From IMG/VR virus record IMGVR_UViG_3300044811_000010, positions 1 through 64,000 of that record: DNA of 64,000 nt; one strand, given 5' to 3'. Below are positions 1 to 64,000 of the stretch, piece after piece (within the stretch, counting starts at the first letter, position 1; every line of letters starts with the position of its first letter). The position numbers and the translations under genes are program-made. The stretch is from a virus. Below the pieces are notes generated by a model, which had not been told where the DNA came from, made no database searches, and saw nothing but the letters and a program-made list of their open reading frames with translations.

Positions 1-11
1 GGTGTGTCTGC

Positions 12-17
12 TACACT
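12..17 (+). promoter_or_regulatory. -10 box of leaderless promoter for the LAGLIDADG gene
   Basis: TACACT preceded by TGC; six bases separate it from ATG 24. Confidence 0.5.
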
Positions 18-23
18 ATGTGC

Positions 24-359
24 ATGACCACGGCAGAGAAGGCGTATATCGCAGGGATCATCGACGGCGAAGGCTGGATGGGCCTTGTGTCTGATGGGAA
101 GGGACGAAACCGGCGACCTCAGATCGAGGTTGAATCCACCGACAGGGAACTTACTCTCTGGCTACATGAGAAGGCAGGTGGTTACAACCCCCGGAGTAGG
201 GAGCCCAGGAACGACCGGCAGAAGGCCATCCACCGCTGGCGAGTCGGCGGGCCGAAGGCCAAGCGACTGCTCGTAGAGGTACTGCCGTACATCGTGATCG
301 AGCGGCGCAGGATACGGGCGATGGAGCTGCTTGGGCACCGGACGGGGCTGGAAAACTAA
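24..359 (+). CDS. LAGLIDADG-type homing endonuclease, single motif
   Basis: Small 111-residue protein with one LAGLIDADG-like motif (AGIIDGEG, residues 10-17) and a basic remainder. Single-motif members of this family act as homodimers that cut DNA; others are RNA maturases. I chose ATG 24 over ATG 18 because a -10 box TACACT (12-17) ends six bases before it, the leaderless arrangement seen at many genes here. No intron or intein is recognisable nearby, so it looks free-standing. Family call is fairly safe; activity is inferred. Confidence 0.7.
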   Translation: MTTAEKAYIAGIIDGEGWMGLVSDGKGRNRRPQIEVESTDRELTLWLHEKAGGYNPRSREPRNDRQKAIHRWRVGGPKAKRLLVEVLPYIVIERRRIRAMELLGHRTGLEN

Positions 360-425
360 AGTGGTACGAAGCCCAGAGGCTCATAGTGGTACATCGCCTG
401 CCGGTGGACAAGACGTAGCACGCGC

Positions 426-431
426 TACGAT
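426..431 (+). promoter_or_regulatory. -10 box of leaderless promoter
   Basis: TACGAT ends six bases before ATG 438. Two further GTGGTAC motifs lie upstream at about 361 and 386. Confidence 0.5.
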
Positions 432-437
432 GTGCCT

Positions 438-881
438 ATGCCTCAGCTCTCTCTCCGCGCCCGGCGCGAACTCGCACGCGGCTTCAACTACCGCGACATC
501 AAGGCCATCGGCAACCGGTACTTCTGGGGACTGGGCAACCGCGCTGTGCTGCAGACGGCGCTCGGCACGCCCAACGCGGACCTCTACTTCTACGCGAGGA
601 CTCCCGGCACGGCCGGGAACTCCATCCGGGTTCGGATCGTTGTTGCTGGCAACAGCACGCCGCTCAGCGTGGTCGTTGCAGGCTCGGACATCACGGTGAA
701 CTCGGCGACCGACTCCGGCGGAGCAGCGACCTCGACAGCCCGAGACGTTGTCCGGGCCATCAACTTCGACAACAAGGCCGGCGGCGCTGGGCTTCTCGTG
801 CATGCACAGCACGCGCCCGCGAACGACGGCACCGGGGTAGTCTCCGCGCTGGCTTACACGAACCTCGCCGGCGCTGTCTAA
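438..881 (+). CDS. Small virion-like beta-rich protein
   Basis: 147 residues. The N-terminal ~35 residues are basic. The rest (PGTAGNSIRVR, then VVAGSDITVN and TSTARDVVRAIN) resembles the beta-sandwich segments repeated in phage tail-sheath and other virion surface proteins. The role is therefore probably structural, although it sits far from the head and tail modules at 13-38 kb. Start at ATG 438 rather than GTG 432, from the -10 box six bases upstream. I do not recognise a named family. Confidence 0.55.
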   Translation: MPQLSLRARRELARGFNYRDIKAIGNRYFWGLGNRAVLQTALGTPNADLYFYARTPGTAGNSIRVRIVVAGNSTPLSVVVAGSDITVNSATDSGGAATSTARDVVRAINFDNKAGGAGLLVHAQHAPANDGTGVVSALAYTNLAGAV

Positions 882-894
882 CAGGCGCCTCCGC

Positions 895-923
895 TTGACT
901 TAGACTCCCAGTAGTGGTACGAT
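895..923 (+). promoter_or_regulatory. Sigma70-type promoter
   Basis: -35 TTGACT (895-900), 17-bp spacer, extended -10 TGG-TACGAT (918-923). Best consensus match in the window. It drives the gene at 1007 through a leader of about 75 nt, and possibly the RNA array downstream. Confidence 0.7.
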
Positions 924-1006
924 CCTTGGGTCGCTGGCGCTACGCGCACTACGTCCGGCTCAGACACGGCAGCGGCTTCTCTTCCCCAACCGAAGGAGGC
1001 TCTACC

Positions 1007-1231
1007 ATGCAGCTCACCAACCGGCATCCTCGCCCGGCCGCTCTCGCGTCAGAACTCGCGGACGCTCAGGCGAAGCACAACGCGGAGGTCGCCGCCTCCA
1101 AGCAGCGACTAGCCGACAAGCGGGACTGGGTCGTTCAGCGGGCGACGGATCGAGTGCAGGCTGTTCGCGAGCTTCAGCGTGACCTGAAGACCGAAGAGCA
1201 GGCGCTCAGCGATCTGATCAAGGCCGCGTAG
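1007..1231 (+). CDS. Small coiled-coil protein
   Basis: 74 residues, almost entirely charged helix from residue 14 (alternating Ala/Glu/Lys/Arg/Gln heptads), so a coiled coil is likely. Start set at ATG 1007 because GAAGGAGG lies seven bases upstream; a longer in-frame extension from 914 lacks any such signal. It lies just before the first RNA array. No family recognised. Confidence 0.6.
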   Translation: MQLTNRHPRPAALASELADAQAKHNAEVAASKQRLADKRDWVVQRATDRVQAVRELQRDLKTEEQALSDLIKAA

Positions 1232-1251
1232 CTGATAGGCTACGGTGTGTA

Positions 1252-1325
1252 GGGCCGACGTTGGAGGGCAGAACGGGTAAACGGAAACGCCCCGGCTGTC
1301 GAGGGTTCGACTCCCTCTCGGTCCA
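1252..1325 (+). tRNA. Irregular tRNA-like element, anticodon unclear
   Basis: A seven-pair acceptor (1252-1258 with 1318-1324, including G3:U70), discriminator A1325 and a perfect T-arm (1301-1317, loop TTCGACT) are clear. The 42 nt between them is the normal length but does not fold into a standard D-arm plus anticodon arm. CGTT/AACG could form a D-stem, and CGGG/CCCG would enclose a 13-nt loop. It may be a decayed or modified tRNA, possibly alanine-chargeable through G3:U70. Confidence 0.4.
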
Positions 1326-1327
1326 TC

Positions 1328-1386
1328 GGGGATTACAGGCATCGACGCGCCTAGCGCGGACGTGGGTTCGACTCCCACAGTCTCCA
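1328..1386 (+). ncRNA. Minimal tmRNA-like tRNA domain without mRNA part
   Basis: 59 nt. The acceptor GGGGATT (1328-1334) pairs with AGTCTCC (1379-1385) including G3:U70, the alanine identity pair, followed by discriminator A1386. The T-arm is 1362-1378. Where a tRNA has its D-arm there is an unpaired stretch GGCATCGAC, close to the D-loop signature of tmRNA, and GGAC precedes the T-stem as in tmRNA. A four-pair stem CGCG/CGCG with loop CCTAG replaces the whole P2, tag and pseudoknot part. Could instead be an armless tRNA. Confidence 0.5.
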
Positions 1387-1388
1387 CT

Positions 1389-1681
1389 GCAAGGCAGTAC
1401 AGACGGCCGCGCGGTCCCCTGCTCAGGTAAGGCACCGTGAGGAAGGTCGAGGCATCGCGCCCCGCCACATTGGGGAGGACGAGGGGCAAGAGGGAGGGCT
1501 TAGGCCCGCTATGACCTCAACTGCGGTCAAGCGATGCGATCCCTGAAGCGCCGGCGAGTGGCAGCCGGACTGGTGGGAGCGGCGGTAGCGAGCAATCGCC
1601 CGCTAGAGCCTAGGCTCTAAGAAGGATGGTCGTCACCGGCACAGGCCGGCACAGAACCTCGCCTATCGGACTGACTTGCAT
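1389..1681 (+). ncRNA. rnpB: RNase P RNA (phage-encoded ribozyme)
   Basis: Catalytic RNA that trims tRNA 5' leaders. Both conserved ends are present: GAGGAAGGTCGAGGC (1439-1453, CR-I) and ACAGAACCTCGCCTATCGG (1651-1669, CR-V). Pairing supports the fold. P1: 1389-1398 with 1670-1679, ten pairs. P2: GACGGCC (1402-1408) with GGTCGTC (1628-1634). P4: CGAGG (1448-1452) with CCTCG (1657-1661), where E. coli has CCGGG/CCCGG, a compensated change. At about 293 nt it is shorter than the ~377-nt E. coli RNA, so the specificity domain is probably reduced. It begins two bases after the preceding tRNA-like element. The protein subunit is not seen here, so host RnpA may be used. Confidence 0.85.
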
Positions 1682-1704
1682 CTGTCAACGAAGTATGCTA
1701 GAGT
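1676..1704 (+). promoter_or_regulatory. tRNA-array promoter 1
   Basis: -35 TTGCAT (1676-1681), 17-bp spacer, -10 TAGAGT (1699-1704). The same layout and similar spacer recur at 9604-9632 before the third tRNA array. The -35 overlaps the 3' end of the RNase P RNA. Confidence 0.7.
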
Positions 1705-1713
1705 TCTTCGAAC

Positions 1714-1762
1714 GCCGCAGAGGTTGGCTCTGTAGGAGGTTTGAATCCTCCGTGCGGCTCCA
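1714..1762 (+). ncRNA. 49-nt mini tRNA-like element with encoded CCA
   Basis: Begins about ten bases after the -10 of promoter 1, close to the predicted transcript start. Stem GCCGCA (1714-1719) pairs with TGCGGC (1753-1758), then T1759 and an encoded CCA. A perfect T-arm (GGAGG, loop TTTGAAT, CCTCC) is present. Only one other hairpin (AGAG/CTCT) replaces both D-arm and anticodon arm. It may be a tRNA relic or a processed mimic. Confidence 0.4.
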
Positions 1763-1835
1763 GGGGGTGTAGCTCTAACGGTAGAGCGCCTGCCTTGCAA
1801 GCAGAGGGTTGTGGGTTCGAATCCCATCTCCTCCA
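1763..1835 (+). tRNA. tRNA-Ala(TGC)
   Basis: 73 nt; loop CTTGCAA reads TGC. The G3:U70 pair agrees with alanine identity. No encoded CCA. Confidence 0.93.
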
Positions 1836-1863
1836 CTTGGGGAGTCTTCGGGCTCCCCGCCAA

Positions 1864-1935
1864 GCGCCGCTAACTCAGCGGGAGAGTGCCACGGTGACAA
1901 CGTGGAAGTCGCAAGTTCGATTCTTGCGCGGCGCA
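1864..1935 (+). tRNA. tRNA-Val(GAC)
   Basis: 72 nt; perfect acceptor GCGCCGC/GCGGCGC; stem CCACG/CGTGG with loop GTGACAA. No CCA. The spacer before it (1840-1858) holds a small hairpin GGGAG/CTCCC. Confidence 0.93.
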
Positions 1936-1941
1936 CTTCAT

Positions 1942-2014
1942 GGCCCTGTAGCTCAGCGTGTAGAGCGTCCGGTTTACACCCGGCAGGTCGTAGGTTCGAA
2001 TCCTACCAGGGCCA
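1942..2014 (+). tRNA. tRNA-Val(TAC)
   Basis: 73 nt; acceptor GGCCCTG/CAGGGCC; loop TTTACAC reads TAC; no CCA. Confidence 0.92.
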
Positions 2015-2019
2015 CTCAT

Positions 2020-2096
2020 GGGACAGTATCCCCTCCGTCTGATAAGCGGTAGAAAGGGTAGCTGGTAACACGAGGGTTCAACTCCTTCCTGTCCCA
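2020..2096 (+). tRNA. Irregular tRNA-Ile(GAT)-like element with displaced D-arm motif
   Basis: Acceptor GGGACAG/CTGTCCC, T-arm (2072-2088) and discriminator A2096 are normal. An anticodon-like hairpin TCCGT-CTGATAA-GCGGT (loop reads GAT, isoleucine) follows the acceptor after only seven bases, so no D-arm lies before it. A D-arm-like sequence (GTAGCTGGTAACAC) occurs after it, inside a 21-nt variable region. If functional it would supply the only Ile(GAU) isoacceptor of the set. Confidence 0.45.
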
Positions 2097-2100
2097 CTCC

Positions 2101-2173
2101 GCAGCGGTAGCTCAATTGGTAGAGCACCACCTTGCCATGGTGGATGTCGCGAGTTCGAATCTCGTCCGCTGCT
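2101..2173 (+). tRNA. tRNA-Gly(GCC)
   Basis: 73 nt; acceptor GCAGCGG/CCGCTGC, stem CCACC/GGTGG, loop TTGCCAT; no CCA. Confidence 0.93.
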
Positions 2174-2176
2174 TAC

Positions 2177-2249
2177 GCCTCCGTAACTCAAATGGCTAGA
2201 GGCCCGGCTCTTACCCGGTGCGATGCGGGTTCGATTCCTGCCGGGGGTA
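2177..2249 (+). tRNA. tRNA-Lys(CTT)
   Basis: 73 nt; acceptor GCCTCCG/CGGGGGT with G:U pairs; loop CTCTTAC reads CTT; no CCA. Confidence 0.9.
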
Positions 2250-2253
2250 CTTC

Positions 2254-2326
2254 GCTCGCATGGCGCAAATGGCAGCGCACTCCCTTGGTATGGGAGAGGT
2301 TCTGAGTTCGAGTCTCAGTGTGAGCT
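2254..2326 (+). tRNA. tRNA-Thr(GGT)
   Basis: 73 nt; acceptor GCTCGCA/TGTGAGC; stem CTCCC/GGGAG, loop TTGGTAT; no CCA. Confidence 0.92.
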
Positions 2327-2327
2327 T

Positions 2328-2365
2328 CGGTGGGAAATGTCGGCCGTAAGGCTGGGCGCCCATCG
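2328..2365 (+). other. Structured spacer, tRNA-like double stem without T-arm
   Basis: CGGTGGG pairs with CCCATCG (one G:U), enclosing a second hairpin CGGCC-GTAA-GGCTG. It fills the gap between two Thr tRNAs. No T-loop, so not a tRNA; possibly a relic or processing element. Confidence 0.35.
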
Positions 2366-2369
2366 GTAC

Positions 2370-2437
2370 GCCTCGCCATCAGGAGATGGCCTGTCCCTTG
2401 TAAGGACGGAGGCTGGGTTCGAGTCCCAGGCGAGGCT
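2370..2437 (+). tRNA. tRNA-Thr(TGT), short D-arm
   Basis: 68 nt; acceptor GCCTCGC/GCGAGGC, loop CTTGTAA. The D-arm is only CATC-AGGA-GATG, with no GG loop. No CCA. Confidence 0.85.
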
Positions 2438-2441
2438 CTTC

Positions 2442-2508
2442 GCCGGACGATCAGGGATCAGCCGTCTTTCGTAAGGACGGCAGACGAGTTCGATTCTCGT
2501 GTTCGGCT
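2442..2508 (+). tRNA. tRNA-Thr(CGT), short D-arm
   Basis: 67 nt; acceptor GCCGGAC/GTTCGGC, stem CGTCT/GGACG, loop TTCGTAA. Minimal D-arm GATC-AGG-GATC. No CCA. Confidence 0.83.
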
Positions 2509-2511
2509 TAC

Positions 2512-2584
2512 GCAGGTGTGTTCACAACGGCATGATGCTGGCCTTCCAAGCCATGCGATGAGGGTTCGACTCCCTTCACCTGTT
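2512..2584 (+). tRNA. tRNA-Gly(TCC)
   Basis: 73 nt; acceptor GCAGGTG/CACCTGT, stem TGGC/GCCA, loop CTTCCAA. Followed by an encoded CCA at 2585-2587, which almost all the others lack. Confidence 0.88.
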
Positions 2585-2596
2585 CCAAGGTTGTAG

Positions 2597-2658
2597 GTCA
2601 CCACGACCGCTGACTCCCGCGCGCATAAAGACGTAAGGCGCGGGGCGAGGACGGTGAC
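2597..2658 (+). other. Structured spacer RNA between tRNA-Gly and tRNA-Phe
   Basis: The 82-base spacer forms an outer stem GTCACC/GGTGAC around a strong inner stem CCCGCGC/GCGCGGG with a ~16-nt loop. It lacks tRNA features and hammerhead core bases. Function unknown. Confidence 0.4.
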
Positions 2659-2669
2659 TGCGTCTATGC

Positions 2670-2742
2670 GGCTTCGTAGCTCAGTCGGTAGAGCAGGCCC
2701 CTGAAAAGGGTCGTGTCGCAGGTTCGAATCCTGCCGAAGCCA
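2670..2742 (+). tRNA. tRNA-Phe(GAA)
   Basis: 73 nt; acceptor GGCTTCG/CGAAGCC; loop CTGAAAA; no CCA. Last gene of the first array. Confidence 0.94.
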
Positions 2743-2746
2743 CTTC

Positions 2747-2786
2747 AACGCCCGCTAGAGAGGTCCGATCCCTCCTAGCGGGCGTT
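2747..2786. terminator. Bidirectional terminator hairpin
   Basis: Perfect 12-bp inverted repeat AACGCCCGCTAG / CTAGCGGGCGTT between the convergent ends of the first RNA array and the leftward operon ending at 2794. Confidence 0.75.
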
Positions 2787-2793
2787 CTGCGTT

Positions 2794-2994
2794 CTAGGGC
2801 TTGAGGAACGTGACGACGAGTCCGATGGTGTAAGGATCTCGTTGGTTGCCACCTTCCAGCGCTGAAGCAGACGACAGTGCGTAGCCAGCGTCTGCTGCAG
2901 CCTTCAGCTCGGCGACGAACGTCTCGGTGTCTGACAGAGACGCCGGGATTGGGGTCTTCACCGTCACGGTGTCCACGCGCTTGACCTCGATCAT
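2794..2994 (-). CDS. Small hypothetical protein
   Basis: 66 residues beginning MIEVKRVDTV. Start at ATG 2994 because it overlaps the stop of the upstream gene (ATGA); the longer frame reaching 3081 would run through that gene. Predicted beta strand, then an Ala-rich helix, then a beta strand (TIGLVVTFLKP). No family recognised. Last gene of a leftward operon starting at 3946. Confidence 0.6.
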   Translation of the reverse strand: MIEVKRVDTVTVKTPIPASLSDTETFVAELKAAADAGYALSSASALEGGNQRDPYTIGLVVTFLKP

Positions 2995-3203
2995 CCGAGC
3001 ACCAGTACGCTGTTGGCGTTCTTGACCACCGAGACGTGGCCTAGATCGTTCTCGATCCTGATGCGATAGACGACGTGCCACTGGCTGACGCGCTTAGGCT
3101 CCCCAGGGTCGAGGACGACGCCGGGAACGACTTGGCCGCTCTGGTTGTAAGCAACCCTAGCGCCCCTCGTGATCTCAGTACCTCGGCTGTCGCAGACGAT
3201 CAT
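2991..3203 (-). CDS. Small beta-rich hypothetical protein
   Basis: 70 residues, compact and beta-rich (VAYNQSGQVVPGVVLD, WHVVYRIRIEND). It overlaps its upstream and downstream neighbours by four bases each, so it is translationally coupled between the phosphoesterase and the terminal small gene. The sequence suggests an SH3-like or KOW-like barrel, but that is only an impression. Confidence 0.6.
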   Translation of the reverse strand: MIVCDSRGTEITRGARVAYNQSGQVVPGVVLDPGEPKRVSQWHVVYRIRIENDLGHVSVVKNANSVLVLG

Positions 3204-3946
3204 CGGGATTCACCGGCTGCCTTGGCTGCCGCCTTGCGGCCGGCGGCGTCATCGAGCTGCTCCTGCGTCGTCTCGGGGTAGACACCTAGGATCGCAGCGT
3301 CGAGCAGCAGCTTGAGGTTGACGGGGCGGTACTTCGTCTGCTCGACCGAGAGGTTGATGTGGTTGCGGACGAACGGAACGAAGGCGTCCCGGCTGTAGCC
3401 GTTGTTGTGGATGTGGCCGTGGACGCGGATGTGGTCGGCGGACATGGGCCCGTCCTCGGCGTCGTTCCATGCGTAGTGCGAGAAGCTGACTTGGTGCTGG
3501 CAGTCGGCCGGGTCGCCGAGTGGGTCGTCAAACCCGCGCACGCGCAGGTACGGCTCCTCTGCGTGGACTTCGAGGCCCAGCGCGAACGGCCGCACGACTT
3601 GGAAGCCTGACTTCTTGTAGAAGCTGTAGGGCTGCTTGTCGTGGTTGCCGATGATCAGCAGCTTACGGGCGCCGGTCAGCTCCTTGGCGATCAGGTGCTT
3701 GAAGCGGCCGTTGCCTCGGTAGCTGAGGTCGCCAAGGTGGAGCACCGTAGCGTCGTCAGGCACTTGGGCTCGCCATTCGGCGATCATCACTTGCTCGTGG
3801 TCTTCCGGCCTATGGCAGAAGCCGACGATGTTGTCGTGGCCGAAGTGCGTGTCGGAGACGATCCAAGTGTTCTCTGGGTCGATGTCGTCACGGAACTTCA
3901 TGGCCGGGCGCGATTCGGACGCGCTGCCGGTTCTAGAGTTGCTCAT
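3200..3946 (-). CDS. Calcineurin-like metallophosphoesterase
   Basis: 248 residues with the metal-binding motifs in order: SDTHFGH (31-37), GDLSY (72-76), GNHDK (100-104), a SHYAWN histidine block and GHIHN. Phage members of this family hydrolyse phosphoesters, but the substrate cannot be told from sequence. ATG 3946 lies six bases after a -10 box, so the transcript is probably leaderless; ATG 3901 is an alternative start with no Shine-Dalgarno site. First gene of a three-gene coupled operon. Confidence 0.85.
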   Translation of the reverse strand: MSNSRTGSASESRPAMKFRDDIDPENTWIVSDTHFGHDNIVGFCHRPEDHEQVMIAEWRAQVPDDATVLHLGDLSYRGNGRFKHLIAKELTGARKLLIIGNHDKQPYSFYKKSGFQVVRPFALGLEVHAEEPYLRVRGFDDPLGDPADCQHQVSFSHYAWNDAEDGPMSADHIRVHGHIHNNGYSRDAFVPFVRNHINLSVEQTKYRPVNLKLLLDAAILGVYPETTQEQLDDAAGRKAAAKAAGESR

Positions 3947-3952
3947 ACGAGA

Positions 3953-3958
3953 ATCGTA
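3953..3958 (-). promoter_or_regulatory. -10 box of leaderless promoter
   Basis: TACGAT with upstream TGG on the minus strand, six bases before ATG 3946. Two copies of GTGCTAATC lie further upstream (about 3972-4001), possible operators. Confidence 0.55.
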
Positions 3959-4026
3959 CCACTAACGGGCCTGATTAGCACGCTTTCGCGAGCGATTAGC
4001 ACGATCACCGGCCCGGAATCGAAGAT

Positions 4027-4059
4027 AAAGTGGCGGTTAGAGGGTCTAACCGCAACTTT
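4027..4059 (-). terminator. Terminator of the NAD salvage operon
   Basis: 15-bp inverted repeat with one mismatch (AAAGTGGCGGTTAGA / TCTAACCGCAACTTT) around GGG, just after the stop at 4068 in the leftward direction. Confidence 0.65.
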
Positions 4060-4067
4060 ACTGGCAC

Positions 4068-4409
4068 TCAGAACCCGAGTTCGTCAAGGCTGGCGCGTGG
4101 GTCGGAATCTAGGACCACTTCTTCGCCGCTGCAGCCCCAAGGCTCGGCGCAGGGGACGTGATGTGGGCACGGACGGGCAACGCGCTTGTAGCCCTTCGGA
4201 ATGCTGCGCGCCCTAGGAGGCGTCGGCTTGTCGATGAACACGCCGAACTCCTTGAAGCAGTCGGCGCAGAGGTCGTACTTGCGATCCGGGTACAGCCCAG
4301 GGTCCTGCTGACGGCCGTTTGCCTTCAGGCCGGGCACGTCGATGGTGCGGCGACCGCTGCGGATTTCCCTACCGCAGCGGTCGCACTCGATGATGTTCCT
4401 GACGCCCAT
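4068..4409 (-). CDS. Zinc-ribbon protein of the NAD salvage operon
   Basis: 113 residues. ECDRCG (8-13) and LCADC (47-51) form a CxxC...CxxC zinc ribbon. A second cysteine/histidine cluster (CPHHVPCAEPWGC) follows around residues 80-92. The gene overlaps the NAMPT stop by one base and is the last of the operon, so it is made together with the two NAD enzymes. No function is known to me; metal binding is inferred. Confidence 0.65.
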   Translation of the reverse strand: MGVRNIIECDRCGREIRSGRRTIDVPGLKANGRQQDPGLYPDRKYDLCADCFKEFGVFIDKPTPPRARSIPKGYKRVARPCPHHVPCAEPWGCSGEEVVLDSDPRASLDELGF

Positions 4410-5812
4410 CAGAGCGCCGCCCTCTCACGGATCTGGTCGAACGTCTGCTCGTTGACGAGCTGGCCGTCCTTGAACACCGTCTGCAGCGCGTCGCACTCGT
4501 CGTTGTCGAGCCACACGCCTTCCCTGTCCGTGTGGAAGGTGTTGTGCTGCAGGTTCTGGATCAGTGTCAAGCGGCCCTTCTTCGACGCCTTGGTGGAGTC
4601 CAAGGGCTTCTTGTACACGTCGTGCCACTCGCCGTCGCGTTGCTGAGCGCTGCTCTTGAACGCGAAGCGGCAGGTGTCGCGGTTGAGGCGCTGCAGGAGG
4701 CCTCCGCCCATCCCGAACACGAGGTTCTCGGGGCTGAACCCCTGCAACATAGCGCGGTTGACGATCTTCTCGATGCCATGCTCGTCAATCCCGTCGCCCC
4801 ACAGCAGCCGGACGTGCGGGTCGAGGACCCTGAATCCCTTAGGCGTCTGGGTTCCGCCGTAGTAGCTCCACAGCCGCTCCAAGAGCGCCGAGGTCAGGAG
4901 CTGCGGAGTCGGATGGTCGCGCGTGACCGAGTCCGGCCGCACGACGAACACGCCGTCGCGCGAGAGGATGCGGTCCTTGAACGTCGTCCCGACCCGATCC
5001 ACGAACTCGTAGATGTCGTAGGAGTCCGCGACGACGCTGAGGATGCCGCCGGGGTGGTTGTCGAGAAGCCGCGACGTGATCGCGGCCTCTCCATCACGGC
5101 CGAGCGAGGTCATGACCGAGTGCTCGGTCGCCGGAACGCTGAACGCCAGCGTGTTGGGGTCAGCGCCATAGTCACGGATTGCCAGAAGCAGCGCCGGCAG
5201 CGTGTCAGCGCCAACGAAGCTCGTCAAATGGCCCGCCACGGCAATCGCGGCGGCCTCATGGCCCGCTGCACCCCGGTATCCGAAGTCGTGGAGCATGAAT
5301 TGAAGCCCATCGAGGCCCGATCCGGCCGCAGTGAGGCGTTCGGCGAGCATTCGCTTGACCGAGCGGCTCCTAGTGGCAACCGTCGTCGGGTACCAGACGT
5401 GCATGAGCAGCGATTCGAGCGCGTTGGTGAGCCAGAACGCATCGGGGTCGGTGTTCTCGACCGCCATCAGCACGTTCCCGACCGGGACAACGGACCCCTC
5501 GGGCACGGCCTTGATGTGCAGCGGCAGACGCCCTCCATGCCGGTCGATGATCGTCTCCCAGCCCTTGTAGTTGAAGACCGAAGCGTCCCCGAAGTGGACC
5601 CGAGCCAGCTCGAAGGCTTCACTGAGGTTCTCGTAGGTCACGCGAGGGATGGTCTTCAGGATGGACTGCAGGCCGAAGAACACCGTCTCGTCGTACTCCG
5701 AACCCTGACGGGCTTCGAGGTAGCTGTAGACGCCGGTCGTGTTGGCCGGGTACTGATTCCAGTGGCCCAGCTTGTAACTGTCGGTTGCGAGGATCGGATT
5801 GTCGAGCATCAT
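4409..5812 (-). CDS. nadV: Nicotinamide phosphoribosyltransferase (NAMPT)
   Basis: 467 residues, normal length for the family. It joins nicotinamide and PRPP to give nicotinamide mononucleotide. The N-terminus DSYKLGHWNQYP and the later blocks HDFGYRGAAGHEAA, RPDSVTRDHPTPQ and FGMGGGLLQRLNRDT match NAMPT active-site regions. AAAGGAG eight bases before ATG 5812 sets the start. It lies three bases after the NMN adenylyltransferase gene in the same operon, so together they rebuild NAD+ from nicotinamide in two steps. Confidence 0.95.
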   Translation of the reverse strand: MMLDNPILATDSYKLGHWNQYPANTTGVYSYLEARQGSEYDETVFFGLQSILKTIPRVTYENLSEAFELARVHFGDASVFNYKGWETIIDRHGGRLPLHIKAVPEGSVVPVGNVLMAVENTDPDAFWLTNALESLLMHVWYPTTVATRSRSVKRMLAERLTAAGSGLDGLQFMLHDFGYRGAAGHEAAAIAVAGHLTSFVGADTLPALLLAIRDYGADPNTLAFSVPATEHSVMTSLGRDGEAAITSRLLDNHPGGILSVVADSYDIYEFVDRVGTTFKDRILSRDGVFVVRPDSVTRDHPTPQLLTSALLERLWSYYGGTQTPKGFRVLDPHVRLLWGDGIDEHGIEKIVNRAMLQGFSPENLVFGMGGGLLQRLNRDTCRFAFKSSAQQRDGEWHDVYKKPLDSTKASKKGRLTLIQNLQHNTFHTDREGVWLDNDECDALQTVFKDGQLVNEQTFDQIRERAAL

Positions 5813-5814
5813 GG

Positions 5815-6885
5815 CTACGACTCCTTTCGATTGAGGTAGTCCACCAGCATCCCCATCAGCGGACGGTGCTCGGGGACAAGGTTGTTGTAGAACTGCTCTC
5901 GGGAGACTGGGTTGCCGAGTTCCTTCCCGTACTTCACGTCAGGCAGGTCAATCCACTTGACCTCTTCGATGTCGTCGCCCGGCGTGGGGCGGCCGTGGGT
6001 GTACTGCGCCGTGAACAGCATCGTCTTGATGCAGTCCGGCTCGTTGCGGTAGCGCCAGTCATCGACTCGAAGCGACCCGACGTAGCGCACATCCTCGACG
6101 TTCAGGCTCGTCTCTTCCTGAACCTCACGCTTGGCGTCGGCCTCGAAGCTGTCGGAGCGCGGGTCGGAGAAACCGCCAATGAAGCGATAGAGCGTCTCGT
6201 TTGGCTTGCGGCCGAGCAGAAGCTGCAAGGGCTTCTCCGTCGCATAGAAGGCTGCGGCCTCGTCTCGATGCACCGGACACGCAGTCCGTGGCTGGCAGCT
6301 TCGACAGTCGATCCACGACTGCGAAGCCTTGCGCTCGCGCGAGGGAACGTCCTTGAGAATCGCCACGTCTACCGTCGTGTAGGCGGTCGGGAAGCGGGCC
6401 TGCGACGCCCAGATGACGCCGGCACGGAACTCGGGGCTGGACTTAGCCCGGCTGCGGGCGATGTCCTTGCGCTGCGCGCGGCCGGAGTAGAACGTGGTCT
6501 GCGTCAGCTCCTGCGTCGGGTGGTTGCCCGTGTAGTGGCTGATGAAGGAGTCGCGGCCGCCGTAGAGGACGACGCTCTGGCCGGGAGCGACGAGGTTGGC
6601 GATGTTGTCGTCAAGAACGTGCGACCACGCGCGGTCGTTGTTCAAGTCCTTGACGTACAGGACGTTGGCCTCGGGGAACTCCGCGAGGATCATCTGCTTG
6701 CGCGCCTCGAAGTCGAGCGGATTGTTCGTGGAGACGGAAAGCGGCGAAAGGCCGAGGAAGATGATGACCTTGTCGTGCCGGTCGCAGACGTACTTGATCA
6801 GCTCCCTATGAGCGTTGTGCAGCTCATGGACCTGGAATCGCCCTACCAGTACCCCTACGTCGTACTGCTTCTCTGTTGGCTGCAT
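5815..6885 (-). CDS. nadM: Bifunctional NMN adenylyltransferase / Nudix hydrolase
   Basis: 356 residues. N-terminal nucleotidyltransferase: GRFQ (15-18) with HNAH (23-26), plus the block PLSVSTNNPLDFEARKQM. C-terminal Nudix domain: box starting GGFSDPRSDSFEADAKREV with QEET. The first domain makes NAD+ from NMN and ATP. The Nudix part in relatives cleaves ADP-ribose or similar, which could remove products of NADase defences. I chose ATG 6885 (GAAGGAGG upstream) over ATG 6921, which has no ribosome site. Confidence 0.9.
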   Translation of the reverse strand: MQPTEKQYDVGVLVGRFQVHELHNAHRELIKYVCDRHDKVIIFLGLSPLSVSTNNPLDFEARKQMILAEFPEANVLYVKDLNNDRAWSHVLDDNIANLVAPGQSVVLYGGRDSFISHYTGNHPTQELTQTTFYSGRAQRKDIARSRAKSSPEFRAGVIWASQARFPTAYTTVDVAILKDVPSRERKASQSWIDCRSCQPRTACPVHRDEAAAFYATEKPLQLLLGRKPNETLYRFIGGFSDPRSDSFEADAKREVQEETSLNVEDVRYVGSLRVDDWRYRNEPDCIKTMLFTAQYTHGRPTPGDDIEEVKWIDLPDVKYGKELGNPVSREQFYNNLVPEHRPLMGMLVDYLNRKES

Positions 6886-6942
6886 CAGGCGCAAACCTCC
6901 TTCTATGTCCGGGCCGCGCATCGGTGCGACGGCTCTACGAGA

Positions 6943-6948
6943 ACCGTA
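6943..6948 (-). promoter_or_regulatory. Extended -10 box of the NAD salvage operon
   Basis: TGG-TACGGT on the minus strand, about 57 bases before ATG 6885. Here a leader with a strong Shine-Dalgarno site follows, unlike the leaderless genes. Confidence 0.5.
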
Positions 6949-6974
6949 CCACAGGGCGGCGACGAGCGCAAGGG

Positions 6975-6980
6975 TAGAGT
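6975..6980 (+). promoter_or_regulatory. -10 box of leaderless promoter
   Basis: TAGAGT ends six bases before GTG 6987. Confidence 0.45.
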
Positions 6981-6986
6981 GGGAGG

Positions 6987-7391
6987 GTGGCTTTTCTCCG
7001 AGTAGTCAGAAAGAACTGGGTAGTGATTCTACTTCTGTTCGCCATCGTCTCGTCCTTCTTGGCGTCGATGCAGCAGACGCGCGCCGACACGGCTCAAGTT
7101 CGATCCAAGGCAATCGCCCTCTGCACCATCGACAACCAACGCGCCGTGCTGGTCATCACCTTCAAGTTCTCGGTGGCGAGGGCGGCGGACAAGCGCGGCG
7201 AGCACGCGGCGGCTGCTCACTTCCGGGCTCTTGGAGATAGTGGGCTGGCGTTGATCCCACTTGCCCCGGAAGATCAAGCCGAGCGAGCCCACCTAGCCGA
7301 TGTCATTCCGCAGGGAGGGCACTTCGTGCTGCCGCAGAAGGCGAAGGACGCGATCCGCGCGGGATGCGTGGATTCCTACCGCGCCAACTAG
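6987..7391 (+). CDS. Membrane-anchored small protein
   Basis: 134 residues, GTG start fixed by the -10 box six bases upstream. Residues 10-27 (NWVVILLLFAIVSSFLAS) form one transmembrane segment after a basic N-terminus, so the rest is probably outside the membrane. Two cysteines (CTIDN and AGCVDSYRAN) may pair. A similar plan (anchor, C..N, distal AxC) occurs in the protein at 60944. Function unknown. Confidence 0.6.
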   Translation: MAFLRVVRKNWVVILLLFAIVSSFLASMQQTRADTAQVRSKAIALCTIDNQRAVLVITFKFSVARAADKRGEHAAAAHFRALGDSGLALIPLAPEDQAERAHLADVIPQGGHFVLPQKAKDAIRAGCVDSYRAN

Positions 7392-7406
7392 GTCAGAGAA
7401 GCGTGC

Positions 7407-7412
7407 TATAGT
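7407..7412 (+). promoter_or_regulatory. -10 box of second tRNA array
   Basis: TATAGT, ten bases before tRNA-Tyr; the -35 region is weak. Confidence 0.5.
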
Positions 7413-7421
7413 CCCTGACGC

Positions 7422-7499
7422 GCTGCCGCGCATAGGCGAGCAAGGCCGGCTGTAACCCGGCGTCCTCTGGACTTGCAGGTTCGACTCCTGACGGCAGCA
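7422..7499 (+). tRNA. tRNA-Tyr(GTA)
   Basis: 78 nt, class II with variable arm GTCC-TCT-GGAC; stem GCCGG/CCGGC, loop CTGTAAC. No CCA. One mismatch at the base of the T-stem. Confidence 0.9.
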
Positions 7500-7503
7500 C
7501 TTC

Positions 7504-7587
7504 GGAAGGCTCCGCTTGGTGGCAGGCAACTCGGTTCGAACCCGAGGGCGGCGTTTCTCGTTGGGGGTTCGACTCCTCAGCCTTCCG
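7504..7587 (+). tRNA. tRNA-Ser(CGA)
   Basis: 84 nt, class II; acceptor GGAAGGC/GCCTTCC, stem CTCGG/CCGAG, loop TTCGAAC. Same T-stem mismatch as the Tyr tRNA. No CCA. Confidence 0.87.
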
Positions 7588-7591
7588 CTTC

Positions 7592-7663
7592 GTCGTAGTG
7601 CTGGGAGTGGCGACCAGCCGGGCTGCAACCCCGAGAACGTCGGTTCGAATCCGACCTACGACT
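7592..7663 (+). tRNA. tRNA-Cys(GCA)
   Basis: 72 nt; acceptor GTCGTAG/CTACGAC, loop CTGCAAC, no CCA. Confidence 0.92.
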
Positions 7664-7666
7664 TAC

Positions 7667-7753
7667 GGAGAGGACCCGGCTGGATCAGGAGCTTGCCCGC
7701 TAAGCAAGTAGCGCGTCCTAGATGTGTTCGGGGTTCGAGTCCCCGTCTCTCCG
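7667..7753 (+). tRNA. tRNA-Ser(GCT)
   Basis: 87 nt, class II; stem CTTGC/GCAAG, loop CCGCTAA. Position 33 is C instead of the near-universal U. The 5' half is nearly identical to the next Ser tRNA. No CCA. Confidence 0.88.
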
Positions 7754-7758
7754 CTCAC

Positions 7759-7844
7759 GGAGAGGACCCGGCTGGATCAGGAGCATCCCTGGAAAGGATG
7801 TGCGGCGGTCACGCGTCTTCAGGGTTCGAGTCCCTGTCTCTCCG
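7759..7844 (+). tRNA. tRNA-Ser(GGA)
   Basis: 86 nt, class II; stem CATCC/GGATG, loop CTGGAAA; no CCA. Recent duplicate of the Ser(GCT) gene, judging by the shared acceptor and D-arm. Confidence 0.92.
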
Positions 7845-7997
7845 CTTGATCGCTCCAACGGCTGCCCCGAGTAGCGCGACGATCATCACCAGTGCCGCAA
7901 GTGCCGCCACTACGACAGCCGCGTAGATGACGATGAAGGGCAGCAGGATCCCCGCGACGAGCGCGATTCCGGTGCCCAAGCAGCCTCCGTCAGACAT
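7809..7997 (-). CDS. Small two-helix membrane protein overlapping tRNA-Ser
   Basis: 62 residues. Residues 9-50 are almost wholly hydrophobic (ALVAGILLPFIVIYAAVVV, then AALVMIVALLGAAVGAI), giving one long or two short transmembrane helices before a charged tail. The last 36 bases run antisense through tRNA-Ser(GGA). It follows the CCA-adding enzyme by 34 bases. The overlap lowers confidence. Confidence 0.5.
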   Translation of the reverse strand: MSDGGCLGTGIALVAGILLPFIVIYAAVVVAALAALVMIVALLGAAVGAIKRRDRDSNPEDA

Positions 7998-8031
7998 CAG
8001 CCGCAGCAGACTCCACTGCAGGCGCCGCAGC

Positions 8032-9564
8032 TCACGCGAGCGCCTCGGCCCGCGTGAGCTGCCACTCCCGCGACATCGTCTGCTCGGTGGGCTGGCAGAC
8101 GACATCGTCCAGCACGGCGTTGAGGATCTCGCCGATCTTGCGGCCGTCCGCGCCGATGGCGCGCACGTCATGGCCGTTGATCTTCAGGTCCCTCGGAGAC
8201 GTGGGGACGTTGTCCTTCTCCGCCTCACGGCGCAGCAGTTCCATCCGGCTGATCTGCTCGATGTGACCCTTGTTGGGCTTGCCCTTGCCAGTCAGGTCGC
8301 ACATGCGGTGCAGGAACAGGTCGGCCAGCAGCTCGTCCCCGAACTGCACACGCATCCGGCGGACCTTCGAGCCCTTGAGCTTGCCGTCGACGGTGACCAT
8401 GTGATTGCGAATGAGCAGGCGCACGTCCTCGCGCAGACCGTTGCCTGCGTTCAGGCGCCGAGCGGTCTTGTTCCAGATGCGGGCGCCCGCAACCTCGTGG
8501 TCCTCCGTGGCGACCATCATCGGCGCGCCGCTAGCGACAGAGCGGGACGCGGTCCCGTCCTGAGCGTAGTAGTGCTTGCGTCCGTCCTTCCCAATCCACG
8601 CCGTCTCAGGCTTGCCCGCGTCGTGGAACAGCAGGGCCATGCGGACGCGCAGCGGCGCGTCGACGTGCGTAGCCGTCGTCAGAGCAGCGAACGTGTGCTC
8701 GTCGGTGGTCAGGTCGTGGTAGCGCGAGCCCTGATCGAAGCCGATCATCGGAGCCAGCTCAGGCAGCAGTGTGGCGAGAACGCCAGTGTCGAGCGCCAGC
8801 CTCAGCGCCTTGACCGGCTCGTCGCCCATCAGCAGCTTGCACAGCTCTTCCAGCACGGTTCCGGACGCGTAGCCATTGGCGCTCAGGCCGTTTACAGCGT
8901 CAGCGTGCTCACGCATCTGGTCGAGCGTGTTGCTCGACAGGTCGTAGCCAAGCGTCGAAACGAAGCGCAGAGCACGCAGCGTGCGCAGCGGGTCGTCGCG
9001 GAACGAATCCGGGTGAGTGGTGCGGATGATCTTATGGCTCAGGTCGTACAGGCCGCAGTTCGTCGGGTCCACGACGTTCTCGACCAGTGCCCCGCCCGAC
9101 ATGGTGGTCAACGAAGACATGCCGGCAGTCGGATCCACGATCTTGTAGAGAGCGTTGAACGTGAAGTCACGGCGCACGGCGTCTTCGTCCAGCCGCAGGT
9201 TCGGGTCAACCACGATGTCAAACGCGCGATGCACGTTCTCGCCGGGGGCGGGCGCGCGAGGGCGCTCCGTGCGCGGCAGGACGACTTCGATCAGACCCAT
9301 GCCGCGCGCGGCGACCCGCCATCCGGCCTGCCGACCATCGCGCAGCACCAGCGGGGAAACGACGTTGGACTTGTTCGCGGGGTCGTACCGAATCGCGGCG
9401 TCCTTGAGCGCAATGCCCAGCTTCGCCAGTCCGACGCCTCGGATCATGTAGTCAGCGTCCTTGACCTTGCGGCCGATCAGTTCGTCTCGAACGGAGCCGC
9501 CGACGCGGTAGGCTTCGAAGCCCAGGCCGGCGATGAAAGTGTCTGTCCGCTCGATGTACGCCAT
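8032..9564 (-). CDS. cca: CCA-adding tRNA nucleotidyltransferase
   Basis: 510 residues. Adds or repairs the 3' CCA end of tRNA. The nucleotidyltransferase head has GGSVRD (22-27) and the catalytic DAD (36-38). A central basic RNA-binding part follows, then an HD domain with LLFHDAGKPETA around residue 305. ATG 9564 is chosen because a -10 box (TACGTT) ends six bases before it; the longer frame to 9609 crosses that promoter. It lies between two tRNA arrays whose genes almost all lack CCA, so these tRNAs depend on such an enzyme. Confidence 0.93.
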   Translation of the reverse strand: MAYIERTDTFIAGLGFEAYRVGGSVRDELIGRKVKDADYMIRGVGLAKLGIALKDAAIRYDPANKSNVVSPLVLRDGRQAGWRVAARGMGLIEVVLPRTERPRAPAPGENVHRAFDIVVDPNLRLDEDAVRRDFTFNALYKIVDPTAGMSSLTTMSGGALVENVVDPTNCGLYDLSHKIIRTTHPDSFRDDPLRTLRALRFVSTLGYDLSSNTLDQMREHADAVNGLSANGYASGTVLEELCKLLMGDEPVKALRLALDTGVLATLLPELAPMIGFDQGSRYHDLTTDEHTFAALTTATHVDAPLRVRMALLFHDAGKPETAWIGKDGRKHYYAQDGTASRSVASGAPMMVATEDHEVAGARIWNKTARRLNAGNGLREDVRLLIRNHMVTVDGKLKGSKVRRMRVQFGDELLADLFLHRMCDLTGKGKPNKGHIEQISRMELLRREAEKDNVPTSPRDLKINGHDVRAIGADGRKIGEILNAVLDDVVCQPTEQTMSREWQLTRAEALA

Positions 9565-9570
9565 GGGAGA

Positions 9571-9576
9571 AACGTA
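9571..9576 (-). promoter_or_regulatory. -10 box of leaderless cca promoter
   Basis: TGG-TACGTT, with TTGCGC 17 bases upstream as -35; six bases to ATG 9564. Confidence 0.6.
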
Positions 9577-9603
9577 CCACATTGGGCTTCCGGGCGCAAG
9601 TTC

Positions 9604-9632
9604 TTGCACATGTCACGAAGATGTGCTAGAGT
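9604..9632 (+). promoter_or_regulatory. tRNA-array promoter 3
   Basis: -35 TTGCAC (9604-9609), 17 bp, -10 TAGAGT (9627-9632). Near copy of promoter 1 at 1676. Confidence 0.7.
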
Positions 9633-9640
9633 CCCATCTC

Positions 9641-9680
9641 TGGTCAGCGCTCCGTCGGCGACGGCGGGTAGCGGGGCCAG
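9641..9680 (+). other. Structured leader of third tRNA array
   Basis: Between promoter and first tRNA: nested pairing CTGG/CCAG, CGCT/AGCG and a perfect CCGTC-GGC-GACGG hairpin. No T-loop. It occupies the place held by the mini tRNA-like element after promoter 1. Confidence 0.4.
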
Positions 9681-9685
9681 GACAC

Positions 9686-9757
9686 TGAGGAGTAGTGTAA
9701 TGGCAGCACCGGAGTCCTTGAAACTTCGTAGTGCGGGTTCGAGTCCCGCCTCCTCAT
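9686..9757 (+). tRNA. tRNA-Gln(TTG)
   Basis: 72 nt beginning with U1 as usual for Gln; loop CCTTGAA, so position 33 is C. No CCA. Confidence 0.86.
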
Positions 9758-9761
9758 TCAC

Positions 9762-9833
9762 TGCGGAATGGTGTAACGGCAGCATGGCGGGTTCTGAGCC
9801 CGTTCGATCTAGGTTCGAATCCTAGTTCCGCAG
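9762..9833 (+). tRNA. tRNA-Gln(CTG)
   Basis: 72 nt; acceptor TGCGGAA/TTCCGCA, loop TTCTGAG, no CCA. Confidence 0.92.
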
Positions 9834-9838
9834 CTCAC

Positions 9839-9909
9839 TGGCGTGTAGCTCAAGGGCAGAGCCTCCGGTTGTTACCCGGCGGATGAGGGTTCGAATCCTT
9901 CCATGCCAG
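9839..9909 (+). tRNA. tRNA-Asn(GTT)
   Basis: 71 nt; acceptor TGGCGTG/CATGCCA, loop TTGTTAC, no CCA. Confidence 0.91.
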
Positions 9910-9914
9910 CTCAT

Positions 9915-9988
9915 CAGCGTGTGGCGCAGTCTGGTAGCGCTCTTTTCTGGGGAAAATGAGGTCGCAGGTTCAAATCCTGCCACGCTGA
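9915..9988 (+). tRNA. tRNA-Pro(GGG)
   Basis: 74 nt starting C1 (Pro-like); loop CTGGGGA, no CCA. Confidence 0.9.
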
Positions 9989-9994
9989 CTTCTC

Positions 9995-10067
9995 GCAGCC
10001 ATGGTCTAGTGGTCATGATGCCGGCCTTTCAAGCCGGACGACGAGGGTTCGAATCCCTCTGGCTGTA
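9995..10067 (+). tRNA. tRNA-Glu(TTC)
   Basis: 73 nt; stem CCGGC/GCCGG, loop CTTTCAA, no CCA. Confidence 0.92.
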
Positions 10068-10071
10068 CTAC

Positions 10072-10144
10072 GGCGCGTTGGGGTAACGGTTAGCCTCTCA
10101 GCTTCTCAAGCTGCTGGATACGAGTTCGAATCTCGTACGCGCTA
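10072..10144 (+). tRNA. tRNA-Glu(CTC)
   Basis: 73 nt; acceptor GGCGCGT/ACGCGCT, loop TTCTCAA, no CCA. Confidence 0.9.
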
Positions 10145-10149
10145 CTCAT

Positions 10150-10221
10150 CGGGATCAAGTGTTTATGGCTGCACCGGCCCCTCGGACGGGTCAAGACGGA
10201 GTTCGAATCTCCGGTTCCCGA
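10150..10221 (+). tRNA. tRNA-Pro(CGG)
   Basis: 72 nt starting C1; stem GGCCC/GGGTC, loop CTCGGAC. One U:U mismatch in the acceptor. No CCA. Confidence 0.84.
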
Positions 10222-10225
10222 CTTC

Positions 10226-10308
10226 GCTCCCGTGGTGGAATGGTAGACGCGCTAGGTCGAGAGCCTAGTGCCCTAACGGGCGTGCAGGTTCAAGTCCTGC
10301 CGGGAGCA
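10226..10308 (+). tRNA. tRNA-Leu(GAG)
   Basis: 83 nt, class II with arm GCCC-TAAC-GGGC; stem CTAGG/CCTAG, loop TCGAGAG, so position 33 is C. No CCA. Confidence 0.88.
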
Positions 10309-10314
10309 CTGCAT

Positions 10315-10399
10315 ACCAGCGTGGTGAAATTTGGTAGACGCAGCAGGTTCAGAACCTGCCGGCCGCAAGGTCTTGAGGGTTCAAGTCCCTCCGCTGGTA
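10315..10399 (+). tRNA. tRNA-Leu(CAG)
   Basis: 85 nt, class II; stem GCAGG/CCTGC, loop TTCAGAA, no CCA. Confidence 0.9.
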
Positions 10400-10403
10400 C
10401 TAC

Positions 10404-10488
10404 GCAAGAGTGGCGAAATGGGTAAACGCTCCGGGCTCAAACCCCGGCGAGGTCATTCCTCTTGAGGGTTCGATTCCCTCCTCTTGTA
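10404..10488 (+). tRNA. tRNA-Leu(CAA)
   Basis: 85 nt, class II; stem CCGGG/CCCGG, loop CTCAAAC, no CCA. Confidence 0.92.
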
Positions 10489-10492
10489 CTAC

Positions 10493-10566
10493 GTCTCCTT
10501 AGCTCAGCAGGATAGAGCGCTGGTCCGCGAAGCCAGAGGCCGCAGGTTCGAATCCTGCAGGGGACG
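10493..10566 (+). tRNA. tRNA-Arg(GCG)
   Basis: 74 nt; acceptor GTCTCCT/AGGGGAC; stem CTGGT/GCCAG, loop CCGCGAA with C33. No CCA. Confidence 0.86.
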
Positions 10567-10570
10567 CTCC

Positions 10571-10644
10571 GGTGATGTAACTCAGTCGGATAGAGTGGCG
10601 GCTTGTCAAGCCGTTGGTCGCGGGTTCGAGTCCCGTCATCACCG
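10571..10644 (+). tRNA. tRNA-Asp(GTC)
   Basis: 74 nt; acceptor GGTGATG/CATCACC, loop TTGTCAA, G73 as expected for Asp. Confidence 0.93.
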
Positions 10645-10648
10645 CTTC

Positions 10649-10721
10649 GCCTCCGTAACTCAGCGGACAGAGTGCTTGGCCTCGAACCAAGTGGTCGCGG
10701 GTTCAAATCCTGCCGGGGGCG
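10649..10721 (+). tRNA. tRNA-Arg(TCG)
   Basis: 73 nt; stem CTTGG/CCAAG, loop CCTCGAA with C33. Similar body to tRNA-Lys at 2177. No CCA. Confidence 0.88.
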
Positions 10722-10727
10722 CTACAC

Positions 10728-10803
10728 GGTGAATGTAGACTAATCGGTCAAGTCCCTTGGTTGTGAACCAAGCCGATGCGGGTTCGAGTCCCGTCGTTCA
10801 CCC
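10728..10803 (+). tRNA. tRNA-His(GTG)
   Basis: 76 nt; stem CTTGG/CCAAG, loop TTGTGAA; discriminator C, typical of His. Confidence 0.9.
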
Positions 10804-10807
10804 TCTC

Positions 10808-10876
10808 GGGTCATAGGTCATGGCGACCAAGCAGGTTCCAACCCTGCAGGACAGCGTTCGATTCGTTGATGACCCG
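10808..10876 (+). tRNA. tRNA-Trp(CCA), short D-arm
   Basis: 69 nt; acceptor GGGTCAT/ATGACCC; D-arm GGTC-ATGGC-GACC; stem GCAGG/CCTGC, loop TTCCAAC. Confidence 0.87.
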
Positions 10877-10880
10877 CTTC

Positions 10881-10947
10881 GGCTCTCTGAAGGTACGACA
10901 CGGTCCCTCATAAGGACGGTGGACAGGTTCGAGTCCTGTGGGAGCTA
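10881..10947 (+). tRNA. tRNA with CAT anticodon, reduced D-arm
   Basis: 67 nt; acceptor GGCTCTC/GGGAGCT; stem GTCC/GGAC, loop CTCATAA. The D region has no convincing stem. Could be Met, or Ile(AUA) after lysidine modification. Confidence 0.75.
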
Positions 10948-10951
10948 CTTC

Positions 10952-11020
10952 GCCCTTGAAGTTGGATACGCGACGGCCCTCCTAAGGCTTGCGCAGCGAG
11001 TTCGATTCTCGCCGGGGGCT
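10952..11020 (+). tRNA. tRNA-Arg(CCT), reduced D-arm
   Basis: 69 nt; acceptor GCCCTTG/CGGGGGC; stem GGCC/GGCT, loop CTCCTAA; short D-arm; no CCA. Confidence 0.8.
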
Positions 11021-11021
11021 T

Positions 11022-11092
11022 CGCAGATAGGTGGTCTGGTGACCATTCGGGCCTCATAAGCCTGAGAGCAGGGTTCGACTCCCGGTCTGCTA
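11022..11092 (+). tRNA. tRNA with CAT anticodon
   Basis: 71 nt; loop CTCATAA. The acceptor CGCAGAT/GTCTGCT pairs except at C1:U72, a mismatch recalling initiator tRNA, but the anticodon stem lacks the three G:C pairs of initiators and the T-loop is then six bases. Met, initiator-like or Ile2 remain possible. Confidence 0.7.
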
Positions 11093-11099
11093 CTTGTGG

Positions 11100-11105
11100 T
11101 ACGAT
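11100..11105 (+). promoter_or_regulatory. Extended -10 box before a possible small RNA
   Basis: TGG-TACGAT just after the last tRNA. No rightward gene follows; a terminator hairpin ends about 80 bases downstream. Confidence 0.45.
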
Positions 11106-11146
11106 TCACCCTCGGCTGGCGGCTCGGGGGAGACGGTCGAATCCTT

Positions 11147-11184
11147 GAGGCCCGGACGGCTGCGAAAGCGGCTCTCCGGGCCTC
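11147..11184. terminator. Bidirectional terminator
   Basis: GAGGCCCGGA pairs with TCCGGGCCTC around an inner GCTGC-GAAA-GCGGC hairpin, followed by TTGTTCGTTCT. Lies between the convergent tRNA array and the gene ending at 11194. Confidence 0.75.
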
Positions 11185-11193
11185 TTGTTCGTT

Positions 11194-11931
11194 CTACGCT
11201 ACGTTGATCTGCCGGAATGGGTCGTCGTACAGATCGTAAAGCTGGTCCACAGCAGCGACGTTGTAGACCTGGTGGCCCGAGAGCGGGAGCCCATGCAGGC
11301 CGCGCGCCTCGTGGATGTGACCGCAGACGACGGCTGCAGGGTTCGCTCGTACGATGGCGTCGTTCAACGTAGGGTCGCCGACGTTCATTCCGCCCCAGTT
11401 CCCGTACTTGTTGCGCTGCTTCTCGCTCGTAGGGATGTAGTCCCCCGCGCGATGAGGCGGCCCATGCGTCACGAGGATGTCGATTCCGGTCGGGATTCTG
11501 TCGGCGCGAGCCTGCAACGCCTCCTCCCGTCCGTAGAAGGCCCAGTAAGGCAAACCGGGCACCCACGGCGTCCCCCACACTCGCAGGCCCGCAGCGCGCG
11601 TCTCAGAGTCCTGCAGCAGTGTCCAGGGAAGATCGGGCACCAAGAACGCGTGCTCACCGACGAAGTCGTGATTGCCCCAGATAGCCACGACTTCCGTGCC
11701 ACGCTTACGGACTGCGAGAAGCCACTCGCGGAACTCAGTGTCGAGCCATCGGCCCTGCTGAAGACCGCCCTTGTCGATGCCTCCGCGTCCGAGGGCGCGT
11801 TGATCGGCGCCGCGCAGTGCGAAAGGCCGGAAGTCGGGGCAGATGTCGCCGCCGAGGATCAGCAGATCGCACTCCGGGGCTTCGGGGAGGTTACCGTGCA
11901 GGTCAGAGACGGCGTATACGACGGGCGCCAT
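11194..11931 (-). CDS. Calcineurin-like metallophosphoesterase
   Basis: 245 residues with SDLHG (9-13), GGDICPD (27-33), WGNHDFVG, VTHGPPH and CGHIHEAR: the full ordered metal-site set. The spacing resembles the MPPED-like branch and differs from the enzyme at 3200. Substrate unknown. AAGGAG five bases before ATG 11931 gives the start. It ends the leftward run beginning at 13042, next to a MazG-like pyrophosphohydrolase, so a nucleotide-related role is plausible. Confidence 0.87.
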   Translation of the reverse strand: MAPVVYAVSDLHGNLPEAPECDLLILGGDICPDFRPFALRGADQRALGRGGIDKGGLQQGRWLDTEFREWLLAVRKRGTEVVAIWGNHDFVGEHAFLVPDLPWTLLQDSETRAAGLRVWGTPWVPGLPYWAFYGREEALQARADRIPTGIDILVTHGPPHRAGDYIPTSEKQRNKYGNWGGMNVGDPTLNDAIVRANPAAVVCGHIHEARGLHGLPLSGHQVYNVAAVDQLYDLYDDPFRQINVA

Positions 11932-11940
11932 GGAGACTCC

Positions 11941-12363
11941 TTATCCTTCGATGATGTCAGGCACGAACTTGGTCATGTCGGCCTCTGAGTAGCTCGGGCC
12001 GCGCAAGACCTTACCGTCGCTACGGTACAGCGGCTTGCCGTCGGTGTCAAGCTTGCTCATGTTGGCCCGGTGGACCTCGGCGAATGCGCCGTCGATGTCA
12101 AGCCCGAACGTCACAGCCGCGCCCTCGATGACGTATCGCAGGTCGGCAAGCTCCAACAGCAGGTTCTGTAGATGAGGCCACTGGACATGTAGCGGAGCAG
12201 CCCGGCGGCCCATAAACATCAGCGCATCAAGCTCGGCCATGACCTCCTCGAACTCCTCACGGATCAGCCGCGCGCGGAGGGCGACGAGGTCCACGTCGGG
12301 GATCGTCGGATGGTCGGCCGCCGGCAGGCGAAACGCGGCGTGGAACCTGCGGACGAGGGTCAT
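11941..12363 (-). CDS. MazG-like NTP pyrophosphohydrolase
   Basis: 140 residues. REEFEEVMAELD (35-46) and LADLRYVIEG (72-81) supply the acidic metal-binding positions of the all-alpha NTP pyrophosphatase fold, and the tail with GKPLYRSDGKVLRGPSY is typical of phage and plant-like members. Such enzymes clear non-canonical or signalling nucleotides. Its start overlaps the upstream stop by four bases. Confidence 0.83.
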   Translation of the reverse strand: MTLVRRFHAAFRLPAADHPTIPDVDLVALRARLIREEFEEVMAELDALMFMGRRAAPLHVQWPHLQNLLLELADLRYVIEGAAVTFGLDIDGAFAEVHRANMSKLDTDGKPLYRSDGKVLRGPSYSEADMTKFVPDIIEG

Positions 12364-12686
12364 ACCTGCAGCGACCCTAGCGACGCGTCGGCGCTACGCA
12401 TCTTGAACAGCTTACGTCGCTCGCGTTGAAGGGATGTGCTCGCTTCACGGATCTTCTTCCGGTTGCGCTCGGCGGTGTCAGTCGCCGGGCCGTAGGGGAA
12501 TCGCCCGATCTCGGATCGCAGGGGAGCCATGGCGGCCTTGATCCGCGTCAACGCCAGCTCGATGTCCTCGTTGCGCTGCGTGGAGGACTTCTTCGACCGG
12601 CGTCGATGGATCCGGCGGACCTGCTGAGCGTAGGCGACCGCCGCTTCCGCGCGCTCGATGCAATCCTGGGGTAGCTTGTTCGGCAT
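12360..12686 (-). CDS. Basic helical hypothetical protein
   Basis: 108 residues, very rich in Arg and Lys, predicted mostly helical (RRIHRRRSKKSSTQR, LQRERRKLFK), so a nucleic-acid contact is possible. ATG 12686 is six bases after a -10 box, and the TGATG junction also couples it to the upstream nuclease gene. No family recognised. Confidence 0.6.
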   Translation of the reverse strand: MPNKLPQDCIERAEAAVAYAQQVRRIHRRRSKKSSTQRNEDIELALTRIKAAMAPLRSEIGRFPYGPATDTAERNRKKIREASTSLQRERRKLFKMRSADASLGSLQV

Positions 12687-13042
12687 CAGACGAGCGTACC
12701 AGTTAGCGCACGCCAGCGCTCGTCCGCCGCTTCAAGGGCTGCGCGGCTGTATGGCGCGTCGCGGTAGAGAGGCGCAACGAAGTCAACATCCTCTAGAGAG
12801 GCAATGAAGCTAACGAGGGCCGCCGACGGAGAAAACCACTCCCCTCGAAGATGGTCAGCTAGGAAGCGATGATGAATGGCCGCCTCTTCTTCCCTGCCGA
12901 CTCCTCGGATAACGCCCCTGACACTCGACGGGTAGGGAAGCACACCCCCGAGCGCCGCAATCCTCTTCTTCAGCGACTGCTCGTCCCTGCTGAAGCCAAT
13001 CTTGATCGGGCCGTCAATGCCCATCTGCAGAAAGTACACCAT
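12686..13042 (-). CDS. GIY-YIG family protein (T5orf172 type)
   Basis: 118 residues. VYFLQMGIDGPIKIGFSRD starts the domain, followed by RIAALGG, EEEAAIHHRF and LRGEWF, the usual T5orf172 order. Such small GIY-YIG nucleases occur in many phages, either as mobile endonucleases or with unknown targets. ATG 13042 is fixed by the -10 box TACTAT six bases upstream; the longer frame crosses it. First gene of the leftward run 11194-13042. Confidence 0.78.
   Translation of the reverse strand: MVYFLQMGIDGPIKIGFSRDEQSLKKRIAALGGVLPYPSSVRGVIRGVGREEEAAIHHRFLADHLRGEWFSPSAALVSFIASLEDVDFVAPLYRDAPYSRAALEAADERWRALTGTLV
12693..12698 (-). promoter_or_regulatory. -10 box of leaderless promoter
   Basis: TGG-TACGCT on the minus strand, six bases before ATG 12686, inside the 3' end of the upstream gene. 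Confidence 0.5.
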
Positions 13043-13048
13043 AGGGGA

Positions 13049-13054
13049 ATAGTA
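13049..13054 (-). promoter_or_regulatory. -10 box of leaderless promoter
   Basis: TGG-TACTAT on the minus strand, six bases before ATG 13042. Confidence 0.55.
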
Positions 13055-13169
13055 CCACAACAGCAGGCGGGCTTAGCCCCATCAAATGCCGCTTGAGATG
13101 CTTGTAAGTGGTACGAATGTCCCAACTTTATGGCCCGTGTTTACTGGGGATTTCGGACGTACGCCCGTC

Positions 13170-13189
13170 ACACACTATAGATAGTGTGT
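13170..13189. repeat. Palindrome in the head-module leader
   Basis: Perfect ACACACTAT / ATAGTGTGT with a two-base centre. Candidate operator for the structural operon; it follows an extended -10 (TGG-TACGAA, about 13113) and a 16-codon reading frame starting near 13129. Confidence 0.45.
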
Positions 13190-13208
13190 AGGGCTCGCCG
13201 ACAACTCC

Positions 13209-13261
13209 CTACCGGCAGCTCACGAAATCGGGTCTGTACCACCTGTCGGCTGCCCCGGTAG
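13209..13261 (+). promoter_or_regulatory. Hairpin in the portal 5' leader
   Basis: CTACCGGCAG pairs with CTGCCCCGGTAG (two-base bulge) around a ~31-nt loop, ending 11 bases before ATG 13273. The portal gene lacks a Shine-Dalgarno site, so this structure may control its translation. Confidence 0.4.
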
Positions 13262-13272
13262 TCTCCCGGTTG

Positions 13273-15516
13273 ATGGACTTCGACCTGACACGCGCGTTGC
13301 GAGCCCAAGCGGCAGGGAAGGCGCTTGGTCCGTTCCCGGCGCTCATGAGCCGCGACCCTGTCTCGACATACACACCTGGATATGGTCAGCAGCCCCGCAC
13401 CGACGCGCTGTTCTCTCAGCAGAACGCCGAGCGCCACGCTGGCGCATACGGCGGCGATCAGGCGATGGACTGGGTCTATGACGCGATCAACCTCTACGCC
13501 GACCCGATCTCCACCGCCCCCTTCCACCTGAAGCAGCAGGACGGCACCAAGCTGGTCAAGACCCGCCTGAAGGGCACGCCGCCCGACCACAATGTCGGCC
13601 CGCCCGATCTCTACCGGCTGCTTGAGCAGCCCAACCCGTTCATGATGTACGACGAGCTGGTGGCGCTGCTCGTCATCGACCTGATGCTGGTCGGCAATGC
13701 CTACTGGTTCAAGTGGCGCACCGGAACGTCCGGCAAGCCGCTGGCGATCTACCGCCTAGCGCCGTCGCACGTCAAGCTCGTTCCGGGGCCGTTCGGACCC
13801 GAGCGCTACGAGTACCAGCCGCCCGGAGTCAAGGACCCGCTGAAGATCAGCGCTGAGGACATGCTGCACTTCCGGCGACCCAACCCTCACTCTCAGTACC
13901 TCGGCCTCGGCGTCATTCAAGGCGGCGGCCGGGCGATGGACCTTGACCTCGCTGTGACCGACACCGTTGCGAGCTACTACGAGAACCGCGCCGACCCGTC
14001 CATGATCATTCAGGCCGAGCGCCGGGTGTCGCGCGACGTGTTCAACAAGCTTCGCGCGCAGCTTCGAGCCCGCTCGTCTGGGTCGCACCGAGCCGGCGAA
14101 CTGCTCGTCCTTGAAGCGGGGTTGAAGGCATCCTCGCTGAGCGCCAGCGCCAGCAACGCCCTTTTCGACTCGCTTTCGAAGATGTCGCGCGACCGGATCC
14201 TCGCCAAGTTCCGCGCGAACCCGAAGCTGTTGGGCATCATGGACGAGACGGGCGGCGCCGACAAGGTCGCCGACGCGCGCTTGGAGTTTGACAACGCTGC
14301 CCTGCGCCCGTTCATGGACAAGCTGCAGAAGCTCATCTCGGCCAAGCTCACGGCGGCGTGGGACTGCGAGTACGTCATCGACTACCGCACGCAGATGCCG
14401 CCGGACCAAGCCGTCAAGGTCGCGGGCGAGATCGCCAAGATTCCGGGGATCAAGGTCCGCGAGCTGCGTCGGCAGTACACGCAGTTCGGCATCGAAGAGT
14501 CGACCGGGGACGCCGCGATTGACGAGACGGTCCTCAACATGCCGACCAACGAGCTGGACGCCAACGGCAACCCCATCGGAGGGGGCGCCGGGCTCGCCGA
14601 TCAGCCTCTACCCGGCGAGGCAGGCCGCCCGCCCGGCGGCAATCGCACCGCAGCGTTCCCGAAGAACGGAGCCGCACCCACGCCGGGCGCCCGCGTTCGT
14701 GGCCCCGCCAAGAAGTCTCTGGACGAGATCGCCGCTCGCCTTGAAGTCCTAGGGCTCCTCGAAAGGGTCGAAGGCAAGGCGGTCAGCACGCCAGCGCCCG
14801 ACAACCGGCTCTCGGGAGAGCACCGCCCGAGCGACAGCTTCGCGGGCGCCCGGCGCATCGACATTGACGATGCCGCCTCTGACATCGCTGCGGGGCTTCG
14901 CGACGCGTCGGTAACTCTTGAGCGAGCGCTGCTGGACCACGTCGAGGGCAAGGCCCTGAAGACCTCAGACCTCGCAGGCCGCATCCGCAAGTCGGTGGCG
15001 TGGACGACGTTCCGCAACCAGATCACCAAGATCATCGAAGACGGCGCCAAGCGTGCTGCCCAGAGCGCGGTCGCGCACTCCGGGCTGACTCTTGAGGACG
15101 AGGTCGACTACGACTCCATCGTGAAGTCCGTCGCGAACCGTCCCGAGGGCATCCGCAGCATCGTCAACACGCTGCGCACCCGCGTTGTCAACGCCATCAA
15201 GGACGCCCGCAACGCCAACGCTGAGCGCACCGAGTTCGAGACTGCGGTTCGAGCGTCGCTGAGCGATTGGGCCGCCTCGCAGGCAGTCACCATCGCTGAC
15301 ACCGAGGCAACCCACACCTACAACGAAGCGACGCTCACAGCCGCCGAGCAGGCGGGCATCAAGTCGGTGCTCGTGACCGACGGCGACGAGGACGACGAGC
15401 CCTGCATTGAGGCCAACGGCCAGGTCTGGGACATCAAGACCGCCCGCGAGCGCCGAGTGGAGCACCCGCGCTGCCGCCGCGCCTTCCTTCCTCTGACTGC
15501 TGAAGCGGTAACCTAG
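13273..15516 (+). CDS. Portal protein fused to a MuF-like head protein
   Basis: 747 residues. The N-terminal ~430 residues are an HK97-type portal (MDWVYDAINLYADPIS, FRRPNPHSQYLGLGVIQGG, KFRANPKLLGIMDETG). A Pro/Gly/Ala-rich linker (about 435-490) leads to a second region ending in ADTEATHTYNEAT, VTDGDEDDEPC and EHPRCRRAFLP, which is the C-terminal pattern of SPP1 gp7/MuF minor head proteins. The fusion would put the DNA-gate subunit and an ejected or neck protein in one chain. ATG 13273; TTG 13270 is also possible. Confidence 0.88.
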   Translation: MDFDLTRALRAQAAGKALGPFPALMSRDPVSTYTPGYGQQPRTDALFSQQNAERHAGAYGGDQAMDWVYDAINLYADPISTAPFHLKQQDGTKLVKTRLKGTPPDHNVGPPDLYRLLEQPNPFMMYDELVALLVIDLMLVGNAYWFKWRTGTSGKPLAIYRLAPSHVKLVPGPFGPERYEYQPPGVKDPLKISAEDMLHFRRPNPHSQYLGLGVIQGGGRAMDLDLAVTDTVASYYENRADPSMIIQAERRVSRDVFNKLRAQLRARSSGSHRAGELLVLEAGLKASSLSASASNALFDSLSKMSRDRILAKFRANPKLLGIMDETGGADKVADARLEFDNAALRPFMDKLQKLISAKLTAAWDCEYVIDYRTQMPPDQAVKVAGEIAKIPGIKVRELRRQYTQFGIEESTGDAAIDETVLNMPTNELDANGNPIGGGAGLADQPLPGEAGRPPGGNRTAAFPKNGAAPTPGARVRGPAKKSLDEIAARLEVLGLLERVEGKAVSTPAPDNRLSGEHRPSDSFAGARRIDIDDAASDIAAGLRDASVTLERALLDHVEGKALKTSDLAGRIRKSVAWTTFRNQITKIIEDGAKRAAQSAVAHSGLTLEDEVDYDSIVKSVANRPEGIRSIVNTLRTRVVNAIKDARNANAERTEFETAVRASLSDWAASQAVTIADTEATHTYNEATLTAAEQAGIKSVLVTDGDEDDEPCIEANGQVWDIKTARERRVEHPRCRRAFLPLTAEAVT

Positions 15517-15520
15517 GGCC

Positions 15521-15718
15521 ATGCACGCCTACTTCTTCGCAGCCGATGTTCACAACGCGACGCGCGGGCGCCCCAAGCGTAAGCGTTCGGCGGGCGCCGG
15601 GTCTGCGGTCAAGGTCGGAGGCCACACGAGGACCCCACGAGGCCCCAATCGAGGGAAGCCCTCGGTTCGAGTCGACGGCTACGCTCGCGGAAAGCCGAAG
15701 AAGCGCCGCAAGTCGTAA
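15521..15718 (+). CDS. Small very basic protein
   Basis: 65 residues, about a third Arg and Lys (GRPKRKRS, RGKPKKRRKS), likely to bind DNA or RNA. A -10-like TAACCT ends six bases before ATG 15521. Lies right after the portal fusion. Similar short basic proteins follow at 18626, 27829, 39389 and 39580. Confidence 0.55.
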   Translation: MHAYFFAADVHNATRGRPKRKRSAGAGSAVKVGGHTRTPRGPNRGKPSVRVDGYARGKPKKRRKS

Positions 15719-15760
15719 TGTGGTACGCTTCCTAGCCCCGAGCAAGGAGCGCGCTACGTC

Positions 15761-16081
15761 ATGAACTACTCGCAGGACGAATTTCTCGACATCATGTCTC
15801 AGGTTGACCGCGAGGGCGGCGACCACTTGGACAAGGTGTGTAAGCATCGGCGCTATACCTTCTCCGGCCCGAAGCAGAAGCCGGTGATTCTTCCCGGCTG
15901 CGGCAACTCCACGCTGTTTGAGATTCCCTACGATCTCGAACCCGCTACCAACGTCTTGGAGAAGGGGAAGATCGGGGTCTGCGCGGTCGATGACGCCATG
16001 GGCGCGTGGCCGCGCTATGGTGCTAACGAGCACTCCCCAGCCACCGGCGGCTGGCTACCCGACATGGAGGAACTTCGGTGA
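15761..16081 (+). CDS. Hypothetical protein
   Basis: 106 residues, mixed composition with cysteines CKHRRY and LPGCGN. An extended -10 (TGG-TACGCT, about 15722) and AAGGAG before ATG 15761 suggest its own transcript. It overlaps the next gene by four bases (GTGA). Function unknown. Confidence 0.6.
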   Translation: MNYSQDEFLDIMSQVDREGGDHLDKVCKHRRYTFSGPKQKPVILPGCGNSTLFEIPYDLEPATNVLEKGKIGVCAVDDAMGAWPRYGANEHSPATGGWLPDMEELR

Positions 16082-16290
16082 CCGTAGAGATCACAGTACG
16101 CGACGTAGTGGACCCCGTTCAGATCGAAGGGGACTTCGCTGGGTTCATCGCCGACCTGAACATCGCGGCAGCGTCCGGCAAGCAGTTCGTGATCTGCAAG
16201 GAGCTGGGCGGCGGCCCGGTCGCGTTCGAGACGCGGAACATCACAATCATGCGCGACGCGGAGGATGACAGTTCCTTCATCGGTCGCTAG
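16078..16290 (+). CDS. Hypothetical small protein
   Basis: 70 residues; GTG start overlapping the previous stop. Beta-alpha-beta-like pattern (VEITVRDVV, DFAGFIADLNIAAASGKQFVI, VAFETRNITIMRD). Unknown role. Confidence 0.58.
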   Translation: MTVEITVRDVVDPVQIEGDFAGFIADLNIAAASGKQFVICKELGGGPVAFETRNITIMRDAEDDSSFIGR

Positions 16291-16414
16291 CTCTCTGTTG
16301 GCTTTCGGAGCCATCCTGACGGTCGTCTCCCCGGCCGCCGGGGTCATCGTTGCCGGGCTCGGGCTGGCTTTCGAGCTGGTGCTGTTCGTCGTCAGTGCGA
16401 CTGGGCAGCCCTGA
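16265..16414 (+). CDS. Small two-helix membrane protein
   Basis: 49 residues. Two hydrophobic segments (SLLAFGAILTVVSPAAGVIV and GLAFELVLFVVSA) separated by Ala-Gly. It overlaps the upstream gene by 26 bases, and its stop shares a base with the next ATG (TGATG), which supports it being real. Unknown function. Confidence 0.5.
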   Translation: MTVPSSVASSLLAFGAILTVVSPAAGVIVAGLGLAFELVLFVVSATGQP

Positions 16415-16656
16415 TGGCGATTGGCCGCCGCTGCTCGCTAGGTTGCGAATCGTGGCCCGACGAGGCGCTATTCACGACCTGTCCGCAATGCGGCGAGCCT
16501 ACGCAGAGGATGCGTAACCTGCATCCTCTCGCGGCCGACGAGGCTCACAACGTGCTCGCCCATTACGAATTCGAGAAGTTCTACGTCCGCTATTGCAGGC
16601 AGCGCGGCCAGCGGGTCGAGGGGCCGCTTCTTGATGAGCCCAGTCCAGTTGGCTAG
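16414..16656 (+). CDS. Small zinc-finger protein
   Basis: 80 residues. CSLGCESW (7-14) and CPQCGEP (23-29) give two cysteine pairs, a likely zinc ribbon. One-base overlap with the upstream membrane protein. Partner and role unknown. Confidence 0.6.
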   Translation: MAIGRRCSLGCESWPDEALFTTCPQCGEPTQRMRNLHPLAADEAHNVLAHYEFEKFYVRYCRQRGQRVEGPLLDEPSPVG

Positions 16657-16828
16657 ACTTCTGATTGGCACTTTCGAGGCCGTCGAGCTGGCAGATCGAG
16701 TCCTGAGCAGGGCGTTCCCGTACCGCTGGACTCGGGACGCTCTACTTGATACGATCCTAGGCCCCGCCGATAGCTTCGAGTACGTCAGCAGAACTGCCCC
16801 CGCAGGACCGCCGCCGACCATCTCATAG
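16634..16828 (+). CDS. Hypothetical small protein
   Basis: 64 residues from ATG 16634, overlapping the upstream gene by 23 bases. Helical N-terminus (SPVQLARLLIGTFEAVELADRV split over residues 2-23). No family recognised; frame use is consistent with coding. Confidence 0.5.
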   Translation: MSPVQLARLLIGTFEAVELADRVLSRAFPYRWTRDALLDTILGPADSFEYVSRTAPAGPPPTIS

Positions 16829-16876
16829 CCGAGCGGAACACCCGCTCACAGCCTGAATCCACAGGAGGATTACCCC

Positions 16877-18595
16877 TTGTCTGACATCTCCCCGTTCCAG
16901 ACCGACTTCGCGCACTCGGTCATCAGCGCGAAGTACATGGCCCCGCACGGAGAGCGCCATTGGTTCCAGACCGCTGACCGCGCCGTACTCCACCCGCTTG
17001 CCGCGCTCGAAGCGCGCACGGGCAAGTCCTACGCGCGAGAGCGTATCGCGCTACAGGCGCTCGTGCGCGCACGTCACTTCATGCCCGGCGGTCGTTACCT
17101 CTACGCGTCGGGCAACGATTTCCACCAAGTCCAGAACTGCCTGCTGCTGTCGTGCGAGGATACTCGCGAGGGCTGGGCAGACCTGTCGTGGAAGTCTGAA
17201 ATGTCGCTACTGACAGGCGCCGGCATCGGCGTCTACTATGGGGATGTACGCCCCAACGGAACGCTCGTCGGCCGCACTGGCGGCACGGCCAGCGGCCCCA
17301 TCCCGAAGATGATTCAGGTCAACGAGACGGGCCGTGCCGCTGTTCAGGGCGGAGATAGGCGGTCTGCGGTCTGGGCTGGGCTACCTTGGTGGCACGCGGA
17401 CGTGTTCTGGTTCAACCGCGTCAAGGACTGGCCGCAGTACCTCAAGGACGCGAAGGCTGAGGACCCCAGCATCGCTGCGCCGATGGACATGACCAACATC
17501 TCCGTGTGCCTTGACGACGAGTTCTTCGAGCTGATGGACACGGGAACGCTCGATGACCAGTCTTGGTTCTTGGAGAACGGCTACTCGGCCCCTGACGGCG
17601 GCACTTGGTCCGAATGGGCTCGGCGCGTCTACTGGGACGTAGTCAACCGGATGACGCAGACCGGCGAGCCGGGCTTCTCTGTTGACCTTGGGGAGCACCG
17701 TGACGAGAAGCTGCGCAACGCTTGCACCGAAATCGTCTCGGCGGATGACTCTGACATCTGCAACCTCGGGGGCATCGTCCTCTCGCGATTCACTAGCCCC
17801 AGCGACTTCGAGGAAGCGGTGCGGCTCGGGGTCCTGTACCTGACTGCCGGCACGGTCTACTCCGATCTTCCGTACGCGAAGGTTGGAGAGGTCCGTGAGA
17901 AGAATAGGCGCCTCGGTCTTGACCTGCTAGGAGTCCATGAGTTCCTGCTGATGCGTGGCCTCAAGTACGGAACCGACGACGCCTTCGAGGCGTTGGAGCC
18001 CTACATGGAGGTCTACGACCGGGCGTTGGAATACGCCCACGAGGCCCAGGCCGCCGCTGGGCTGTCGTTGTCGGTCGCGGCGACCTCCGGAGCCCCTACA
18101 GGCACGCGCGGCATCGGAGCTGAGACGACGACAGGCTGGGAGCCGGTCACCTACACGGCGTATAGCCGCTCCGTCATTACGTCCAAGGCCCACGCTCCGG
18201 ACGAGCGCACGCTGCACTATGTCGTGGATCCGACGGTCGAACGGCTGATCAAGGAAGGCTACATCCTGCCCACCGACGATATTGAGGACTCGGCTACGCT
18301 GGCATACGACTACGAGAGCCGCTTCCGCATGCAGGCGTACGCTCAATCTCATACCGATCAGGCGATCAGCATGACGATCAACCTCCCTCACGTCATGACT
18401 AGCGCGCAGGAGCGCAAGCAGTTCGGCGAGACGCTGTACCGCTACCTGCCCAAGCTGCGCGGCATCACGGTCTACCCGAACGGCGCGATCTCGGGGCAGC
18501 CGATCACGCGCGTACCTCTGGCCCAGGCGATGGGCTACGACTACGAGGTCACTGAGGACGCTGAGAAGTGCGCGACGGGGGTCTGCGGCATCTAG
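16877..18595 (+). CDS. nrdJ: Class II (B12-dependent) ribonucleotide reductase
   Basis: 572 residues. Reduces ribonucleotides to deoxyribonucleotides using adenosylcobalamin, with no separate radical subunit. Visible features: QNCLLLSC (Cys88, one partner of the active-site disulfide), LTGAGIGVYYGDVRPNG, the DICNLGGI active-site block (Cys295), and a C-terminal CATGVC pair (565/570) that passes electrons. TTG start with AGGAGG eight bases upstream. It sits between portal and protease, inside the head module, which is unusual for a metabolic gene. Confidence 0.92.
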   Translation: MSDISPFQTDFAHSVISAKYMAPHGERHWFQTADRAVLHPLAALEARTGKSYARERIALQALVRARHFMPGGRYLYASGNDFHQVQNCLLLSCEDTREGWADLSWKSEMSLLTGAGIGVYYGDVRPNGTLVGRTGGTASGPIPKMIQVNETGRAAVQGGDRRSAVWAGLPWWHADVFWFNRVKDWPQYLKDAKAEDPSIAAPMDMTNISVCLDDEFFELMDTGTLDDQSWFLENGYSAPDGGTWSEWARRVYWDVVNRMTQTGEPGFSVDLGEHRDEKLRNACTEIVSADDSDICNLGGIVLSRFTSPSDFEEAVRLGVLYLTAGTVYSDLPYAKVGEVREKNRRLGLDLLGVHEFLLMRGLKYGTDDAFEALEPYMEVYDRALEYAHEAQAAAGLSLSVAATSGAPTGTRGIGAETTTGWEPVTYTAYSRSVITSKAHAPDERTLHYVVDPTVERLIKEGYILPTDDIEDSATLAYDYESRFRMQAYAQSHTDQAISMTINLPHVMTSAQERKQFGETLYRYLPKLRGITVYPNGAISGQPITRVPLAQAMGYDYEVTEDAEKCATGVCGI

Positions 18596-18625
18596 CATGT
18601 CGTAGTGGGCCGTAGGATTTGTCCT

Positions 18626-18799
18626 ATGCCTCTCTCGAACTTGATGTCCAAGCCCGTCCGGACGAAGCCGGTAGTCGTCAAGACCCGAATCCTCCCGGCC
18701 GCCTATCCGGCGGGGCGCGGTGTCAACCAGCCGAGCGGCAAGATCAAGGTCACGCACCGTAACCCGCCGAAGAAGCACAGCGTCGGCCGCCCTAGCTGA
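18626..18799 (+). CDS. Small basic protein
   Basis: 57 residues, Lys/Arg/Pro-rich, ending NPPKKHSVGRPS. A -10 box TAGGAT ends seven bases before ATG 18626; the upstream GTG 18605 would lie before it. Precedes the prohead protease by two bases. Unknown role. Confidence 0.55.
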   Translation: MPLSNLMSKPVRTKPVVVKTRILPAAYPAGRGVNQPSGKIKVTHRNPPKKHSVGRPS

Positions 18800-18801
18800 G
18801 C

Positions 18802-19533
18802 ATGCAGTTCCCGGCTGACATCTTCGTCTCCCCGGTCGAGGGCCATGACGACCTGATCGCGTTCCGCTACGACTTCACGCTCGAAGGCAAGGCAGTCGAT
18901 GGGGCGTCGCCGCAGATCATCACTGAAGACGAGAACGGCGACCTCATCATCGAGGGCTACGCCGCAGTCTTCGATGGGCTCGACCGGCAGCGCGAGAACT
19001 TCGCCGACGGCGCCTTCCAGCGAGGCATTAAGAGCTTCCTCGACGGCCAAGCCTCTCTGAACTTTCACCACAAGCACGATCATGGGATCGGCAAGGTTCT
19101 CGACCTCAAGGAAGAGGAGGGCAAGGGGCTGTGGATGAAGGCGCGCGTTGATCATCAGCCTGAGTCCTCGCCGCTGCGCTACATCTACAACGCCGTCAAG
19201 AAGGGCACGTACAGCGCTCTCTCCGTGGGTGGGTTCTTCAAGCGTGCCCTCGTCGCTGGCGGCCAGAGGATCGTGGACTGCGACTTCACTGAAATCAGCG
19301 TCACTCCTGTTCCGGTTCACCCCGGAACAAGCTTCGCTGTCGTTGCCGGTAAGGCTCTCGCGAGCGACCTGCAGTCCGAGAACCTCAAGGTTCCGAAGCT
19401 GCCGGAAGACGAGATTCGCGACGATGACTTCTTCTCGGCGCAGTGCGCGCTTGAGACGCTGGACCGTATCTTCACGCAGCTCTCGAAGCGTGGAGCAGTC
19501 ACTTCAACCTCGGATGCCGCAGCCGCTGCTTAG
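18802..19533 (+). CDS. Prohead maturation protease (HK97/S78 type)
   Basis: 243 residues. Processes the head scaffold and capsid. The family pattern is clear: IIEGYAAVFDGLDRQRENF early, catalytic His region NFHHKHDHGIG (87-97), Ser in YSALSVGGFF (137-146), and DFTEISVTPVPVHPG. The C-terminal acidic helix may act in scaffolding. Directly upstream of the capsid gene. Confidence 0.92.
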   Translation: MQFPADIFVSPVEGHDDLIAFRYDFTLEGKAVDGASPQIITEDENGDLIIEGYAAVFDGLDRQRENFADGAFQRGIKSFLDGQASLNFHHKHDHGIGKVLDLKEEEGKGLWMKARVDHQPESSPLRYIYNAVKKGTYSALSVGGFFKRALVAGGQRIVDCDFTEISVTPVPVHPGTSFAVVAGKALASDLQSENLKVPKLPEDEIRDDDFFSAQCALETLDRIFTQLSKRGAVTSTSDAAAAA

Positions 19534-19565
19534 CGGTTGTCACTGGCGAAGGTAAGGTACCACTC

Positions 19566-20888
19566 ATGGATCTCAAGCAGCTCACCGACGCGATCTCCGC
19601 CCTGGAGACGAAGGCCAACGAGACGCTCGCCGCTGTCGAGGCTGGCGACAAGACGGCCGAGGAAGCCAAGGCGCTCATCGCCGAGTGGCAGCCTCAGATC
19701 GAAACCCTCACGCGCGACCGTGAGTCTGCTCTGCAGGCCAAGGCGCTCGAAGACCTGCGCGGCGAGTTCGGCACGCTGCAGTCCGTCATCGAAGACCTCC
19801 GCAAGCCCGCTGGTGAGTTCGTGCTTCCCACGGACGGCGAGGGCAAGTCGCTTCCCGAGGACGACCCCTACTCCGCAGGCAACTACTCCGTCTTCGCCGA
19901 CATCCGCATGGCGAACAAGGGCCAGCAGGACGCCCGCGACCGTCTGACCAAGGGCTTCGAGGGTCTGACCCCCGAGGGCAAGGCTATGACGGAAGGTACC
20001 GACGCGCAGGGCGGCTACCTCGTTCGCCCGCAGATCGAGCGCCAGATCGTTGAGGCCCGCGAGCTGGACAACGTCCTTCGCACCCTCTGCTCCAAGCTGA
20101 ACGTCACCACGACGAGCATTCAGCTCGACCAGATCGGCCTGACGACGACTGCCGGCTGGGTCGCCGAGCTGGCTCAGAAGCCTGAGTCGACCGGCATGAC
20201 GCTGGCGACCGTCACGGCCAACGTCTTCACGGCGGCTGGCCTCGCGACGATCTCCAACCAGCTCCTGCAGGACTCCAACCCGGCCATCGACGGCCTCGTC
20301 ACGGCTGACCTCGCCAAGCGCCTCGTCGCGCTGGAAGAGACGGCCTTCCTCAACGGCTCCGGAACGGGACAGCCTCTCGGCATCCTGAACACTCCGGGCA
20401 TCGGCGCAACGCCGCTGACGGCGACGGACATTCTCTCGCTGCTGGACTCGATCCTCGACTCCATCGCGACGGTCGAAACGGCGCACGGCGCCCCGACGGC
20501 CATCCTGATGCACCCGCGTACGTGGACTCGCATCCTGAAGTCCCGCGACTCGCAGGGCGCCTACTACATCGACCCGGTCGGCGGTCCTCAGGACCCCCGC
20601 ACGGGACAGCGCGGCCCGGTCAAGTCCCTCTGGGGCTACCAGGTTGTCACGTCCAACCGAGTCCCGACCAACCTCGGAACGGGCACCAACGAGTCTCGCG
20701 TCATCATCGGCGACTTCGCCGAGGCGCTGATCCTCGACCGTCAGGGAATCACGGTGGACGAGTCGAGCCACGTCTTTTTCACCACGAACCAGACGGTGTT
20801 CCGCGCTGAGCAGCGAGTCGGCTTCACCGCCGCCCGCACCCCGTCCGCCTTCAACGTGGTCGGTGGCGTCGGCCTGGCCAACGGCTGA
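19566..20888 (+). CDS. Major capsid protein (HK97 fold)
   Basis: 440 residues. Residues 1-85 form a charged coiled-coil delta domain usually removed by the protease. The fold core follows: TDAQGGYLVRPQIERQIVE, LEETAFLNGSGTGQPLGILN, AILMHPRTWTRIL, LWGYQVVTSNRVPT and VFRAEQRVGFTAARTPSAF. GAAGGTAAGG precedes ATG 19566. Order protease-capsid matches HK97-type heads. Confidence 0.95.
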   Translation: MDLKQLTDAISALETKANETLAAVEAGDKTAEEAKALIAEWQPQIETLTRDRESALQAKALEDLRGEFGTLQSVIEDLRKPAGEFVLPTDGEGKSLPEDDPYSAGNYSVFADIRMANKGQQDARDRLTKGFEGLTPEGKAMTEGTDAQGGYLVRPQIERQIVEARELDNVLRTLCSKLNVTTTSIQLDQIGLTTTAGWVAELAQKPESTGMTLATVTANVFTAAGLATISNQLLQDSNPAIDGLVTADLAKRLVALEETAFLNGSGTGQPLGILNTPGIGATPLTATDILSLLDSILDSIATVETAHGAPTAILMHPRTWTRILKSRDSQGAYYIDPVGGPQDPRTGQRGPVKSLWGYQVVTSNRVPTNLGTGTNESRVIIGDFAEALILDRQGITVDESSHVFFTTNQTVFRAEQRVGFTAARTPSAFNVVGGVGLANG

Positions 20889-20917
20889 TCAACCAGCCTC
20901 ACTAGGAGAACTGACTA

Positions 20918-21325
20918 ATGGCACCCATTTCTACACCTGACAAGCCGGAGATCGTCGCTCAGGCTGGCGCCCTCATCGGTGACGAGGCAGTCAACGCTGC
21001 CCGCCACGTTGTCGAGCCCGAAGTCAACACCGAGCCCGTCGACGCGCAGGTCGCGCCCGAGCGCGACGCGGCGGCAGCGTCGGTCACCGTCCATGAGACG
21101 GTTGTCCACACCGACCGCGTGATCACGGATCCGTCCTCTCCGGAGGCCGTCCAGATCCCCGACGCAGGTCGCGGCGACGCTCGTCTCCCGATCCATCAGC
21201 TCGGCGAGCCCACGCCGGAGCAGGTCTTCGCTGGTGAAGAGAAGGAGAGCGACGAAGCTCCCGCCTCCACGCCGGACGAGACTCCGACCTCCACGCCGGA
21301 CGAGACTCCGACCAACAACGCCTAG
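20918..21325 (+). CDS. Acidic protein downstream of capsid
   Basis: 135 residues, acidic, with a C-terminal tandem repeat (TPDETPTS then TPDETPTN). Probably extended. The position directly after the capsid suggests head assembly or decoration, but no family is recognised. The ribosome-site context TAGGAGAACTGACT recurs exactly before the gene at 27829. Confidence 0.65.
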   Translation: MAPISTPDKPEIVAQAGALIGDEAVNAARHVVEPEVNTEPVDAQVAPERDAAAASVTVHETVVHTDRVITDPSSPEAVQIPDAGRGDARLPIHQLGEPTPEQVFAGEEKESDEAPASTPDETPTSTPDETPTNNA

Positions 21326-21352
21326 ACCACGCCCTACGACAGCCGTTTGTAA

Positions 21353-21377
21353 CGAGAGCCGCCAAGTGCGGCTCTCG
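21353..21377 (+). terminator. Terminator after the capsid genes
   Basis: Perfect 10-bp stem CGAGAGCCGC / GCGGCTCTCG, loop CAAGT, followed by TCGTTTCC. Confidence 0.8.
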
Positions 21378-21399
21378 TCGTTTCCGGCGAGCCCCACTG

Positions 21400-21405
21400 T
21401 ACCAT
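21400..21405 (+). promoter_or_regulatory. -10 box of leaderless promoter
   Basis: TG-TACCAT, seven bases before ATG 21413, directly after the terminator. Confidence 0.5.
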
Positions 21406-21412
21406 CTGACAC

Positions 21413-22189
21413 ATGCCCACTGCCCCGACCCCTAAGCCGCTTGTAGCCCTTTTCGGCAACAACAACCCGCAGATGCAGGTTGAGGGGCAGAGCGTCCCGG
21501 CAGAGCATCTGAACCAGAGCGTCACTCGCGTCGAGTTCTGGCCGGGCATCGACAACATCGAGAACGTCGAGCACTCCCTTTCGACCAACAACGACCGGGT
21601 TCTCTCCATGATCGCTCGCGGTCTGGGGGACGCTCACCGTAAGTTCGCCATCGCGGTTGCTGAGGCCGAGCAGCTTCTCGGTATCCACGCCGCAGGCGAC
21701 GCGCCCGCGTACATCAACTCCGAGGACCCTGACCTCGCGGCGGCTCTCTCCAAGCACTTCGACGTTCCGATCCTCGACCCGCAGGCGCTTCTGACCAGCG
21801 TAGGGCGCGACGCGCTTCACGCTCAGCATCTTGGATCCGCTGGATCCCCGACGCAGCCTGCACAGTTCGGCTACATGGCTGTCTCGGCCAACGCGACGGC
21901 CGCATCGACGGCGTCCACAACGCTTCCCGGCGAAATCACGACTGCCGGCGGCGGACTTCTCCGCGCCCTCGCCACTTACGCCCACACCGCAGGTACGAAC
22001 ACGACGACGTTGACCAAGACCTTCACGGCCAACGGCTCTGACGCTCTGCCCGTGACGCTGGCGAAGATCGGCATTCTCAACGCGTCTTCGGTCGGCACGC
22101 TCGGCTACGAAACGCTCCTGAGCGCCACGGCGACCCTCACGGTGTCCGGCGACAACGTGACGATCACCTGGACCGACACAGCGGGCTAG
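21413..22189 (+). CDS. Virion-like structural protein
   Basis: 258 residues. N-terminal half mixed helix and strand; C-terminal ~110 residues are Ala/Thr/Ser-rich beta sequence (TTLPGEITTAGGGLLRAL, ATLTVSGDNVTITWTD) typical of phage surface proteins. In several phages a similar C-terminal pattern caps tail or head fibres. Placement between capsid and connectors suggests a head decoration or whisker. Unproven. Confidence 0.6.
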   Translation: MPTAPTPKPLVALFGNNNPQMQVEGQSVPAEHLNQSVTRVEFWPGIDNIENVEHSLSTNNDRVLSMIARGLGDAHRKFAIAVAEAEQLLGIHAAGDAPAYINSEDPDLAAALSKHFDVPILDPQALLTSVGRDALHAQHLGSAGSPTQPAQFGYMAVSANATAASTASTTLPGEITTAGGGLLRALATYAHTAGTNTTTLTKTFTANGSDALPVTLAKIGILNASSVGTLGYETLLSATATLTVSGDNVTITWTDTAG

Positions 22190-22192
22190 TTC

Positions 22193-22546
22193 ATGATGTG
22201 GCGCGCGGTCGCCGCCGCATTCGTGCTCATCATGGTGGCTGGCGTGGGAACAGACGCGGCTGGCGAAGCTCCAGGCCGCACTACGATCCTCAGGAACGGC
22301 GGAGCCGCCGGAGGAGACGCGCTGGTCATCCCGCGCGGTGACATTCTGAACGTCCGCAACATTCAAGGCGGGACCGCTAGTGACCCAAACCTCGACCTCG
22401 GCGCGGGCTCGTCCACGCACCGTGGCGTGCTGGCGCTGAACTACGACGTGGGTCGCTGCGTCGTCATCTACGACGGGCATCGACGACGCCTCGCTAAGTT
22501 CTGCCCCCACAAGATCGTCTTCTACGTCAAGCCGCAGGTGCGCTGA
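22193..22546 (+). CDS. Secreted or membrane-anchored small protein
   Basis: 117 residues with an N-terminal hydrophobic signal (AVAAAFVLIMVAGVGTDAAG), then a beta-rich domain with two cysteines (GRCVVIYD, KFCPHK) that may form a disulfide. Probably exported. One-base overlap with the next gene. Unknown function. Confidence 0.6.
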   Translation: MMWRAVAAAFVLIMVAGVGTDAAGEAPGRTTILRNGGAAGGDALVIPRGDILNVRNIQGGTASDPNLDLGAGSSTHRGVLALNYDVGRCVVIYDGHRRRLAKFCPHKIVFYVKPQVR

Positions 22547-24411
22547 TGGCCGCCGCGTTCGTCAAGAACCACGGACAGGCGACCGGCAAGGCGGTCGCCC
22601 TCGGGACGATTCACCCCGTCACGACGATCCCCGTGGGCAACATGGCCCATGTGGTCCTGACTGCCAACGGCGCGGTAACTCTTTCTACCGTTGCGTCTAT
22701 CTCCGACACTAAGGGAAACACGTGGGGCATCGACTACAGCCTTAGCAGCGCGACGGGGTCGATCATCGTCTTCTCCAGCATCGTCACGGCCGCCATTCTA
22801 GCGACTGACAGCGTGAACCTGGCGTATAGCCCATCGTTGTCGGCGGCGGCCGCGTCGCTGAGTGAGTTCTCCGGGCTCACGCGCACGCTCGATGGAACCG
22901 TCGTCGCTGTGCAGAACAGCACCTCTCCGCAGCCGAGCAAGACGCCGACGGTGACCGGTGACATGGCAATCACCGTCGGAGTAACCAACGCGAACGCGGG
23001 AAACTGGGCTGCGCCCTCGACGGGCTGGACGACAGTCGATGGCGTCACGGCGTCTACCGGCGGAAGCTCGTCCTCCAACACCGTCAACCAGGTCTACTGC
23101 CAGACAGCTACCTTGTCCTCCGTACTGGCGGCGTGGCCGGTTGGCTCGGCGGCGGGCAACGGCTTCCTCTTGCTCTACGAGGCTGCTGTCACCGGCACCA
23201 ACTTCCCACGCACCGGGGCGGACACTGTCACGATTTCAGACTCTGCCGTCGCTGGAACGCGGGCACTTCTGCGAGCGGCCACTGATTCGGCGACGATCAG
23301 CGACGCAGCAACCCGGCAGGCTGGCCCTCATCCGCGAGCGATTGCCGACTCGGTGTCCGTGAGCGACGCCGTGAGCGCCCTCGTCGCACATTCCTACTCC
23401 GGAGCAGCGGCTGACTCCGTCTCGGTACTCGATTCCGCAGCAAGGCAGGCTGGCCCGCAGCCGCGATCCGCCTCGGACACGACGACTATCTCTGACGCTG
23501 CGGCGAGGTCTGCTATGGCCCGAATCCGGGCGGCTGTAGACGCCTTGACTGTCTCCGACGGCGCTCAGCGACAGGCTGGACCCCAGCCTCGCTCGGCTTC
23601 TGACACGCTTTCGGTTGCTGACGCGGCTGTGGGACAGCGAGGATCCACTAGGGTAGCGACCGACTCTGTGGCGCTTGCCGACGCAGCAGTCAGGCTGCTT
23701 GTGCTGGTGGGGCGTCCGGCTACTGATGCTGTGGTTCTCAGCGACGCGGCGACTCGTTCTCAGGCAAACGCAAGGGCCGCCAGCGACCTTATGTCGGTGT
23801 CAGACGCGGCAGTGCGCGCCGTGCTGGGGCGTATTCGGGCAAGCACCGACTCGCTGACGATTTCTGACGCCGCGACACGAGCGGCCCTCGCGGATCTGCG
23901 GACGGCGCAGGACGCCTTCGCCGTCGCCGACGCCGCAGTTCGTTCGGCATTGTCACGCACGCGCACCGCCTCCGACTCCGTCGTCGTCTCTGACGCCGCC
24001 ACTAGGCAGCTCGGCTCGTTGCTTCGGGCCGCCGCTGACTCGCTTGCTGTAGCCGACTCCGCAACACGGGCCGCCCTCGGGAAGCTGAGGGCGCCCGTCG
24101 ATTCGTTCACTGTCGCCGACTCGACCGTCAGGCTGCTCAGTATGGTGAGGATCGCGGCTGATTCCGTCGCCATTTCTGATTCAGCAAGCGCAGTGTTGAC
24201 GATGTATGCGTTGGTCCAGGCCAAGCTGCCTACGTCAGTAGCCCTCGAACTGCACCACACAGTCGCGGCGCTCGTGACGATCCGCAGCTCGGCGGCAATC
24301 ACCGCAGCCGCAGCCAAGGCGGCAATCGCCGCCCACGCCGCCAAGTCGGCGATTTCGCCCTACAAGAGCAAGGCCGAGGTCGCCGCGCCTGCAACAATGG
24401 TGGTGATCTAA
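22546..24411 (+). CDS. Large repeat-rich surface protein
   Basis: 621 residues. Residues 1-215 are a beta-rich head domain with typical virion-surface sequence (SEFSGLTRTLDGT, TGWTTVDGVT). Residues ~221-552 are about sixteen imperfect repeats of 19-22 residues with core R-x-A-x-D-S-V-x-V-S-D-A-A-x-R, followed by an Ala/Lys-rich tail. The regular length suggests a fibre or filament. Lies between capsid and connector genes, so it may be a head fibre. See findings. Confidence 0.7.
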   Translation: MAAAFVKNHGQATGKAVALGTIHPVTTIPVGNMAHVVLTANGAVTLSTVASISDTKGNTWGIDYSLSSATGSIIVFSSIVTAAILATDSVNLAYSPSLSAAAASLSEFSGLTRTLDGTVVAVQNSTSPQPSKTPTVTGDMAITVGVTNANAGNWAAPSTGWTTVDGVTASTGGSSSSNTVNQVYCQTATLSSVLAAWPVGSAAGNGFLLLYEAAVTGTNFPRTGADTVTISDSAVAGTRALLRAATDSATISDAATRQAGPHPRAIADSVSVSDAVSALVAHSYSGAAADSVSVLDSAARQAGPQPRSASDTTTISDAAARSAMARIRAAVDALTVSDGAQRQAGPQPRSASDTLSVADAAVGQRGSTRVATDSVALADAAVRLLVLVGRPATDAVVLSDAATRSQANARAASDLMSVSDAAVRAVLGRIRASTDSLTISDAATRAALADLRTAQDAFAVADAAVRSALSRTRTASDSVVVSDAATRQLGSLLRAAADSLAVADSATRAALGKLRAPVDSFTVADSTVRLLSMVRIAADSVAISDSASAVLTMYALVQAKLPTSVALELHHTVAALVTIRSSAAITAAAAKAAIAAHAAKSAISPYKSKAEVAAPATMVVI

Positions 24412-24725
24412 TGGCCTCCCTTACTCTCAAGCAGCATGACAACTGGCCGCCCCTCAACGCGACCCTCTCCGACGCTGTCGGCCCTATGGATCTCACCGGA
24501 GCCACGGTCAAGCTGATCTTGGTTGGGGTCACAGTGACGATCACCGGAGCTTGCACGCTGGTCGACGCGGTCAACGGCGTCGTACGCTACACATGGGCCA
24601 ACGGGGATCTTGCTGTCGCTGGCGACTACAGCGGAGAGTTCGAGGTAACCTTCTCGACCGGCAAGATCGAGACGTTCCCCAGTGACTCCTACTTCACTCT
24701 GACCGTCAAGGCAGACCTCGGCTAA
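24411..24725 (+). CDS. Small beta-sandwich virion protein
   Basis: 104 residues. SLTLKQHDNWPPLNATLSD, LTGATVKLIL and DLAVAGDYSGEFEVTFSTG resemble the N-terminal domain of BppU-like baseplate proteins and related Ig-like phage domains. One-base overlaps with both neighbours. Perhaps caps or anchors the repeat protein upstream. Confidence 0.6.
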   Translation: MASLTLKQHDNWPPLNATLSDAVGPMDLTGATVKLILVGVTVTITGACTLVDAVNGVVRYTWANGDLAVAGDYSGEFEVTFSTGKIETFPSDSYFTLTVKADLG

Positions 24726-25441
24726 TGCCTGTTACTCCGAACCCGCCCACTTACGAAGATGTTGTCTCCACCGACCTCATCTCCCTTGAGGACTACAAGC
24801 TGCTGTCCGGAATCGACGCAACGGACACGCGCAAGGACGAGCAGCTCGCCCAGATGATCTCGTGGGCGTCGGTTGCCGTTTCCAACTACGCCCAGCGCGG
24901 CTTCGGGCTCCCCGTGGTCACCGAAACTCGGCAGTTCGTCTACAACGACGACGACGCTGGGTTCTTGGACATCGACGACACGGCCAGCGTCGCCACGGTC
25001 GCTCTCGTAGTACCGCACGGCACAGACCTCGCGCTGACGACCGACCAGTGGGTAGCACTGCCTCCGCGCCGCGCCGACTCCCACGTCTACACGTACATCG
25101 CCCTCGCAGGATTCCAAGCGACGGCTGCGTTCAGCTCGGCGATGGGATTCACGCGCAACCTCGATGTCTACGCCCGCGAGGGGCGCCTGCGCGGCATCCC
25201 CACGGTCATCAAGGTCACCGCCGACTGGGGCTGGCCGCTGGTTCCCTCCGATGTGTCGCTTGCTACGGCGTGGACCGTACAGGACTGGCTCAGCAAGCAG
25301 GACGGAGAAGGCTTGACTGCCGAATCCATCGAGAACTACTCGCGGGCTTGGGGCCGATCTGGCGCAACCGTGGCAGCCGCTCTGGCGATCCCGAACCGAG
25401 CGCGCGATCTGCTCACCGATTTCCAGCGGATCCCCGTCTGA
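24725..25441 (+). CDS. Head-tail connector (gp6-like adaptor)
   Basis: 238 residues. The N-terminal helices (LISLEDYKLLSGIDATDTRKDEQL, then QMISWASVAVSNYAQRGF) match HK97 gp6/SPP1 gp15-like adaptors that extend the portal. Middle inserted beta domain; C-terminal helix near TAWTVQDWLSKQ. Order adaptor, completion protein, terminator, tube is the classic one. Confidence 0.75.
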   Translation: MPVTPNPPTYEDVVSTDLISLEDYKLLSGIDATDTRKDEQLAQMISWASVAVSNYAQRGFGLPVVTETRQFVYNDDDAGFLDIDDTASVATVALVVPHGTDLALTTDQWVALPPRRADSHVYTYIALAGFQATAAFSSAMGFTRNLDVYAREGRLRGIPTVIKVTADWGWPLVPSDVSLATAWTVQDWLSKQDGEGLTAESIENYSRAWGRSGATVAAALAIPNRARDLLTDFQRIPV

Positions 25442-25917
25442 TGGATGTCGCCGTCTCCAATCGGGTCGTTGCTCGAAACGGCATCGGCCGGTTCATCAGC
25501 GAGTGCGAGGCCGCCGGCCAGCGTACGGTGGAGAAGGCCGTACGCAAGGGCACTGAGCTGTCTCGTCGCCGAGCGCCTGTAGGGCACAAGCCCGACTCTC
25601 GCACGGTCACGCTCAAGGAGGGCATGTTCTACAAGATGACCAGCCGCACGTCGGGGTACTGGGGCAACACAGCCCGCCACGCAATGCCGGTCGAGTTCGG
25701 GGCCGCACCACACGACATCCCCGCGACCGTCAGCTTCTACTGGGAGAAGATGGGGCGCATGTGGATGGTCCCTGAGGAGTATCTGCGACGCACGGGATTC
25801 CCCGGCGCGGACCCGATTCACCACCCTGGAAACGCCTCGCAGCCCTACCTGCGCCCCGCCTACAAGCAGATCATGGGCGAGATCATGCAGATCGCGCGGC
25901 AGGAGTACCCGAACTGA
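25441..25917 (+). CDS. Neck / tail-completion protein (HK97 gp10-like)
   Basis: 158 residues from ATG 25441, which shares a base with the upstream stop; a longer frame begins inside the previous gene and is not real. RTVEKAVRKGTELSRRRAPVG and TARHAMPVEFGAAPH with a late HHPGNASQPYLRPAY block match the gp10-like family of tail-completion proteins. Confidence 0.75.
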   Translation: MDVAVSNRVVARNGIGRFISECEAAGQRTVEKAVRKGTELSRRRAPVGHKPDSRTVTLKEGMFYKMTSRTSGYWGNTARHAMPVEFGAAPHDIPATVSFYWEKMGRMWMVPEEYLRRTGFPGADPIHHPGNASQPYLRPAYKQIMGEIMQIARQEYPN

Positions 25918-26372
25918 TGGCTGACTCTCCCTACGAAGCGGTCGCTACGGCGATCAAGGCTGTCATCGACGCGGAGTTCGCGGCCGAGTCGATCACTGCG
26001 ATTCAGGACAACATCCACGAGGCGCTAGGCCGCACGGGCGTCGCGGTCGGAATCGCACCTATCGAGGACTTGGTTCAGTCGTCCAACAACGTCGTGCAGG
26101 AGACGTGGGCCGAAGTCCGCTTCTTCGACCTGTGGGACGCCAAGATCGACCCGGAACAGGCCGTAAATCCCTTCAAGATCACGGCCTACGCCGACCGCTT
26201 TAGGCAGGCAATTCGCCGCGCCAGCGTGACAACTCCAGGCACCGGGCAGGTCTGGTACTTCGATCTTCAGCGGGTTCAGTACCCTAATGACCCCACCGGC
26301 AACAAGACGCGCTTCGTGGCAACGATTCGGGCCTACGGCAACAACAGCGGTCTGGTGGAGACTTCCGGCTAG
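25917..26372 (+). CDS. Tail terminator-like protein
   Basis: 151 residues, one-base overlap with the upstream stop. Pattern YEAVATAIKAVIDAEFA and later AEVRFFDLWDAKIDPEQ fits the minor tail/terminator family by gene order more than by clear motif. It would cap the tail tube at the head end. Confidence 0.6.
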   Translation: MADSPYEAVATAIKAVIDAEFAAESITAIQDNIHEALGRTGVAVGIAPIEDLVQSSNNVVQETWAEVRFFDLWDAKIDPEQAVNPFKITAYADRFRQAIRRASVTTPGTGQVWYFDLQRVQYPNDPTGNKTRFVATIRAYGNNSGLVETSG

Positions 26373-26404
26373 AAGCTGGCAAGGAGCCCCGTAGTATACC
26401 TCCT

Positions 26405-26839
26405 ATGGCTCGCATCGTTCCTTCCGATCTTGCACCGGCTGACACCGTTCATTACACCTTCGCCGGTGTGGAGTTCGACCTCGGCGGCTCTGGCAAGGGC
26501 AGCTCCAAGTTCTACGAGACGCTCGACCGCGCCGCCCTGTCCAACGCCTCCGCTCACCCTTGGCTCGACGTTCAGTACGACGAGGCCGAGGCTGTTCCGG
26601 TTGTGTTTGCCAACAACCAGGTGAAGCCGGAAGACGACCCGCTGAGCGCGGTTGGCCCCAACGCCAACGCGCCGTTCGACCCCGCTGAGATCGCCAAGGT
26701 CGAAGAGGCCAAGGCGCAGGGCGCAACTACCCCGGTCGCCATCGACGCGGGACTCGACCAGACGACGGAAGTCTCGGAAGGCGAAGTCGCAGAGACAGTC
26801 GCTGCCGACGACGCCGCTGACACCAAGGACAAGAGCTAG
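26405..26839 (+). CDS. Acidic protein upstream of tail tube
   Basis: 144 residues, acidic, with a low-complexity Ala/Glu/Asp C-terminus. A -10 box TAGTAT ends seven bases before ATG 26405. Position suggests tail assembly. No family recognised. Confidence 0.6.
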   Translation: MARIVPSDLAPADTVHYTFAGVEFDLGGSGKGSSKFYETLDRAALSNASAHPWLDVQYDEAEAVPVVFANNQVKPEDDPLSAVGPNANAPFDPAEIAKVEEAKAQGATTPVAIDAGLDQTTEVSEGEVAETVAADDAADTKDKS

Positions 26840-26841
26840 AC

Positions 26842-27816
26842 ATGGCCGGACTTCGAGGCAACACCGCGTGGCTGATGGCCCAGAAGCAGACGGCGAAGGG
26901 CGCCGTTGCTGTCCCTGCCGTCGCCAGCGCGTACAAGAACCCGTTTACGGGCGGCTCCATCGGCCCGGTTCGCGCTACCGACAACCTCGCCGAGACTGAC
27001 GCGACGCGCGACCGTGGCGTTACCTTCATCGCCTCTTCTGGCGTCGAGGGCTCTCCCGAGTTCTACGTTCGAGACTCGTCCATCGGCTTCTGGCTCTTCG
27101 CGGCTCTTGGAGCCGACGCGGTCACGGGCACCATGCCCAACTTCTCGCACGTTCTCACGCCCGCCAACACGCTTCCCTACATCACCTGCTGGCGCGACAT
27201 CGCCGACACGCTGTTCGAGCAGTACCTCGACTGCAAGGTCGACACGCTCACAATCGCGGCCGAGGCTGGCGCACCCCTCACGGCCACCGCAGCGATCAAC
27301 GGACTGCAGGCGACTCGTCTGACGGCGGACCCGTCGATCTCGCCCATCATCCCGCTGCAGTCGAGCACGGTCTACAACTACAACAACGCGACGGTGACCC
27401 TCGGCGGCAGCGCCACGGCGCTGATCCGCTCCTTCGAGCTGACCATCGCAAACAACATCACTCGTCAGCAGACCGACGATGTCGTCCCCTACGACGTTGC
27501 GGAAGGCGTCCGCGAGGTATCGCTCGGGTTCGACCTGATCTTCGAGAACCTGACCGAATACAACAAGTTCCACTACGGCGGCGCGGCGGGCACCTCGATC
27601 TCGTCTTCGGTCTTCACGACCTCGGCGCTGTTCAACTTCTCGCTCGGAGCCAACAACTCCATCGCGTTCAACCTCCCGGCCATCGCGTACGAGGAGTTCC
27701 CTGTCGAGCCCAACGCCGGCGGCGACCCCATCGTCGCTTCCGTTCGTGCCTCGGCTCAGCGCGGAGCCTCGCCGGTCCTCACGGCCACGGTCGCCAACCA
27801 GGTCGCGTCCTACTAG
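26842..27816 (+). CDS. Major tail tube protein
   Basis: 324 residues, beta-rich, with the usual plan of actinophage tube proteins: GNTAWLMAQKQTAKGA at the start, VEGSPEFYVRDSSIGFWLFAALGA, and strands such as RSFELTIANNITR. Directly before tail chaperone and tape measure genes. It polymerises around the tape measure. Confidence 0.85.
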   Translation: MAGLRGNTAWLMAQKQTAKGAVAVPAVASAYKNPFTGGSIGPVRATDNLAETDATRDRGVTFIASSGVEGSPEFYVRDSSIGFWLFAALGADAVTGTMPNFSHVLTPANTLPYITCWRDIADTLFEQYLDCKVDTLTIAAEAGAPLTATAAINGLQATRLTADPSISPIIPLQSSTVYNYNNATVTLGGSATALIRSFELTIANNITRQQTDDVVPYDVAEGVREVSLGFDLIFENLTEYNKFHYGGAAGTSISSSVFTTSALFNFSLGANNSIAFNLPAIAYEEFPVEPNAGGDPIVASVRASAQRGASPVLTATVANQVASY

Positions 27817-27828
27817 GAGAACTGACTC

Positions 27829-27996
27829 ATGCCTCGAATCAAGCCCGCCTACAAGACCCAAGCGGCCCCGAAGGTCGTCTCGCTCGGCTCGGTTTCCAAG
27901 CCGAAGAAGCTGGCGAAGTGGCGCCCCACGACACAGCCCGCGCAGGCAACCCCTCGCGTCGTCAACCCGTGGCCCAAGGACAACACCGGGCTCTAG
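27829..27996 (+). CDS. Small basic Pro-rich protein
   Basis: 55 residues, Lys/Pro/Arg-rich (PRIKPAYKTQAAPK, SKPKKLAKWRP). TAGGAGAACTGACT upstream of ATG 27829 is identical to the site before 20918. Followed by a terminator. Role unknown. Confidence 0.55.
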   Translation: MPRIKPAYKTQAAPKVVSLGSVSKPKKLAKWRPTTQPAQATPRVVNPWPKDNTGL

Positions 27997-28015
27997 GCCC
28001 GCCCGAACCCCTGCC

Positions 28016-28046
28016 GACACCGGCCGCCCTCGTGGCGGTCGTTGTC
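28016..28046 (+). terminator. Terminator after tail tube genes
   Basis: GACACCGGCCGCC pairs with GGCGGTCGTTGTC (two non-pairs), loop CTCGT, then GTTC. Confidence 0.6.
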
Positions 28047-28048
28047 GT

Positions 28049-28147
28049 TCTGAGAGGCGGTCTGCGCGCGAAAGGCGGCTAGGCAGGGTGCGCGCCTATC
28101 TTCACGCTCTCAGAGCCGCACACGAGCGCTCAGAGCGTCACAGCGGC
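28049..28147 (+). ncRNA. Candidate structured RNA in tube-chaperone gap
   Basis: Two successive structures fill this gap: TCTGAGAG/CTCTCAGA (28049-28056, 28107-28114) enclosing GCGCGC/GCGCGC, then GCCGC/GCGGC enclosing CGCT-CAG-AGCG. No start codon frame fits. Could be a small RNA or a leader. Confidence 0.4.
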
Positions 28148-28162
28148 ATCTAGGCTTGGTGG

Positions 28163-28351
28163 GTGAACGAGCTACATGCTGCGGCCGACAAGCTGTTCAC
28201 CGAGGTTGACCATCTGGACCGAATCCTCGCCGGGCAGGATGACCCGTCTGAAGAACAAGTCTCGTTGGCGCTCGGTGTGGCGAAGCGTGTCCGGCGCGAC
28301 TGTACCATCCTTGTGCGGCTGCTAGCAGCCGCCCGTGACCAACAGCTATAG
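28163..28351 (+). CDS. Small helical protein
   Basis: 62 residues, helical (HAAADKLFTEVDHLDRILAG, LALGVAKRVRRDC). GTG start fixed by -10 TAGGCT (28151-28156), six bases upstream. Position before the chaperones suggests a tail-assembly helper; unproven. Confidence 0.6.
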   Translation: MNELHAAADKLFTEVDHLDRILAGQDDPSEEQVSLALGVAKRVRRDCTILVRLLAAARDQQL

Positions 28352-28369
28352 CCTTAGGAGGCACAAGCT

Positions 28370-28828
28370 ATGTCGTACGACGCAGAGAATGACGAGCAGA
28401 AGCCCACCAGCGTTGCCGCTTGGAAGAAGGCTGCGGTCCACTACCCGCTGCTGCCCAGCGGCGTGCGGGTCGGAATCAAGATCCCCGACCTTCCGAGGCT
28501 GATCGAGGTCGGCACGATTCCCCAGCATCTTCTCGAAGCCGCCATCGGCGTCGCCAGCGGCCAGCAGGCGCTGCCCACGAAGGAGCTGATCGTCCAGCAG
28601 CGCGAGTTCACCGACCTGACGGTGCAGCTTACGGTGACGGAGCCCAAGCTCTCCGAAGCCGACGTGGAGGGACTCCCCTACGAGGACAAGGAGCTGATCG
28701 TCGCTCTTGCCACGCGTCAGCGTGACATCGACGCGGAGGGCGAGCACATCGCCGGGCTGTCTACGTCCGAGAAGTTCCGTAGGTTTCGTAAGCTCGGCGA
28801 GTTCGACTCGCCTCTGGGCGACCTGTAA
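28370..28828 (+). CDS. Tail assembly chaperone (gpG-like)
   Basis: 152 residues. TAGGAGG precedes ATG 28370. Position directly between tube and tape measure, plus KIPDLPRLIEVGTIP and EKFRRFRKLGEFDS, fit the actinophage tail chaperone family. The gene ends in CTG-TAA, where ribosomes may shift to make the longer product. Confidence 0.75.
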   Translation: MSYDAENDEQKPTSVAAWKKAAVHYPLLPSGVRVGIKIPDLPRLIEVGTIPQHLLEAAIGVASGQQALPTKELIVQQREFTDLTVQLTVTEPKLSEADVEGLPYEDKELIVALATRQRDIDAEGEHIAGLSTSEKFRRFRKLGEFDSPLGDL

Positions 28829-28991
28829 GGCAGGAGGGCGTCCTTGGCCGGTCCTCTGCGATGATGACGTAATCGACTTCATGGTCATGGAGGCGGTCGC
28901 GCTCAAGGCTCAGAAGGAGGAAGCGGCAGCGATCCAAGCGGCTAAGAAGAAGGATTGGAAGAAGGACCGAGAACACCTGAAGAACCTGTAG
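28827..28991 (+). CDS. Tail chaperone frameshift extension (gpT-like)
   Basis: In the +1 frame relative to the gpG-like gene an open stretch follows the stop: AGGRPWPVLCDDDVIDFM then charged helix ending KKDREHLKNL. This is the usual second part of tail chaperone fusions, made by programmed frameshifting. Skipping one base at CTG-T-AAG, or a -2 shift near CTGGGCGAC, would join the frames. ATG 28880 is an alternative independent start. Confidence 0.6.
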   Translation, partial: KAGGRPWPVLCDDDVIDFMVMEAVALKAQKEEAAAIQAAKKKDWKKDREHLKNL

Positions 28992-28998
28992 AACCGCA

Positions 28999-31900
28999 AT
29001 GGACATCGCCCACGGCTCAGTCAAGATCGACCTCAACGACGCAGATGTCGTTGCTGGTCTGCGCAAGGTTGACGCCGAGTTCAGCCGGACGATGGACAAG
29101 ATCGGCCGCGAGCAGGCGGTCGCGTCGATCAATGCGGACCTCGCGCCGCTTACCGATAAGGTCGAGAAGGCCAAGCGTAAGCTGCGCGAGCTGCAGGGCG
29201 AGAAGGCATCGGCGCGTGTAGACGCCAACACGGCCGAGCTGACACGCAAGATCAAGAACGCCGAGCGCGAGCTGAAGCGCCTCGACGGGCGCAAGGCGAC
29301 TCTTGAGATCAAGCTGAAGGGCGCTGAGAAGGTACTCGCGGCCGAGGCTGCCCTTGAGGCGGCTGAGCACAAGCGCGCCAAGGCTGCGGAGGATGCGGGG
29401 CGCCGCATCGAATCTTCTCTGCGCCAGGAGGCCGCTGCTCGCCAGCGCGCCAGCCGCGAGAACCTGAACCGAGTCAACAGCGACGCGCGAGTCATGCGTT
29501 CGCTGGAAGACCAGCGGGTCAAGGAGCAGGCGGCTAGGATGCGTCAGGTCGAGAACGACGCGCGCGTTTCGGTCTCCTTGGAACGCCAGCGCGTCAGTTC
29601 GATGCGTACTGCGGAGACAGAGGCGCACCGCATGGACGCCGCCTTCCAGAAGGCTGCCTACAACCGCGACGTGGGCTCGCGCCGCGAAGTCACGCGCATC
29701 CTCTCGCTGCAGAAGCAGTATGCCCGGCTGACCGATCAGCTCGAAGCCCTCTCCCGCAAGCACCCCGTCGGCCGCGAAGCCCGTGCCAAGGTCAACCTCG
29801 ACGCTACCGGCGTGGTCGCGAAGATGGAGGCGCTGAAGGCGGAGCTGAACTTCCTCGGCGCGCACCCGCCCATCGACATCAAGGCGGACGTGAACAAGCG
29901 CGGCCTCGCGCGCGTCCAGCAGACCGTCACCGGGTTCGTCGCCGGGCTCGCCAACAAGGCCAGCGGGCTCCAAGACCTTACCCTCCGACTCGGCCCCTTC
30001 ACCACCTCGCTCCGGGGTCTGGGAGTAGCCCTAGGGTTCCTCGGGCCGTCGATCACCGACCTTCTCGGGGCCGCTGGGTCGCTCGTCGGAGTCCTCGGCG
30101 CGGGCGTCGCCGGGGCCGCCGCGCTGGGCGCTGGCGCCGTCACTGGCCTCGCCGGGGACTTCCTCGGGCTGAAGTTCGCCACCCGCAACACATCGCAGGA
30201 GCTGGCACAGGCCCGCACGTCGATCAACGCGTACCAGAGCGCTGTTCTGAAGTACGGAGCCGGTTCGGACAAGGCCATCGCCAAGCAGAAGGAGATGAAC
30301 TCTGTCCTGCAGCAGATCAGCCCGCTCGCCCGCGAGGCGGCGCTCGGCACGGAACGCTTCTTCAAGGGCTGGGACGCCTCGACCAAGCCGACGCAGAACA
30401 ACCTCGGCACCATCGCCAAGCAGGGCTTCGAGGCGCTGAACAAGCTGCGCCCGATGTGGGCGGCCTCGACCAACGAGATGTCCGGCGAGCTGCAGAAGGC
30501 GCTGGGCGGGGCGTTCAAGTTCCTCGGCGGCGCTCAGGGCCGCAACCTCCTCAGCGGGATCTTCGGCAACATCAACGCTCAGATCCCGACGCTGCTTCAC
30601 GGGCTTGGGTCGCTTGGGCACGCGTTCCTGAACCTCGCTTCGGCCGGGGCCAGCAATTTCGGGTCGCTGGCTAACGGGTTCGACCACTTCGCAACCTCGA
30701 TCCTGAACTTCACGCAGCAGGACTCCTTCGGGGCGACGGTCCACCGCTGGGTCAAGGACGCGGGCGACGTGATGCGCTTCTTCGGAGCCCTGACTCGCGT
30801 CCTCGTTCACTTCTTCGGCGACGGATCTCAGGCGGGCGACCGCTTCGTCAACACGATGACCAAGGCGCTCAACCGCTGGGACACGTTCCTGACTTCGGTC
30901 AGTGGGCGTAACAAGGTGGGCGAGTTCTTCTCCAACTCGGTCGCCGGAGCCCAGCAGCTCTACTCGGCCCTGAAGCCGATCATCCAGCTCTTCGCTCTGT
31001 GGTCCATCGGACTTGAGCCCGCTGTCGCGGCGATCACCAGCATCGCCGCGTGGCTCACCAACGCCGCAGCTTCGCTGGGCAAGATCGTCGGCCTCGGTAA
31101 CCCGCTGGCGACGCTTGGCACGACTCTCGGCGCCATGTTCGCTGTCAGCAAGATCGGCTCTTTCGTTTCGCTGCTCGCACGCGCGGCGGGGCTCATCAAG
31201 GACATGGCAGCCGCCGGAGGGGCAGCAGGAGTCCTGAAGGGCGTCATGGGCGGAGGCTTGCTCGGAGGGCTCAAGGGCGGCGGCGGAATCGTCACAGCGG
31301 CCGAGGCAGGCGCGAACGCGATGCGGGCGGCGATTATCTCCGGCGCAACGGTCGGAGCGGCCGAGCTTCGTGCCGCGATGGTTGAGGGCGGCGCCGTCGG
31401 AGCGGCTGAGGGCGGCGCTGGCGGGGGAATCGTAGGCGCCGCGAAGAAGCTGATTCTTCCGTCGGGCTTCGCAGCCGAAGCGGCGGGCGCCGAGGCTGCC
31501 ATTGGCGGCATCAGCATCGCGGCCGGAGCAGCCACAATCGGCGTCTTGGCGCTGGGCGGCGGCCTGATCTACCTTGGCCTCAGCCTCGACCACCACAAGA
31601 CTGCTGTCGACCGCGTCAACGACGCCTTGAAGGAGAACGCCAAGTCTCTGCAGAGCGACGCGACGTACACTCGGCTCTCTGCCGGGGCACAGGACAACGC
31701 AGCGAAGTCCCGCCATCAGGCCGCTGCAAGCATCAAGGCGCTGCGCACCGAAATGCAGAACGCGACCAAGGGCACCGTCGCCTACCGCGATCTGCAGCTC
31801 AAGCTCTACGACGCGAACCAGAAGCTCAAGAACAGCACGGACGCGGGAGTCGAGTCGGCCCACCACAACCACGACGCGGCTCAGCAGACGATTGACGACG

Positions 31901-34305
31901 AGCGCAAGCGCATCAAGCTGATCAACGACAGGCTCGACGCGGCGAAGAAGGAAGCCGGCACTCACATGGGCTTCAACCCGAACGGGACGGTGAGCGATCA
32001 GCGGGCCAAGGCTCAGGCAGATGCCACGGCCGCTCTGACGGTTGAACAGCGGCGCCTCAACACGGCGTACAACGCACGCGCTGCGGCGGCCCTGAACGTA
32101 GGTCGCGCCGAGCGCGGAATGGGTGCTCTCGCGGGTAAGGCAGCTCAGCAGATGGGAGCCCTCGCGCGCCAGAGCGGCGGCGGTCAGAAGCTGGCCCAGA
32201 CGATCTCGCTGAAGTACGAGAACCCCACCAATGCCGGCAACGTCGCGTCCGCAGCCAAGGCCGCTCTCGGCTCTGGCATCAAGGTCAAGACGGTCATGCA
32301 GATCGTCGCCGACTCGTCGGATGCCGACGCGGCGATCAAGCGCATCCGCTCGATCACGCTGGCGAGGAAGATGCAGCAGGTCGGCATCACCGGCCACAAC
32401 GGCGTGCTGAGCATGCTGAGCGCCATCGACCGTAAGGCGATCAGGCGCAAGATCGCGCGCATCATCGAGAACGGCGGCAACCCCACCATCGACAAGATCA
32501 ACAAGATCATCTCGATGCAGATTCGCGACAAGCCCTTCTCGGTGACGGCCAACGTAAGCCAGGCGCTCGCTCAGATCAGCCTGATGCAGAGCGGCCTGAG
32601 CGCCATCCAGTCCAAGAGCATCGTCATCAGTGCGACCGTCCGCATGAAGGGCTACCCGCACGCTAGCGGCGTAGGCCCCGGCGAGATGGGAACCCACGCG
32701 GCGCTCATCGGCGAGGGCGGCGCCCCGGAGTGGTACTACAACACCAAGCACGGTATCGGCTACAAGACCGCCGGGCCTCAGTTCGCCCGCATCGGACCTG
32801 ACGACGCAGTCATCCCGACCGAGCCGAAGTACAAGACTCGCGGCCGCGCCATCGTCTCTGAGATCGCAAGTGATCTTGGCATGCGCGCATACAAGACGGG
32901 CAAGAAGCCCGCGAAGAAGGCAAGCCCTAAGAAGGCGGCAGGGGCGCCGGGCGCAGTCAAGGTTCCGACAGGTGTCGCACAGGCTCAGCGGCTGGGAGTT
33001 CCCAACGTCTTCAAGAGCGGCGGCGTCGATGAGGGAACGCTGTCGACCGAGCTTGGCAACGCAGTCACCGCGTTCCGCAACCAGAACAGCCGCCTTGACA
33101 CGGCCCGTCAGGCCGAGGCTCGGGCCAAGAAGGCGTACGACCGGGCCAAGGGCGAGAAGTGGGGCGCTGACGGAACCGCCAACGGCGTCAAGCACAAGAA
33201 GGGTCAGCGCAAGCCGGTACCGCAAGGCACCATCGACTCCTACGACCGCGCCAAGCGGATCGCCTACGTCTACGAGAACGGCGGCAGGCTCCCCGGCTCG
33301 CAGATCAGTCTGCCCACCCTCGCGGCCCTGAAGACCGAGGTCAGCGACATCCGCACGGCCGACACGCAGGCGAAGCGCGCCAACCAGAACATCGACCACC
33401 TGACCACGCTCATCGGGCAAGAGCGTACGAACATGAGCAACGCGTCGTCCAGCTACGCGGCGACCGGCGACTCCAAGTACCTCGACGCCTACAACACGGC
33501 CAAGCAGAACCGTGCGGACGACATCACGCAGGTGTCGTCGCTGCTCTCGACGGCCAAGGGGGTCGCCGATGCGCTGACGTCCAAGTACCCCGCCTCGGTT
33601 GTTCTGCAGCAGGTCGCCGACGGCATCAACAGCGCCATCGGCGACGTGCAGAGCTACACCGTTGACAACAACACCGACGCCATCGAGCAGCCCGCTGCCG
33701 CTGACATCCCCGCCTACGACCTGAATTGGCTGCTTGGCGCTGCTGGGCTCACGGATCGCTACAACACCGCCCTCAAGGACGTAGCGGTCGGCAAGATCAA
33801 CAACGTCAGCGACGACCCCAGCACCACGATCCGCGAAGATTTGGCGTCGCTGGCTGACGACCGCGCGGCGTCCGGAGAGATGGTAGGGGTCCTGAAGGAC
33901 GCCTACACAGCGGCGCAGGGAACCGGCAACATCACGGCGATCACCAGCGCGGCCGACGCCTACAGCTCGGCCCTGTCCGACCAGCAGGGAATCGAGCAGC
34001 AGTTCAGCGACGCAGCCGCTGCTGCTGCTGCGGCAGCCGCTCCCGCCGTTTCACAGGATTCGATGCTCAGCTCGGCGCGCGCCGATCTCTACTCCGCCTT
34101 CGGCAGCAACTACAGCCCGGTCTTCGCTGGCGCCCAGAGGGCCGCTGACATGGGCCTCGGAGGCGGGGCATTCGGCCCGAATGCCTCCTCGGACAGCGCC
34201 GGAGGATCCACGAGCGTCATCATCAACAACACCTTCCCGACACCGCCGGCCGACCCGCACACCTGGTCGCAGGGAGTCGGCTGGGAACTGCAGACCGTGA
34301 TCTAG
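28999..34305 (+). CDS. Tape measure protein
   Basis: 1768 residues. Begins MDIAHGSVKIDLNDADVV, typical of tape measures, then about 250 residues of coiled coil. Hydrophobic segments lie near residues 320-400 and 750-880 (Gly/Ala-rich), likely the membrane-spanning part during DNA injection. A Lys-rich segment and further helices lead to an Ala run and a C-terminus with SVIINNTFP. At about 0.15 nm per residue it predicts a tail near 265 nm. Confidence 0.93.
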   Translation: MDIAHGSVKIDLNDADVVAGLRKVDAEFSRTMDKIGREQAVASINADLAPLTDKVEKAKRKLRELQGEKASARVDANTAELTRKIKNAERELKRLDGRKATLEIKLKGAEKVLAAEAALEAAEHKRAKAAEDAGRRIESSLRQEAAARQRASRENLNRVNSDARVMRSLEDQRVKEQAARMRQVENDARVSVSLERQRVSSMRTAETEAHRMDAAFQKAAYNRDVGSRREVTRILSLQKQYARLTDQLEALSRKHPVGREARAKVNLDATGVVAKMEALKAELNFLGAHPPIDIKADVNKRGLARVQQTVTGFVAGLANKASGLQDLTLRLGPFTTSLRGLGVALGFLGPSITDLLGAAGSLVGVLGAGVAGAAALGAGAVTGLAGDFLGLKFATRNTSQELAQARTSINAYQSAVLKYGAGSDKAIAKQKEMNSVLQQISPLAREAALGTERFFKGWDASTKPTQNNLGTIAKQGFEALNKLRPMWAASTNEMSGELQKALGGAFKFLGGAQGRNLLSGIFGNINAQIPTLLHGLGSLGHAFLNLASAGASNFGSLANGFDHFATSILNFTQQDSFGATVHRWVKDAGDVMRFFGALTRVLVHFFGDGSQAGDRFVNTMTKALNRWDTFLTSVSGRNKVGEFFSNSVAGAQQLYSALKPIIQLFALWSIGLEPAVAAITSIAAWLTNAAASLGKIVGLGNPLATLGTTLGAMFAVSKIGSFVSLLARAAGLIKDMAAAGGAAGVLKGVMGGGLLGGLKGGGGIVTAAEAGANAMRAAIISGATVGAAELRAAMVEGGAVGAAEGGAGGGIVGAAKKLILPSGFAAEAAGAEAAIGGISIAAGAATIGVLALGGGLIYLGLSLDHHKTAVDRVNDALKENAKSLQSDATYTRLSAGAQDNAAKSRHQAAASIKALRTEMQNATKGTVAYRDLQLKLYDANQKLKNSTDAGVESAHHNHDAAQQTIDDERKRIKLINDRLDAAKKEAGTHMGFNPNGTVSDQRAKAQADATAALTVEQRRLNTAYNARAAAALNVGRAERGMGALAGKAAQQMGALARQSGGGQKLAQTISLKYENPTNAGNVASAAKAALGSGIKVKTVMQIVADSSDADAAIKRIRSITLARKMQQVGITGHNGVLSMLSAIDRKAIRRKIARIIENGGNPTIDKINKIISMQIRDKPFSVTANVSQALAQISLMQSGLSAIQSKSIVISATVRMKGYPHASGVGPGEMGTHAALIGEGGAPEWYYNTKHGIGYKTAGPQFARIGPDDAVIPTEPKYKTRGRAIVSEIASDLGMRAYKTGKKPAKKASPKKAAGAPGAVKVPTGVAQAQRLGVPNVFKSGGVDEGTLSTELGNAVTAFRNQNSRLDTARQAEARAKKAYDRAKGEKWGADGTANGVKHKKGQRKPVPQGTIDSYDRAKRIAYVYENGGRLPGSQISLPTLAALKTEVSDIRTADTQAKRANQNIDHLTTLIGQERTNMSNASSSYAATGDSKYLDAYNTAKQNRADDITQVSSLLSTAKGVADALTSKYPASVVLQQVADGINSAIGDVQSYTVDNNTDAIEQPAAADIPAYDLNWLLGAAGLTDRYNTALKDVAVGKINNVSDDPSTTIREDLASLADDRAASGEMVGVLKDAYTAAQGTGNITAITSAADAYSSALSDQQGIEQQFSDAAAAAAAAAAPAVSQDSMLSSARADLYSAFGSNYSPVFAGAQRAADMGLGGGAFGPNASSDSAGGSTSVIINNTFPTPPADPHTWSQGVGWELQTVI

Positions 34306-34308
34306 GCT
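34303..34308 (+). promoter_or_regulatory. -10 box of leaderless promoter
   Basis: TAGGCT, overlapping the tape measure stop, seven bases before ATG 34316. Confidence 0.4.
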
Positions 34309-34315
34309 GTAGCTG

Positions 34316-35209
34316 ATGAGTTTCGTCTACCCCAACGGCCCTGAGTACGGAGTCCCGTATGTCCTCACCGGACCCGACGGGTCGCGAGCGGTCTTCAACG
34401 ACCAGACCGACGCCGACTACGTGGGGGCGCTGACCGACGCCACCGGCTTCGACTCGCCCGAGGTCCGCGAGTCGGCCGACAACCTCGTCGGCATGGACGG
34501 AGGCATCCATGGCAGCTTCTACTACGGCCGCCGCCCCGTAACGCTGAGCGGCACGGTCTACAACGTAGCGACGGACGCCGTTCGCAACACTCGTCTGACC
34601 AAGCTGCAGCAGGCCAGCAACGCCGTGCGAGGCGACGCAACCCTGTCGTGGACGCCCGGTGGCGGCGTCGCGCAGCAGATCAAGGTTCGGCGACAGCAGC
34701 CGCTCCGCATCTCCGGCGGCTGGGTCAAGGACTTCCAGCTCAGCCTCGTGGCCGCCGACCCGCGCATCTACTCGGCCGTGCTCCACACGCAGAGCGTAGC
34801 GGCCTCCGGAACCCCGACCCCCAGCGGCCGTGGGTACGCCAAGGCGTACCCGGTCGTCTACGGCGGCGGCAGCATCCTCGGCCAGATGTTCGTAGTCAAC
34901 AGCGGATCGGCGCTGTCCTACCCGATCCTTACCTTCACTGGGCCGGGTTCAAACCCTAGCGCTCTAAACTTGACGACCGGCGAGCGCATTTCGCTGATCT
35001 ACACGCTCGGCGCGGGCGACACCCTCACCGTAGACACCCTGAACCGGACTGTGGTCCTGAACGGCACGGCGTCTCGATACTCGGCTATTGACTTCACGAA
35101 CACCGCTTGGTGGGGCTTGGTTCCGGGCTCCAACGACGTGCGACTGTCGTGGGGAGCGTACACAGCCGGGGCGAGCCTCACGGTACAGTACAGGGACGCT
35201 TGGCTCTAA
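34316..35209 (+). CDS. Distal tail protein (Dit-like)
   Basis: 297 residues. Begins FVYPNGPEYGVPYVLTGPDGS; VRESADNLVGMDGGIHGSFY and RRPVTLSGTVYNVATDAVRN are typical of the Dit N-terminal hub domain in actinophages. C-terminal half is a galectin-like beta domain. Order tape measure, Dit, tail-tip proteins agrees. Confidence 0.8.
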   Translation: MSFVYPNGPEYGVPYVLTGPDGSRAVFNDQTDADYVGALTDATGFDSPEVRESADNLVGMDGGIHGSFYYGRRPVTLSGTVYNVATDAVRNTRLTKLQQASNAVRGDATLSWTPGGGVAQQIKVRRQQPLRISGGWVKDFQLSLVAADPRIYSAVLHTQSVAASGTPTPSGRGYAKAYPVVYGGGSILGQMFVVNSGSALSYPILTFTGPGSNPSALNLTTGERISLIYTLGAGDTLTVDTLNRTVVLNGTASRYSAIDFTNTAWWGLVPGSNDVRLSWGAYTAGASLTVQYRDAWL

Positions 35210-35237
35210 CGAGCGCCGCGACCGGAGTCACTAGAAC

Positions 35238-36185
35238 ATGGCACTTCTCACACCCGAGTATCTGCAGACCAAGACCTACGCGGCCTCCAAGGACCGCTAC
35301 GCTTGGGCCACTTCGGCACTGCAGGCTGGCGTCTACGCGGCGACTGACTTTCTCGTAGTACAGCACACCGGAACGGCCAACATGACGGTCGACATCGGTG
35401 CGGGGGCGGCTTGGGTTGCTGGCACGTCGGTAGCTCGCCAGGGCCTCTACCACATCGTCAACGACGCGGCCGTGCTGTCGGCCGTTACGCTCAACGCCTC
35501 GAACGTCACCAACCCGCGCCTCGACAAGATCTACGTCGTGATTCACGACTCGACCGACGCGGGTTCGTCTGACGACATCCCCGTGTTCGGCGTCGCGACC
35601 GGGACTCCGGTAGGCGGCACCACGCTCGACAACGGCAACACCAACGGCTCGGCTGCCGCCCTGCCGGCCAACGCCCTGCTGCTGGCTGACGTGCTCGTAC
35701 CCGCGTCTTCTACGACCGTCACGACGGCCAATATTCGCGACCGTCGGGCATGGGCTCGCGGTGCCAATTGGAGCACTATCCGCAACAACGCCGGAGGCGA
35801 CTACATCGTAACGGTGACGACCATGACGGCGTTGGACACTACGAATCTTCGTGCGCGCATCGAATGCACAGGTAACCCAATCAAGCTTACCCTGACCGGG
35901 GCTGCTGCTGCGCCTTCGACCGGCCAAGGCGCGCTTGGTTTTATGGTAGACGGCACGGTCTATGCGTCGGGCGAAGGCGCACCGCACGCTCTGAACCTCG
36001 GGAACTCGGCTCTTTCCGTTCCGTTCGGATTTTCGGACGTAGTCATCCCGGCGGCTGGCTCACATGTCTTCGATGCTGCCGCAGCATCGGGGGCTGGCAC
36101 GGGATTCCGCGTCTACGCCCAGGCTGGTATTCTTCTGCGGTTCGCCGTGGAGGAGATCGTACGACAGAACGCGAACAACAACTGA
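35238..36185 (+). CDS. Minor tail protein / candidate receptor-binding protein
   Basis: 315 residues. Residues 1-190 match a widespread baseplate-type domain (TVDIGAGAAWVAGT, ASNVTNPRLDKIYVVIHDS, NIRDRRAWARGA). Residues 190-315 form an Ala/Thr-rich beta domain that could bind the host surface. Position in the tail tip supports adhesion. Confidence 0.72.
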   Translation: MALLTPEYLQTKTYAASKDRYAWATSALQAGVYAATDFLVVQHTGTANMTVDIGAGAAWVAGTSVARQGLYHIVNDAAVLSAVTLNASNVTNPRLDKIYVVIHDSTDAGSSDDIPVFGVATGTPVGGTTLDNGNTNGSAAALPANALLLADVLVPASSTTVTTANIRDRRAWARGANWSTIRNNAGGDYIVTVTTMTALDTTNLRARIECTGNPIKLTLTGAAAAPSTGQGALGFMVDGTVYASGEGAPHALNLGNSALSVPFGFSDVVIPAAGSHVFDAAAASGAGTGFRVYAQAGILLRFAVEEIVRQNANNN

Positions 36186-36523
36186 TGCCCTACCTACGAG
36201 ATGCACACACCAGCGAGGCGATCTTCGAGGGCACCCCCGAGGAGCTTGCCCTGCTCGCCAACGAGCTTGGTCGCGACGAAGTTCTGTTCGACGGAGTCGG
36301 CCTCGCATTCGACCCTGACGCGGTACTCTCCGCCCGGCAGGAGAACATCGACGCCAACAAGAAGCTGGCGGCTTCGACGGCCAAGGCCATCACTGCTGAC
36401 ATCAAGGACGCGGCGAAGGCTGCCGTTGCAGCCGCAACGGAGCAGGAAGACAACGTCAAGGCCGCCGCTCCCGACGCCCAGACGCTGCTGGACGAAGCAC
36501 GAGCGCGCCGTGAGGCGGGCTAG
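36185..36523 (+). CDS. Helical tail-tip helper protein
   Basis: 112 residues; one-base overlap with the upstream gene. Short N-terminal domain (FEGTPEELALLANELG) then a long Ala/Lys/Asp helix. No family recognised. Confidence 0.6.
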   Translation: MPYLRDAHTSEAIFEGTPEELALLANELGRDEVLFDGVGLAFDPDAVLSARQENIDANKKLAASTAKAITADIKDAAKAAVAAATEQEDNVKAAAPDAQTLLDEARARREAG

Positions 36524-36526
36524 CGT

Positions 36527-37651
36527 GTGGCTGTCTGGTCCTTCCAACTGACGGACCTGAACTTCCTGCCACTCGGGGAAGTTCTCAACGCACCGACGCG
36601 TAGCGTGGTGCTGCCGCTGAACAAGGTACCGACGGCGAGCCTCGTCGTTCGACTCGATAACCCCCTCGCCCCGATCATGGCGAGTGGCCTCGGCTACATC
36701 AAGGCGTACCGCAACGCGGCCTTGCAGTTCTTCGGACCCATCGTCACCGCTGAGATCGACGCAACCCGCGAGGACGCCACTCTCGCCGTCAACGCCGCCG
36801 GGGTCGCTTGGAACCTCGCGCACCGGCTGGCCGGCAAGACCGTCGCCGGAATCTCGTTCGCCTCGGCCGACCGGGCCGTGATCAGCAAGAGCCTGATCGA
36901 CACAGCGAACGGTGAAGACGAGACGCACATCGACACGTCGCTGGTGTCTCCCGCGTACCAGTCGTCCAACGGAACCTCGATCTCCGCCAACTCCGCGACC
37001 GCGTACGCGGCGAGCCCCTTCAAGCCCATCTCCGAGTGCCTGCTCGACCTCGCAGGGACGCTTGACGGCTTCGACTGGCGCGTGACCCCGCTAGAGAACT
37101 ACGTCAACAACGCCGTCATCTCTCAGAAGATCGGGCGCTTCGAGGCGTACCCGGTCATGGGCATCGCTCAGCCTGAAGCGGTCTTCGAGTGGGGCACCGG
37201 CCGCAACAACGTCGTTTCGTTCAAGCGCACGCTGTCGCGCGACACGCAGGCCAACAAGGTCTACAACTACACCAGCGCTGGGCCGGACGCTCCCGGCGCG
37301 CCCACCGTCGTCCAGACCGACGCGACCAGCATCACGACGTGGGACTTGATGGAGGCTCTAGCTCAGGCCGACATCCTCGATAACACGCTGCGCCAGCGCC
37401 TCGTAGACGAGCACGTCCGAGTGCGCAAGGGGCCTCGCCAGGTAGTCGAGTTCCAGCCTCACTTGGACGACGGGCGAGGCAGGGTGCCTCAGTATGGCAC
37501 CGACTTCCTCGTCGGCGACAGCCTGCGGGGCCGCATCTGCTACAACGGCTCGATGATCCTCGACGCCGCTGTGCGCTGCTGGGGCGCCCAGTTCGACATC
37601 AGCTCCGAGAATCAGGAGTCGATCACACTCACACTGTCGGATGACACCTGA
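36527..37651 (+). CDS. Tail-tip protein (Gp37-like / Tal-like hub)
   Basis: 374 residues; GTG start. WSFQLTDLNFLPLGEVLNA, LVVRLDNPLAPIM and GYIKAYRNAALQFFGPIV followed by ECLLDLAGTLDGFDWRV match the ReqiPepy6 Gp37-like family of siphovirus hub proteins that close the tail tube. Confidence 0.78.
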   Translation: MAVWSFQLTDLNFLPLGEVLNAPTRSVVLPLNKVPTASLVVRLDNPLAPIMASGLGYIKAYRNAALQFFGPIVTAEIDATREDATLAVNAAGVAWNLAHRLAGKTVAGISFASADRAVISKSLIDTANGEDETHIDTSLVSPAYQSSNGTSISANSATAYAASPFKPISECLLDLAGTLDGFDWRVTPLENYVNNAVISQKIGRFEAYPVMGIAQPEAVFEWGTGRNNVVSFKRTLSRDTQANKVYNYTSAGPDAPGAPTVVQTDATSITTWDLMEALAQADILDNTLRQRLVDEHVRVRKGPRQVVEFQPHLDDGRGRVPQYGTDFLVGDSLRGRICYNGSMILDAAVRCWGAQFDISSENQESITLTLSDDT

Positions 37652-37881
37652 TGCCGACGCTGCTGGAACCCCGCGCCATCGACTCGGACGCCCGGCTGGC
37701 CCAGAAGATCGCTGCCTTGGAGCAGCGAATCAACGACTTGGAGCGAACACAGGCCAGCATCCCCGTCGTCGGCGGTGCCCCGACTTCAGTGTCGGGCGAC
37801 GGTCAGATGGCCGGCGATTCCGTCAACACCCGTCTGTGGCTCCGCGTCAGTGGCACATGGCGCTACGTGACGCTAACCTAG
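37651..37881 (+). CDS. Short coiled-coil tail protein
   Basis: 76 residues; one-base overlap with the hub gene. ARLAQKIAALEQRINDLER forms a trimer-type coiled coil; the C-terminus WLRVSGTWRYVTL is a beta hairpin often found at the end of tail-tip modules. Confidence 0.65.
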   Translation: MPTLLEPRAIDSDARLAQKIAALEQRINDLERTQASIPVVGGAPTSVSGDGQMAGDSVNTRLWLRVSGTWRYVTLT

Positions 37882-37885
37882 CTGG

Positions 37886-37891
37886 TACACT
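37886..37891 (+). promoter_or_regulatory. -10 box of leaderless lysis promoter
   Basis: TGG-TACACT, six bases before ATG 37898. Confidence 0.55.
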
Positions 37892-37897
37892 AGAGCC

Positions 37898-38416
37898 ATG
37901 GCTCGCAGCCGCCTGAGCATCCTCTACCCGGCCTACCACACCGTCACCTTCGACGGCGTGCCGATGTTCCGCGCGCAGGCGTGGGCGCTGCTGGACGCTC
38001 GTCGCTCAGGGGTTCGCTTCTCAGTGGCCTCGGCCGACAGGCGACAGGGCGTGGCCGAGAAGTACGGCCACCAGTCGCAGTTCGCGCTGTATCAGGGATG
38101 GCTTCGCCGCCTTCCCGGCTACTACCCGGCAAACCCGCCCGGCTACAGCTCCCACGAGCTGCGCTCGGATGGAAGCGCCGTCTACCGAGTCCGGCGCGGA
38201 GCTGCGATTCCGAAGTTCATGCTGGGAATCGACGCCAACGACGCTGGGGCCTCGAACTCCTGCGAACATCTGGTCCGGTGGCTCAACGCTCACGGCTACC
38301 ACGCAGTCCGACCCTACAGCGCAGGCTCGGAAGCTCACCACTTCAGCTTCACCAAGTCTCCCGCGTATAACGCGCGACGCCGCATCGCGGCGCAGAACCG
38401 AAAGGCACGACGATGA
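37898..38416 (+). CDS. Peptidase M15-like endolysin subunit
   Basis: 172 residues. SSHELRSDG (84-92), GIDAND (110-115) and EAHHFSF (145-151) line up with the His, Asp and Glu/His zinc-site order of D-Ala-D-Ala peptidases of family M15, though diverged. SQFALYQGWLRRLPGY before it is also typical. It would cut peptide cross-links in the cell wall. Basic tail. First gene of the lysis cassette. Confidence 0.65.
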   Translation: MARSRLSILYPAYHTVTFDGVPMFRAQAWALLDARRSGVRFSVASADRRQGVAEKYGHQSQFALYQGWLRRLPGYYPANPPGYSSHELRSDGSAVYRVRRGAAIPKFMLGIDANDAGASNSCEHLVRWLNAHGYHAVRPYSAGSEAHHFSFTKSPAYNARRRIAAQNRKARR

Positions 38417-38943
38417 GCCTCGCATCAGACCTCAGGCTGGCTGCACGCGCTAAGCTGCACGGCGCAAACTACGCGCTCCGCATCATTCGCGAATCACGCG
38501 GCCACGGCATTCCGATCAGCGCGGGCTTCGCGTTGGTTCAGAAGGAGACGTATTTCCGCAACATCTTCGGCCACGACGGCACCACGTCGATCCCGAACTC
38601 GTGGAAGGGCGGCGCAGTCACCAAGAGCCGCTACGCCTACTACAAGGCGCGCCGTCCCACGCACGGCATGCAGGGCGTCGGGCCGACGCAGTTGACGTGG
38701 TACAGCTTCCAGGATGAGGCCGACAAGCTTGGCGGCTGCTGGCGCCCCGGCATCAACATCCACGTCGGACTGCGCAACTTCTCCGCGTCCTTCAAGACCT
38801 ACGTCGCACGAGGACAGACCCGCCGCACGGCGCTGCAGTCGGCAGCTCACGACTACAACGGCACGGGCGCGGCGGCTGACGCTTACGGCCGCGACTTCCT
38901 TGTCCAGATGGACAAGTGGCACAACATCCTGAACACCAAGTAG
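38413..38943 (+). CDS. Lysozyme / transglycosylase-like endolysin
   Basis: 176 residues; start overlaps the upstream stop (ATGA). GFALVQKETYFRNIFGHD carries a candidate catalytic Glu at residue 44, and GMQGVGPTQLTWYSFQ with AHDYNGTG are typical of the lysozyme-like fold. Would cleave glycan strands. Two wall enzymes in tandem followed by a holin. Confidence 0.72.
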   Translation: MSLASDLRLAARAKLHGANYALRIIRESRGHGIPISAGFALVQKETYFRNIFGHDGTTSIPNSWKGGAVTKSRYAYYKARRPTHGMQGVGPTQLTWYSFQDEADKLGGCWRPGINIHVGLRNFSASFKTYVARGQTRRTALQSAAHDYNGTGAAADAYGRDFLVQMDKWHNILNTK

Positions 38944-38954
38944 AGGAGATCCTC

Positions 38955-39266
38955 ATGGCAACGACCCCCACACCTACGCAGGACGCAACCGAGGTAGCCG
39001 GCATCCTCACGCAAGACGCCAAGCTCGGCACGCCTGTCGTCAACACGTTTCTCCATGACGCTCCTGTCGTCATCGCAGACGTGAAGGCGGGCTACAAGAC
39101 GACCGAGTTCTGGATCGCCGGCATCGGCATCCTGCTCACGCAGCTCGGGGCTCTCCATCTGCCCGGCAAGTACGGGGACACGATCACCACGGCCGCGCTC
39201 GCGCTGTCGTACATCCTGTCTCGCGGCTTCGCCAAGGCAGGTGCTTCCAAGGGAGTCGTGGCCTAG
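38955..39266 (+). CDS. Holin-like membrane protein
   Basis: 103 residues from ATG 38955, with GAGGAG nine bases upstream. Hydrophobic segment FWIAGIGILLTQLGALHLP followed by TITTAALALSYILSRGFAK gives two transmembrane helices. Context after two endolysin genes supports a holin. Confidence 0.75.
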   Translation: MATTPTPTQDATEVAGILTQDAKLGTPVVNTFLHDAPVVIADVKAGYKTTEFWIAGIGILLTQLGALHLPGKYGDTITTAALALSYILSRGFAKAGASKGVVA

Positions 39267-39315
39267 GGCAGCCGCCACGCTCCCTCGTCCGAGGGGGTGG
39301 TCCTAAATCTCGCTC

Positions 39316-39337
39316 AGAGCCCGCTTCGGCGGGCTCT
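39316..39337 (+). terminator. Terminator of the late operon
   Basis: AGAGCCCGC-TTCG-GCGGGCTCT, a nine-pair stem with a stable tetraloop, after the holin gene. Confidence 0.85.
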
Positions 39338-39376
39338 CTGCGTGCTGGTGGGCTTGCGTCCCTAGGGTTGCTGTGG

Positions 39377-39382
39377 TAGCCT
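39377..39382 (+). promoter_or_regulatory. -10 box of leaderless promoter
   Basis: TGG-TAGCCT, six bases before GTG 39389. Confidence 0.5.
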
Positions 39383-39388
39383 CGCGGG

Positions 39389-39583
39389 GTGAGCCATTCT
39401 GGAACCAAGAACAGGCACCAGCGCATCACCGCGCGAATGGGCCGTAAGAAGTTCCGGGCCGCCGAGAAGCGAGTGCTGCATGGCGATAACATCCGCACGA
39501 GCAGATACTCGCACCGATGGGGCGGAATGGGCGCGATGAAGCAGGACGACATCCCGATTGACCCTAAGGAGGAAACACCATGA
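39389..39583 (+). CDS. Small basic protein
   Basis: 64 residues, Arg/Lys/His-rich. GTG start fixed by the -10 box. Overlaps the next gene by four bases. Unknown. Confidence 0.55.
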   Translation: MSHSGTKNRHQRITARMGRKKFRAAEKRVLHGDNIRTSRYSHRWGGMGAMKQDDIPIDPKEETP

Positions 39584-39720
39584 AGATCCGTCGCCAGCGC
39601 AACGCCAACAAGCGCCTCGCCGTCCGTCAAGCGGGCCACGACACCCGCAAGAGCGCGGGCTCGGTCAACCCCAAGGCGTTCACGCGGCCGGGCTCTCAGA
39701 ACCCGCACAAGCAGGGATGA
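39580..39720 (+). CDS. Small very basic protein
   Basis: 46 residues, over 30 percent Arg/Lys/His (IRRQRNANKRLAVRQAGH). Strong AAGGAGG eight bases before ATG 39580 and overlaps on both sides support it. Possibly nucleic-acid binding. Confidence 0.6.
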   Translation: MKIRRQRNANKRLAVRQAGHDTRKSAGSVNPKAFTRPGSQNPHKQG

Positions 39721-40100
39721 TGCACCACGTTCTCGTCACGGGCGACCGAAACTGGACCGACGCTTGGGCCGTCAGCACCCAGATTCTGCGCCTCGTGGAC
39801 ACCCACGGCGCTCGAAACGTCCTCTTGATCGCCGGCGGCTGCCGAGGACTGGACCTCATGGCCGAGAAGATCGCCAAGGACCACGGAATCCATGTGGCGC
39901 GCATCGACGCGCTCTGGGACTCCTACCACCGGGGCGCGGGGCCAATCCGCAACGGCGTCATGCTGACGCTTCACCCGAACGAGGTTCTCGCCTTCCATAA
40001 CGACATCGAGAACAGCTCAGGCACCGCCAACTGCATCAAGCAGGCTCGGGAACTTGGGGCTGATATCACGATGATCACTTCAGAGACGCGGCCCGGATGA
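39720..40100 (+). CDS. DUF2493 / SLOG-superfamily protein
   Basis: 126 residues from ATG 39720 (39717 equally possible). VLVTGDRNWTD, LIAGGCRGLDLMAEK and a WDSYHRGAGPIRNGVM block are the nucleotide-binding landmarks of the DUF2493 (YspA-like) branch of the SLOG fold. Members bind nucleotide-derived ligands, some as sensors. Role in phage unknown. Confidence 0.78.
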   Translation: MHHVLVTGDRNWTDAWAVSTQILRLVDTHGARNVLLIAGGCRGLDLMAEKIAKDHGIHVARIDALWDSYHRGAGPIRNGVMLTLHPNEVLAFHNDIENSSGTANCIKQARELGADITMITSETRPG

Positions 40101-40201
40101 CCGGCTACCGGACGTGCGAGCGTTGCCCTCTGCCGCTGACGTGGTGGGAGCGGCTCCGCAACCTCACGCTCTGCGCCGACTGTCGACGCTGGGGTCGCTG
40201 A
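40097..40201 (+). CDS. Tiny zinc-finger protein
   Basis: 34 residues: CERC (7-10) and CADC (27-30) around a Trp/Leu-rich core. Four-base overlap upstream and one-base overlap downstream support translation. Confidence 0.5.
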   Translation: MTGYRTCERCPLPLTWWERLRNLTLCADCRRWGR

Positions 40202-40419
40202 TGCAGGGTCCGCATTTCATCCACCTGACGAACGCCTATGTCGAAGCTCTAGGCTTGGAGAAGTTCGTCTACCAGCACTCTGGGCGCTACAGTTGTGTCT
40301 TCATCACCGAGGACTCGGTGTTACCTTTCGAAGCTCGTGGGTTCGATCTGGCCGTCGCCTACAACCACTGTCTGTACCTGCGGGCTTCTGACGGGCTCTC
40401 ATGGGACCTCAAGCGATGA
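40201..40419 (+). CDS. Hypothetical small protein
   Basis: 72 residues from ATG 40201, which shares a base with the previous stop. Globular-looking (FIHLTNAYVEALGLEKFVYQ). Unknown. Confidence 0.55.
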   Translation: MQGPHFIHLTNAYVEALGLEKFVYQHSGRYSCVFITEDSVLPFEARGFDLAVAYNHCLYLRASDGLSWDLKR

Positions 40420-40592
40420 TCACTGACACGACCCGCGTCGTGGCCGAGATGATGGACGGCGTCAACAAGATGACCGGCGCCCCTCCCGACGCAATCATCG
40501 ACATCGCCCGGCACGCGACTAAGCGCGCTGGTCTGGATGACGATACTGTGGACGAGGCGCTCCGCTACCTGCGCGAGCAGGATCGGCTGTGA
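40416..40592 (+). CDS. Hypothetical small helical protein
   Basis: 58 residues from ATG 40416 (ATGA overlap). Helical with acidic C-terminus (DDDTVDEALRYLREQ). Unknown. Confidence 0.55.
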   Translation: MITDTTRVVAEMMDGVNKMTGAPPDAIIDIARHATKRAGLDDDTVDEALRYLREQDRL

Positions 40593-40843
40593 GCCACCCC
40601 TCGAAGACCATTCGAGGAAAGCGCCGCAAGCTGGTCCGGCTGCTCGTGCGCGACGGCTTCAACTGCCACATCTGCAAGGAACCCCTGAACCTCCGGGCCG
40701 AGAACAACGCTCCTGACCAGCCCTCCATTGACCACGTTCTGCCCCGAAGCGAGGGCGGAGGCCACGAGCTGTCGAACCTGAGGCTGGCTCATCGCGAGTG
40801 CAACTCGCGGCGAGGTAGTGCGCCAATCGAACCTGTACTATAG
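40589..40843 (+). CDS. HNH endonuclease
   Basis: 84 residues, GTG start overlapping the upstream stop. CHICKEP (Cys26, Cys29), IDHVLP (Asp48-His49), SNLRLAHRECN (Asn63, His68, Cys71) make a complete zinc-bound HNH site. Small phage HNH proteins of this type often assist terminase in genome packaging; here it faces the terminase genes from the other strand. Confidence 0.85.
   Translation: MSHPSKTIRGKRRKLVRLLVRDGFNCHICKEPLNLRAENNAPDQPSIDHVLPRSEGGGHELSNLRLAHRECNSRRGSAPIEPVL
40836..40841 (+). promoter_or_regulatory. -10 box of leaderless promoter
   Basis: TG-TACTAT, six bases before GTG 40848, overlapping the HNH gene end. Confidence 0.45.
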
Positions 40844-40847
40844 GTCC

Positions 40848-40985
40848 GTGATCATTGCAGCCCTCCTTGCCGTCGTAATCGCCGCCCTCGTCTACTGGGT
40901 GGCTGTCCGCCTTGGGCTCCCGCAGCTCATCGCCATCATCGCTGCGATCCTAGTGATCCTAGGGATTCTTGGGCCGTACACCTAA
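40848..40985 (+). CDS. Tiny two-helix membrane protein
   Basis: 45 residues, GTG start. IIAALLAVVIAALVYWVAV and LIAIIAAILVILGILG are two transmembrane helices with almost no loops, a holin- or pinholin-like shape. It ends in overlap with the terminase stop on the other strand. Role unknown. Confidence 0.55.
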   Translation: MIIAALLAVVIAALVYWVAVRLGLPQLIAIIAAILVILGILGPYT

Positions 40986-42532
40986 CGCAGCCACACGTCG
41001 GGAGACGTGAGCAGCTCGGAGATAGTCGGCGGCGTCCGGAAGTCGGTCAGCCCGATGGCGTCAGCCGCCTCCTCGTCGGTCAGCCCAGCATCCTCTTCAA
41101 CCCCGTAGTAGTCCTCGTCGGGGTCGTCCGGGTCGTGGATGTCCCAAGGGTCGCTGTCGTCGGACTGGCCGCCCTCTCCAGGATCCGTGCTCAGAACCTG
41201 AACGTCAGGGACGCCCTCGTTGACGAGGCCCCAATGCTGCAGCATCTTCGCGGAGACAACGTCGTCGTGCTCCCCTTCGGGAGCCGAGTACGTCATCTTC
41301 CCGGCAGGGCTCATCGTCATCGTGTAGTTCTCGAACTCGTCCCGGCCGCTCGGAACGAGGAACGCGCGGTTCTCTTCCAAGTCCTTCGCAAGCAGCCGGA
41401 CCATGTTGGTCTTGTGCGTCGTGAAGTTGATCGGGACCACGTCGTAGCCCTCGACCTCCATGTCCTCCACGATGGGGTCGCCGACGCCGGTCGAGTCCAT
41501 TACGAGCATGACGTTCTCGGCGCCCGCCTTCATCAGCGTCCTGACGGCCCTTCGGATGCGGCGCTTCTGCTCGGGCCAAGTGATCGCCTGCATGCGTTCG
41601 AAGTAGACGTTGCGCCGGTCGCGAGCGCGGGCTCCGTAGAGGACTGTCCAGTCGTTCGTGCGCGCGAGGTCGATCCCGAGTACGACGTAGCCTGCCGGCA
41701 GGATGACCTTGCCGCTGTCGGGGTCGGCGAGCAGGCCATCAGAGCGGACGATAACGTCCTGCTCGGCCCGGTTGCCAATGAGGAAGGTGCTCGATCCGGC
41801 CGCGAGGAACTTCGCCAATACCTCCTGCTCGAACTCCAAGCGCGGCATGGCGCCGCGCATGCGCTCGACTTCGCCCTCGGGAAGCGTGGGGTTGTCAGCC
41901 GACGTGAACGTCCAGCTCTCCCAGTCCTCGCGGTCGGGGTCTTGGCCCATCCTCCACACCTGATAGAACCAGTTGCGCCCTCGGGGCGTGCTGATCATCA
42001 GCGCGCCACCGCGACGGTCCATAAGGGTCGGGGAGACGATCTGGTTCCAGATGCGGCCCGGCATGGTAGCGGCCTCGTCCAAGACGGCGAAGTCGACGCC
42101 TTCTCCCAGCATGCCCTCAGGGCGCTCAGCGGAGTAGAACTCCATCCGCGTGCCGTTCTTGAAGCGCAGGATGACGGAGCGTCCCGCGTCGAAGTTGGTT
42201 TCGGGCGGAGGATCGTGGACCAGCACGCCGTCGGGTAGCTGGCGCAGGACTTCAGCGTAGCCACGCTTGACGATCTTGTACGTCGGCGCGACCCACCACA
42301 GCATCTGCTTGGGCTTTCGAGCCTTCCCGACGATGATCTTGGCGGCGATCTTCGTCTTACCGAAGCGGCGGCCCGCGTTCATCACCTTGAATCGCGCGTT
42401 GGAGCGGACCACCGGGAGCTGGGCCGGGTGCGGGTAGACGACCTTGTCCTTGAGGCTGGCGATGAGCCTCCGGAACTGCTCAGGGTCGTTCTCCGCAAGC
42501 TCCTGCAGCCGGTCGAATGCCTTGTCGGCCAT
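40982..42532 (-). CDS. terL: Terminase large subunit
   Basis: 516 residues. Packaging motor. Walker A GRRFGKT (54-60), Walker B VDFAVLDEAA with Asp152-Glu153, and the RNase H-like nuclease with GIDLARTNDW, VMDSTGVGDP and HDDVVSA. Complete. It is transcribed leftwards, opposite to portal and capsid and about 25 kb from them, an uncommon arrangement. Confidence 0.95.
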   Translation of the reverse strand: MADKAFDRLQELAENDPEQFRRLIASLKDKVVYPHPAQLPVVRSNARFKVMNAGRRFGKTKIAAKIIVGKARKPKQMLWWVAPTYKIVKRGYAEVLRQLPDGVLVHDPPPETNFDAGRSVILRFKNGTRMEFYSAERPEGMLGEGVDFAVLDEAATMPGRIWNQIVSPTLMDRRGGALMISTPRGRNWFYQVWRMGQDPDREDWESWTFTSADNPTLPEGEVERMRGAMPRLEFEQEVLAKFLAAGSSTFLIGNRAEQDVIVRSDGLLADPDSGKVILPAGYVVLGIDLARTNDWTVLYGARARDRRNVYFERMQAITWPEQKRRIRRAVRTLMKAGAENVMLVMDSTGVGDPIVEDMEVEGYDVVPINFTTHKTNMVRLLAKDLEENRAFLVPSGRDEFENYTMTMSPAGKMTYSAPEGEHDDVVSAKMLQHWGLVNEGVPDVQVLSTDPGEGGQSDDSDPWDIHDPDDPDEDYYGVEEDAGLTDEEAADAIGLTDFRTPPTISELLTSPDVWLR

Positions 42533-42534
42533 GA

Positions 42535-42981
42535 CTACTCCGAGGCGGCTGCTGCGATGCCTTCAGGCACTTCGCCGCCCTCGAAGAGCTGCGCGAGCTT
42601 CTCAGCGAGGTCCGGATCGCGCTCCATCGCCTCGACCGCCTGCGTGATCGTCTCTTCGTCGGCCTTCTCGGTCTGGGCACGCAGCGCTCCACCGAGGAAC
42701 TCCTTGCGGACGGCGAGAAGCTCGGTGATCGTCATTTCGCTGGCATGCTCAAGGCGCTCGGCGATGACGCCGTCGACCTTGCGGGTGACCTGAAGAACGC
42801 GGTCTTCGATGAGGCGCAGAGCGCGGCCCTTGACGCGGGGGTCCTTGCGCCACCGTGTGATGGTTGCGCTGTCCTTGACTCCGAACAGCTCGCACATGTC
42901 GGCGCGCGAGGCGCCGCTGGCGAACGCCTCGGCGACCTGCTGAGCGAAGTCGGGGTCTGCGAGAGGGTTTGGGCGAGCCAT
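42535..42981 (-). CDS. terS: Terminase small subunit
   Basis: 148 residues. N-terminal helix-turn-helix (ADMCELFGVKDSATITRWRKD) for DNA recognition, then a long helix (LLAVRKEFLGGALRAQTEK) and an acidic tail. Two bases before terL. Start is leaderless: -10 TAGAAT six bases upstream. Confidence 0.82.
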   Translation of the reverse strand: MARPNPLADPDFAQQVAEAFASGASRADMCELFGVKDSATITRWRKDPRVKGRALRLIEDRVLQVTRKVDGVIAERLEHASEMTITELLAVRKEFLGGALRAQTEKADEETITQAVEAMERDPDLAEKLAQLFEGGEVPEGIAAAASE

Positions 42982-42985
42982 GAGG

Positions 42986-43126
42986 CTATTCTACCCCGTT
43001 ATTCGACACGGGCTTGTTGCCGGGATCGGCGCAATCATGGGGCGGAGAGTAGTCCCAGTGCCCCGGCTCGGGGTGCCCGAGATAGACACGCCCTCCGCAC
43101 TTCGGGCACACCATGGCGATAGCCAC
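42986..43126 (-). CDS. Tiny zinc-ribbon protein
   Basis: 46 residues from GTG 43126, which shares a base with the upstream stop. VCPKCGG (6-12) and HDC near residue 33 form a possible zinc site. Unknown. Confidence 0.5.
   Translation of the reverse strand: MAIAMVCPKCGGRVYLGHPEPGHWDYSPPHDCADPGNKPVSNNGVE
42988..42993 (-). promoter_or_regulatory. -10 box of leaderless terminase promoter
   Basis: TAGAAT on the minus strand, six bases before ATG 42981, overlapping the upstream stop. Confidence 0.55.
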
Positions 43127-43440
43127 TACTCGACCACCTGAATCGCCACTGTGCCGTCCGGCCACACCAGCCGGCAGCTAGAGATGTGGGAGTCCGATGC
43201 GACGCACAGCCGATCCGCGAGGTCGAGGCTGATCGTAGGCTTGGACTCGTCCGGGTTTAGCACGCGGTAGACCGTGCGCGTCGACACTCGCGCCTTGTGG
43301 GCAATCAGGGACACGCTCTCGCCAGCCTCGTCGCTACCGGGCCGGATGATCCGCTGCAGTATCGCCTGCACGTCCGCTGTCACCACTCGGGGCTCCGGCC
43401 CCTCGTGGCGTTCGATCTCGTTGTCCAGTAGTGTCGCCAT
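43126..43440 (-). CDS. Helix-turn-helix DNA-binding protein
   Basis: 104 residues. Residues 43-78 (SLIAHKARVSTRTVYRVLN then TISLDLADRLCVA) form a Cro/C1-type helix-turn-helix. ATG 43440 has GGGAG upstream. A possible regulator of the terminase-replication block; no lysogeny genes accompany it. Its N-terminus overlaps the previous gene by 107 bases. Confidence 0.7.
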   Translation of the reverse strand: MATLLDNEIERHEGPEPRVVTADVQAILQRIIRPGSDEAGESVSLIAHKARVSTRTVYRVLNPDESKPTISLDLADRLCVASDSHISSCRLVWPDGTVAIQVVE

Positions 43441-43612
43441 CTGTCTCCCTAGGTTCGGTCTGGACGTGTGACGGTCCAGGGAGACTTGTGTGCTGAACGC
43501 CGAAGAGGAACTTCTCGTACAACGCCTTGTCGGTGACCCTGAGAGTGAAGGTGACTCCGACGCCGTCGACCTCCGATGAGACTACTTCGAATCCGGGCGG
43601 CAGGCTAACCAT
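43334..43612 (-). CDS. Hypothetical protein, C-terminus overlapping HTH gene
   Basis: 92 residues. The first ~45 (LPPGFEVVSSEVDGVGVTFT, TDKALYEKFLFGVQ) look like a compact domain; the rest is Gly/Asp/Arg-rich and lies in the overlap with the HTH gene. One-base coupling to the upstream Pth2 stop. Either the overlap is real or the stop is later than needed. Confidence 0.5.
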   Translation of the reverse strand: MVSLPPGFEVVSSEVDGVGVTFTLRVTDKALYEKFLFGVQHTSLPGPSHVQTEPRETDGDTTGQRDRTPRGAGAPSGDSGRAGDTAADHPAR

Positions 43613-44172
43613 CAGGATCGCCTAAGTCGGCCAAGGAGCGTCCGAGTGGAGCGCTTCTCGGCCCGTCGCGTCCGAAGCCACTCGTTGATGAGGTCCGCAG
43701 ACCAGCCGCGCTGTAGCCAATGCTTGATCTGGCTTAGCTCCTCGGGAGTCAGGTGGTCCGTCTCGATGATCGTCGGCCTGTCGCGGTAGAGATCCAGCGA
43801 GCTGAAGGTCGCGGCGACGTGGGGGCTGTCCTTGTCCACGATCTCGATGCCGAGCGCGGTGGGGACGATGGAGGCAACTTCGGTGTGCCCCTCATCCAAG
43901 ATCAGAGCGGTCTTGAACCCGCGTCCGTTGAGGTATCGCTCGATGTCGAGCAGGTGCTCCCGGTCGCGCGCCTCCATGACCAGTTTCATGTAGTGGCCGC
44001 CCTTGTACCACTGGTTGACGAGGCCCGTCTCGATCAGGTGCCCGAAGCCTTCCTCGCCGTGTCGGCAGGAGATTCGGTACGCCTCGACCGCCGCGTGGCT
44101 GGCCTGAGCGGCCGCCTTGCCGGTCGACATGCCGAGCCCCTTGTTGAGCACGATGTACATTGCTGGCCTCAT
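43612..44172 (-). CDS. pth2: Peptidyl-tRNA hydrolase, Pth2 family
   Basis: 186 residues from ATG 44172 (ATGA overlap upstream). Frees tRNA from stalled peptidyl-tRNA. The Pth2 fold is visible: MYIVLNKGLGMSTGKAAAQ with ASHAAVEAYR, a GHYMKLVMEA strand, IERYLNGRGFKTALI and DEGHTEV...PTALGIEIV. Bacteria usually have Pth1; Pth2 is the archaeal/eukaryotic type with some bacterial relatives. A 60-residue basic C-terminal extension is extra. Fits the tRNA theme of this phage. Confidence 0.85.
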   Translation of the reverse strand: MRPAMYIVLNKGLGMSTGKAAAQASHAAVEAYRISCRHGEEGFGHLIETGLVNQWYKGGHYMKLVMEARDREHLLDIERYLNGRGFKTALILDEGHTEVASIVPTALGIEIVDKDSPHVAATFSSLDLYRDRPTIIETDHLTPEELSQIKHWLQRGWSADLINEWLRTRRAEKRSTRTLLGRLRRS

Positions 44173-44333
44173 GGCCGCCTCGCCTCGCAGAACTGGGTCC
44201 AGTATTGGCCGACGCAGACGCCGAAGAAGAACACCCAGCCGCTGCCCCAATCGTACGCCATCGCCAAGGTGGCTAGCGCTACAGAGATTGACAGCAAGGC
44301 CGCTGTTGCCCAGCGCTGAGTGCGTCGAGACAT
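44169..44333 (-). CDS. Small two-helix membrane protein
   Basis: 54 residues from ATG 44333 (one-base overlap upstream, four-base downstream). WATAALLSISVALATLAM and WVFFFGVCVGQYWTQF are two membrane helices. Unknown. Confidence 0.6.
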   Translation of the reverse strand: MSRRTQRWATAALLSISVALATLAMAYDWGSGWVFFFGVCVGQYWTQFCEARRP

Positions 44334-44569
44334 CAGTCGGGCCATCCTGGACCGCAGGTGACCCGCACGCGATGCGGGCACATTACATTCATGCAGGTCG
44401 TCCCCAGAGGGCACCCGCATTGAGGCATCAGCAGCCCGCCGGGGAGGGGCTCGTAGGGTCCTCGCTCAGCCTCACGAACGAACCTCTCCATAATCTCTGA
44501 CAAGCTCTCTCCTTCGCAGGCGAGCCGCACGTCGTCAGCGAACTCCAAGAGTTCCTCAGGCGACAGCAC
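44333..44569 (-). CDS. Small Cys-rich protein
   Basis: 78 residues from GTG 44569, 14 bases inside the end of the RuvC-like gene. Helical N-terminus (SPEELLEFADDVRLAC), then a C-terminal cluster CGCPLGTTC...CPHR...C that may bind metal. Confidence 0.55.
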   Translation of the reverse strand: MLSPEELLEFADDVRLACEGESLSEIMERFVREAERGPYEPLPGGLLMPQCGCPLGTTCMNVMCPHRVRVTCGPGWPD

Positions 44570-45107
44570 TGGGCGCTCCCGGCAACGTCTTGAGGTCGAT
44601 CCCGGCCTTGAGGCCGAGCAGCTCAGTCTGGGTGTAGAAGACGAAGTGCTGGATCGCGTCGTTCTGGTGACGGTTCTCCTTGAGCGGCTTGTAGTACAGC
44701 TCTTCCGCGCCCGCCGCCTGCGCCGCCTTCTTGATGGCGGCCGGTTGAAGCACCAGCGGGATCTCGAAGTGGCGGCACAGGAACGTGATCGCCCCAATGA
44801 CCCTAGCGGTCCTGCATTGATCCCACTTCAAGAACTTCAGCTTCTCGGGGTACAGCCGCCAGTCCTCGCAGACCACGCGTCCGATGGGGCCAGTGTTGTC
44901 CTCGGCCGTGACTCCGTCACGAGCGTAGGCGTCCCCGTTGAAGATCGAGGCGTGAGGGTCGCTAGGGTTGCTCAGCGCCTCCCACATCTCGTCAGCGGTG
45001 ACCCACATCTTCTCTGTCCCGCCCGCAAGCAACCGCGTGTGGCGGCCGACAGCCCACCCGAAGTCCTCGCCGGGGTCGCAGTAGAGGGTGCGGAAGTCCT
45101 CAGACAC
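44556..45107 (-). CDS. RuvC-like Holliday junction resolvase
   Basis: 183 residues. RNase H-like fold with acidic positions Asp11 (YCDPGEDFGW), Glu81-Asp82 (VCEDWRLYP) and the HQNDAIQH block with Asp150, the pattern of phage RuvC-type resolvases. Would resolve branched DNA before packaging, consistent with a place between replication and terminase genes. Confidence 0.75.
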   Translation of the reverse strand: MSEDFRTLYCDPGEDFGWAVGRHTRLLAGGTEKMWVTADEMWEALSNPSDPHASIFNGDAYARDGVTAEDNTGPIGRVVCEDWRLYPEKLKFLKWDQCRTARVIGAITFLCRHFEIPLVLQPAAIKKAAQAAGAEELYYKPLKENRHQNDAIQHFVFYTQTELLGLKAGIDLKTLPGAPSAVA

Positions 45108-45369
45108 TGGGAGCCTCTACGAAGCGGCGCCGAGTCGACAGCTTGATCGGCAGCGAGGCGCGGACTGAGGTCGTTGCGGCGTTGAAGGCAATCTGCCCGA
45201 CGTAGTTAGCGAGGTCGCCCCGCTTGCCGAAGTCCTCGGCGGCCTCTACCATCATGGCTTCGGGAACAGGCACGGCGATGAAGAGGTCGTTGTACCCATC
45301 GGCCCTGTTGTAGCCGGGCAACAGCCGCTTCAACGCCCTACGGCGCCACCAACGGCGCCACCAGCTCAT
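45100..45369 (-). CDS. Hypothetical protein
   Basis: 89 residues; Trp/Arg-rich N-terminus (SWWRRWWRRRALKR) then a mixed domain. Overlaps both neighbours. The N-terminus could bind membrane or nucleic acid. Unknown. Confidence 0.55.
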   Translation of the reverse strand: MSWWRRWWRRRALKRLLPGYNRADGYNDLFIAVPVPEAMMVEAAEDFGKRGDLANYVGQIAFNAATTSVRASLPIKLSTRRRFVEAPSV

Positions 45370-45653
45370 GTCTGCACCGTGAGCGTGTCGCGCAGGTGAG
45401 CCGGAACGGCGATGACGACCGGAACGGCCTCAGGCTTTCCGTCCTTGCCTCGGATGGTGTATTCGCCGTAGCCGACCTTGTGGCTCTCAGAGCGCAGCTT
45501 GCCGCCTAGGATCAGGAGCCGTGCCTCGCGCTTGGTGCGGGCATGGCCGCGCGAGACGATGAACTCGACCGGGTCGATGAATGCGGGAAGCTCGCGGCGA
45601 AGCAGCTTGCGCAGCTTCGCGATCTTCTTGGCCTGAACAGGTCGATGGCTCAT
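45366..45653 (-). CDS. S4-like RNA-binding protein (tentative)
   Basis: 95 residues. FIDPVEFIVSRGHARTKREA followed by LLILGGKLRSESHKVG resembles the S4 RNA-binding fold (helix, RGxAxTxxEA turn, LI.GGxV strand), then a basic beta tail. If correct it would bind structured RNA, of interest beside Pth2. Call is by pattern only. Confidence 0.5.
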   Translation of the reverse strand: MSHRPVQAKKIAKLRKLLRRELPAFIDPVEFIVSRGHARTKREARLLILGGKLRSESHKVGYGEYTIRGKDGKPEAVPVVIAVPAHLRDTLTVQT

Positions 45654-45657
45654 TTCT

Positions 45658-46170
45658 CTAGATCACCGAGGTCTGGACGGGCTGGCCCGTGTCCTCGACA
45701 CCGGCCTCAGGCGAGACGGGTCCGAGCGGGCCATCGCTGGGCTTCGGACGAGGATCGACCAGCGGGCTCTCGGCGGCTGCCTTGATGGCGCCCGGCCGAC
45801 GCGGCGCGTCAGGGTCGCCAGGAGCCTCCTTGGCGAAGATTTCCTCAGGCGTCGGGCCAGCGTCGCCGGTCGTGGGCGAAATGACGCGAACCTGCGGCCG
45901 AGCGTCTACGAGAACCTCAGGCACGGAGACGACCGTGTAGAGAGCCTGCAGCTTCCCCAGCGGCTCATCCAACGTCGAGCCGAAGTTGGACTCGGGCGTG
46001 ATGATCACGCCAGCGCCGGCAGCCCCGGACCACTCGGATTGAGCACCAGCCCCATGGTTGATCGGGGACGGGCCGACGACCTTGACCCGGTTGTACGGGA
46101 AGACCTCGTCAGTCTCGGAGTCATTGGGTCGCTGGTCGTTGAGTTCGAGGATGGTTCCGGGCGTGTACAT
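45658..46170 (-). CDS. Hypothetical protein
   Basis: 170 residues. N-terminal ~95 residues mixed (TILELNDQRPND, ALYTVVSVPEVLV); C-terminal 75 residues Pro/Gly/Asp-rich and probably disordered. Unknown. Confidence 0.55.
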   Translation of the reverse strand: MYTPGTILELNDQRPNDSETDEVFPYNRVKVVGPSPINHGAGAQSEWSGAAGAGVIITPESNFGSTLDEPLGKLQALYTVVSVPEVLVDARPQVRVISPTTGDAGPTPEEIFAKEAPGDPDAPRRPGAIKAAAESPLVDPRPKPSDGPLGPVSPEAGVEDTGQPVQTSVI

Positions 46171-46175
46171 GTGGG

Positions 46176-46382
46176 TCAGACCTCCTGGGTCAGCTTGTCG
46201 CGAATGACGGACGACCGCCTGAGCAGCCTGTCCAGTTCAGCAGAGAGCGCGATGTGGTCTACCGGCCAGAGCCGGGCGTCAATCGAGTTCAGAGAAATCT
46301 CGACCTTTCGGACGCTGCGATTGACTTCGGCGTACCGACGCCAGAGGCGACGACGGAACCATGCGCGAATGAAGTAGGGCAT
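46176..46382 (-). CDS. Small basic helical protein
   Basis: 68 residues from ATG 46382, nine bases after an extended -10 (TGG-TACAGT). Arg-rich helix (RAWFRRRLWRRYAEV). TTG 46388 is in frame. Unknown. Confidence 0.5.
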   Translation of the reverse strand: MPYFIRAWFRRRLWRRYAEVNRSVRKVEISLNSIDARLWPVDHIALSAELDRLLRRSSVIRDKLTQEV

Positions 46383-46401
46383 CTGCAAGGAACTGTACCA
46401 G

Positions 46402-46818
46402 CTATTCCTTGTAGGCGTCGTAAAGCTGACGAGCGACGCGGTCTACGAAGCCCTCGCGTCGCTGATCCACGGTTTCCTTGAAGTCCTCGTACGTCTGCTC
46501 GGGCATCCACGACTCGACCGCGTGTAGTGACACATCGAAGTCTCGCATCGCCACATGTACCCATTCGTGGATGATCGTCTGGTCGAGTTCGTGCTGGTCG
46601 GCCTCGTCCACGAAGTCGTTGTCGAAGTAGAAGTGACAGGAGTCGTAGAGAACCGAAGTCTGCACAGCAGCCACGGCAGACAAGCCTCCCCTACACGGAA
46701 CGTCGTCCGTCGTCGTCACGCACTTGATGTCGAAGTGCCCGATGGCTAGCATCGGCAGCCTCTTCTGCCAGAACTCGATACGCTTGGCTAGCTTGACAGC
46801 TCCCCGGCTGGTCATCAA
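46402..46818 (-). CDS. HExxH zincin-like metallopeptidase
   Basis: 138 residues. TIIHEWVHVAM (82-91) carries His84, Glu85, His88 of the zincin site; a third ligand may lie near residue 100. Similar small phage proteins are of SprT/WLM-like type, but this one is not clearly either. Start overlaps the upstream P-loop gene. Confidence 0.62.
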   Translation of the reverse strand: MMTSRGAVKLAKRIEFWQKRLPMLAIGHFDIKCVTTTDDVPCRGGLSAVAAVQTSVLYDSCHFYFDNDFVDEADQHELDQTIIHEWVHVAMRDFDVSLHAVESWMPEQTYEDFKETVDQRREGFVDRVARQLYDAYKE

Positions 46819-47474
46819 GCGAGTTCACTCTCAACTTCAGTCACGATCTGCTCGACGTGGTCTGTCGTGGTGCTCATGTTGAGTTCCAGACAAGGTAGCT
46901 CGTAGGCGTCCAGCATGTCCTTGATGCGCAGGTCGAGGTTCTGTGCCTCGATCTCGGACTGAGATCGGCCCTTAGGGTTGTAGGGCCGTTCGATGTTGCG
47001 GCGCAGGAACACGTTGAGCGTCCGGCGGGCACGCCAGTCAGCGACGATCCACTGGTGGAACGCAAGATCGCGGAGCGGCGAATCGCTGGACTTACTGTAA
47101 ATCAGCGAGAGCATCGTTGATGTGTCAGTAATGATGGCGTCGACTTGACCGTGGAGCCGGTCGTAGCGGAACATCTGCTTGGCAGCGACGTAGGGCTGAT
47201 GGGCCAGCGCGCGATGCCGCTGCTCCCACGTCAAGTCCTTCGCAACTTCGTGGACCAGCTCGACGTTGTGGCCGTGCTGCTTCAGCGCGCCGAATACCAG
47301 CGAAGCCGTCGTTGACTTACCCGTGCCGGGGCCTCCGTAGAGCGCCACCAGCAGCGGCTGAAGGCGCCCCTCGGCCCGGTCGATGTCCTGCTGCAAGCTT
47401 CCGATGATGGGCGGGCGGCTAGGAGGAAGGACGAACGGAACCTCGCGTACGCACGGCTGAGGACCAGCGACCAT
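46815..47474 (-). CDS. P-loop ATPase/kinase, NadR-like AAA type
   Basis: 219 residues. Walker A GGPGTGKST (47-55), VELVHEVAKDLTWEQR and an ITDTSTML Walker B-like strand, then FLRRNIERPYNPKGRSQSE. These fit the AAA_28/NadR-kinase-like family found in phages. A ribosyl-nicotinamide kinase role would suit the NAD genes at 4.4-6.9 kb, but substrate cannot be read from sequence. Confidence 0.65.
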   Translation of the reverse strand: MVAGPQPCVREVPFVLPPSRPPIIGSLQQDIDRAEGRLQPLLVALYGGPGTGKSTTASLVFGALKQHGHNVELVHEVAKDLTWEQRHRALAHQPYVAAKQMFRYDRLHGQVDAIITDTSTMLSLIYSKSSDSPLRDLAFHQWIVADWRARRTLNVFLRRNIERPYNPKGRSQSEIEAQNLDLRIKDMLDAYELPCLELNMSTTTDHVEQIVTEVESELA

Positions 47475-47752
47475 CAGGCGGCCTTCCGGTCGAGGGCTTC
47501 AATCCACGCCAGCGCGACAGCGGCTACATGGACGACTTCCTCACGAAGCTCGCCATGGCCCTTGCCGGCCGATCCGAACTGGGCGGTGAGAATCTCCTGC
47601 GCCGCCTCGCCAACCTCTTCGCTGAGGATCGCCAACCACGTCAAGTCGAGATGATTCTGCTCGCCCCACTTGTCGCTCTGCCTGCCGCGCTCCTTGCGCA
47701 CAGACTCGAAGGCTTCGTAGGCATATTCGGGTACATAAACGGGCTCGTTCAT
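47474..47752 (-). CDS. MazG-like NTP pyrophosphohydrolase
   Basis: 92 residues. SEEVGEAAQE (44-53) and ELREEVVHVAAVALAWIEAL supply Glu45, Glu46, Glu49 and Glu72 of the MazG metal site. Second enzyme of this class in the window. One-base overlap with the upstream and downstream genes. Confidence 0.8.
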   Translation of the reverse strand: MNEPVYVPEYAYEAFESVRKERGRQSDKWGEQNHLDLTWLAILSEEVGEAAQEILTAQFGSAGKGHGELREEVVHVAAVALAWIEALDRKAA

Positions 47753-48057
47753 CAGTTCTCCTTAGGAGGTCGTGGGGCGTCGTATTGGGGACGCCGTAGG
47801 CGATGGACCACGAAGTTCTTACCGCTGCCGCGACATCCTCCGCAAGACTGTCGAGTGCCATACTCGTCGCTGTAGCTGTCGTAGTGCGGCCTGCCGTAAG
47901 AGCCCGAGCAGGGAACGAACTCCCCGAAGCGCTCGAAGGCCCGCCCGTCATTCGACCACTGGATGCCGTGGCTCATGCAGCGGGACTCGACTTCCTTCTC
48001 GAACTCTTCACGGTCGATCTTGTCGGCCTCTGCTCGCAGCTCTGCTGCCGTACTCAT
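47752..48057 (-). CDS. Zinc-binding hypothetical protein
   Basis: 101 residues from ATG 48057 (ATGA overlap with polymerase stop). Helical N-terminus; CGGCRGSGK near residue 76 recalls a DnaJ-type zinc knuckle half. Unknown. Confidence 0.55.
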   Translation of the reverse strand: MSTAAELRAEADKIDREEFEKEVESRCMSHGIQWSNDGRAFERFGEFVPCSGSYGRPHYDSYSDEYGTRQSCGGCRGSGKNFVVHRLRRPQYDAPRPPKEN

Positions 48058-50219
48058 GCGGCCACCGGGCGCTTCTCGCCGCCTGCCCACTCGGGAGTGA
48101 ACAGGTACTCGGAGCCGTCGGAGTCCTTGAGATGCTTAGCGTCTGACCAGCGCTGCACGATGTCAGCGTCGGCCCTTAGCGGCACGATGTCCTTGAGCCC
48201 CTCGAACTCGGTCATCCTCGTCTCAATCAGCTTCCCAACCTCGGGAGCGTCCGCAGTCGGGACGTGGGCCACGATCTCGTCGTGGACCAGAGCGACCATA
48301 GGGACGCCGTCCTCGTGCAGTTTGACGACCGCGTACTTCAGCAGCGCGGCTGCTGTGCCTTGGACGAGGTAGTTCGTCGCCTTGTAGGCGTCGCGGGGGT
48401 CGACGCGGAAGCGCCGTCCGCTGATCAGCTTGTCCTGAATGTAGCCGTCGTCCTGCAGCCTGTACTCGATCCGCGTCTGCAGCCTCTGAACCTCGGGGTA
48501 CGCATCATCGAACCGGCGCTTGAGCAACCGGGCCTCGTCCATCGTGCAGCGGAACTGGCGCCGGATGGTCCGGAGGCCGCCGCCGTAGACGCGCGAGAAG
48601 TTGTACGTCTTGCCGAGCTGGCGGGCCGTCTCGACGCCGCCCCCCATCCGCTTACGGTCGCGGAGGCCCAGCATCTGAGCCGTCAGCGTGTGGAGGTCAT
48701 CCCCGCGCTTGACGGCGTTCAGCAGGCGGCCCTCGCCGCAGTAGGCCGCGAACAGCACCATTTCGATGTTCGAGAGGTCGCAGGTGACCAGCGAGAAGCC
48801 TGGGTCTGCCACGATGTTGTAGCGCAGCCTCAGGTCGTCTCGCGGCTGATTCTGCATGTTGGGGTCCGAGCAGCTCATTCGGCCCGTCCGGGCCCCGACC
48901 TGCCTGTAGTTGGCGTGGATGCGGCTGTCGCCCGCGATGAACGGCTCCTTGTAGGTGTTCATCGACGTGACGTAGGACCGCCCGATCATGGGACGAACGT
49001 AGGTGCTCAGCACCTTGTACTCGGATCGGAACTTCAGGATCGCGACCGCCAGCTCGTCATCGACAGCCAGCAGGTTGTCCTTGTCGGCCGACAGCGCTCC
49101 GTTCTTCTCGGACATGAATGACATGTCGGCGCCCCGAGACTTCAGGGCCGCGAGAATCTGCGGGGTCGAGTTCGGGTTGAACTCCGGAACGCCGCCCTTG
49201 TAGGAGACGATCTCTGCGCCGTTCCCGTTGTCTTCGACCTCCACTTCGATCCCGAGCGCCTTGGCGTAGACCTTCGGGTCGCCCTCGGACGCAAGCGCAT
49301 GCACGCGGTCTTCGAGGGTTTCGAGGTTGCCGATGACCTCCTGTTCGAGCTTCAGGTATTCCTCGCGACGTGCGGGGAGCCCGCGCTTCTCGATGGCGAA
49401 CAGCGCGTCCATCGCCTTGCGCTCGAATTCGTAAACGCCGGCGAGGTCGGGCTGGTTCTCCAACGTCGCCTCGTACACGTCACAGACCTTGCGTGTCAGG
49501 ATCACGTCGTCCAGCGCGTAGGGCTCCATGATCTCCATGGGCACGTCGGCGAAATTGGCGTAAGAGAAGGTCCCATCCTCGCGACGATACTGGGACGCCT
49601 CCGCGAGCACGTCGCGGACTTCCTCGTCCGTGGCCTTGCGCTTGCGGTTCTTCTCGACTCCCGGCAGGCCGCAGGTGACGCACAGATCGCCGCCGCCCTC
49701 CCACTTCTGGGGACAAGCTTCGCAGACGTACTCGACGTAGTCGATCTTGAGCGTCCCTGCCTCGGCCTTCTCGGCCTGCTTCTCGACGTGGCGGCGGCGC
49801 TTGTTCTCGTCGTTGAGCCAGCCCTTGACCTTCTTCTGCTCGTCGGCCGCGTCCTCGCCGAAGAGCTGAGCGGCGACCGCCTTCAGGGCGACCGAGCGGC
49901 GCTCGTCAATCGCGTGAGCAACGAGCATCCCATCGTGCCAGCGCCCGTCGCCGGGTACCGTGAACTGGCAGGCCGTCTCAGCGAAGGCGCGGTCGAACTT
50001 GGCGTTCCACGCACGAATCCCGTCAGGGTCGGCGATGGCCTCGTTGAACCACTCCTGAATCCTGTCGTGCGCAGCGCCGTCAGGGTCGCTGGGGAGGTAC
50101 TCGATGGCCTCGGCGCGGTCGCCGTCGGCGCTCAGGAAGATCCAGAGGAACGCCTCGTTCCCGTCGCTGTAGGGCTGAAGCCCGGTCGTCTCACAATCGA
50201 ACTCAATAATGGCTATCAC
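48054..50219 (-). CDS. polA: DNA polymerase, family A with 3'-5' exonuclease
   Basis: 721 residues from GTG 50219, overlapping the upstream stop. Exonuclease: Asp8 and Glu10 (EFDCETTG). A CxxC-10-CxxC zinc motif (166, 169, 180, 183) is inserted in the exonuclease part. Polymerase motifs: A CDLSNIEMVLFAAYCGE, B QLGKTYNFSRVYGG, C LVHDEIVAHV. Replicative polymerase of the phage. Confidence 0.93.
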   Translation of the reverse strand: MIAIIEFDCETTGLQPYSDGNEAFLWIFLSADGDRAEAIEYLPSDPDGAAHDRIQEWFNEAIADPDGIRAWNAKFDRAFAETACQFTVPGDGRWHDGMLVAHAIDERRSVALKAVAAQLFGEDAADEQKKVKGWLNDENKRRRHVEKQAEKAEAGTLKIDYVEYVCEACPQKWEGGGDLCVTCGLPGVEKNRKRKATDEEVRDVLAEASQYRREDGTFSYANFADVPMEIMEPYALDDVILTRKVCDVYEATLENQPDLAGVYEFERKAMDALFAIEKRGLPARREEYLKLEQEVIGNLETLEDRVHALASEGDPKVYAKALGIEVEVEDNGNGAEIVSYKGGVPEFNPNSTPQILAALKSRGADMSFMSEKNGALSADKDNLLAVDDELAVAILKFRSEYKVLSTYVRPMIGRSYVTSMNTYKEPFIAGDSRIHANYRQVGARTGRMSCSDPNMQNQPRDDLRLRYNIVADPGFSLVTCDLSNIEMVLFAAYCGEGRLLNAVKRGDDLHTLTAQMLGLRDRKRMGGGVETARQLGKTYNFSRVYGGGLRTIRRQFRCTMDEARLLKRRFDDAYPEVQRLQTRIEYRLQDDGYIQDKLISGRRFRVDPRDAYKATNYLVQGTAAALLKYAVVKLHEDGVPMVALVHDEIVAHVPTADAPEVGKLIETRMTEFEGLKDIVPLRADADIVQRWSDAKHLKDSDGSEYLFTPEWAGGEKRPVAA

Positions 50220-50827
50220 GCCTCCTTGATGGCAGTGTTGGCGGGGAACTCCAAGATCAGCTCGCGAGTTACGGAGAACCACTCCTGCAGCACGTTGTTG
50301 TGGCTGTACTTGGCGTGCAGCTTACGCTCGTCGTCCTCAGTACCCGGCATAGCGTACAACACTTGCAGCGGGCGCGGGTTTCCCGTCTGCAGCTCGGCCA
50401 CGCGCTTCTCCGGGTTGGTAGAGAACCCAATCTTCCCGTAGTTGATCCCGCCGCCGGGCAGCTTCTCGATGATCAGGTAGACGAAGCCCTGAACGCCCGC
50501 CTTCTGAGCCTTGTAGTCGCGCAGGACCCCCAGCGCATCCTTGACCTCTTGAGGCAAGGGCTGAGAGGAACGCGAGGGTCGCTTGTGGCCTGCGGACTTC
50601 AGCTTGGTGGCAGACCACACGTCCGGGTTGCCGTTGGCATAGTCGCAGTAGTCCTGCGCCGCCTCAAGCGCAGTAGCACGCTGCGGACCCCACCACGCGT
50701 GCCCCGCACGCGTCAGCTTGCCGCCATAGGCTTGCGCATGGTAGAACGCGCCGCCGTTGTGGATGTTGACGTGCTTGTAGCCGCTCTTGAGCGCGGTGTT
50801 CCGGATGTCGGCGGGCTTCAGAGTCAC
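50216..50827 (-). CDS. AP2-like DNA-binding domain fused to GIY-YIG (T5orf172) nuclease
   Basis: 203 residues. N-terminal ~60 residues (YKHVNIHNGGAFYHAQA ... ATALEAAQDYCDYANG) resemble the AP2 domain used by homing endonucleases to bind DNA. C-terminal half is a T5orf172 GIY-YIG domain: GFVYLIIEKLPGG, GKIGFSTNPEKRVAELQTG, ERKLHAKYS, LQEWFSV. Inserted directly before the polymerase gene, a usual target of mobile endonucleases. Confidence 0.75.
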   Translation of the reverse strand: MTLKPADIRNTALKSGYKHVNIHNGGAFYHAQAYGGKLTRAGHAWWGPQRATALEAAQDYCDYANGNPDVWSATKLKSAGHKRPSRSSQPLPQEVKDALGVLRDYKAQKAGVQGFVYLIIEKLPGGGINYGKIGFSTNPEKRVAELQTGNPRPLQVLYAMPGTEDDERKLHAKYSHNNVLQEWFSVTRELILEFPANTAIKEA

Positions 50828-51471
50828 AGCGTTTCCAGCGCGGTGACGACGCGGCCTTCGAGAACGTCGAGGTCGCCATCGTTGATGATCTTGTAGTCGA
50901 CCAGATACGGCGGCAGCGGCGTCTCTGTCGCGTGGCCGTCGCTTTCGGTGCCGGGGCGTAGGACTTCCCAGACGACGCCGCCGAGCGCCTTGACGCGCTG
51001 AGCCTCGTTGGGGTAACGCACGTCGGTCACGCAGACGAGGTCTGCGTCCGGGTACATGAGCGGCAGCGGATCCAGGCCGCCGGCAAACGCCGGGTAGGGC
51101 AGGATCTGGTCGATCCAGAAGTTGTCGCCGAACACGTCGCGGGCCTTCGCTCCGAAGAGCTGCAGGTACTCACGGCCGCTCAGCGTCTTGATGCTGGCCG
51201 GGTCGCCGAGCATCGTGTCGTCGGGGCCGTTGCCCTCGTACTGATTGAGCTGCGTGACGATGCGCCCGCGTGCCTTGAAGTCGTCCATGTGGTCGATCAG
51301 CTCCTGCGGAGGCCCTTCGTAGCCGAGCACCAAGGCCGCCATGATCTTCAGCTTGTCGGCGAACGCTACGCGCTGAACGAACGCGTCACCATCGCCGTAG
51401 ACGTGGCTGAGGATCGTGTAGGTGGTGTCCTTGCCTGAGGTCTTGAACCCGTTGATGCCGATGAGTGTCAT
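50824..51471 (-). CDS. Deoxynucleoside monophosphate kinase
   Basis: 215 residues from ATG 51471. GINGFKTSGKDT (5-16) is the P-loop; RVAFADKLKIMAA, LSGREYLQLFGAKARD and VTDVRYPNEAQRV match T4 gp1-type dNMP kinases. Raises dNTP precursors for replication along with the ribonucleotide reductase. Confidence 0.85.
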   Translation of the reverse strand: MTLIGINGFKTSGKDTTYTILSHVYGDGDAFVQRVAFADKLKIMAALVLGYEGPPQELIDHMDDFKARGRIVTQLNQYEGNGPDDTMLGDPASIKTLSGREYLQLFGAKARDVFGDNFWIDQILPYPAFAGGLDPLPLMYPDADLVCVTDVRYPNEAQRVKALGGVVWEVLRPGTESDGHATETPLPPYLVDYKIINDGDLDVLEGRVVTALETL

Positions 51472-51472
51472 G

Positions 51473-51838
51473 TTAGAACACGTCTCCGTTCTGTTGGATC
51501 TTGTCGTCCTCATAGGGAGCGACGATGTCGTTGTAGTAGCCGTCCAGCACGGTGTTGAGCACGTAGTGGGCGACGAGGCTATCTGTGGGGCGCCGCCTGA
51601 TGAACTCGCGCCTAGCACACTCCAAGCACCCTACCACGGACGACAGGAGCGCGTAGGAGAGCTTCTTAGCGCCGAGGTAGTCGGCGATCTCCTGCTTGAT
51701 CGCCACGACGAGGTAGGTGTCGTAGTGGTCCAGCATCAACAGGTGAGCAGTGACGACGTAGGTCAGCTCGCCGGGAGTCTCGGCTGTGCGATACCCATGG
51801 TCGAGAGAGTCCTTGGTGGCCTGATCGACGTAGGGCAT
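51473..51838 (-). CDS. Conserved phage protein ending in NGDV motif
   Basis: 121 residues. MPYVDQ start, GELTYVVTAHLL, VGCLECARREFIRR and the end VAPYEDDKIQQNGDVF follow a pattern I know from many phage genomes (DUF6899-like), often beside nucleotide genes. Function unknown. Confidence 0.68.
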   Translation of the reverse strand: MPYVDQATKDSLDHGYRTAETPGELTYVVTAHLLMLDHYDTYLVVAIKQEIADYLGAKKLSYALLSSVVGCLECARREFIRRRPTDSLVAHYVLNTVLDGYYNDIVAPYEDDKIQQNGDVF

Positions 51839-51996
51839 CAGCGCATGACCATCGCGGAGGCGTCCCCGACTGAAAGGAGCGGCCAGAGAACTCGACGCGC
51901 CTCGTTGGTTGCCGTGACGGCGCTGCTCATACGCCGCTCGTCCATGATGAAGGCGGCGAGTGCTGCTACAGCGTCATCGAAGTCGATCTTCGCCAT
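51838..51996 (-). CDS. Small helical protein
   Basis: 52 residues; shares single-base or four-base junctions with both neighbours. Helical (DFDDAVAALAAFIMDERRM). Unknown. Confidence 0.55.
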   Translation of the reverse strand: MAKIDFDDAVAALAAFIMDERRMSSAVTATNEARRVLWPLLSVGDASAMVMR

Positions 51997-52619
51997 CAGA
52001 CGGCCCTCCGGCCGCGCGGAATGTCGAGGCCGGGGCGATGCTCGCCCAACGTCCGCTGAGAGCGTGAGAGGCCCAGCGGGTCGAGTTCCAGCCTTCCGAC
52101 GCGGTAGGGGCTCTCAGGGAGCGGCGGGGCCTCACGCATGGCCTCCAACAGCTTGCTGTTCTCGTGGTGCTTGATCGCCTCGTCACGGTCAATCTCCATG
52201 AGCACGAACGCCGTGTCCTCAGGACGAATCCACGCATCCTCGATGAAGAGGTAGATAGGCCGCTTGAACCGCTTGGCGATGAACGTCTCGATCTGAGCGC
52301 CGAAGCTATCCTCCCAGCCCTTCAGGCAGATCACGCCAACGCAGCGAGGGTGCATCACGATGTTCACGTCGCGCCGCAGAAGAGCTAGCCCAACAGGCGC
52401 GTCGGAGCGCAGATGCTCCTGCGTGCCGTCGCCGTCCATGACCTCGTCGTAGATCGGGGCGTCGAGGTCAGCCGGGGAGCAGATCGTGTAGTGCGCCTTG
52501 GTGAGCTTCTCTGAAACGCGCTGGAACTCGGGGAAGTTGTGCTGTGGGTAACCCGTCATCGGCCCGGCGAGGTAATAGAACTCCCCGTACGGCACTGGCA
52601 CGTCGATTGTGATGCTCAT
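51996..52619 (-). CDS. DUF4406 / nucleoside deoxyribosyltransferase-like protein
   Basis: 207 residues. YYLAGPMTGYPQHNFPEFQR and YTICSPADLDAP are the family signature; DVNIVMHPRCVGVICLKGWEDSFGA split over the next block is the second conserved part. Relatives hydrolyse or transfer nucleoside bases. The C-terminal ~45 residues are extra. Probably nucleotide metabolism. Confidence 0.75.
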   Translation of the reverse strand: MSITIDVPVPYGEFYYLAGPMTGYPQHNFPEFQRVSEKLTKAHYTICSPADLDAPIYDEVMDGDGTQEHLRSDAPVGLALLRRDVNIVMHPRCVGVICLKGWEDSFGAQIETFIAKRFKRPIYLFIEDAWIRPEDTAFVLMEIDRDEAIKHHENSKLLEAMREAPPLPESPYRVGRLELDPLGLSRSQRTLGEHRPGLDIPRGRRAV

Positions 52620-53791
52620 AGCTTGATACCTCCGAAATCCTCGTTGTCGCTAGACGGCAACCTATACCGTACACCAGTCGAGCCATTCTGTCCACTCACA
52701 GATGGCATCTTCTTCACGCGCTTCTCGTCTACGAGCTGCGCCATGATCGGCCGCAGCTTGGAGCGTGTCTCGCCTGTCTCGTCGGCGATGCCGGCCAGGT
52801 TCATGGGCTCGTCGTCGGACTCGCGCAACACAGCCAACACGCCGTCGGCGATGGAAGAGGTAGGAACCCACTTGTACCAGCCCGTCTCACGCTCCCACTC
52901 CATGCGCACAGGGGTCGGGCCGGGGAGATAGCGGGCCTTGCTCCACGTCATTTCCCTGTACTCGTTGTTCTTGACGCTCTCGAAGTTCTCCATGACCGCA
53001 ACGACGCCTTCGAGCACGGTCGATCCTCGCCCGGCGCTCATCTTCTCGCCGTCGTCTCCGACGCCGCCCTTGCGCTCATGGTGGCTAAGAATGACCGCAC
53101 ACTGAAACTCGGTGGCGAGCGCCACGAGGTTGTCCACGACGACGGCCATATCGGTGGCCGAGTTCTCGTCGCCGCTCCACAGCGACCGGAAGGGCTCGAT
53201 GAAGACGATGTCCGGCGAGCACTTGTCGACAGCCGCCCTCAGCTTGTTCAGCCCCTCCGGCTTGTCGAGCTTCATACCTGAGTAGCCGCCGTCGCCGTGG
53301 ATCCAGAGATTGTCCTTGATCAGCTCGCGGTGGTCCTTTTCCAGCGGCCCGTTGTTGAGTAGGATTCCGACCTTCTGGTGGAACATCCCAGCGTTGCCTT
53401 CGTTCTCGGCGATCAGCGTCTTGAGCGGCTTCTCGGGCTGCAGGTAGGTGTTGCCGTCGTGGTCTGTCCAGCCGGGGAACAGCGCCAGCCCGGCCGCCCA
53501 CGCGAAGATGCGGTTCAGGTTCATCGTCGTCTTGCCCTTGCCGGCGCGTCCCAGCGTTGTGGTGATCTCACCGCGAACGGCGATGGTCGGCCACACCAGC
53601 GAGGGCGGAATCGGAATTTCACGGAGTAGGTAGTCCCGCAGCAGCGTCACGTCGGGCTCGAAGGCTTCCTCGGGCGCGATGTTCACGGCCCGCATCTTGA
53701 CCTGAGCGAGCAGGCGCTCGCGCTCGGCCTCGTCGGTGATGGATGCGAAGTGTCGAATGAACCCGTCGATGGCGGGGTTGGCTGTGCTCAT
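52616..53791 (-). CDS. RepA-like / KaiC-family replicative ATPase
   Basis: 391 residues. Walker A GRAGKGKTT (81-89), Walker B DIVFIEPFRSLW, and VILSHHERKGG are typical of AAA_25 RepA-type helicases. Residues ~310-390 form a winged-helix tail (MNLAGIADETGETRSKLRP). Likely loads or acts as the replicative helicase, next to the primase. Confidence 0.82.
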   Translation of the reverse strand: MSTANPAIDGFIRHFASITDEAERERLLAQVKMRAVNIAPEEAFEPDVTLLRDYLLREIPIPPSLVWPTIAVRGEITTTLGRAGKGKTTMNLNRIFAWAAGLALFPGWTDHDGNTYLQPEKPLKTLIAENEGNAGMFHQKVGILLNNGPLEKDHRELIKDNLWIHGDGGYSGMKLDKPEGLNKLRAAVDKCSPDIVFIEPFRSLWSGDENSATDMAVVVDNLVALATEFQCAVILSHHERKGGVGDDGEKMSAGRGSTVLEGVVAVMENFESVKNNEYREMTWSKARYLPGPTPVRMEWERETGWYKWVPTSSIADGVLAVLRESDDEPMNLAGIADETGETRSKLRPIMAQLVDEKRVKKMPSVSGQNGSTGVRYRLPSSDNEDFGGIKL

Positions 53792-54213
53792 CAGGAGCTG
53801 GGCACTAGCGACGTGATCACGACGACCCGGTCGACGTTCTTGAGCGACACGACGCGGTTGGGGTCGAAGATCGCGCTCTGAGTAGAGCCCTCGCGCGTCC
53901 GTCGGACACGAAGCATGTACGCCTTGGAGTCATCGCGCACGAAGTCTCCGTACACGCGTCCAATCTTGTTCATCGGGTGAGCGGCGCCGGGATCCCAGCG
54001 GCCGGGAATGAGGCGCCTCACGTAAGGCTTCGCCGCGTCACCGGGGATCGACCCGCGCCGGTTCTTCGGGTCGGCAGGGTCCTCAGGTGTGATCGGGATG
54101 ATCTCGGTCACGACGCCTTGGTTGAGGTCGGCGGCAGAGCTACCGCTGCAGGTCGGGTAGACGATGCTATCTCCGACTGCGATGCAGTTCCCCAGATAGT
54201 CTGTGTAGTTCAT
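53791..54213 (-). CDS. Hypothetical protein of the replication block
   Basis: 140 residues, beta-rich (GDSIVYPTCSGS, GVVTEIIPITPED, VDRVVVITSL). An SH3-like barrel is possible. One-base overlap with the helicase gene. Unknown. Confidence 0.58.
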   Translation of the reverse strand: MNYTDYLGNCIAVGDSIVYPTCSGSSAADLNQGVVTEIIPITPEDPADPKNRRGSIPGDAAKPYVRRLIPGRWDPGAAHPMNKIGRVYGDFVRDDSKAYMLRVRRTREGSTQSAIFDPNRVVSLKNVDRVVVITSLVPSS

Positions 54214-54216
54214 GGA

Positions 54217-55185
54217 TTAGCTCCTTGGATGGGCGATGGGGCAGTTGGGATGCGCGTACGGCAGGAACAAGGGATCGTCGCACCCAGTGGAAGTGTACTG
54301 GCCTCGCTCAGCGTTCGCGAGGATACGTCGTAGCTCGGAGTCCGGGGCCTTGTCGGGGGACGCCTCGCTGACCGAGCGCAGGATGTCGAGCGCCTCGTCG
54401 TGGTTGACGAGTCGCCAGTTCGTGAGCTGCTTGGCGAGCGCGAAGTAGACCGCGTTGCGATGGCCGTCGAGTACCGGGTTGTCCTCGGCGTGCTCGATGA
54501 CGTGTTCGGCGCAGATGTGCAGGTTCTCCTGCTGGCCGAAATCTGTGCGCTCAGCACGCGCTTCACGCGGGTCGGTAAGCATCATCCACGAGGCACGCTT
54601 GCGCCAGTCGCGCGGGTCGTTCATGGACGCCTCAGCGTCGTCCAAGAACATGGGCAGCTCGGTGGCGAGGTCGTACCAGTCGCCCTCGTGCTCGGCGCCC
54701 TGCATCTGGATCGGGCGCCTGTCGCCATGCCACGGAAGGTTGATGTAGTTGCCCAGCTTGACGCGGGTGAAGTCGGGGTTCTTAGGGAAGACCTCGACTC
54801 CCTTCTTGCCGGCCGCTACGACCGCCTCCTTCAGAATCCCCATCGGAATCCACGCCTCGATGGCGTCTGAGAAGAAGACCCAGACGTGTGCGTTCCCCGA
54901 CCGGGAACTCTCGATCCATGACGTGCCGGGGATGTACTGCTGCATATCGCGGGCAGCCGCGAAATCAGGCTCGTCCAGGTCGATAGCTGCGAAGCGCACG
55001 GTGCTGTCGGCGCGCAGGGGCGCGATGCCCATGCCCGGACCATCGCCGCGCAGGTGCTTCAGCCAGTCCTCGGGCTGCGGGGGTCGCTTGATCCACTCAC
55101 CGTTCCCGGTCCCGAACGCAACCCGGAGGCCATCGAACAGCGCCGTGAATCGGGGCTGCAGTTCATAGAGGTCGCCTGAAGTCAC
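54217..55185 (-). CDS. Archaeo-eukaryotic-type primase (AEP/PrimPol)
   Basis: 322 residues from GTG 55185 (GTGA overlap). RFAAIDLDEPD has the metal-binding Asp69 and Asp71; SSRSGNAHVWVFF (93-105) is the catalytic His strand; GVEVFPKNP continues the fold. C-terminal helical domain (ADNPVLDGHRNAVYFALAKQ-type) is PriCT-like. Would prime replication with the RepA-like ATPase. Confidence 0.82.
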   Translation of the reverse strand: MTSGDLYELQPRFTALFDGLRVAFGTGNGEWIKRPPQPEDWLKHLRGDGPGMGIAPLRADSTVRFAAIDLDEPDFAAARDMQQYIPGTSWIESSRSGNAHVWVFFSDAIEAWIPMGILKEAVVAAGKKGVEVFPKNPDFTRVKLGNYINLPWHGDRRPIQMQGAEHEGDWYDLATELPMFLDDAEASMNDPRDWRKRASWMMLTDPREARAERTDFGQQENLHICAEHVIEHAEDNPVLDGHRNAVYFALAKQLTNWRLVNHDEALDILRSVSEASPDKAPDSELRRILANAERGQYTSTGCDDPLFLPYAHPNCPIAHPRS

Positions 55186-55352
55186 GCGAGTGCAACCCCG
55201 AGGCAGGCCGCGAGAAAATAGACCGTAGCGACGATGGCGTAAAACACGCCGAACCAGAAGACGGTCGGGCTGTCGGCGCGCACCATGTTGTAGAGAGCGC
55301 AGCCGGACGCCAGCAGCCCGAATACGCCGGCAAGGTAGAACAGCCCGATCAT
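55182..55352 (-). CDS. Small two-helix membrane protein
   Basis: 56 residues from ATG 55352. GLFYLAGVFGLLASGCALY and VFWFGVFYAIVATVYFLAA are membrane helices. Coupled by four-base overlaps on both sides. Unknown. Confidence 0.6.
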   Translation of the reverse strand: MIGLFYLAGVFGLLASGCALYNMVRADSPTVFWFGVFYAIVATVYFLAACLGVALA

Positions 55353-55558
55353 GACTGGCGCTCCGCTGCACGCATCAGCATCGCACGGCCGACAGGGCGA
55401 GGGAGGATACCCTTGAAGGCACGTCGCATCGCCTTGTCCCACGCAATCGCGACCTTCTCGGCCTCCGACATCGCGGCCGCCTCGGTCGACTTGCGCTGCA
55501 GAGCTGCTGCGCGGGCTACCTTCGAAAGATCGACTGCGTTCCTAGGGTCGATGGTCAT
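55349..55558 (-). CDS. Small helical protein
   Basis: 69 residues, Ala/Arg-rich helices (VARAAALQRKSTEAAAM, WDKAMRRAFKGIL). Coupled on both sides. Unknown. Confidence 0.55.
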   Translation of the reverse strand: MTIDPRNAVDLSKVARAAALQRKSTEAAAMSEAEKVAIAWDKAMRRAFKGILPRPVGRAMLMRAAERQS

Positions 55559-55788
55559 GCGGTGACCTCCTTGATGTAGCGCCGCATGACGATGTCGCGC
55601 GTCGCGCGAAGGCCGGTGCGGTCCTTATCCTCTCGCTCGTCGCCACGGTCAAGCTGCTCGTGGATGTAGTCGATCTTCCGTACATCCTCGGCAGGCATGG
55701 ACTTACGAACAGAGGCGATCTCCTTGCGGAGTTCCTTCTCTCGCTGGGCGGCGCGCTCTACTGCACGCTCTGCTGCGGTCTTAGGGAT
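55555..55788 (-). CDS. Charged helical protein with possible ATC start
   Basis: 77 residues if translation starts at ATC 55788; AAGGAGG lies six bases before it and no ATG, GTG or TTG is available nearby. The first ATG in frame (55698) gives only 47 residues and has no well-spaced ribosome site. Very charged, coiled-coil-like (AVERAAQREKELRKEI). Ends in ATGA overlap with the next gene. Confidence 0.5.
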   Translation of the reverse strand: MPKTAAERAVERAAQREKELRKEIASVRKSMPAEDVRKIDYIHEQLDRGDEREDKDRTGLRATRDIVMRRYIKEVTA

Positions 55789-55879
55789 GGTAGACCTCCT
55801 TCTCTTGGATGATGTAGTGCCGGGTCGCCTCCGCCGCGCTCCCGGCCAACGGCTGCTAGGCCGCTCCCTCCGCGCCTCG

Positions 55880-56056
55880 CTAGAAGCGCTTGGACTTGAT
55901 GGCCGCTGCCGCCAGCGCGAAGATCACGAGCGCGAAGACGAGCCCGACACCCCCCACGATCAGCAGGATCGCTCCGACCGTTGCCGCCCCGGTGAACCAA
56001 GACGACCCGGCGAGCAGCAGCACCAGCCCGGCGATGATGAACAGGAAGGCGGGCAT
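55880..56056 (-). CDS. Small two-helix membrane protein
   Basis: 58 residues; ATG shares a base with the upstream stop. AFLFIIAGLVLLLAGSSWF and AILLIVGGVGLVFALVIFAL are membrane helices, basic C-terminus KSKRF. The 91 bases after it (55789-55879) hold no feature I can support. Confidence 0.6.
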   Translation of the reverse strand: MPAFLFIIAGLVLLLAGSSWFTGAATVGAILLIVGGVGLVFALVIFALAAAAIKSKRF

Positions 56057-56892
56057 CAGACTCCCAGCCCACCCTTCGCGTCCGGCTCGACGGGCTTGTC
56101 GCCTGTCGCAGCGGCGACCGCGTTGTCCGACACGCGACCTGCGGCTACGGCCTGCGCCAGCTCGACGGCCTGCGACCGCTCTTCCGGAGTCGTCTCGCGA
56201 CCCAGCGTCGCGTTCAGCAGGTGCGCGGAGCCCCTGTCAAACGTGCGCTTCTCCGTGGACAGGTCGTAGACCTTGTCCCAGAACGGACGGTTGCGCAGCG
56301 ACGCCTTCTTCAGCGTCAGGATCTTGCGGACAGCGGGCATGTTGGTCCGCTGCAGCGATAGACGAACCGGCTGCAGCTCGTCCTCGTCATCGCTTCCCTC
56401 GACCGCGCTGATGACAGCGAGCCCAGTGAAGTTGTGGGTGGTCGAAATCAGCGGGCCCTTGCCCCACTCGATCTCCTTGGCGTTGACGCGCTTCTTGAAC
56501 GTCTCTTCGGCGTCCGGGTGCTCCGAGAACGGAGTCCCGACGAACTGCTCGCCGACGAGGTCAGCCCACGCCTCGGGGATGGAGTCGCCGAAGGCGACGT
56601 AGGCGCGACCGGAGTCGCGGTCGGCCGCGAAGCGGCCCTTCTGGTAGAAGGAGACGATGAACTCCAACTTGTCTCCGATGCCCTGACCAGTCAGGGTGTT
56701 GATGAACTCGCCGGCCTCGGCCTGCTCGTTCTGAACCTCACGGGTGAGGGGCTGACCGATCTTGAGGATCGGTGTCTGGAACAGGTCGGAGTCGATCTCC
56801 GAGTCCTGCTGGGCCTGAAGAGCCTGCAGCTCTTCCGGCGAGATAAGAGCGCCTGCGCTCTCGGGGGCTTCCACGTCGGTTGACGGGGTCAT
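56056..56892 (-). CDS. Replication-block protein, possibly ssDNA-binding
   Basis: 278 residues with acidic ends. TPILKIGQPLTREV, GEFINTLTGQGIGDKLEF and AVRKILTLKKASLRNRPFWDKVYDL split the core into strands and helices. Similar proteins in other phages lie among replication genes and are sometimes named ssDNA-binding; I cannot confirm it. GGAGG precedes ATG 56892 by 14 bases. Confidence 0.55.
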   Translation of the reverse strand: MTPSTDVEAPESAGALISPEELQALQAQQDSEIDSDLFQTPILKIGQPLTREVQNEQAEAGEFINTLTGQGIGDKLEFIVSFYQKGRFAADRDSGRAYVAFGDSIPEAWADLVGEQFVGTPFSEHPDAEETFKKRVNAKEIEWGKGPLISTTHNFTGLAVISAVEGSDDEDELQPVRLSLQRTNMPAVRKILTLKKASLRNRPFWDKVYDLSTEKRTFDRGSAHLLNATLGRETTPEERSQAVELAQAVAAGRVSDNAVAAATGDKPVEPDAKGGLGV

Positions 56893-56940
56893 GCTGATGA
56901 TGCCTCCTATCGTTGGTTTCTGCGTCTGAGCGGAAGAACC

Positions 56941-56978
56941 GCGCGACCCACTGAGAGTAGCAGCTCAGTGGGTCGCGC
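56941..56978 (-). terminator. Terminator after lipoprotein gene
   Basis: Perfect 15-bp inverted repeat GCGCGACCCACTGAG / CTCAGTGGGTCGCGC around an eight-base loop. Confidence 0.7.
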
Positions 56979-56985
56979 GCAAGTG

Positions 56986-57387
56986 CTAGCCGGTGTGCAG
57001 GTTGAAGTCCGGAATGATGTTCTGCGGCTTGAGGACGATCTCCGTGTGGTACTCGCTGACGTTGAGCCCTTCGAGCTGCGTAGCGACGAAGAACATGTTG
57101 TCGGCGAGGCCGAAGTAGTGCTTCTTGAAGTCGTGCAGACCCTGCTGGCAGGTGACCACCAGCGCCCGGATGCCCGGAAGACTGTCGGAGCCCTCGATGG
57201 AGCAGCGGCCGACAACCTCGAACTCCACCTTGTCGGTGATTCCGTTGACGCCGATGATTCGGCGCTGGCAGTTGAACTTCTCGCATTCGGTGCTGATGTT
57301 CTTCGACACCTTGTCGGCGTTCGACGCACAACCAGCGAGCGGGACGATGAAGACGACAGCGAGAAGAAGTGCGATGGTGCGCTTCAT
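56986..57387 (-). CDS. Lipoprotein
   Basis: 133 residues. Signal peptide MKRTIALLLAVVFIVP with lipobox LAGC (Cys20), so it is exported and lipid-anchored. The mature part has three cysteines (ECEKFNCQ, GRCSIEG, VTCQQG). Phage lipoproteins of this kind can block superinfection; this is inference. Its own hairpins lie before and after it. Confidence 0.72.
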   Translation of the reverse strand: MKRTIALLLAVVFIVPLAGCASNADKVSKNISTECEKFNCQRRIIGVNGITDKVEFEVVGRCSIEGSDSLPGIRALVVTCQQGLHDFKKHYFGLADNMFFVATQLEGLNVSEYHTEIVLKPQNIIPDFNLHTG

Positions 57388-57421
57388 GAGTATGGATCCT
57401 CCTTCGTTGGGATACAGATGA

Positions 57422-57451
57422 CGCGAGGGACGCTACAGCACGCCCCTCGCG
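57422..57451 (-). terminator. Terminator after the 57462 gene
   Basis: CGCGAGGG / CCCTCGCG stem with a 14-base loop, directly after the stop at 57462 on the minus strand. Confidence 0.6.
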
Positions 57452-57461
57452 ATGTCAAGCG

Positions 57462-57881
57462 TCAGCTCTTCTGCTTCGTGATGCTCACGAAGCGGCGCTG
57501 GTAGAAGTCAAGGCCGGGCGGCAGCTTCTCGCCCTGCTCAACAGCGTCGCGCACCAGCTCATTGACGCGAGCCATAACGAACTTCGGCTCGCTGACTTCC
57601 TCGACCATCTGGCGCTGCTCGAAGTATTCCTGCGCTTCGTCGGCGTCGATGACGCGGCCGTAGATCGTCTCGCGAGCTTGGAAGCTGACCTTGCCCCACG
57701 GCTCGCCAAGGTCGATGTTGTTGAGCCTGTCCATCGGGCCTTCATCGAGAGCTTCGTACACGTCAGCCTCTGCCTCGCGGTACGCCTTCTCGTCAATCTC
57801 GGCCTGCTTCTTGGACTCGTCCCGGCGCTGCCTCAGCTCCATGAGCCTGCGGAGCTTCTGCAGGCTGTCTTCACCGATCAT
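57462..57881 (-). CDS. Helical phage protein
   Basis: 139 residues. Coiled-coil N-terminus (RRLMELRQRRDESKKQAE) then a compact domain (PWGKVSFQARETIYGRV). AAGGAGG precedes ATG 57881. The order after the SNF2 helicase is common in actinophages. Unknown function. Confidence 0.6.
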   Translation of the reverse strand: MIGEDSLQKLRRLMELRQRRDESKKQAEIDEKAYREAEADVYEALDEGPMDRLNNIDLGEPWGKVSFQARETIYGRVIDADEAQEYFEQRQMVEEVSEPKFVMARVNELVRDAVEQGEKLPPGLDFYQRRFVSITKQKS

Positions 57882-59743
57882 GCTGCGCCCTCCTTGATCT
57901 CGTCCTTAGGAATCACGGTCTTGACGATGCCTTCCTTGAGCGTGTTGGTCGGCTCGACGTTGTTGGTCGACACGGTGTTGCGCGGGAGCGGGATGTAGAT
58001 GCGGACCAGCTCCTGCTGGCCGAGCCGGTCGCAACGCGACTCCCACTGCTCGTTGGTCGCTGGCACCCAGGCCCGCGTGAGCTGGTACATCGAATGGCCG
58101 CTCGTGAGGGTGATGCCTTCCTTCGTGGCGTCGAGCGTGCCGACGATCACGTCCAGCTCGCCGCGCTGAAAGGCGTCCTCCATCTTCGTGCGGTCCTCCG
58201 GCGGCGTGTCCCCAGTGTACACGCCCACGTCGGCGTTGTACTTGGACCGCAGCCGAGCGGCGAGGATGTTGCAGGACTCCTTGAACTTGCACGCCACAAC
58301 CCACTGAGTAGGCCGCGAGTCGATGAACTTCTGCTCGAAGTCATCCATCAGCGCCGAGTCGTCCTCACCGCCGAGGATCGCCGGGTTCTCAAGGATCTGC
58401 TGGCAGCGAATCATGCGGGCGGCGCCGTTGGGGATGTTGTAGAGCATCCCGACCGGGTCTACCGCCTGCTCGATCTGCAGCGCTGTGGTGTCTCCGGCCG
58501 CCGCGTCCTTCTTGACTTCGAGCCACATGACCTTCTCGGCCTCGTCGTAGAGCTTGCGCTGCTTGGGGTTCAAGTCGACTTCGTACCGAATCCGCTTGCG
58601 CCCCTTGAGGCCGAGGATCGCAGCGGTGCGCCGGATCAGCTTCCCACGCAGCACGAACCGCAGCGCGTCCGGGTTCTTGACGCCAGTGACGACCTTGCGC
58701 TTGTACTGATCCTCCCAGTAGTCAACGTAGTCCTCGTAGAACGCCCAGTAGGCGACGCGGGGGTGGCCTGCGGGGTTCTTGGCCGAGCGCGGGGTGGAGT
58801 TCCCGTACTCGTCCGGCCACAGCCAGCGGAGGATGGACCACAGCTCGTCGGGGGAGTTCATCAGCGGCGTGCCGGTGAGCCCGAGCATCATCTGCCCCTT
58901 GACGCGCCAGAGTCCCTGCGTCTGCTGAGACTTACGGTTCTTGGCGCGGTGGACCTCGTCGGCGATGGTTGCGAGCCATTCAGTGTCCTCGAACAGCGGC
59001 TCCTTCAGCATCGTGACCGTCTTCCGGCCGCCGTTCTTGAGCAGTACCTTCTCCTTCTTGACGCGTAGCTGCTCCCAGTTGACGATGGTCCACGCCGATT
59101 CCTCGATGGCTGCTTCGAGCTGCTTGGACCGTGCCGCCGGCGACTTGGCGTCAACGATCTGGTGTGGAGCGTCTTCAAGCCACCGGCTGATCTCGCGAGC
59201 CCAGCCGCCCAGCACCGAGTTCGGCGCAACGACCAGCTTCGGCCCGTCGATCTGTCCGTTGCGTAGCGCGAACTCTTCGACCGCGCTGATCGCCTCGAAC
59301 GTCTTTCCGAGCCCCATGTCGTCGGCGAGGATAGCTCGCGTCGAGGCCGCCATTGCTGAGACTGCGGCTCGCTGGTAGTCCAGCAGCCCGTCGTACTTCT
59401 CGTCGTTGACGTACTCGGGCTGCCACGGCATGCGCTTAGTCGCCCACGGAACCAGCAGGTCTGCGGCGTCGTCGGGCAGCTCGGTCGTCAGCGACTCCTC
59501 CGCTCCGCCCTTGGCCTCCTTGATCCACTGGATGATCTCAGGGTCGCACTCCGGGCGCAGCGTCTTGAGTACGCGCTCTGCGTTCTGGACCGTCGCCGGG
59601 ACGATCCACAGCTTCGTGTCCCAGTCGAACCGGCGTCCGGGGATGTCGCTGACCTTGTCCTTGGCATCCTGGAATTCCATGCCACGGCAGCCCGATAGGG
59701 CCAGTTCCAGCGAGTCTCCGTTTCGCGTCAGGACAGGCGGCAT
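57878..59743 (-). CDS. SNF2-family DNA translocase/helicase
   Basis: 621 residues. An N-terminal HARP-like segment (RFDWDTKLWIVP, 38-49) precedes the motor: motif I LADDMGLGKT (139-148), II DEVHRAKN, III GLTGTPLMNS, V/VI region ending RCDRLGQQ. Members remodel or anneal DNA; SMARCAL1-type enzymes act at stalled forks. Probably replication restart or recombination. Confidence 0.9.
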   Translation of the reverse strand: MPPVLTRNGDSLELALSGCRGMEFQDAKDKVSDIPGRRFDWDTKLWIVPATVQNAERVLKTLRPECDPEIIQWIKEAKGGAEESLTTELPDDAADLLVPWATKRMPWQPEYVNDEKYDGLLDYQRAAVSAMAASTRAILADDMGLGKTFEAISAVEEFALRNGQIDGPKLVVAPNSVLGGWAREISRWLEDAPHQIVDAKSPAARSKQLEAAIEESAWTIVNWEQLRVKKEKVLLKNGGRKTVTMLKEPLFEDTEWLATIADEVHRAKNRKSQQTQGLWRVKGQMMLGLTGTPLMNSPDELWSILRWLWPDEYGNSTPRSAKNPAGHPRVAYWAFYEDYVDYWEDQYKRKVVTGVKNPDALRFVLRGKLIRRTAAILGLKGRKRIRYEVDLNPKQRKLYDEAEKVMWLEVKKDAAAGDTTALQIEQAVDPVGMLYNIPNGAARMIRCQQILENPAILGGEDDSALMDDFEQKFIDSRPTQWVVACKFKESCNILAARLRSKYNADVGVYTGDTPPEDRTKMEDAFQRGELDVIVGTLDATKEGITLTSGHSMYQLTRAWVPATNEQWESRCDRLGQQELVRIYIPLPRNTVSTNNVEPTNTLKEGIVKTVIPKDEIKEGAA

Positions 59744-59865
59744 CAGGAGCGCGTCGAGCCGCCGCCGTAGCGGCGTTCGTAGGCCGCCTTCTTAGCCAGC
59801 TCGTCAGCGAGGATCGTGACCTGCTTGATCAAGCTGATGATGGCGTGCTCTAGAGCCATGCTCAT
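59743..59865 (-). CDS. Tiny helical protein
   Basis: 40 residues. ATG 59865 overlaps the upstream stop, and its stop overlaps the helicase start (TGATG). Helical (MALEHAIISLIKQVTILADE). Unknown. Confidence 0.5.
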   Translation of the reverse strand: MSMALEHAIISLIKQVTILADELAKKAAYERRYGGGSTRS

Positions 59866-60080
59866 TCGACGCGCTCGGCTTCCATGGCAGAGATGTTCTG
59901 GGGGTTGACGTAGAGGATCTTCACGGGTAGTCCTTCGAGCTTGACGCGCTCTTCAGCGATAAGCGCGGGGATTCCGTACGTCTCCTCGTTGACGAGGCTG
60001 ATGTAGTTGATCCCCGAAAACTCGATGGGCTCCCCTGTTTCGTCAGCGGCGGGAAAGACCCGTACGTTGATCGTGTTCAT
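59862..60080 (-). CDS. Hypothetical small protein
   Basis: 72 residues, beta-rich (NVRVFPAADETG, NYISLVNEETYG, PVKILYVNPQNI). AAAGGAGC upstream of ATG 60080. Unknown. Confidence 0.55.
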   Translation of the reverse strand: MNTINVRVFPAADETGEPIEFSGINYISLVNEETYGIPALIAEERVKLEGLPVKILYVNPQNISAMEAERVE

Positions 60081-60119
60081 GGGTAATGGTGCTCCTTTCG
60101 GGGCGAGTGATGTTGTAGA

Positions 60120-60190
60120 TGGGCCTCCGGCTTACACGACGCCGCCACATAGGACGCACGCCCCTCCATCCTCATCCAACCGGAGGCCCA
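60120..60190 (-). promoter_or_regulatory. Long-loop inverted repeat in leader of 60080 gene
   Basis: TGGGCCTCCGG pairs with CCGGAGGCCCA (11 bp) around 49 bases that read no gene. Could end the upstream transcript or act as a leader element. Otherwise the gap 60081-60221 is empty. Confidence 0.45.
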
Positions 60191-60221
60191 CCAAGAACGG
60201 TAGCAGACGATGCCGTCTGCG

Positions 60222-60551
60222 TCAAACCTTGGGAGGCTTGCGCGGGTTGAATCCTGCGGCCCTCGCGAGGACGCCAAGCCGCGTCCGGAGGTTCTTCACG
60301 TCCTGCTCGGCGGCCTTGAACTGCCGGCCCTGAGGGGTGCCCTCCCAGCCCGGCGCGTCCGCATCCTCAGCACGTAGTAGCTGCCGCTCCATCTCGGCGT
60401 TGCGGGCCATCACGTCGGCGCTTGCGAGCGAGTCCGTGAGCAGGTCCACCAGCGCCAGCGACTGCCTTGCGGCGCGCTCGGCGACTTCGAACGGGTCGCC
60501 GTCGAAGTCGCGAGGGTCGCTGATGGAGAAGTTCTTGATCCTTGGTCCCAT
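60222..60551 (-). CDS. Helical hypothetical protein
   Basis: 109 residues from ATG 60551, chosen for TAGGAGG seven bases upstream. FEVAERAARQSLALVDLL and QFKAAEQDVKNLRTRLGVL are long helices. First gene of the leftward early block. Unknown. Confidence 0.6.
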   Translation of the reverse strand: MGPRIKNFSISDPRDFDGDPFEVAERAARQSLALVDLLTDSLASADVMARNAEMERQLLRAEDADAPGWEGTPQGRQFKAAEQDVKNLRTRLGVLARAAGFNPRKPPKV

Positions 60552-60585
60552 TTCACTGCCTCCTAAGTCCGTAGACTGAGTGTTG

Positions 60586-60771
60586 ATGTCTGCGCCTGAA
60601 GCCAAGAAGAGGTCGTTGTTCCCATGGTTCTATGCGACGCGTGGGCTGGGTGTAGTGTTCTTGCTCTACGGGTTGCTTCATGACCACTCCGGAGATCGGG
60701 GCACCATCATCCTCACGGGCGCTGGCCTGATCGGAGTCGACAAGGTGGCTCGTTCAGAACCCGGAAAGTAA
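60586..60771 (+). CDS. Small membrane protein
   Basis: 61 residues from ATG 60586, eight bases after TAGACT. YATRGLGVVFLLYGLLH and GTIILTGAGLIGVDKV suggest two membrane segments. First of five rightward membrane-protein genes divergent from the replication block. Confidence 0.55.
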   Translation: MSAPEAKKRSLFPWFYATRGLGVVFLLYGLLHDHSGDRGTIILTGAGLIGVDKVARSEPGK

Positions 60772-60775
60772 AGAC

Positions 60776-60925
60776 ATGGTCCCACAGGATTGCGAAGAAG
60801 TCAAGCGACGTGATGGTCACGCAGCATTGATCTCCTGGATTGAGTGCCATCCGCGCACGGGCTGGTACATCGCGGTCCTGACCACGCTGAACGTGGTCCT
60901 GAACCTTCTCGGCCTGTTCCACTGA
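60776..60925 (+). CDS. Small single-helix membrane protein
   Basis: 49 residues. Charged N-terminal half, then WYIAVLTTLNVVLNLLGLF, a membrane helix, at the C-terminus. Unknown. Confidence 0.5.
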   Translation: MVPQDCEEVKRRDGHAALISWIECHPRTGWYIAVLTTLNVVLNLLGLFH

Positions 60926-60930
60926 CACGA

Positions 60931-60936
60931 TAGACT
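60931..60936 (+). promoter_or_regulatory. -10 box of leaderless promoter
   Basis: TAGACT, seven bases before ATG 60944. Confidence 0.45.
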
Positions 60937-60943
60937 GGTACTG

Positions 60944-61438
60944 ATGCCCCAATTGACCGAAGATCAGCTCGACTTCTTCTCCCAGCAGACGGAACGCGCG
61001 GCTCGTAAGGCGGTGCGGCGCTACCGTCGGAGCGCGGTTGTTGGCTTCGCTGTCTTGGCGCTCGGAATCGGGGCACAGCAGTACACGACGAACCACGATG
61101 CGAATAGCTCTAGGCAGGCAATCGTGGTCACGACGCGCGACGTTGCCACAGCTAGCTGCAACGGGCGCTTCCTCGACCGGCAGGTTCTTCGTGAAATCGT
61201 AGAGGCCCAGAGGCCGGTTATCGCCGGTTATGTCAAGGACGGCACTCTGACCTTGGGCCAAGGCACGCAGGCCATCAAGCAGCTCAACGAGACACTGACT
61301 CTCCTACGCCTCCCCGACTGCCGGCGCGCTGCAGAGATCATCACCGATGATCCGACGCATGCTGCCCCTAACACGCCTCCGGCGCTGTACCCCGGCGCCC
61401 CCGCTGCGGGCGGCTTCACCTACAAGGCCATCGGATAG
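60944..61438 (+). CDS. Membrane-anchored protein
   Basis: 164 residues. Basic cytoplasmic N-terminus (ARKAVRRYRRS), one membrane helix (AVVGFAVLALGIGAQQY), then an outer domain with two cysteines (ASCNGRF, PDCRR) and a Pro-rich tail. The overall plan resembles host-type small membrane proteins of actinobacteria. Unknown. Confidence 0.6.
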   Translation: MPQLTEDQLDFFSQQTERAARKAVRRYRRSAVVGFAVLALGIGAQQYTTNHDANSSRQAIVVTTRDVATASCNGRFLDRQVLREIVEAQRPVIAGYVKDGTLTLGQGTQAIKQLNETLTLLRLPDCRRAAEIITDDPTHAAPNTPPALYPGAPAAGGFTYKAIG

Positions 61439-61441
61439 CTC

Positions 61442-61615
61442 ATGCTGCTCGTTGCATACATCGCCATCATGGGCTCAGCGCTCACCCTCAGCGCGTCCGG
61501 CCTCTTCGTTCCGGCGCTCGTGCTTGGGATCGTGGGGTCGATGTTGGCGTACCGCTGGACCATCGTGGCGGCTGCACACCGGGTCAAGACGCAAGCATCC
61601 CGGTCGCGCTCTTGA
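61442..61615 (+). CDS. Small two-helix membrane protein
   Basis: 57 residues. LVAYIAIMGSALTLSASGLF and VPALVLGIVGSMLAYRW are membrane helices; basic tail. Its stop overlaps the next start (TTGA). Confidence 0.55.
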   Translation: MLLVAYIAIMGSALTLSASGLFVPALVLGIVGSMLAYRWTIVAAAHRVKTQASRSRS

Positions 61616-62034
61616 TCGACCATCTGCGCAGCATCCGATGGTGGGACGCCACGGTCTTCGTGATTCTAATTGCGGCGATCATCTTCGCCATCCACACCCA
61701 ACAGTCAGTGACGCGGGTCGAGCGCCACATCACAACCATCACGAGGGCTGGCGCGCGTGGTCGTCCGGGTAAGTCTTGCGTGGTCATCGTGCGGCGGCCT
61801 GTGGCCGTGGGGCCGCTTCAGCGCCGCGTGCTTCCCAGCCACGCTAGAAGGTCAAGCGCGCTAGGCACAGCTCGCCGCCCTAGCGGCGCAAGTCCGGGGC
61901 GAACGAAGGGCCACGCTCGAACCAAGAGCACAGCGGGCAAGGCACGCAAGCGCGACGTGACTCGCAAGCACGCTGCCAAGCACCACGGTCGGCATCTAGG
62001 CCACAAGAAGCATCACGGCCACAAGAAGCACTAG
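61612..62034 (+). CDS. Membrane protein with Lys/His/Arg-rich tail
   Basis: 140 residues, TTG start overlapping the previous stop. One membrane helix (VFVILIAAIIFAIHTQQ) and then about 80 residues of Arg/Lys/Ser/Gly ending in HHGRHLGHKKHHGHKKH, which could bind metal, nucleic acid or the acidic cell surface. Unknown. Confidence 0.6.
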   Translation: MIDHLRSIRWWDATVFVILIAAIIFAIHTQQSVTRVERHITTITRAGARGRPGKSCVVIVRRPVAVGPLQRRVLPSHARRSSALGTARRPSGASPGRTKGHARTKSTAGKARKRDVTRKHAAKHHGRHLGHKKHHGHKKH

Positions 62035-62041
62035 GCGAGAC

Positions 62042-62218
62042 TCAGCCCGCCACGACGGCGATGGACAGGCCCAGTGTCGTAAACGACAGAAGCACGACGC
62101 AGATGATGTAGAACGTAGAGTTCCACGTCCGCGTGATCGGCTGGTCGGCGAACTCCCAGACGAACCCGATTACGTTCCAGACGATGATGACCCACGCCAG
62201 CCAATGAGCGGTGTTCAT
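62042..62218 (-). CDS. Small two-helix membrane protein
   Basis: 58 residues. WLAWVIIVWNVIGFVWEF and FYIICVVLLSFTTLGLSI are membrane helices. ATGA overlap with the upstream surface-protein gene. Confidence 0.6.
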   Translation of the reverse strand: MNTAHWLAWVIIVWNVIGFVWEFADQPITRTWNSTFYIICVVLLSFTTLGLSIAVVAG

Positions 62219-62784
62219 CCTGTCACCGCGCAGATGGCCGTGACCACGACGTTCGCCGGAGTGGTCGTGTCGGTGTTAGAGATACGCGCCGTCCATGAGT
62301 CAGTGCCGCCGGGACCTGACGCCTGAATAGCCGTCGCCGAGGCGGAAGACGCTCCACCGCCTAGGACGTGTTGCCCGGCATCGCACACGGCCGAGAGGGT
62401 AGCCACCTGCAGCGGCCCAATCGAGGCTGACGCCTGCGGATAGGTCACCTGCGTTACGCCCGGCGAGCCCTGTGGGCCAGCAGGTCCCTGCGCTCCGGGG
62501 TCGCCCTTCTCGCCATGAACGGTGATGTTGATGCCGCTCGCCGGGTCGCTCAAGACCTCAGTGATAGCGTCGCGCAGATTCGTCTTCGTGATCGCATGTG
62601 CCGGCGGCCTGGCCGACGGCGCAAGGTCACGAACGCGCACCGAGCGGTCGTGAATGGCGCGCGTGCCTACGGCGCCGGTCCTGATCTGGTTCGGGCCGAC
62701 CTGAGTGGCCGCGTAGCCCACGCCGCCGCTCGCCAATACGAGCGCGAGGACGGAGAGGGCCGTGGACGGCGAGGGGAGCCTCAT
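62215..62784 (-). CDS. Secreted collagen-like surface protein, host-type
   Basis: 189 residues. Signal segment TALSVLALVLASGGVGYAAT, followed by QVGPNQIRTGAVGTRAIHDR and a short collagen-like stretch (GEKGDPGAQGPAGPQGSPG). C-terminal beta domain with two cysteines. The signal and following spacer closely recall the many paralogous extracellular proteins of Thermoleophilia. Likely acquired from such a host; could coat the cell or join the virion. Confidence 0.72.
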   Translation of the reverse strand: MRLPSPSTALSVLALVLASGGVGYAATQVGPNQIRTGAVGTRAIHDRSVRVRDLAPSARPPAHAITKTNLRDAITEVLSDPASGINITVHGEKGDPGAQGPAGPQGSPGVTQVTYPQASASIGPLQVATLSAVCDAGQHVLGGGASSASATAIQASGPGGTDSWTARISNTDTTTPANVVVTAICAVTG

Positions 62785-63227
62785 GCGACCGAAACCTCGC
62801 CCTTCATGCGGTCCACGCGATAGGCGCGCGGCTCGTCGCGGTCGGGGTCGTAGCCCGTGAACGTGACGTGGCCTGCGACCTCCTTGACCTCCGTGGGCTG
62901 CAGGGTGCGCGTCTCGATGACGGCGCCGTCGCCCTTGGCGTAGCGGAATGTCACGGTCTTGCTGTGGACAGCCGCGAGGCGCAACAGCCCCTCGTTGAAG
63001 CTGATCTGCGAAGCCAGAGGAACTCCGTCGAGCTTGACGCTCTGGGGGTGCTCAGCAGCATCGCCCAAGAATTCGTTGCAGGCGCTGCGCAGCGCACGCA
63101 CGCCGTCCGTCTGCGCTTCCTGGAACTGGAAGCTGGAAACGTCCCGGTCGCCATTGAGGTCGAGGGAGCCTGTCGCCGCGTGAATCTGCAGAACGTCGCC
63201 GCAACAGTCTGTGATGTTTACGTGCAT
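62781..63227 (-). CDS. WYL-domain-like protein
   Basis: 148 residues. The C-terminal part (VTFRYAKGDGAVIETRTLQP, then GYDPDRDEPRAYRVDRMKG) follows the WYL ligand-sensing domain pattern. The N-terminal half is not a helix-turn-helix. CTAGGAGG precedes ATG 63227, with TAGACT as a possible -10 upstream. WYL proteins often sense nucleic acid in defence or regulation. Confidence 0.6.
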   Translation of the reverse strand: MHVNITDCCGDVLQIHAATGSLDLNGDRDVSSFQFQEAQTDGVRALRSACNEFLGDAAEHPQSVKLDGVPLASQISFNEGLLRLAAVHSKTVTFRYAKGDGAVIETRTLQPTEVKEVAGHVTFTGYDPDRDEPRAYRVDRMKGEVSVA

Positions 63228-63263
63228 GGTTGACCTCCTAGGGTCGTTGGGATAGCTGAAAGT

Positions 63264-63515
63264 CTAGCAGTAGTTGGCTCGCCGTCGCGTCAACGCGGCC
63301 AGCTTCGGGCGGTGCTCGTGCTCGTGGATCGCCGCGCGGACGATCAGATCGCGCTCGTCCTTGGGGAGCAGCAGGTTGCAGACGATCAGAGCGTCGCTGG
63401 GAGCCTCGGGGTGGAACTGGTAATCGCTCCACCTAGGGTTGGTGGGGTAGCCGCCGTGGGATGGCGTCGAGAAGTAGCCCACGTCGTCCTCGTCCTCGTA
63501 GATCACAACTCCCAC
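63264..63515 (-). CDS. Hypothetical protein
   Basis: 83 residues, GTG start inside the end of the upstream gene (13-base overlap). GGYPTNPRWSDYQFHPEAPS and IHEHEHRPKLAALTR are notable; the HEHEH stretch may bind metal. Unknown. Confidence 0.5.
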   Translation of the reverse strand: MGVVIYEDEDDVGYFSTPSHGGYPTNPRWSDYQFHPEAPSDALIVCNLLLPKDERDLIVRAAIHEHEHRPKLAALTRRRANYC

Positions 63516-64000
63516 AGCCTTTCGATGCGATCCATCCTGAACGTGCGGGGCTCGTCCTTCGCCACGTCGAGCGCGACGAGATAGTCGGTCTGGAATCCGA
63601 GGCCGGCGCGGCGCTGCTCGACCCTGATCGGGACGATGGCGCGCGAGGACTCGATTCCGTTTTCGGTGCTATAGCCGAGCTGCATCTGGGGAACGTCATC
63701 GAGGCTCAGAACCTCGATAAGCAGCTCCTTGATGCGCTCCGTGCTGGCCGCTCCACGCTTGATGCGGGCCGTGGACGGCGTGGAGTGGGGCTCGACTGAG
63801 TCGCGCTGGTGAGGGACCACAACGTCGGGGCCGATGATGAACGGCTGTGTCTTGTTGTAGTAGGCATTCATCGCCTCCATGACAGCGTTTCGCTCAGAGA
63901 CTCCGCCTCCGCAGGCGCCGCTGGACAGCAGCTCGCTGGACTCGCAGACGAAGGCGACGGTTCCGCCACCCTCGCGCACGAACGTCTCGACAAGGAGCCG
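63503..64000 (-). CDS. WYL-like protein, probably incomplete at window edge
   Basis: The frame is open to the right edge, so the N-terminus may lie outside; GTG 63979 would give 158 residues. The C-terminus (DYLVALDVAKDEPRTFRMDRIERL) matches the end of WYL domains, as in the gene at 62781. A later ATG (about 63874) has GGAGG very close. Two WYL-like proteins in a row suggest a regulatory pair. Confidence 0.5.
   Translation of the reverse strand, partial: RLLVETFVREGGGTVAFVCESSELLSSGACGGGVSERNAVMEAMNAYYNKTQPFIIGPDVVVPHQRDSVEPHSTPSTARIKRGAASTERIKELLIEVLSLDDVPQMQLGYSTENGIESSRAIVPIRVEQRRAGLGFQTDYLVALDVAKDEPRTFRMDRIERLWEL

Follow-up and report, generated by a model that had tools for sequence, protein, structure and literature searches.

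RNase P RNA belongs to the small set of ribozymes that are nearly universal, and its gene is a standard marker of cellular genomes. Strongly reduced versions are known, and in the minimal (type T) RNase P RNA of Pyrobaculum the catalytic domain is kept while the specificity domain is cut back further than in the phage RNA described here; that RNA is archaeal and works with archaeal proteins. In candidate phyla bacteria, reduced RNase P RNAs score under model cut-offs and various members are without helices, among them P12-P14 and P16-P18 (PMC8172020). Huge phages encode tRNAs, tmRNA, SmpB and CCA-adding enzymes, and in the survey that reported this RNase P is absent from the main text, RNA genes having been sought with tRNAscan-SE and ARAGORN (PMC7162821). 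We did not find a phage-encoded RNase P RNA described in the full-text literature, with the reservation that coverage was incomplete and that earlier notice elsewhere is not excluded; P finder, Bcheck and a jumbo-phage review leave it unmentioned.

The window analysed here is a stretch of 64,000 nucleotides, bases 1-64000 of an 80,254-base IMG/VR virus record, with genes for a major head protein, a tape measure, a ribonucleotide reductase, a terminase, a DNA polymerase A, and NAMPT-like and NUDIX proteins. We found that its positions 1388-1681 are a divergent, class-A-like RNase P RNA, homologous to bacterial RNase P RNA. The Rfam model of the bacterial class A RNA (RF00010) matches positions 1391-1681 end to end with 32.4 bits, the E-value being 2.9e-8 in a 1-kb search with all families and 5.5e-10 when RF00010 alone was run over the 80,254-base record. 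The curated gathering cut-off of the model is 100 bits and is not reached, so that a default Rfam scan of the window lists only tRNAs, without the RNase P RNA, and the RNA is classed as a divergent homologue only and not as a member of RF00010. The first-pass annotation had proposed a phage-encoded RNase P RNA and had named the lack of an above-threshold model hit as grounds for refutation; the model does match, at the E-value of 2.9e-8, and the rule taken literally is failed by the score. We hold to the identification despite this score because the E-value together with the relatives decides the question, and the proposal is supported by the phage hallmark genes and by the same locus in three related contigs. 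Among other phage RNAs, L117 (56.9 bits, E-value 1.4e-16) and L036 (64.8 bits) also fall under the RF00010 cut-off, while 11 others exceed it. Furthermore, a core descriptor (GAGGAANNU...ACAGRA with an in-register P4 of seven pairs), searched on both strands of the window, found the RNase P locus as its single site and nothing in 150 dinucleotide shuffles. Energy folding of the locus alone was uninformative (z = -0.16, no better than shuffles). The parts of the RNA are as follows.

1388-1681, plus strand: RNase P RNA gene, divergent and class-A-like, with a trimmed specificity domain (RF00010; syntenic, covarying homologues L094, L095 and L117)
1388-1398/1670-1680, plus strand: P1, an inverted repeat of 10 pairs with one G.A mismatch, covarying in four relatives
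1402-1408 (GACGGCC)/1628-1634 (GGUCGUC), plus strand: P2, 7/7 pairs, its 5' strand followed by a conserved GC
1410-1439, plus strand: P3 hairpin, from the fold; also recovered by RNAalifold on three relatives
1439-1452, plus strand: CR-I, GAGGAAGGUCGAGG, including the P4 5' strand (1444-1452) with bulged U1447
1453-1536, plus strand: trimmed specificity domain, conserved and covarying in the window, L094, L095 and L117
1453-1458/1531-1536, plus strand: P5, specificity domain
1460-1463/1472-1475, plus strand: P8, specificity domain
1490-1493/1515-1518, plus strand: P11, enclosing P12
1496-1499/1504-1507, plus strand: P12, specificity domain, with J12/11 at 1508-1514
1540-1543/1575-1578, plus strand: P15, within 1540-1578
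1551-1555/1564-1568, plus strand: P16-like stem, within 1540-1578
1572-1574, plus strand: CCA-binding GGU in L15, adjoining P15 in all four relatives
1582-1603, plus strand: P18, with a UA bulge and a GCAA (GNRA) tetraloop at 1592-1595; GNRA-type loop in four relatives
1604-1610/1613-1619, plus strand: P19 hairpin, within 1604-1627
1620-1627, plus strand: J19/2, AGAAGGAU; AGAARGAU in all four relatives
1635-1650, plus strand: extra hairpin between P2 and CR-V, from the local fold
1651-1665, plus strand: CR-V, ACAGAACCUCGCCUA, including the P4 3' strand (1657-1664)

The closing helix P1, P2 pseudoknotted with P4, and the P3 hairpin are all present in the window RNA, and P4 pairs AGG[U]CGAGG (1444-1452) with CCUCGCCU (1657-1664), in register and with the conserved bulged U. 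The conserved ends with P1, P2 and P4 that had been read by eye in the first pass are real, and CR-I and CR-V are present; P4 with its bulged U is found in the fold, and it departs from the common form by compensatory pairs, as had been claimed, the same pairs covarying across phage RNAs. The proposed extent was 1389-1681; the P1 helix sets the ends at 1388 and 1680. The idea of a trimmed specificity domain likewise stands, yet P11, P12 and a conserved J12/11 are retained in it. A three-hairpin reading of this domain was replaced by P8 with P11/P12 after relatives were compared.

Upon comparison with bacterial class A RNA (RF00010, rnpB), we observe that the phage RNA shares P1, P2, P3, P4 with its bulged U, P5, P8, P11, P12, P15 with GGU, P18 with a GNRA loop, and the CR-I GAGGAA..UC and CR-V ACAGAAC motifs. 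It differs in lacking a detectable counterpart of P9 and P10 in the window RNA, and of P13, P14 and a clear P6/P17 pseudoknot, none of which turned up in manual inspection or in the covariation fold; in having AGAAGGAU as the strand before P2 and an extra P19; and in lying inside a phage tRNA array without RnpA. The RNAs of the candidate phyla resemble it in their sub-cut-off scores and their loss of helices, but they are chromosomal bacterial genes, whereas the phage RNA keeps P12, P18 and the GGU motif (PMC8172020).

Relatives L094 and L095 were fetched from viral contigs via the major head protein, and L117 was reached via the CCA-adding enzyme. An RF00010 search of the head-protein relatives, the records behind L094 and L095 included, gave no match, yet an RNase P RNA was found by inspection at the syntenic spot in both. 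The order of TLD-only tmRNA (tRNA-like domain only), RNase P RNA, phage promoter and tRNA-Ala is common to the window, L094, L095 and L117. The four RNAs differ greatly in sequence yet share a fold: the spacing from CR-I to CR-V is 212, 217, 215 and 205 nt, the 5' strand of P4 is AGG[U]CGAGG for the window RNA, AGU[U]CAGG for L094, ACU[U]CGGGG for L095 and AAG[U]CCGGG for L117, with a complementary 3' strand in every case, and the P18 loops are GCAA, GCAA, GCGA and GUAA. In a composite alignment of the four, 53 hand-chosen pairs are paired in 99.5% of cells and 35 of them carry double changes, with no measure reached by any of 500 shuffles. Since these helices were selected by hand for complementarity, and part of the structure is thus hand-picked, an unsupervised RNAalifold run on an ordinary alignment of three relatives is the fairer test; it gave 80 pairs, 34 with compensatory change, and recovered P1, P2, P3, P5, P11, P12, P15, P18 and P19. 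Across 18 phage RNAs, in which CR-I GAGGAA..UC is invariant and all seven P2 positions covary, P2 and P4 are 98.9% paired with double changes at 12 of 15 pairs, and their covariation score is 0.623 against 0.190 when shuffled (0/500 shuffles). Pairs are kept while sequences change, and judged from these alignments the window RNA is evolving under selection on its fold and not decaying. No Pfam match was obtained for a 149-aa protein at 432-881 of the window; L094 and L095 have it upstream of their RNase P locus as well, and it is present in other relatives.

Next, we examined the surroundings of the gene, which sits at the end of the first tRNA unit, together with the CCA-adding enzyme.

1328-1386, plus strand: tmRNA tRNA-like domain (TLD) only, 59 nt, mRNA-like domain absent (RF00023)
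1682-1704, plus strand: phage promoter-like motif GTCAaCGAAG..TGCTAGAGT, a repeated motif that opens the next tRNA unit
1714-1762, plus strand: tRNA-like element of 49 nt without an anticodon arm (T-arm scan, fold)
1763-2743, plus strand: tRNA array 2 (ARAGORN, Rfam; similar order in L094 and L095)
7422-7844, plus strand: tRNA array 3, Tyr-Ser-Cys and two more (ARAGORN, T-arm scan, fold)
8032-9609, minus strand: CCA-adding enzyme (tRNA nucleotidyltransferase), 525 aa (PF01743 3.6e-11, PF12627 8e-8)
9686-11093, plus strand: tRNA array 4, with D-armless tRNAs at 10881-10947 and 10952-11020 (ARAGORN, T-arm scan, fold)

As the first reading of the locus had it, a tRNA-like element lies just upstream, ending one base before the RNA, and a repeated phage promoter motif begins directly after it; no terminator was recognised at the RNA's 3' end, which abuts this promoter. 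The motif GTCA.CGAAG..TGCTAGAGT occurs at 1682-1704, 7390-7412 and 9610-9632, before three tRNA array segments, and also in L094. Its TGYTANAGT part has three sites in the 64 kb (1696, 7404 and 9624), each just before a tRNA array, against 0.83 expected by chance. ARAGORN annotates 29 tRNA genes in the window, and scanning for T arms gave 35 tRNA-type elements within the first 11.2 kb, several without annotation; array 2 runs Ala-Val-Val-Gly-Lys-Thr-Thr-Gly-Phe plus unannotated ones. The D arm is missing or reduced in the tRNAs at 2442-2508, 10881-10947 and 10952-11020, all three missed by ARAGORN and the first of them a tRNA-Thr whose D arm is reduced, and the element at 1714-1762, directly downstream of the promoter motif, consists of an acceptor, one short hairpin, a T arm and a UCCA end.

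The element at 1328-1386 scores 51.3 bits with RF00023 (cut-off 47), about 314 middle positions of the model being skipped; it has G3.U70 and A73 but no anticodon arm, and lies upstream of the RNase P RNA in the relatives too. Such TLD-only tmRNAs (59-80 nt, without the mRNA-like part, G3.U70 and A73 kept) occur in many viral contigs, namely L094 (4702-4781), L117, L095, L099, L101-L104, L106, L108, L110, L111 and L113. They are probably alanine-accepting mini-tmRNAs whose role is unknown. SmpB was not found in the window's own record.

In the protein encoded at 8032-9609, the poly A polymerase head and RNA-binding domains are over their cut-offs and an HD domain is under its cut-off; the best NCBIfam model is TIGR02692 (tRNA_CCA_actino, 5.8e-38, below its cut-off), and the enzyme is 57-61% identical in relatives. 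The ARAGORN tRNAs of the window have no encoded CCA. In 25 of the 35 T-arm elements the sequence continues N73-C-U, which, by inference, could pair with the GG of L15. Of 17 other RNase P records that had not been selected for the enzyme, 6 have a CCA-adding enzyme, as against 0 of 12 comparison records, an association that is suggestive only, the comparison being small and size-biased.

Upon extending the search to other viral contigs, a CR-V consensus search returned 42 loci, which then underwent a core check and a tRNA scan, and many of them are RNase P RNAs inside tRNA arrays. Of 15 scanned loci in tRNA arrays, 11 exceed the Rfam cut-off, with 118-280 bits, and a tRNA often lies only 0-7 nt from the RNase P RNA. 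A search with a gapped pattern contributed L073/L078, L075, L076 and L079. We thus count 24 distinct phage RNase P RNAs, that is, the window RNA, its three relatives and 20 others in or beside tRNA arrays of IMG/VR contigs, so the initial impression that very few phages carry this ribozyme does not hold. Terminase or gp23 genes are found on the contigs of L035, L056, L057, L069 and L078; several other RNase P contigs match no hallmark gene and may be fragments or carry a wrong label. The distance from CR-I to CR-V ranges from 137 to 354 nt across phage RNAs, from which we infer that the RNA appears to have been shortened on more than one occasion. In L076, a 163-kb viral contig, a full tmRNA (10752-11098) shares the array with the RNase P RNA.

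Other matches were set aside. The exact window CR-V gave 26 loci in viral contigs, all chance by the core check, and the gapped-pattern matches L072, L074, L077 and L080 were chance matches outside tRNA arrays. Searches of isolate phages with other phage RNase P RNAs matched bacterial or unannotated records, and the copy in Microcystis phage MaAM05 sits among fabI, engB and glyS and is therefore not counted as a phage case. A whole-region DNA search of isolate phages returned tRNA matches only, and no terminase-based relatives of the window phage were found.

RnpA (PF00825) is absent from the window's record and from 24 other viral RNase P records. A host search by head protein over about 85,000 genomes found none, and since the host is unidentified, the protein partner of the phage RNA is only inferred. 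The phage-form pattern had one match in about 85,000 genomes, on a Pacearchaeota contig, which looks like the archaeon's own RNase P RNA. In the window, a NAMPT-like phosphoribosyltransferase adjoins a NUDIX protein at 4409-6921 (minus strand), possibly an NAD-rebuilding pair, and the rest of the record (L002) encodes a DNA/RNA ligase-like protein and a macro-domain protein at 7436-8362 and 9353-10075.

What the comparisons demonstrate, within the reach of genomic data, is a core that is kept (P4 and the CCA-binding loop), encoded by a phage and located in the same place in related phages. Our main reading, to which we assign a probability of roughly 80%, is that this is the RNA subunit of a phage RNase P that uses the host's RnpA and matures the phage tRNAs, its activity, expression and RnpA binding being inferred. 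The RNA would be transcribed in the first tRNA unit (no transcript data), would pair with the host RnpA protein (no binding data), and with it would cut the 5' leaders of phage tRNAs and tRNA-like RNAs (no cleavage data), after which the phage CCA-adding enzyme would complete the tRNA 3' ends. Together, the RNA and the CCA enzyme would give the phage most of a tRNA maturation line of its own, which would help when the host enzyme runs short or is shut off.

An RNA that binds host RnpA through its core, withdraws it from the host RNase P and lowers the host tRNA supply without forming a useful enzyme would fit the trimmed specificity domain and the 25 records, all of which have the RNA but no RnpA. 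We consider such a decoy unlikely, because it requires neither the catalytic features that are retained (P4 with the bulged U, CR-V and the CCA-binding GGU) nor the company of a tRNA array and a co-occurring CCA-adding enzyme. It is quite unlikely, too, that the enzyme is active but directed mainly at the TLD-only tmRNA, at phage mRNAs or at the polycistronic transcript of which it is part, and not at tRNAs; all four relatives have the TLD-only element directly before the RNA, but many of the other phage RNase P RNAs are surrounded by ordinary tRNAs, with no TLD-only element noticed beside those. The low Rfam score and the short specificity domain would also be expected of a decaying relic of a host rnpB carried along with tRNAs, a possibility that covariation strongly disfavours and that we regard as very improbable: nearly every pair is kept in related phages while 35 of 53 changed on both sides, and the CR-I to CR-V spacing stays within 212/217/215/205 nt in four phages. 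The record is a metagenomic contig, which leaves room for an assembly chimera or bacterial contamination, but this is scarcely credible given that three independent contigs share the gene order, two of them also the major head protein family, and that the window's own contig carries genes for head, tail and terminase.

A subunit of a tRNA-maturing phage RNase P thus remains the preferred reading, and two further ideas build on it. The J11/12-J12/11 region of bacterial RNase P touches the substrate where its T and D loops stack. Across the phage group this region, though short, is conserved, as P11-GA-P12 followed by a 7-nt J12/11, and its equivalence to the bacterial T-loop recognition module is uncertain. 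The hypothesis that the specificity domain is tuned to the phage's D-armless or otherwise odd tRNAs is compatible with these observations and no more, there being no cleavage data. Broader still, and in our view possible but doubtful, is a phage-specific RNase P RNA lineage whose specificity domain was reshaped alongside D-armless and anticodon-less RNAs, and which with the CCA enzyme and the TLD-only tmRNA would form a conserved autonomous maturation module replacing the host enzyme in infection.

What appears to be new is the recurrence of RNase P RNA in phage tRNA arrays, its trimmed and fast-evolving phage form, and the company it keeps. Standard annotation misses such RNAs, the default Rfam cut-off yielding none for the window genome and RF00010 being silent on the L094 and L095 records. 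Its repeated occurrence in phage tRNA arrays, with CCA-adding enzymes, would mean that some phages carry tRNA maturation besides tRNAs, and would help explain how an infecting phage gets arrays with 30 or more tRNAs processed. Overall, the trimmed, fast-evolving phage versions offer a natural experiment on the parts that the ribozyme can do without.

Follow-up and report, generated by a model that had tools for sequence, protein, structure and literature searches.

NADase defences cleave NAD+ to nicotinamide and ADP-ribose. NARP2, said to have been described by Osterman et al. in Nature in 2024, is reportedly a two-gene phage set of NAMPT and NMNAT that makes NAD+ from nicotinamide. In passages of PMC12300627, PMC11984713 and PMC12043709 it is presented as phage NAD+ reconstitution pathway 2. 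Phage KVP40 has a salvage pair of NadV and NadM/NatV (Lee et al. 2017, as cited in a passage of PMC9503650). Phages with NadV/NadM were surveyed in PMC9503650, where the idea of NAD+ salvage versus defence was set out.

The stretch analysed here (the window) covers bases 1 to 64,000 of a virus record that is 80,254 bases long. It contained what we read as an NAD+ salvage operon of two genes, of the same kind as NARP2 or the KVP40 NadV-NadM pair, the likeliest benefit of which would be to keep NAD+ up against NADase defences (probability about 0.78). The original prediction of a NAMPT and NMNAT-Nudix pair at 4409-6885 was borne out, as both ORFs were found, separated by a gap of 2 nt, and the NAMPT scored over its curated cut-off. 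The features are listed in Table 1.

Table 1. Features of the putative salvage operon and of other genes considered (window coordinates)
Feature	Position	Strand	Size and basis
Predicted NMNAT-Nudix fusion	5815..6885	-	356 aa; ORF, PF00293, phrog_395, NadM profile/fold matches, ribosome site
Cys-rich stretch CxxC-x5-CxxH in Nudix domain	6235..6351	-	24-sequence alignment; low model confidence
NAMPT (nicotinamide phosphoribosyltransferase, NadV type)	4409..5812	-	467 aa; Pfam, PRK09198, phrog_448, solved NAMPTs
Small two-CxxC zinc-ribbon protein	4068..4409	-	113 aa ORF
Terminator-like hairpin, 9-bp stem	4033..4053	-	directly 3' of zinc-ribbon gene
Promoter-like 17-base box GTGGTACGGTTCTCGTA	6936..6952	-	upstream of operon; repeat scan
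One-base variant of promoter-like box	3946-3962	-	directly upstream of metallophosphoesterase gene
Calcineurin-like metallophosphoesterase	3200..3946	-	PF00149 2.1e-4; phrog_547 7.9e-32
P-loop kinase	46815-47474		PF13521; nearest PHROG 2107 'thymidylate kinase'

In the order of transcription on the minus strand, the fusion was followed by NAMPT, the zinc-ribbon gene, the terminator-like hairpin and the metallophosphoesterase gene. The start of the fusion at 6885 was preceded by a ribosome site (AAGGAGG), an alternative longer start at 6921 having none, and NAMPT had a ribosome site of its own (AAAGGAG). The codon-position G+C pattern of all genes in the operon region matched that of the rest of the phage. 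The hairpin is probably the end of the operon; its position alone is suggestive, because three terminator-like sites were observed in the region against 2.8 expected by chance. Scanning for the sigma-70 consensus gave no promoter, so the promoter-like box is supported by its repetition: at up to three mismatches, five sites were found against 0.14 expected, two of the five having defined the pattern. No upstream riboswitch was matched in Rfam. All 29 tRNA genes of the window (1229-11093) were on the plus strand with interspersed protein genes on the minus strand, and a tRNA nucleotidyltransferase gene (9609-8032, minus strand) lay inside this cluster.

The metallophosphoesterase gene has its own copy of the box and was excluded from the pair. 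As a third member it was rejected, since its family, present in roughly half of the related records, never adjoined the pair in the relatives searched; only in LR756500 did a distant metallophosphoesterase separate NMNAT from NAMPT. The copy of the box in front of this gene ends at its ATG, as in a leaderless transcript.

It had been predicted that a conserved zinc-ribbon gene follows in the operon and may be a new accessory. The gene does follow, its ORF having one base in common with the NAMPT stop, and because it overlaps this stop and precedes the hairpin it probably shares the operon transcript. Conservation and an accessory role were not upheld. The protein had no match in Pfam, PHROG or NCBIfam, tblastn of 50,697 phage records gave none, and a homologue was absent from every relative locus of the pair examined. 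The sole relatives found (L029 and L030, 48%, apparently the same stretch in two contigs) sit behind a gene that we take, from its sequence, to be rtcB-like, and the contig concerned, 139,911 bases long, yielded no NAMPT. A weak hint of an RNHCP domain was seen on the relative only. The likeliest reading of the zinc-ribbon gene is that of a bystander.

The NAMPT protein matched Pfam NAPRTase (3.5e-36) and NAMPT_N (1.3e-29), NCBIfam PRK09198 with 518.8 bits (cut-off 405) and phrog_448 (3.3e-149). It was matched end to end by 30-odd solved NAMPTs, human and Xanthomonas-type enzymes included, at 1e-109 to 1e-112. On comparison with human NAMPT, the catalytic-His motif (VPATEHS/VPAAEHS) and the Asp of GADT/GTDT were kept, together with the RPDS, HDFGYRG and DSYK motifs, and the catalytic His, Asp and Arg residues were all retained. 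We take VPATEHS to hold the catalytic His, and the Asp of GADT to be linked to the choice of nicotinamide. A NAMPT (NadV) gene with an intact active site, as in NARP2, was thus present. In locus L018 the NAMPT gene (1007-3370, plus strand) carried an in-frame insert of ~300 residues exactly before the catalytic SEHS motif. This insert is intein-like, starting with CYDEKTEIL and ending with VVCGN before Ser, and its match to an intein model was weak (E 0.004).

Namat and NAMPT are homologous and easily confused in annotation (PMC12774641), and in a NARP1-like reading the "NAMPT" would be a Namat joining nicotinamide to ADP-ribose pyrophosphate. The signature of the Namat selectivity clamp is GSX..TRD with two adenine-stacking aromatics (PMC12774641). 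At this site the window protein has GGGLLQRLNRD, with Gly and Arg in place of the two aromatics, and the Namat signature was not found in it; this NAMPT-like site identifies the enzyme, as judged from its sequence, as NAMPT and not Namat. An Adps-like PRPP-synthetase domain (PF13793) had no match in the 80,254-base, possibly incomplete record, in a search that recovered all 14 controls, and a NARP1-like system would have no need of an NMNAT neighbour. Such an identity is most improbable and was rejected.

The C-terminal half of the fusion matched Nudix PF00293 (1.6e-11), and its N-terminal half had no Pfam nucleotidyltransferase match. The best score with the NCBIfam NadM models (PRK05379) was 47.2 bits, well below the cut-off of 397, and phrog_395 (nucleotidyltransferase, "cytidyltransferase") gave 42 bits. 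The order of the domains, NMNAT then Nudix, is that of NadM. A profile built from 18 relatives placed bifunctional NadM structures at the top (2qjt, 1.5e-19; 2qjo, 2.5e-17), and a profile of the N-terminal half alone matched NadM and the archaeal NMNAT MJ0541 and nothing else. The AlphaFold model of the fusion was moderate (pLDDT 76, pTM 0.51), and its full-length fold matches were only the NadM structures 2qjt, 2r5w and 2qjo (E 1e-14 to 1e-15). The VIA-align rows span the Nudix half only and are therefore uninformative on the NMNAT half.

Invariant or near-invariant in the family were the Arg and Gln of GRFQ, the last His of the nucleotidyltransferase motif, D80, W87, a C-terminal S..R motif (S134/R139, ISxTxxR-like) and the glutamates of the Nudix REx2EE. 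At the position of W87 in the D80/W87 pair, NadM and MJ0541 also have a Trp, which presumably stacks on the nicotinamide ring. The canonical motif is GRFQ-x2-HxGH, whereas that of the clade is GRFQ-x4-[HTS]-x-x-H, the two residues inserted between GRFQ and the nucleotidyltransferase motif being constant. The third position of HxGH was free: HNAH occurs in the window and HQAH, HGMH, TEAH, HKFH, HPVH and HEGH in relatives, which have A, G, M, F or V there in a 24-sequence alignment. In place of the SGS/SGT of most relatives, the window protein carries SGR. Its Cys-rich stretch is peculiar to it and ~30 residues longer than the turn of relatives, with pLDDT below 50 at residues 188-194 and 200-216.

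Relatives of the fusion were drawn from phage records, IMG/VR and bacterial assemblies. In a maximum-likelihood tree, all 37 clade members lay apart from three canonical NadM (100/100 support, long branches), and the predicted fusion appears, with good support, to belong to a clade separate from canonical phage NadM. The original prediction had overlooked this divergence. A viral locus was counted as informative when it held the full NMNAT-Nudix gene and enough downstream sequence (n=20); duplicates, the canonical NadM loci L006, L007 and L032, and the NAMPT-queried L031 were left out. Each of the 20 had a same-strand NAMPT-family gene downstream, which in 15 of them lay within 120 nt. In L005 this gene was a remote homologue (27%), and in LR756500 (L004) it lay ~2 kb downstream. 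Sequence L009 stops inside the NMNAT-Nudix gene and was uninformative, and L028 had a Nudix domain alone and no NAMPT. Scans of viral contigs gave two loci with the NAMPT query and none with P0001. Pairwise identities of the two proteins were correlated across 31 loci, canonical NadM being left out (r = 0.40; one of 5000 permutations as high), and shared genome descent could be another source of this correlation.

Because all 20 informative viral relatives have it, the NAMPT beside the fusion is not a matter of chance, and this clade-wide linkage lends good support to the two-step route from nicotinamide through NMN to NAD+, of the NARP2 or KVP40 NadV-NadM type, that had been predicted. A linked NMN adenylyltransferase gene, the second component of NARP2, is predicted here from the NMNAT fold, key residues, the 2-nt spacing of the two genes and the linkage. 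The fusion might instead be another nucleotidyltransferase-Nudix enzyme, with a substrate such as nicotinate mononucleotide or a different mononucleotide, as the relaxed HxGH motif, the very low NadM scores and the label "cytidyltransferase", used by PHROG and for phage Tunturi_5, would allow. This is quite improbable in view of the constant NAMPT neighbour in viruses, the conserved Trp and Asp, and the profile and fold matches of the N-terminal half, which were to NMNAT/NadM only.

In bacterial assemblies NAMPT lay behind the fusion in 14/20 loci, and the remaining five bacterial genomes had a NAPRTase-family gene elsewhere, except that of L057. Candidate-phylum (Patescibacteria-type) assemblies carried the clade as a supported group (L053, L054, L055, L048 and L050); in several of these loci NAMPT was not directly behind the fusion and a NAPRTase-family gene was in the genome. 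This occurrence in bacteria, in the candidate phyla perhaps as ordinary metabolism, would suit a general boosting of NAD+ for phage replication and for host metabolism during infection, not tied specifically to defences that deplete NAD+, which was also the first reading of KVP40-type phages with the pair (PMC5107563). The rest of the record speaks against such boosting. An ATP-dependent DNA ligase was encoded outside the window (record 70433-71362), and no NAD-dependent ligase, sought as a consumer of NAD+, was detectable in the record, so that one obvious way for a phage to use NAD+ is absent. A MacroD-type macrodomain protein, overlooked in the original prediction, was encoded outside the window on the minus strand (record 72350-73075; L059 8350-9075), suggesting conflict over ADP-ribose. 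Its best solved relative is an O-acetyl-ADP-ribose deacetylase, and such a macrodomain was also present in two of the 19 remaining records. The phage thus carries a small set of tools for NAD+ and ADP-ribose, without any evident use of NAD+ in its own replication, which weakly favours the anti-defence reading; general boosting is possible but on balance unlikely.

Other genes of the record were noted. A DUF4406/nucleoside 2-deoxyribosyltransferase-like protein was encoded at window 51996-52619 (minus strand), and neighbouring RIIA- and RIIB-like genes lay outside the window (record 66555-69859; L059 2555-5859, minus strand). No close named relatives of the phage were found, its terminase and polymerase matches being distant. 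The P-loop kinase gene, ~40 kb from the pair, had been proposed as a NadR-like ATPase giving a third entry point to NAD+. It had no NMNAT domain, which NadR combines with a nicotinamide riboside kinase, and neither NCBIfam nor the solved structures gave a hit to NadR, whether a single sequence or a profile was searched. Its relatives occurred in 6/20 related records, the NAMPT-less contig included, and the proposal was abandoned in favour of a generic P-loop kinase.

For the favoured salvage operon the following steps are proposed. By strong homology, NAMPT would convert nicotinamide and PRPP to NMN, and the N-terminal half of the fusion would transfer AMP from ATP onto NMN to give NAD+. The Nudix half, judging from its fold and the known NadM enzymes, would most likely split ADP-ribose into AMP and ribose-5-phosphate, and these products might replenish the ATP and PRPP pools from the second product of NADase defences. 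The phage could thus sustain NAD+ when host NADase defences fire, using the nicotinamide released. The substrates of the pair, including that of the Nudix domain, and the direction of flux are those we infer; clearance of ADP-ribose by this domain, also raised in the original prediction, would follow the same reasoning. A role against Thoeris- or SEFIR-type NAD-depleting defences is suggested by analogy, because of the NARP2 literature (PMC12300627, PMC11984713) and the KVP40-type phages (PMC9503650). The relaxed GRFQ-x4-[HTS]-x-x-H site and the altered Nudix loop (Cys-rich and putatively metal-binding here) might further mark a distinct NARP2 partner with substrate preference or regulation unlike those of NadM, for example by coupling the synthesis of NAD+ to a recycling of ADP-ribose under defence conditions; this we consider improbable.

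Compared with the known systems, the window pair resembles NARP2 in being NAMPT plus NMNAT with a predicted route from nicotinamide to NAD+, and differs in that its NMNAT half comes from a divergent clade that falls short of the curated NadM cut-offs. It shares with NARP1 (Adps plus Namat) a NAMPT-family enzyme rebuilding NAD+, but lacks the Namat signature, has an NMNAT and was found with no Adps. A NadV-type NAMPT and an NMNAT-Nudix fusion are common to the window and KVP40; the window fusion has only ~22-24% identity to canonical phage NadM (L006, L032) and, unlike KVP40-type NadM, a two-residue insertion and a relaxed HxGH, its gene nearly touching that of NAMPT. The bifunctional NadM of Francisella and Synechocystis (2qjt, 2r5w, 2qjo) have the same two-domain order and are the best solved relatives, but identities in the fold alignments were 16-19%, the first Nudix Glu is replaced in the window protein, its loop is one residue longer and it has the Cys-rich stretch. 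The advance is modest, in that rebuilding of NAD+ by phages was already known and the divergent second enzyme is what is added. The strategy is extended to an NMNAT-Nudix clade far below the cut-offs of the curated models used (Pfam nucleotidyltransferase, NCBIfam NadM, PHROGs). Since these models miss this clade, phages that apparently have NAMPT only may hide a second enzyme, and the clade motif together with the linkage to NAMPT offers a means of finding such hidden NMNAT-Nudix partners.
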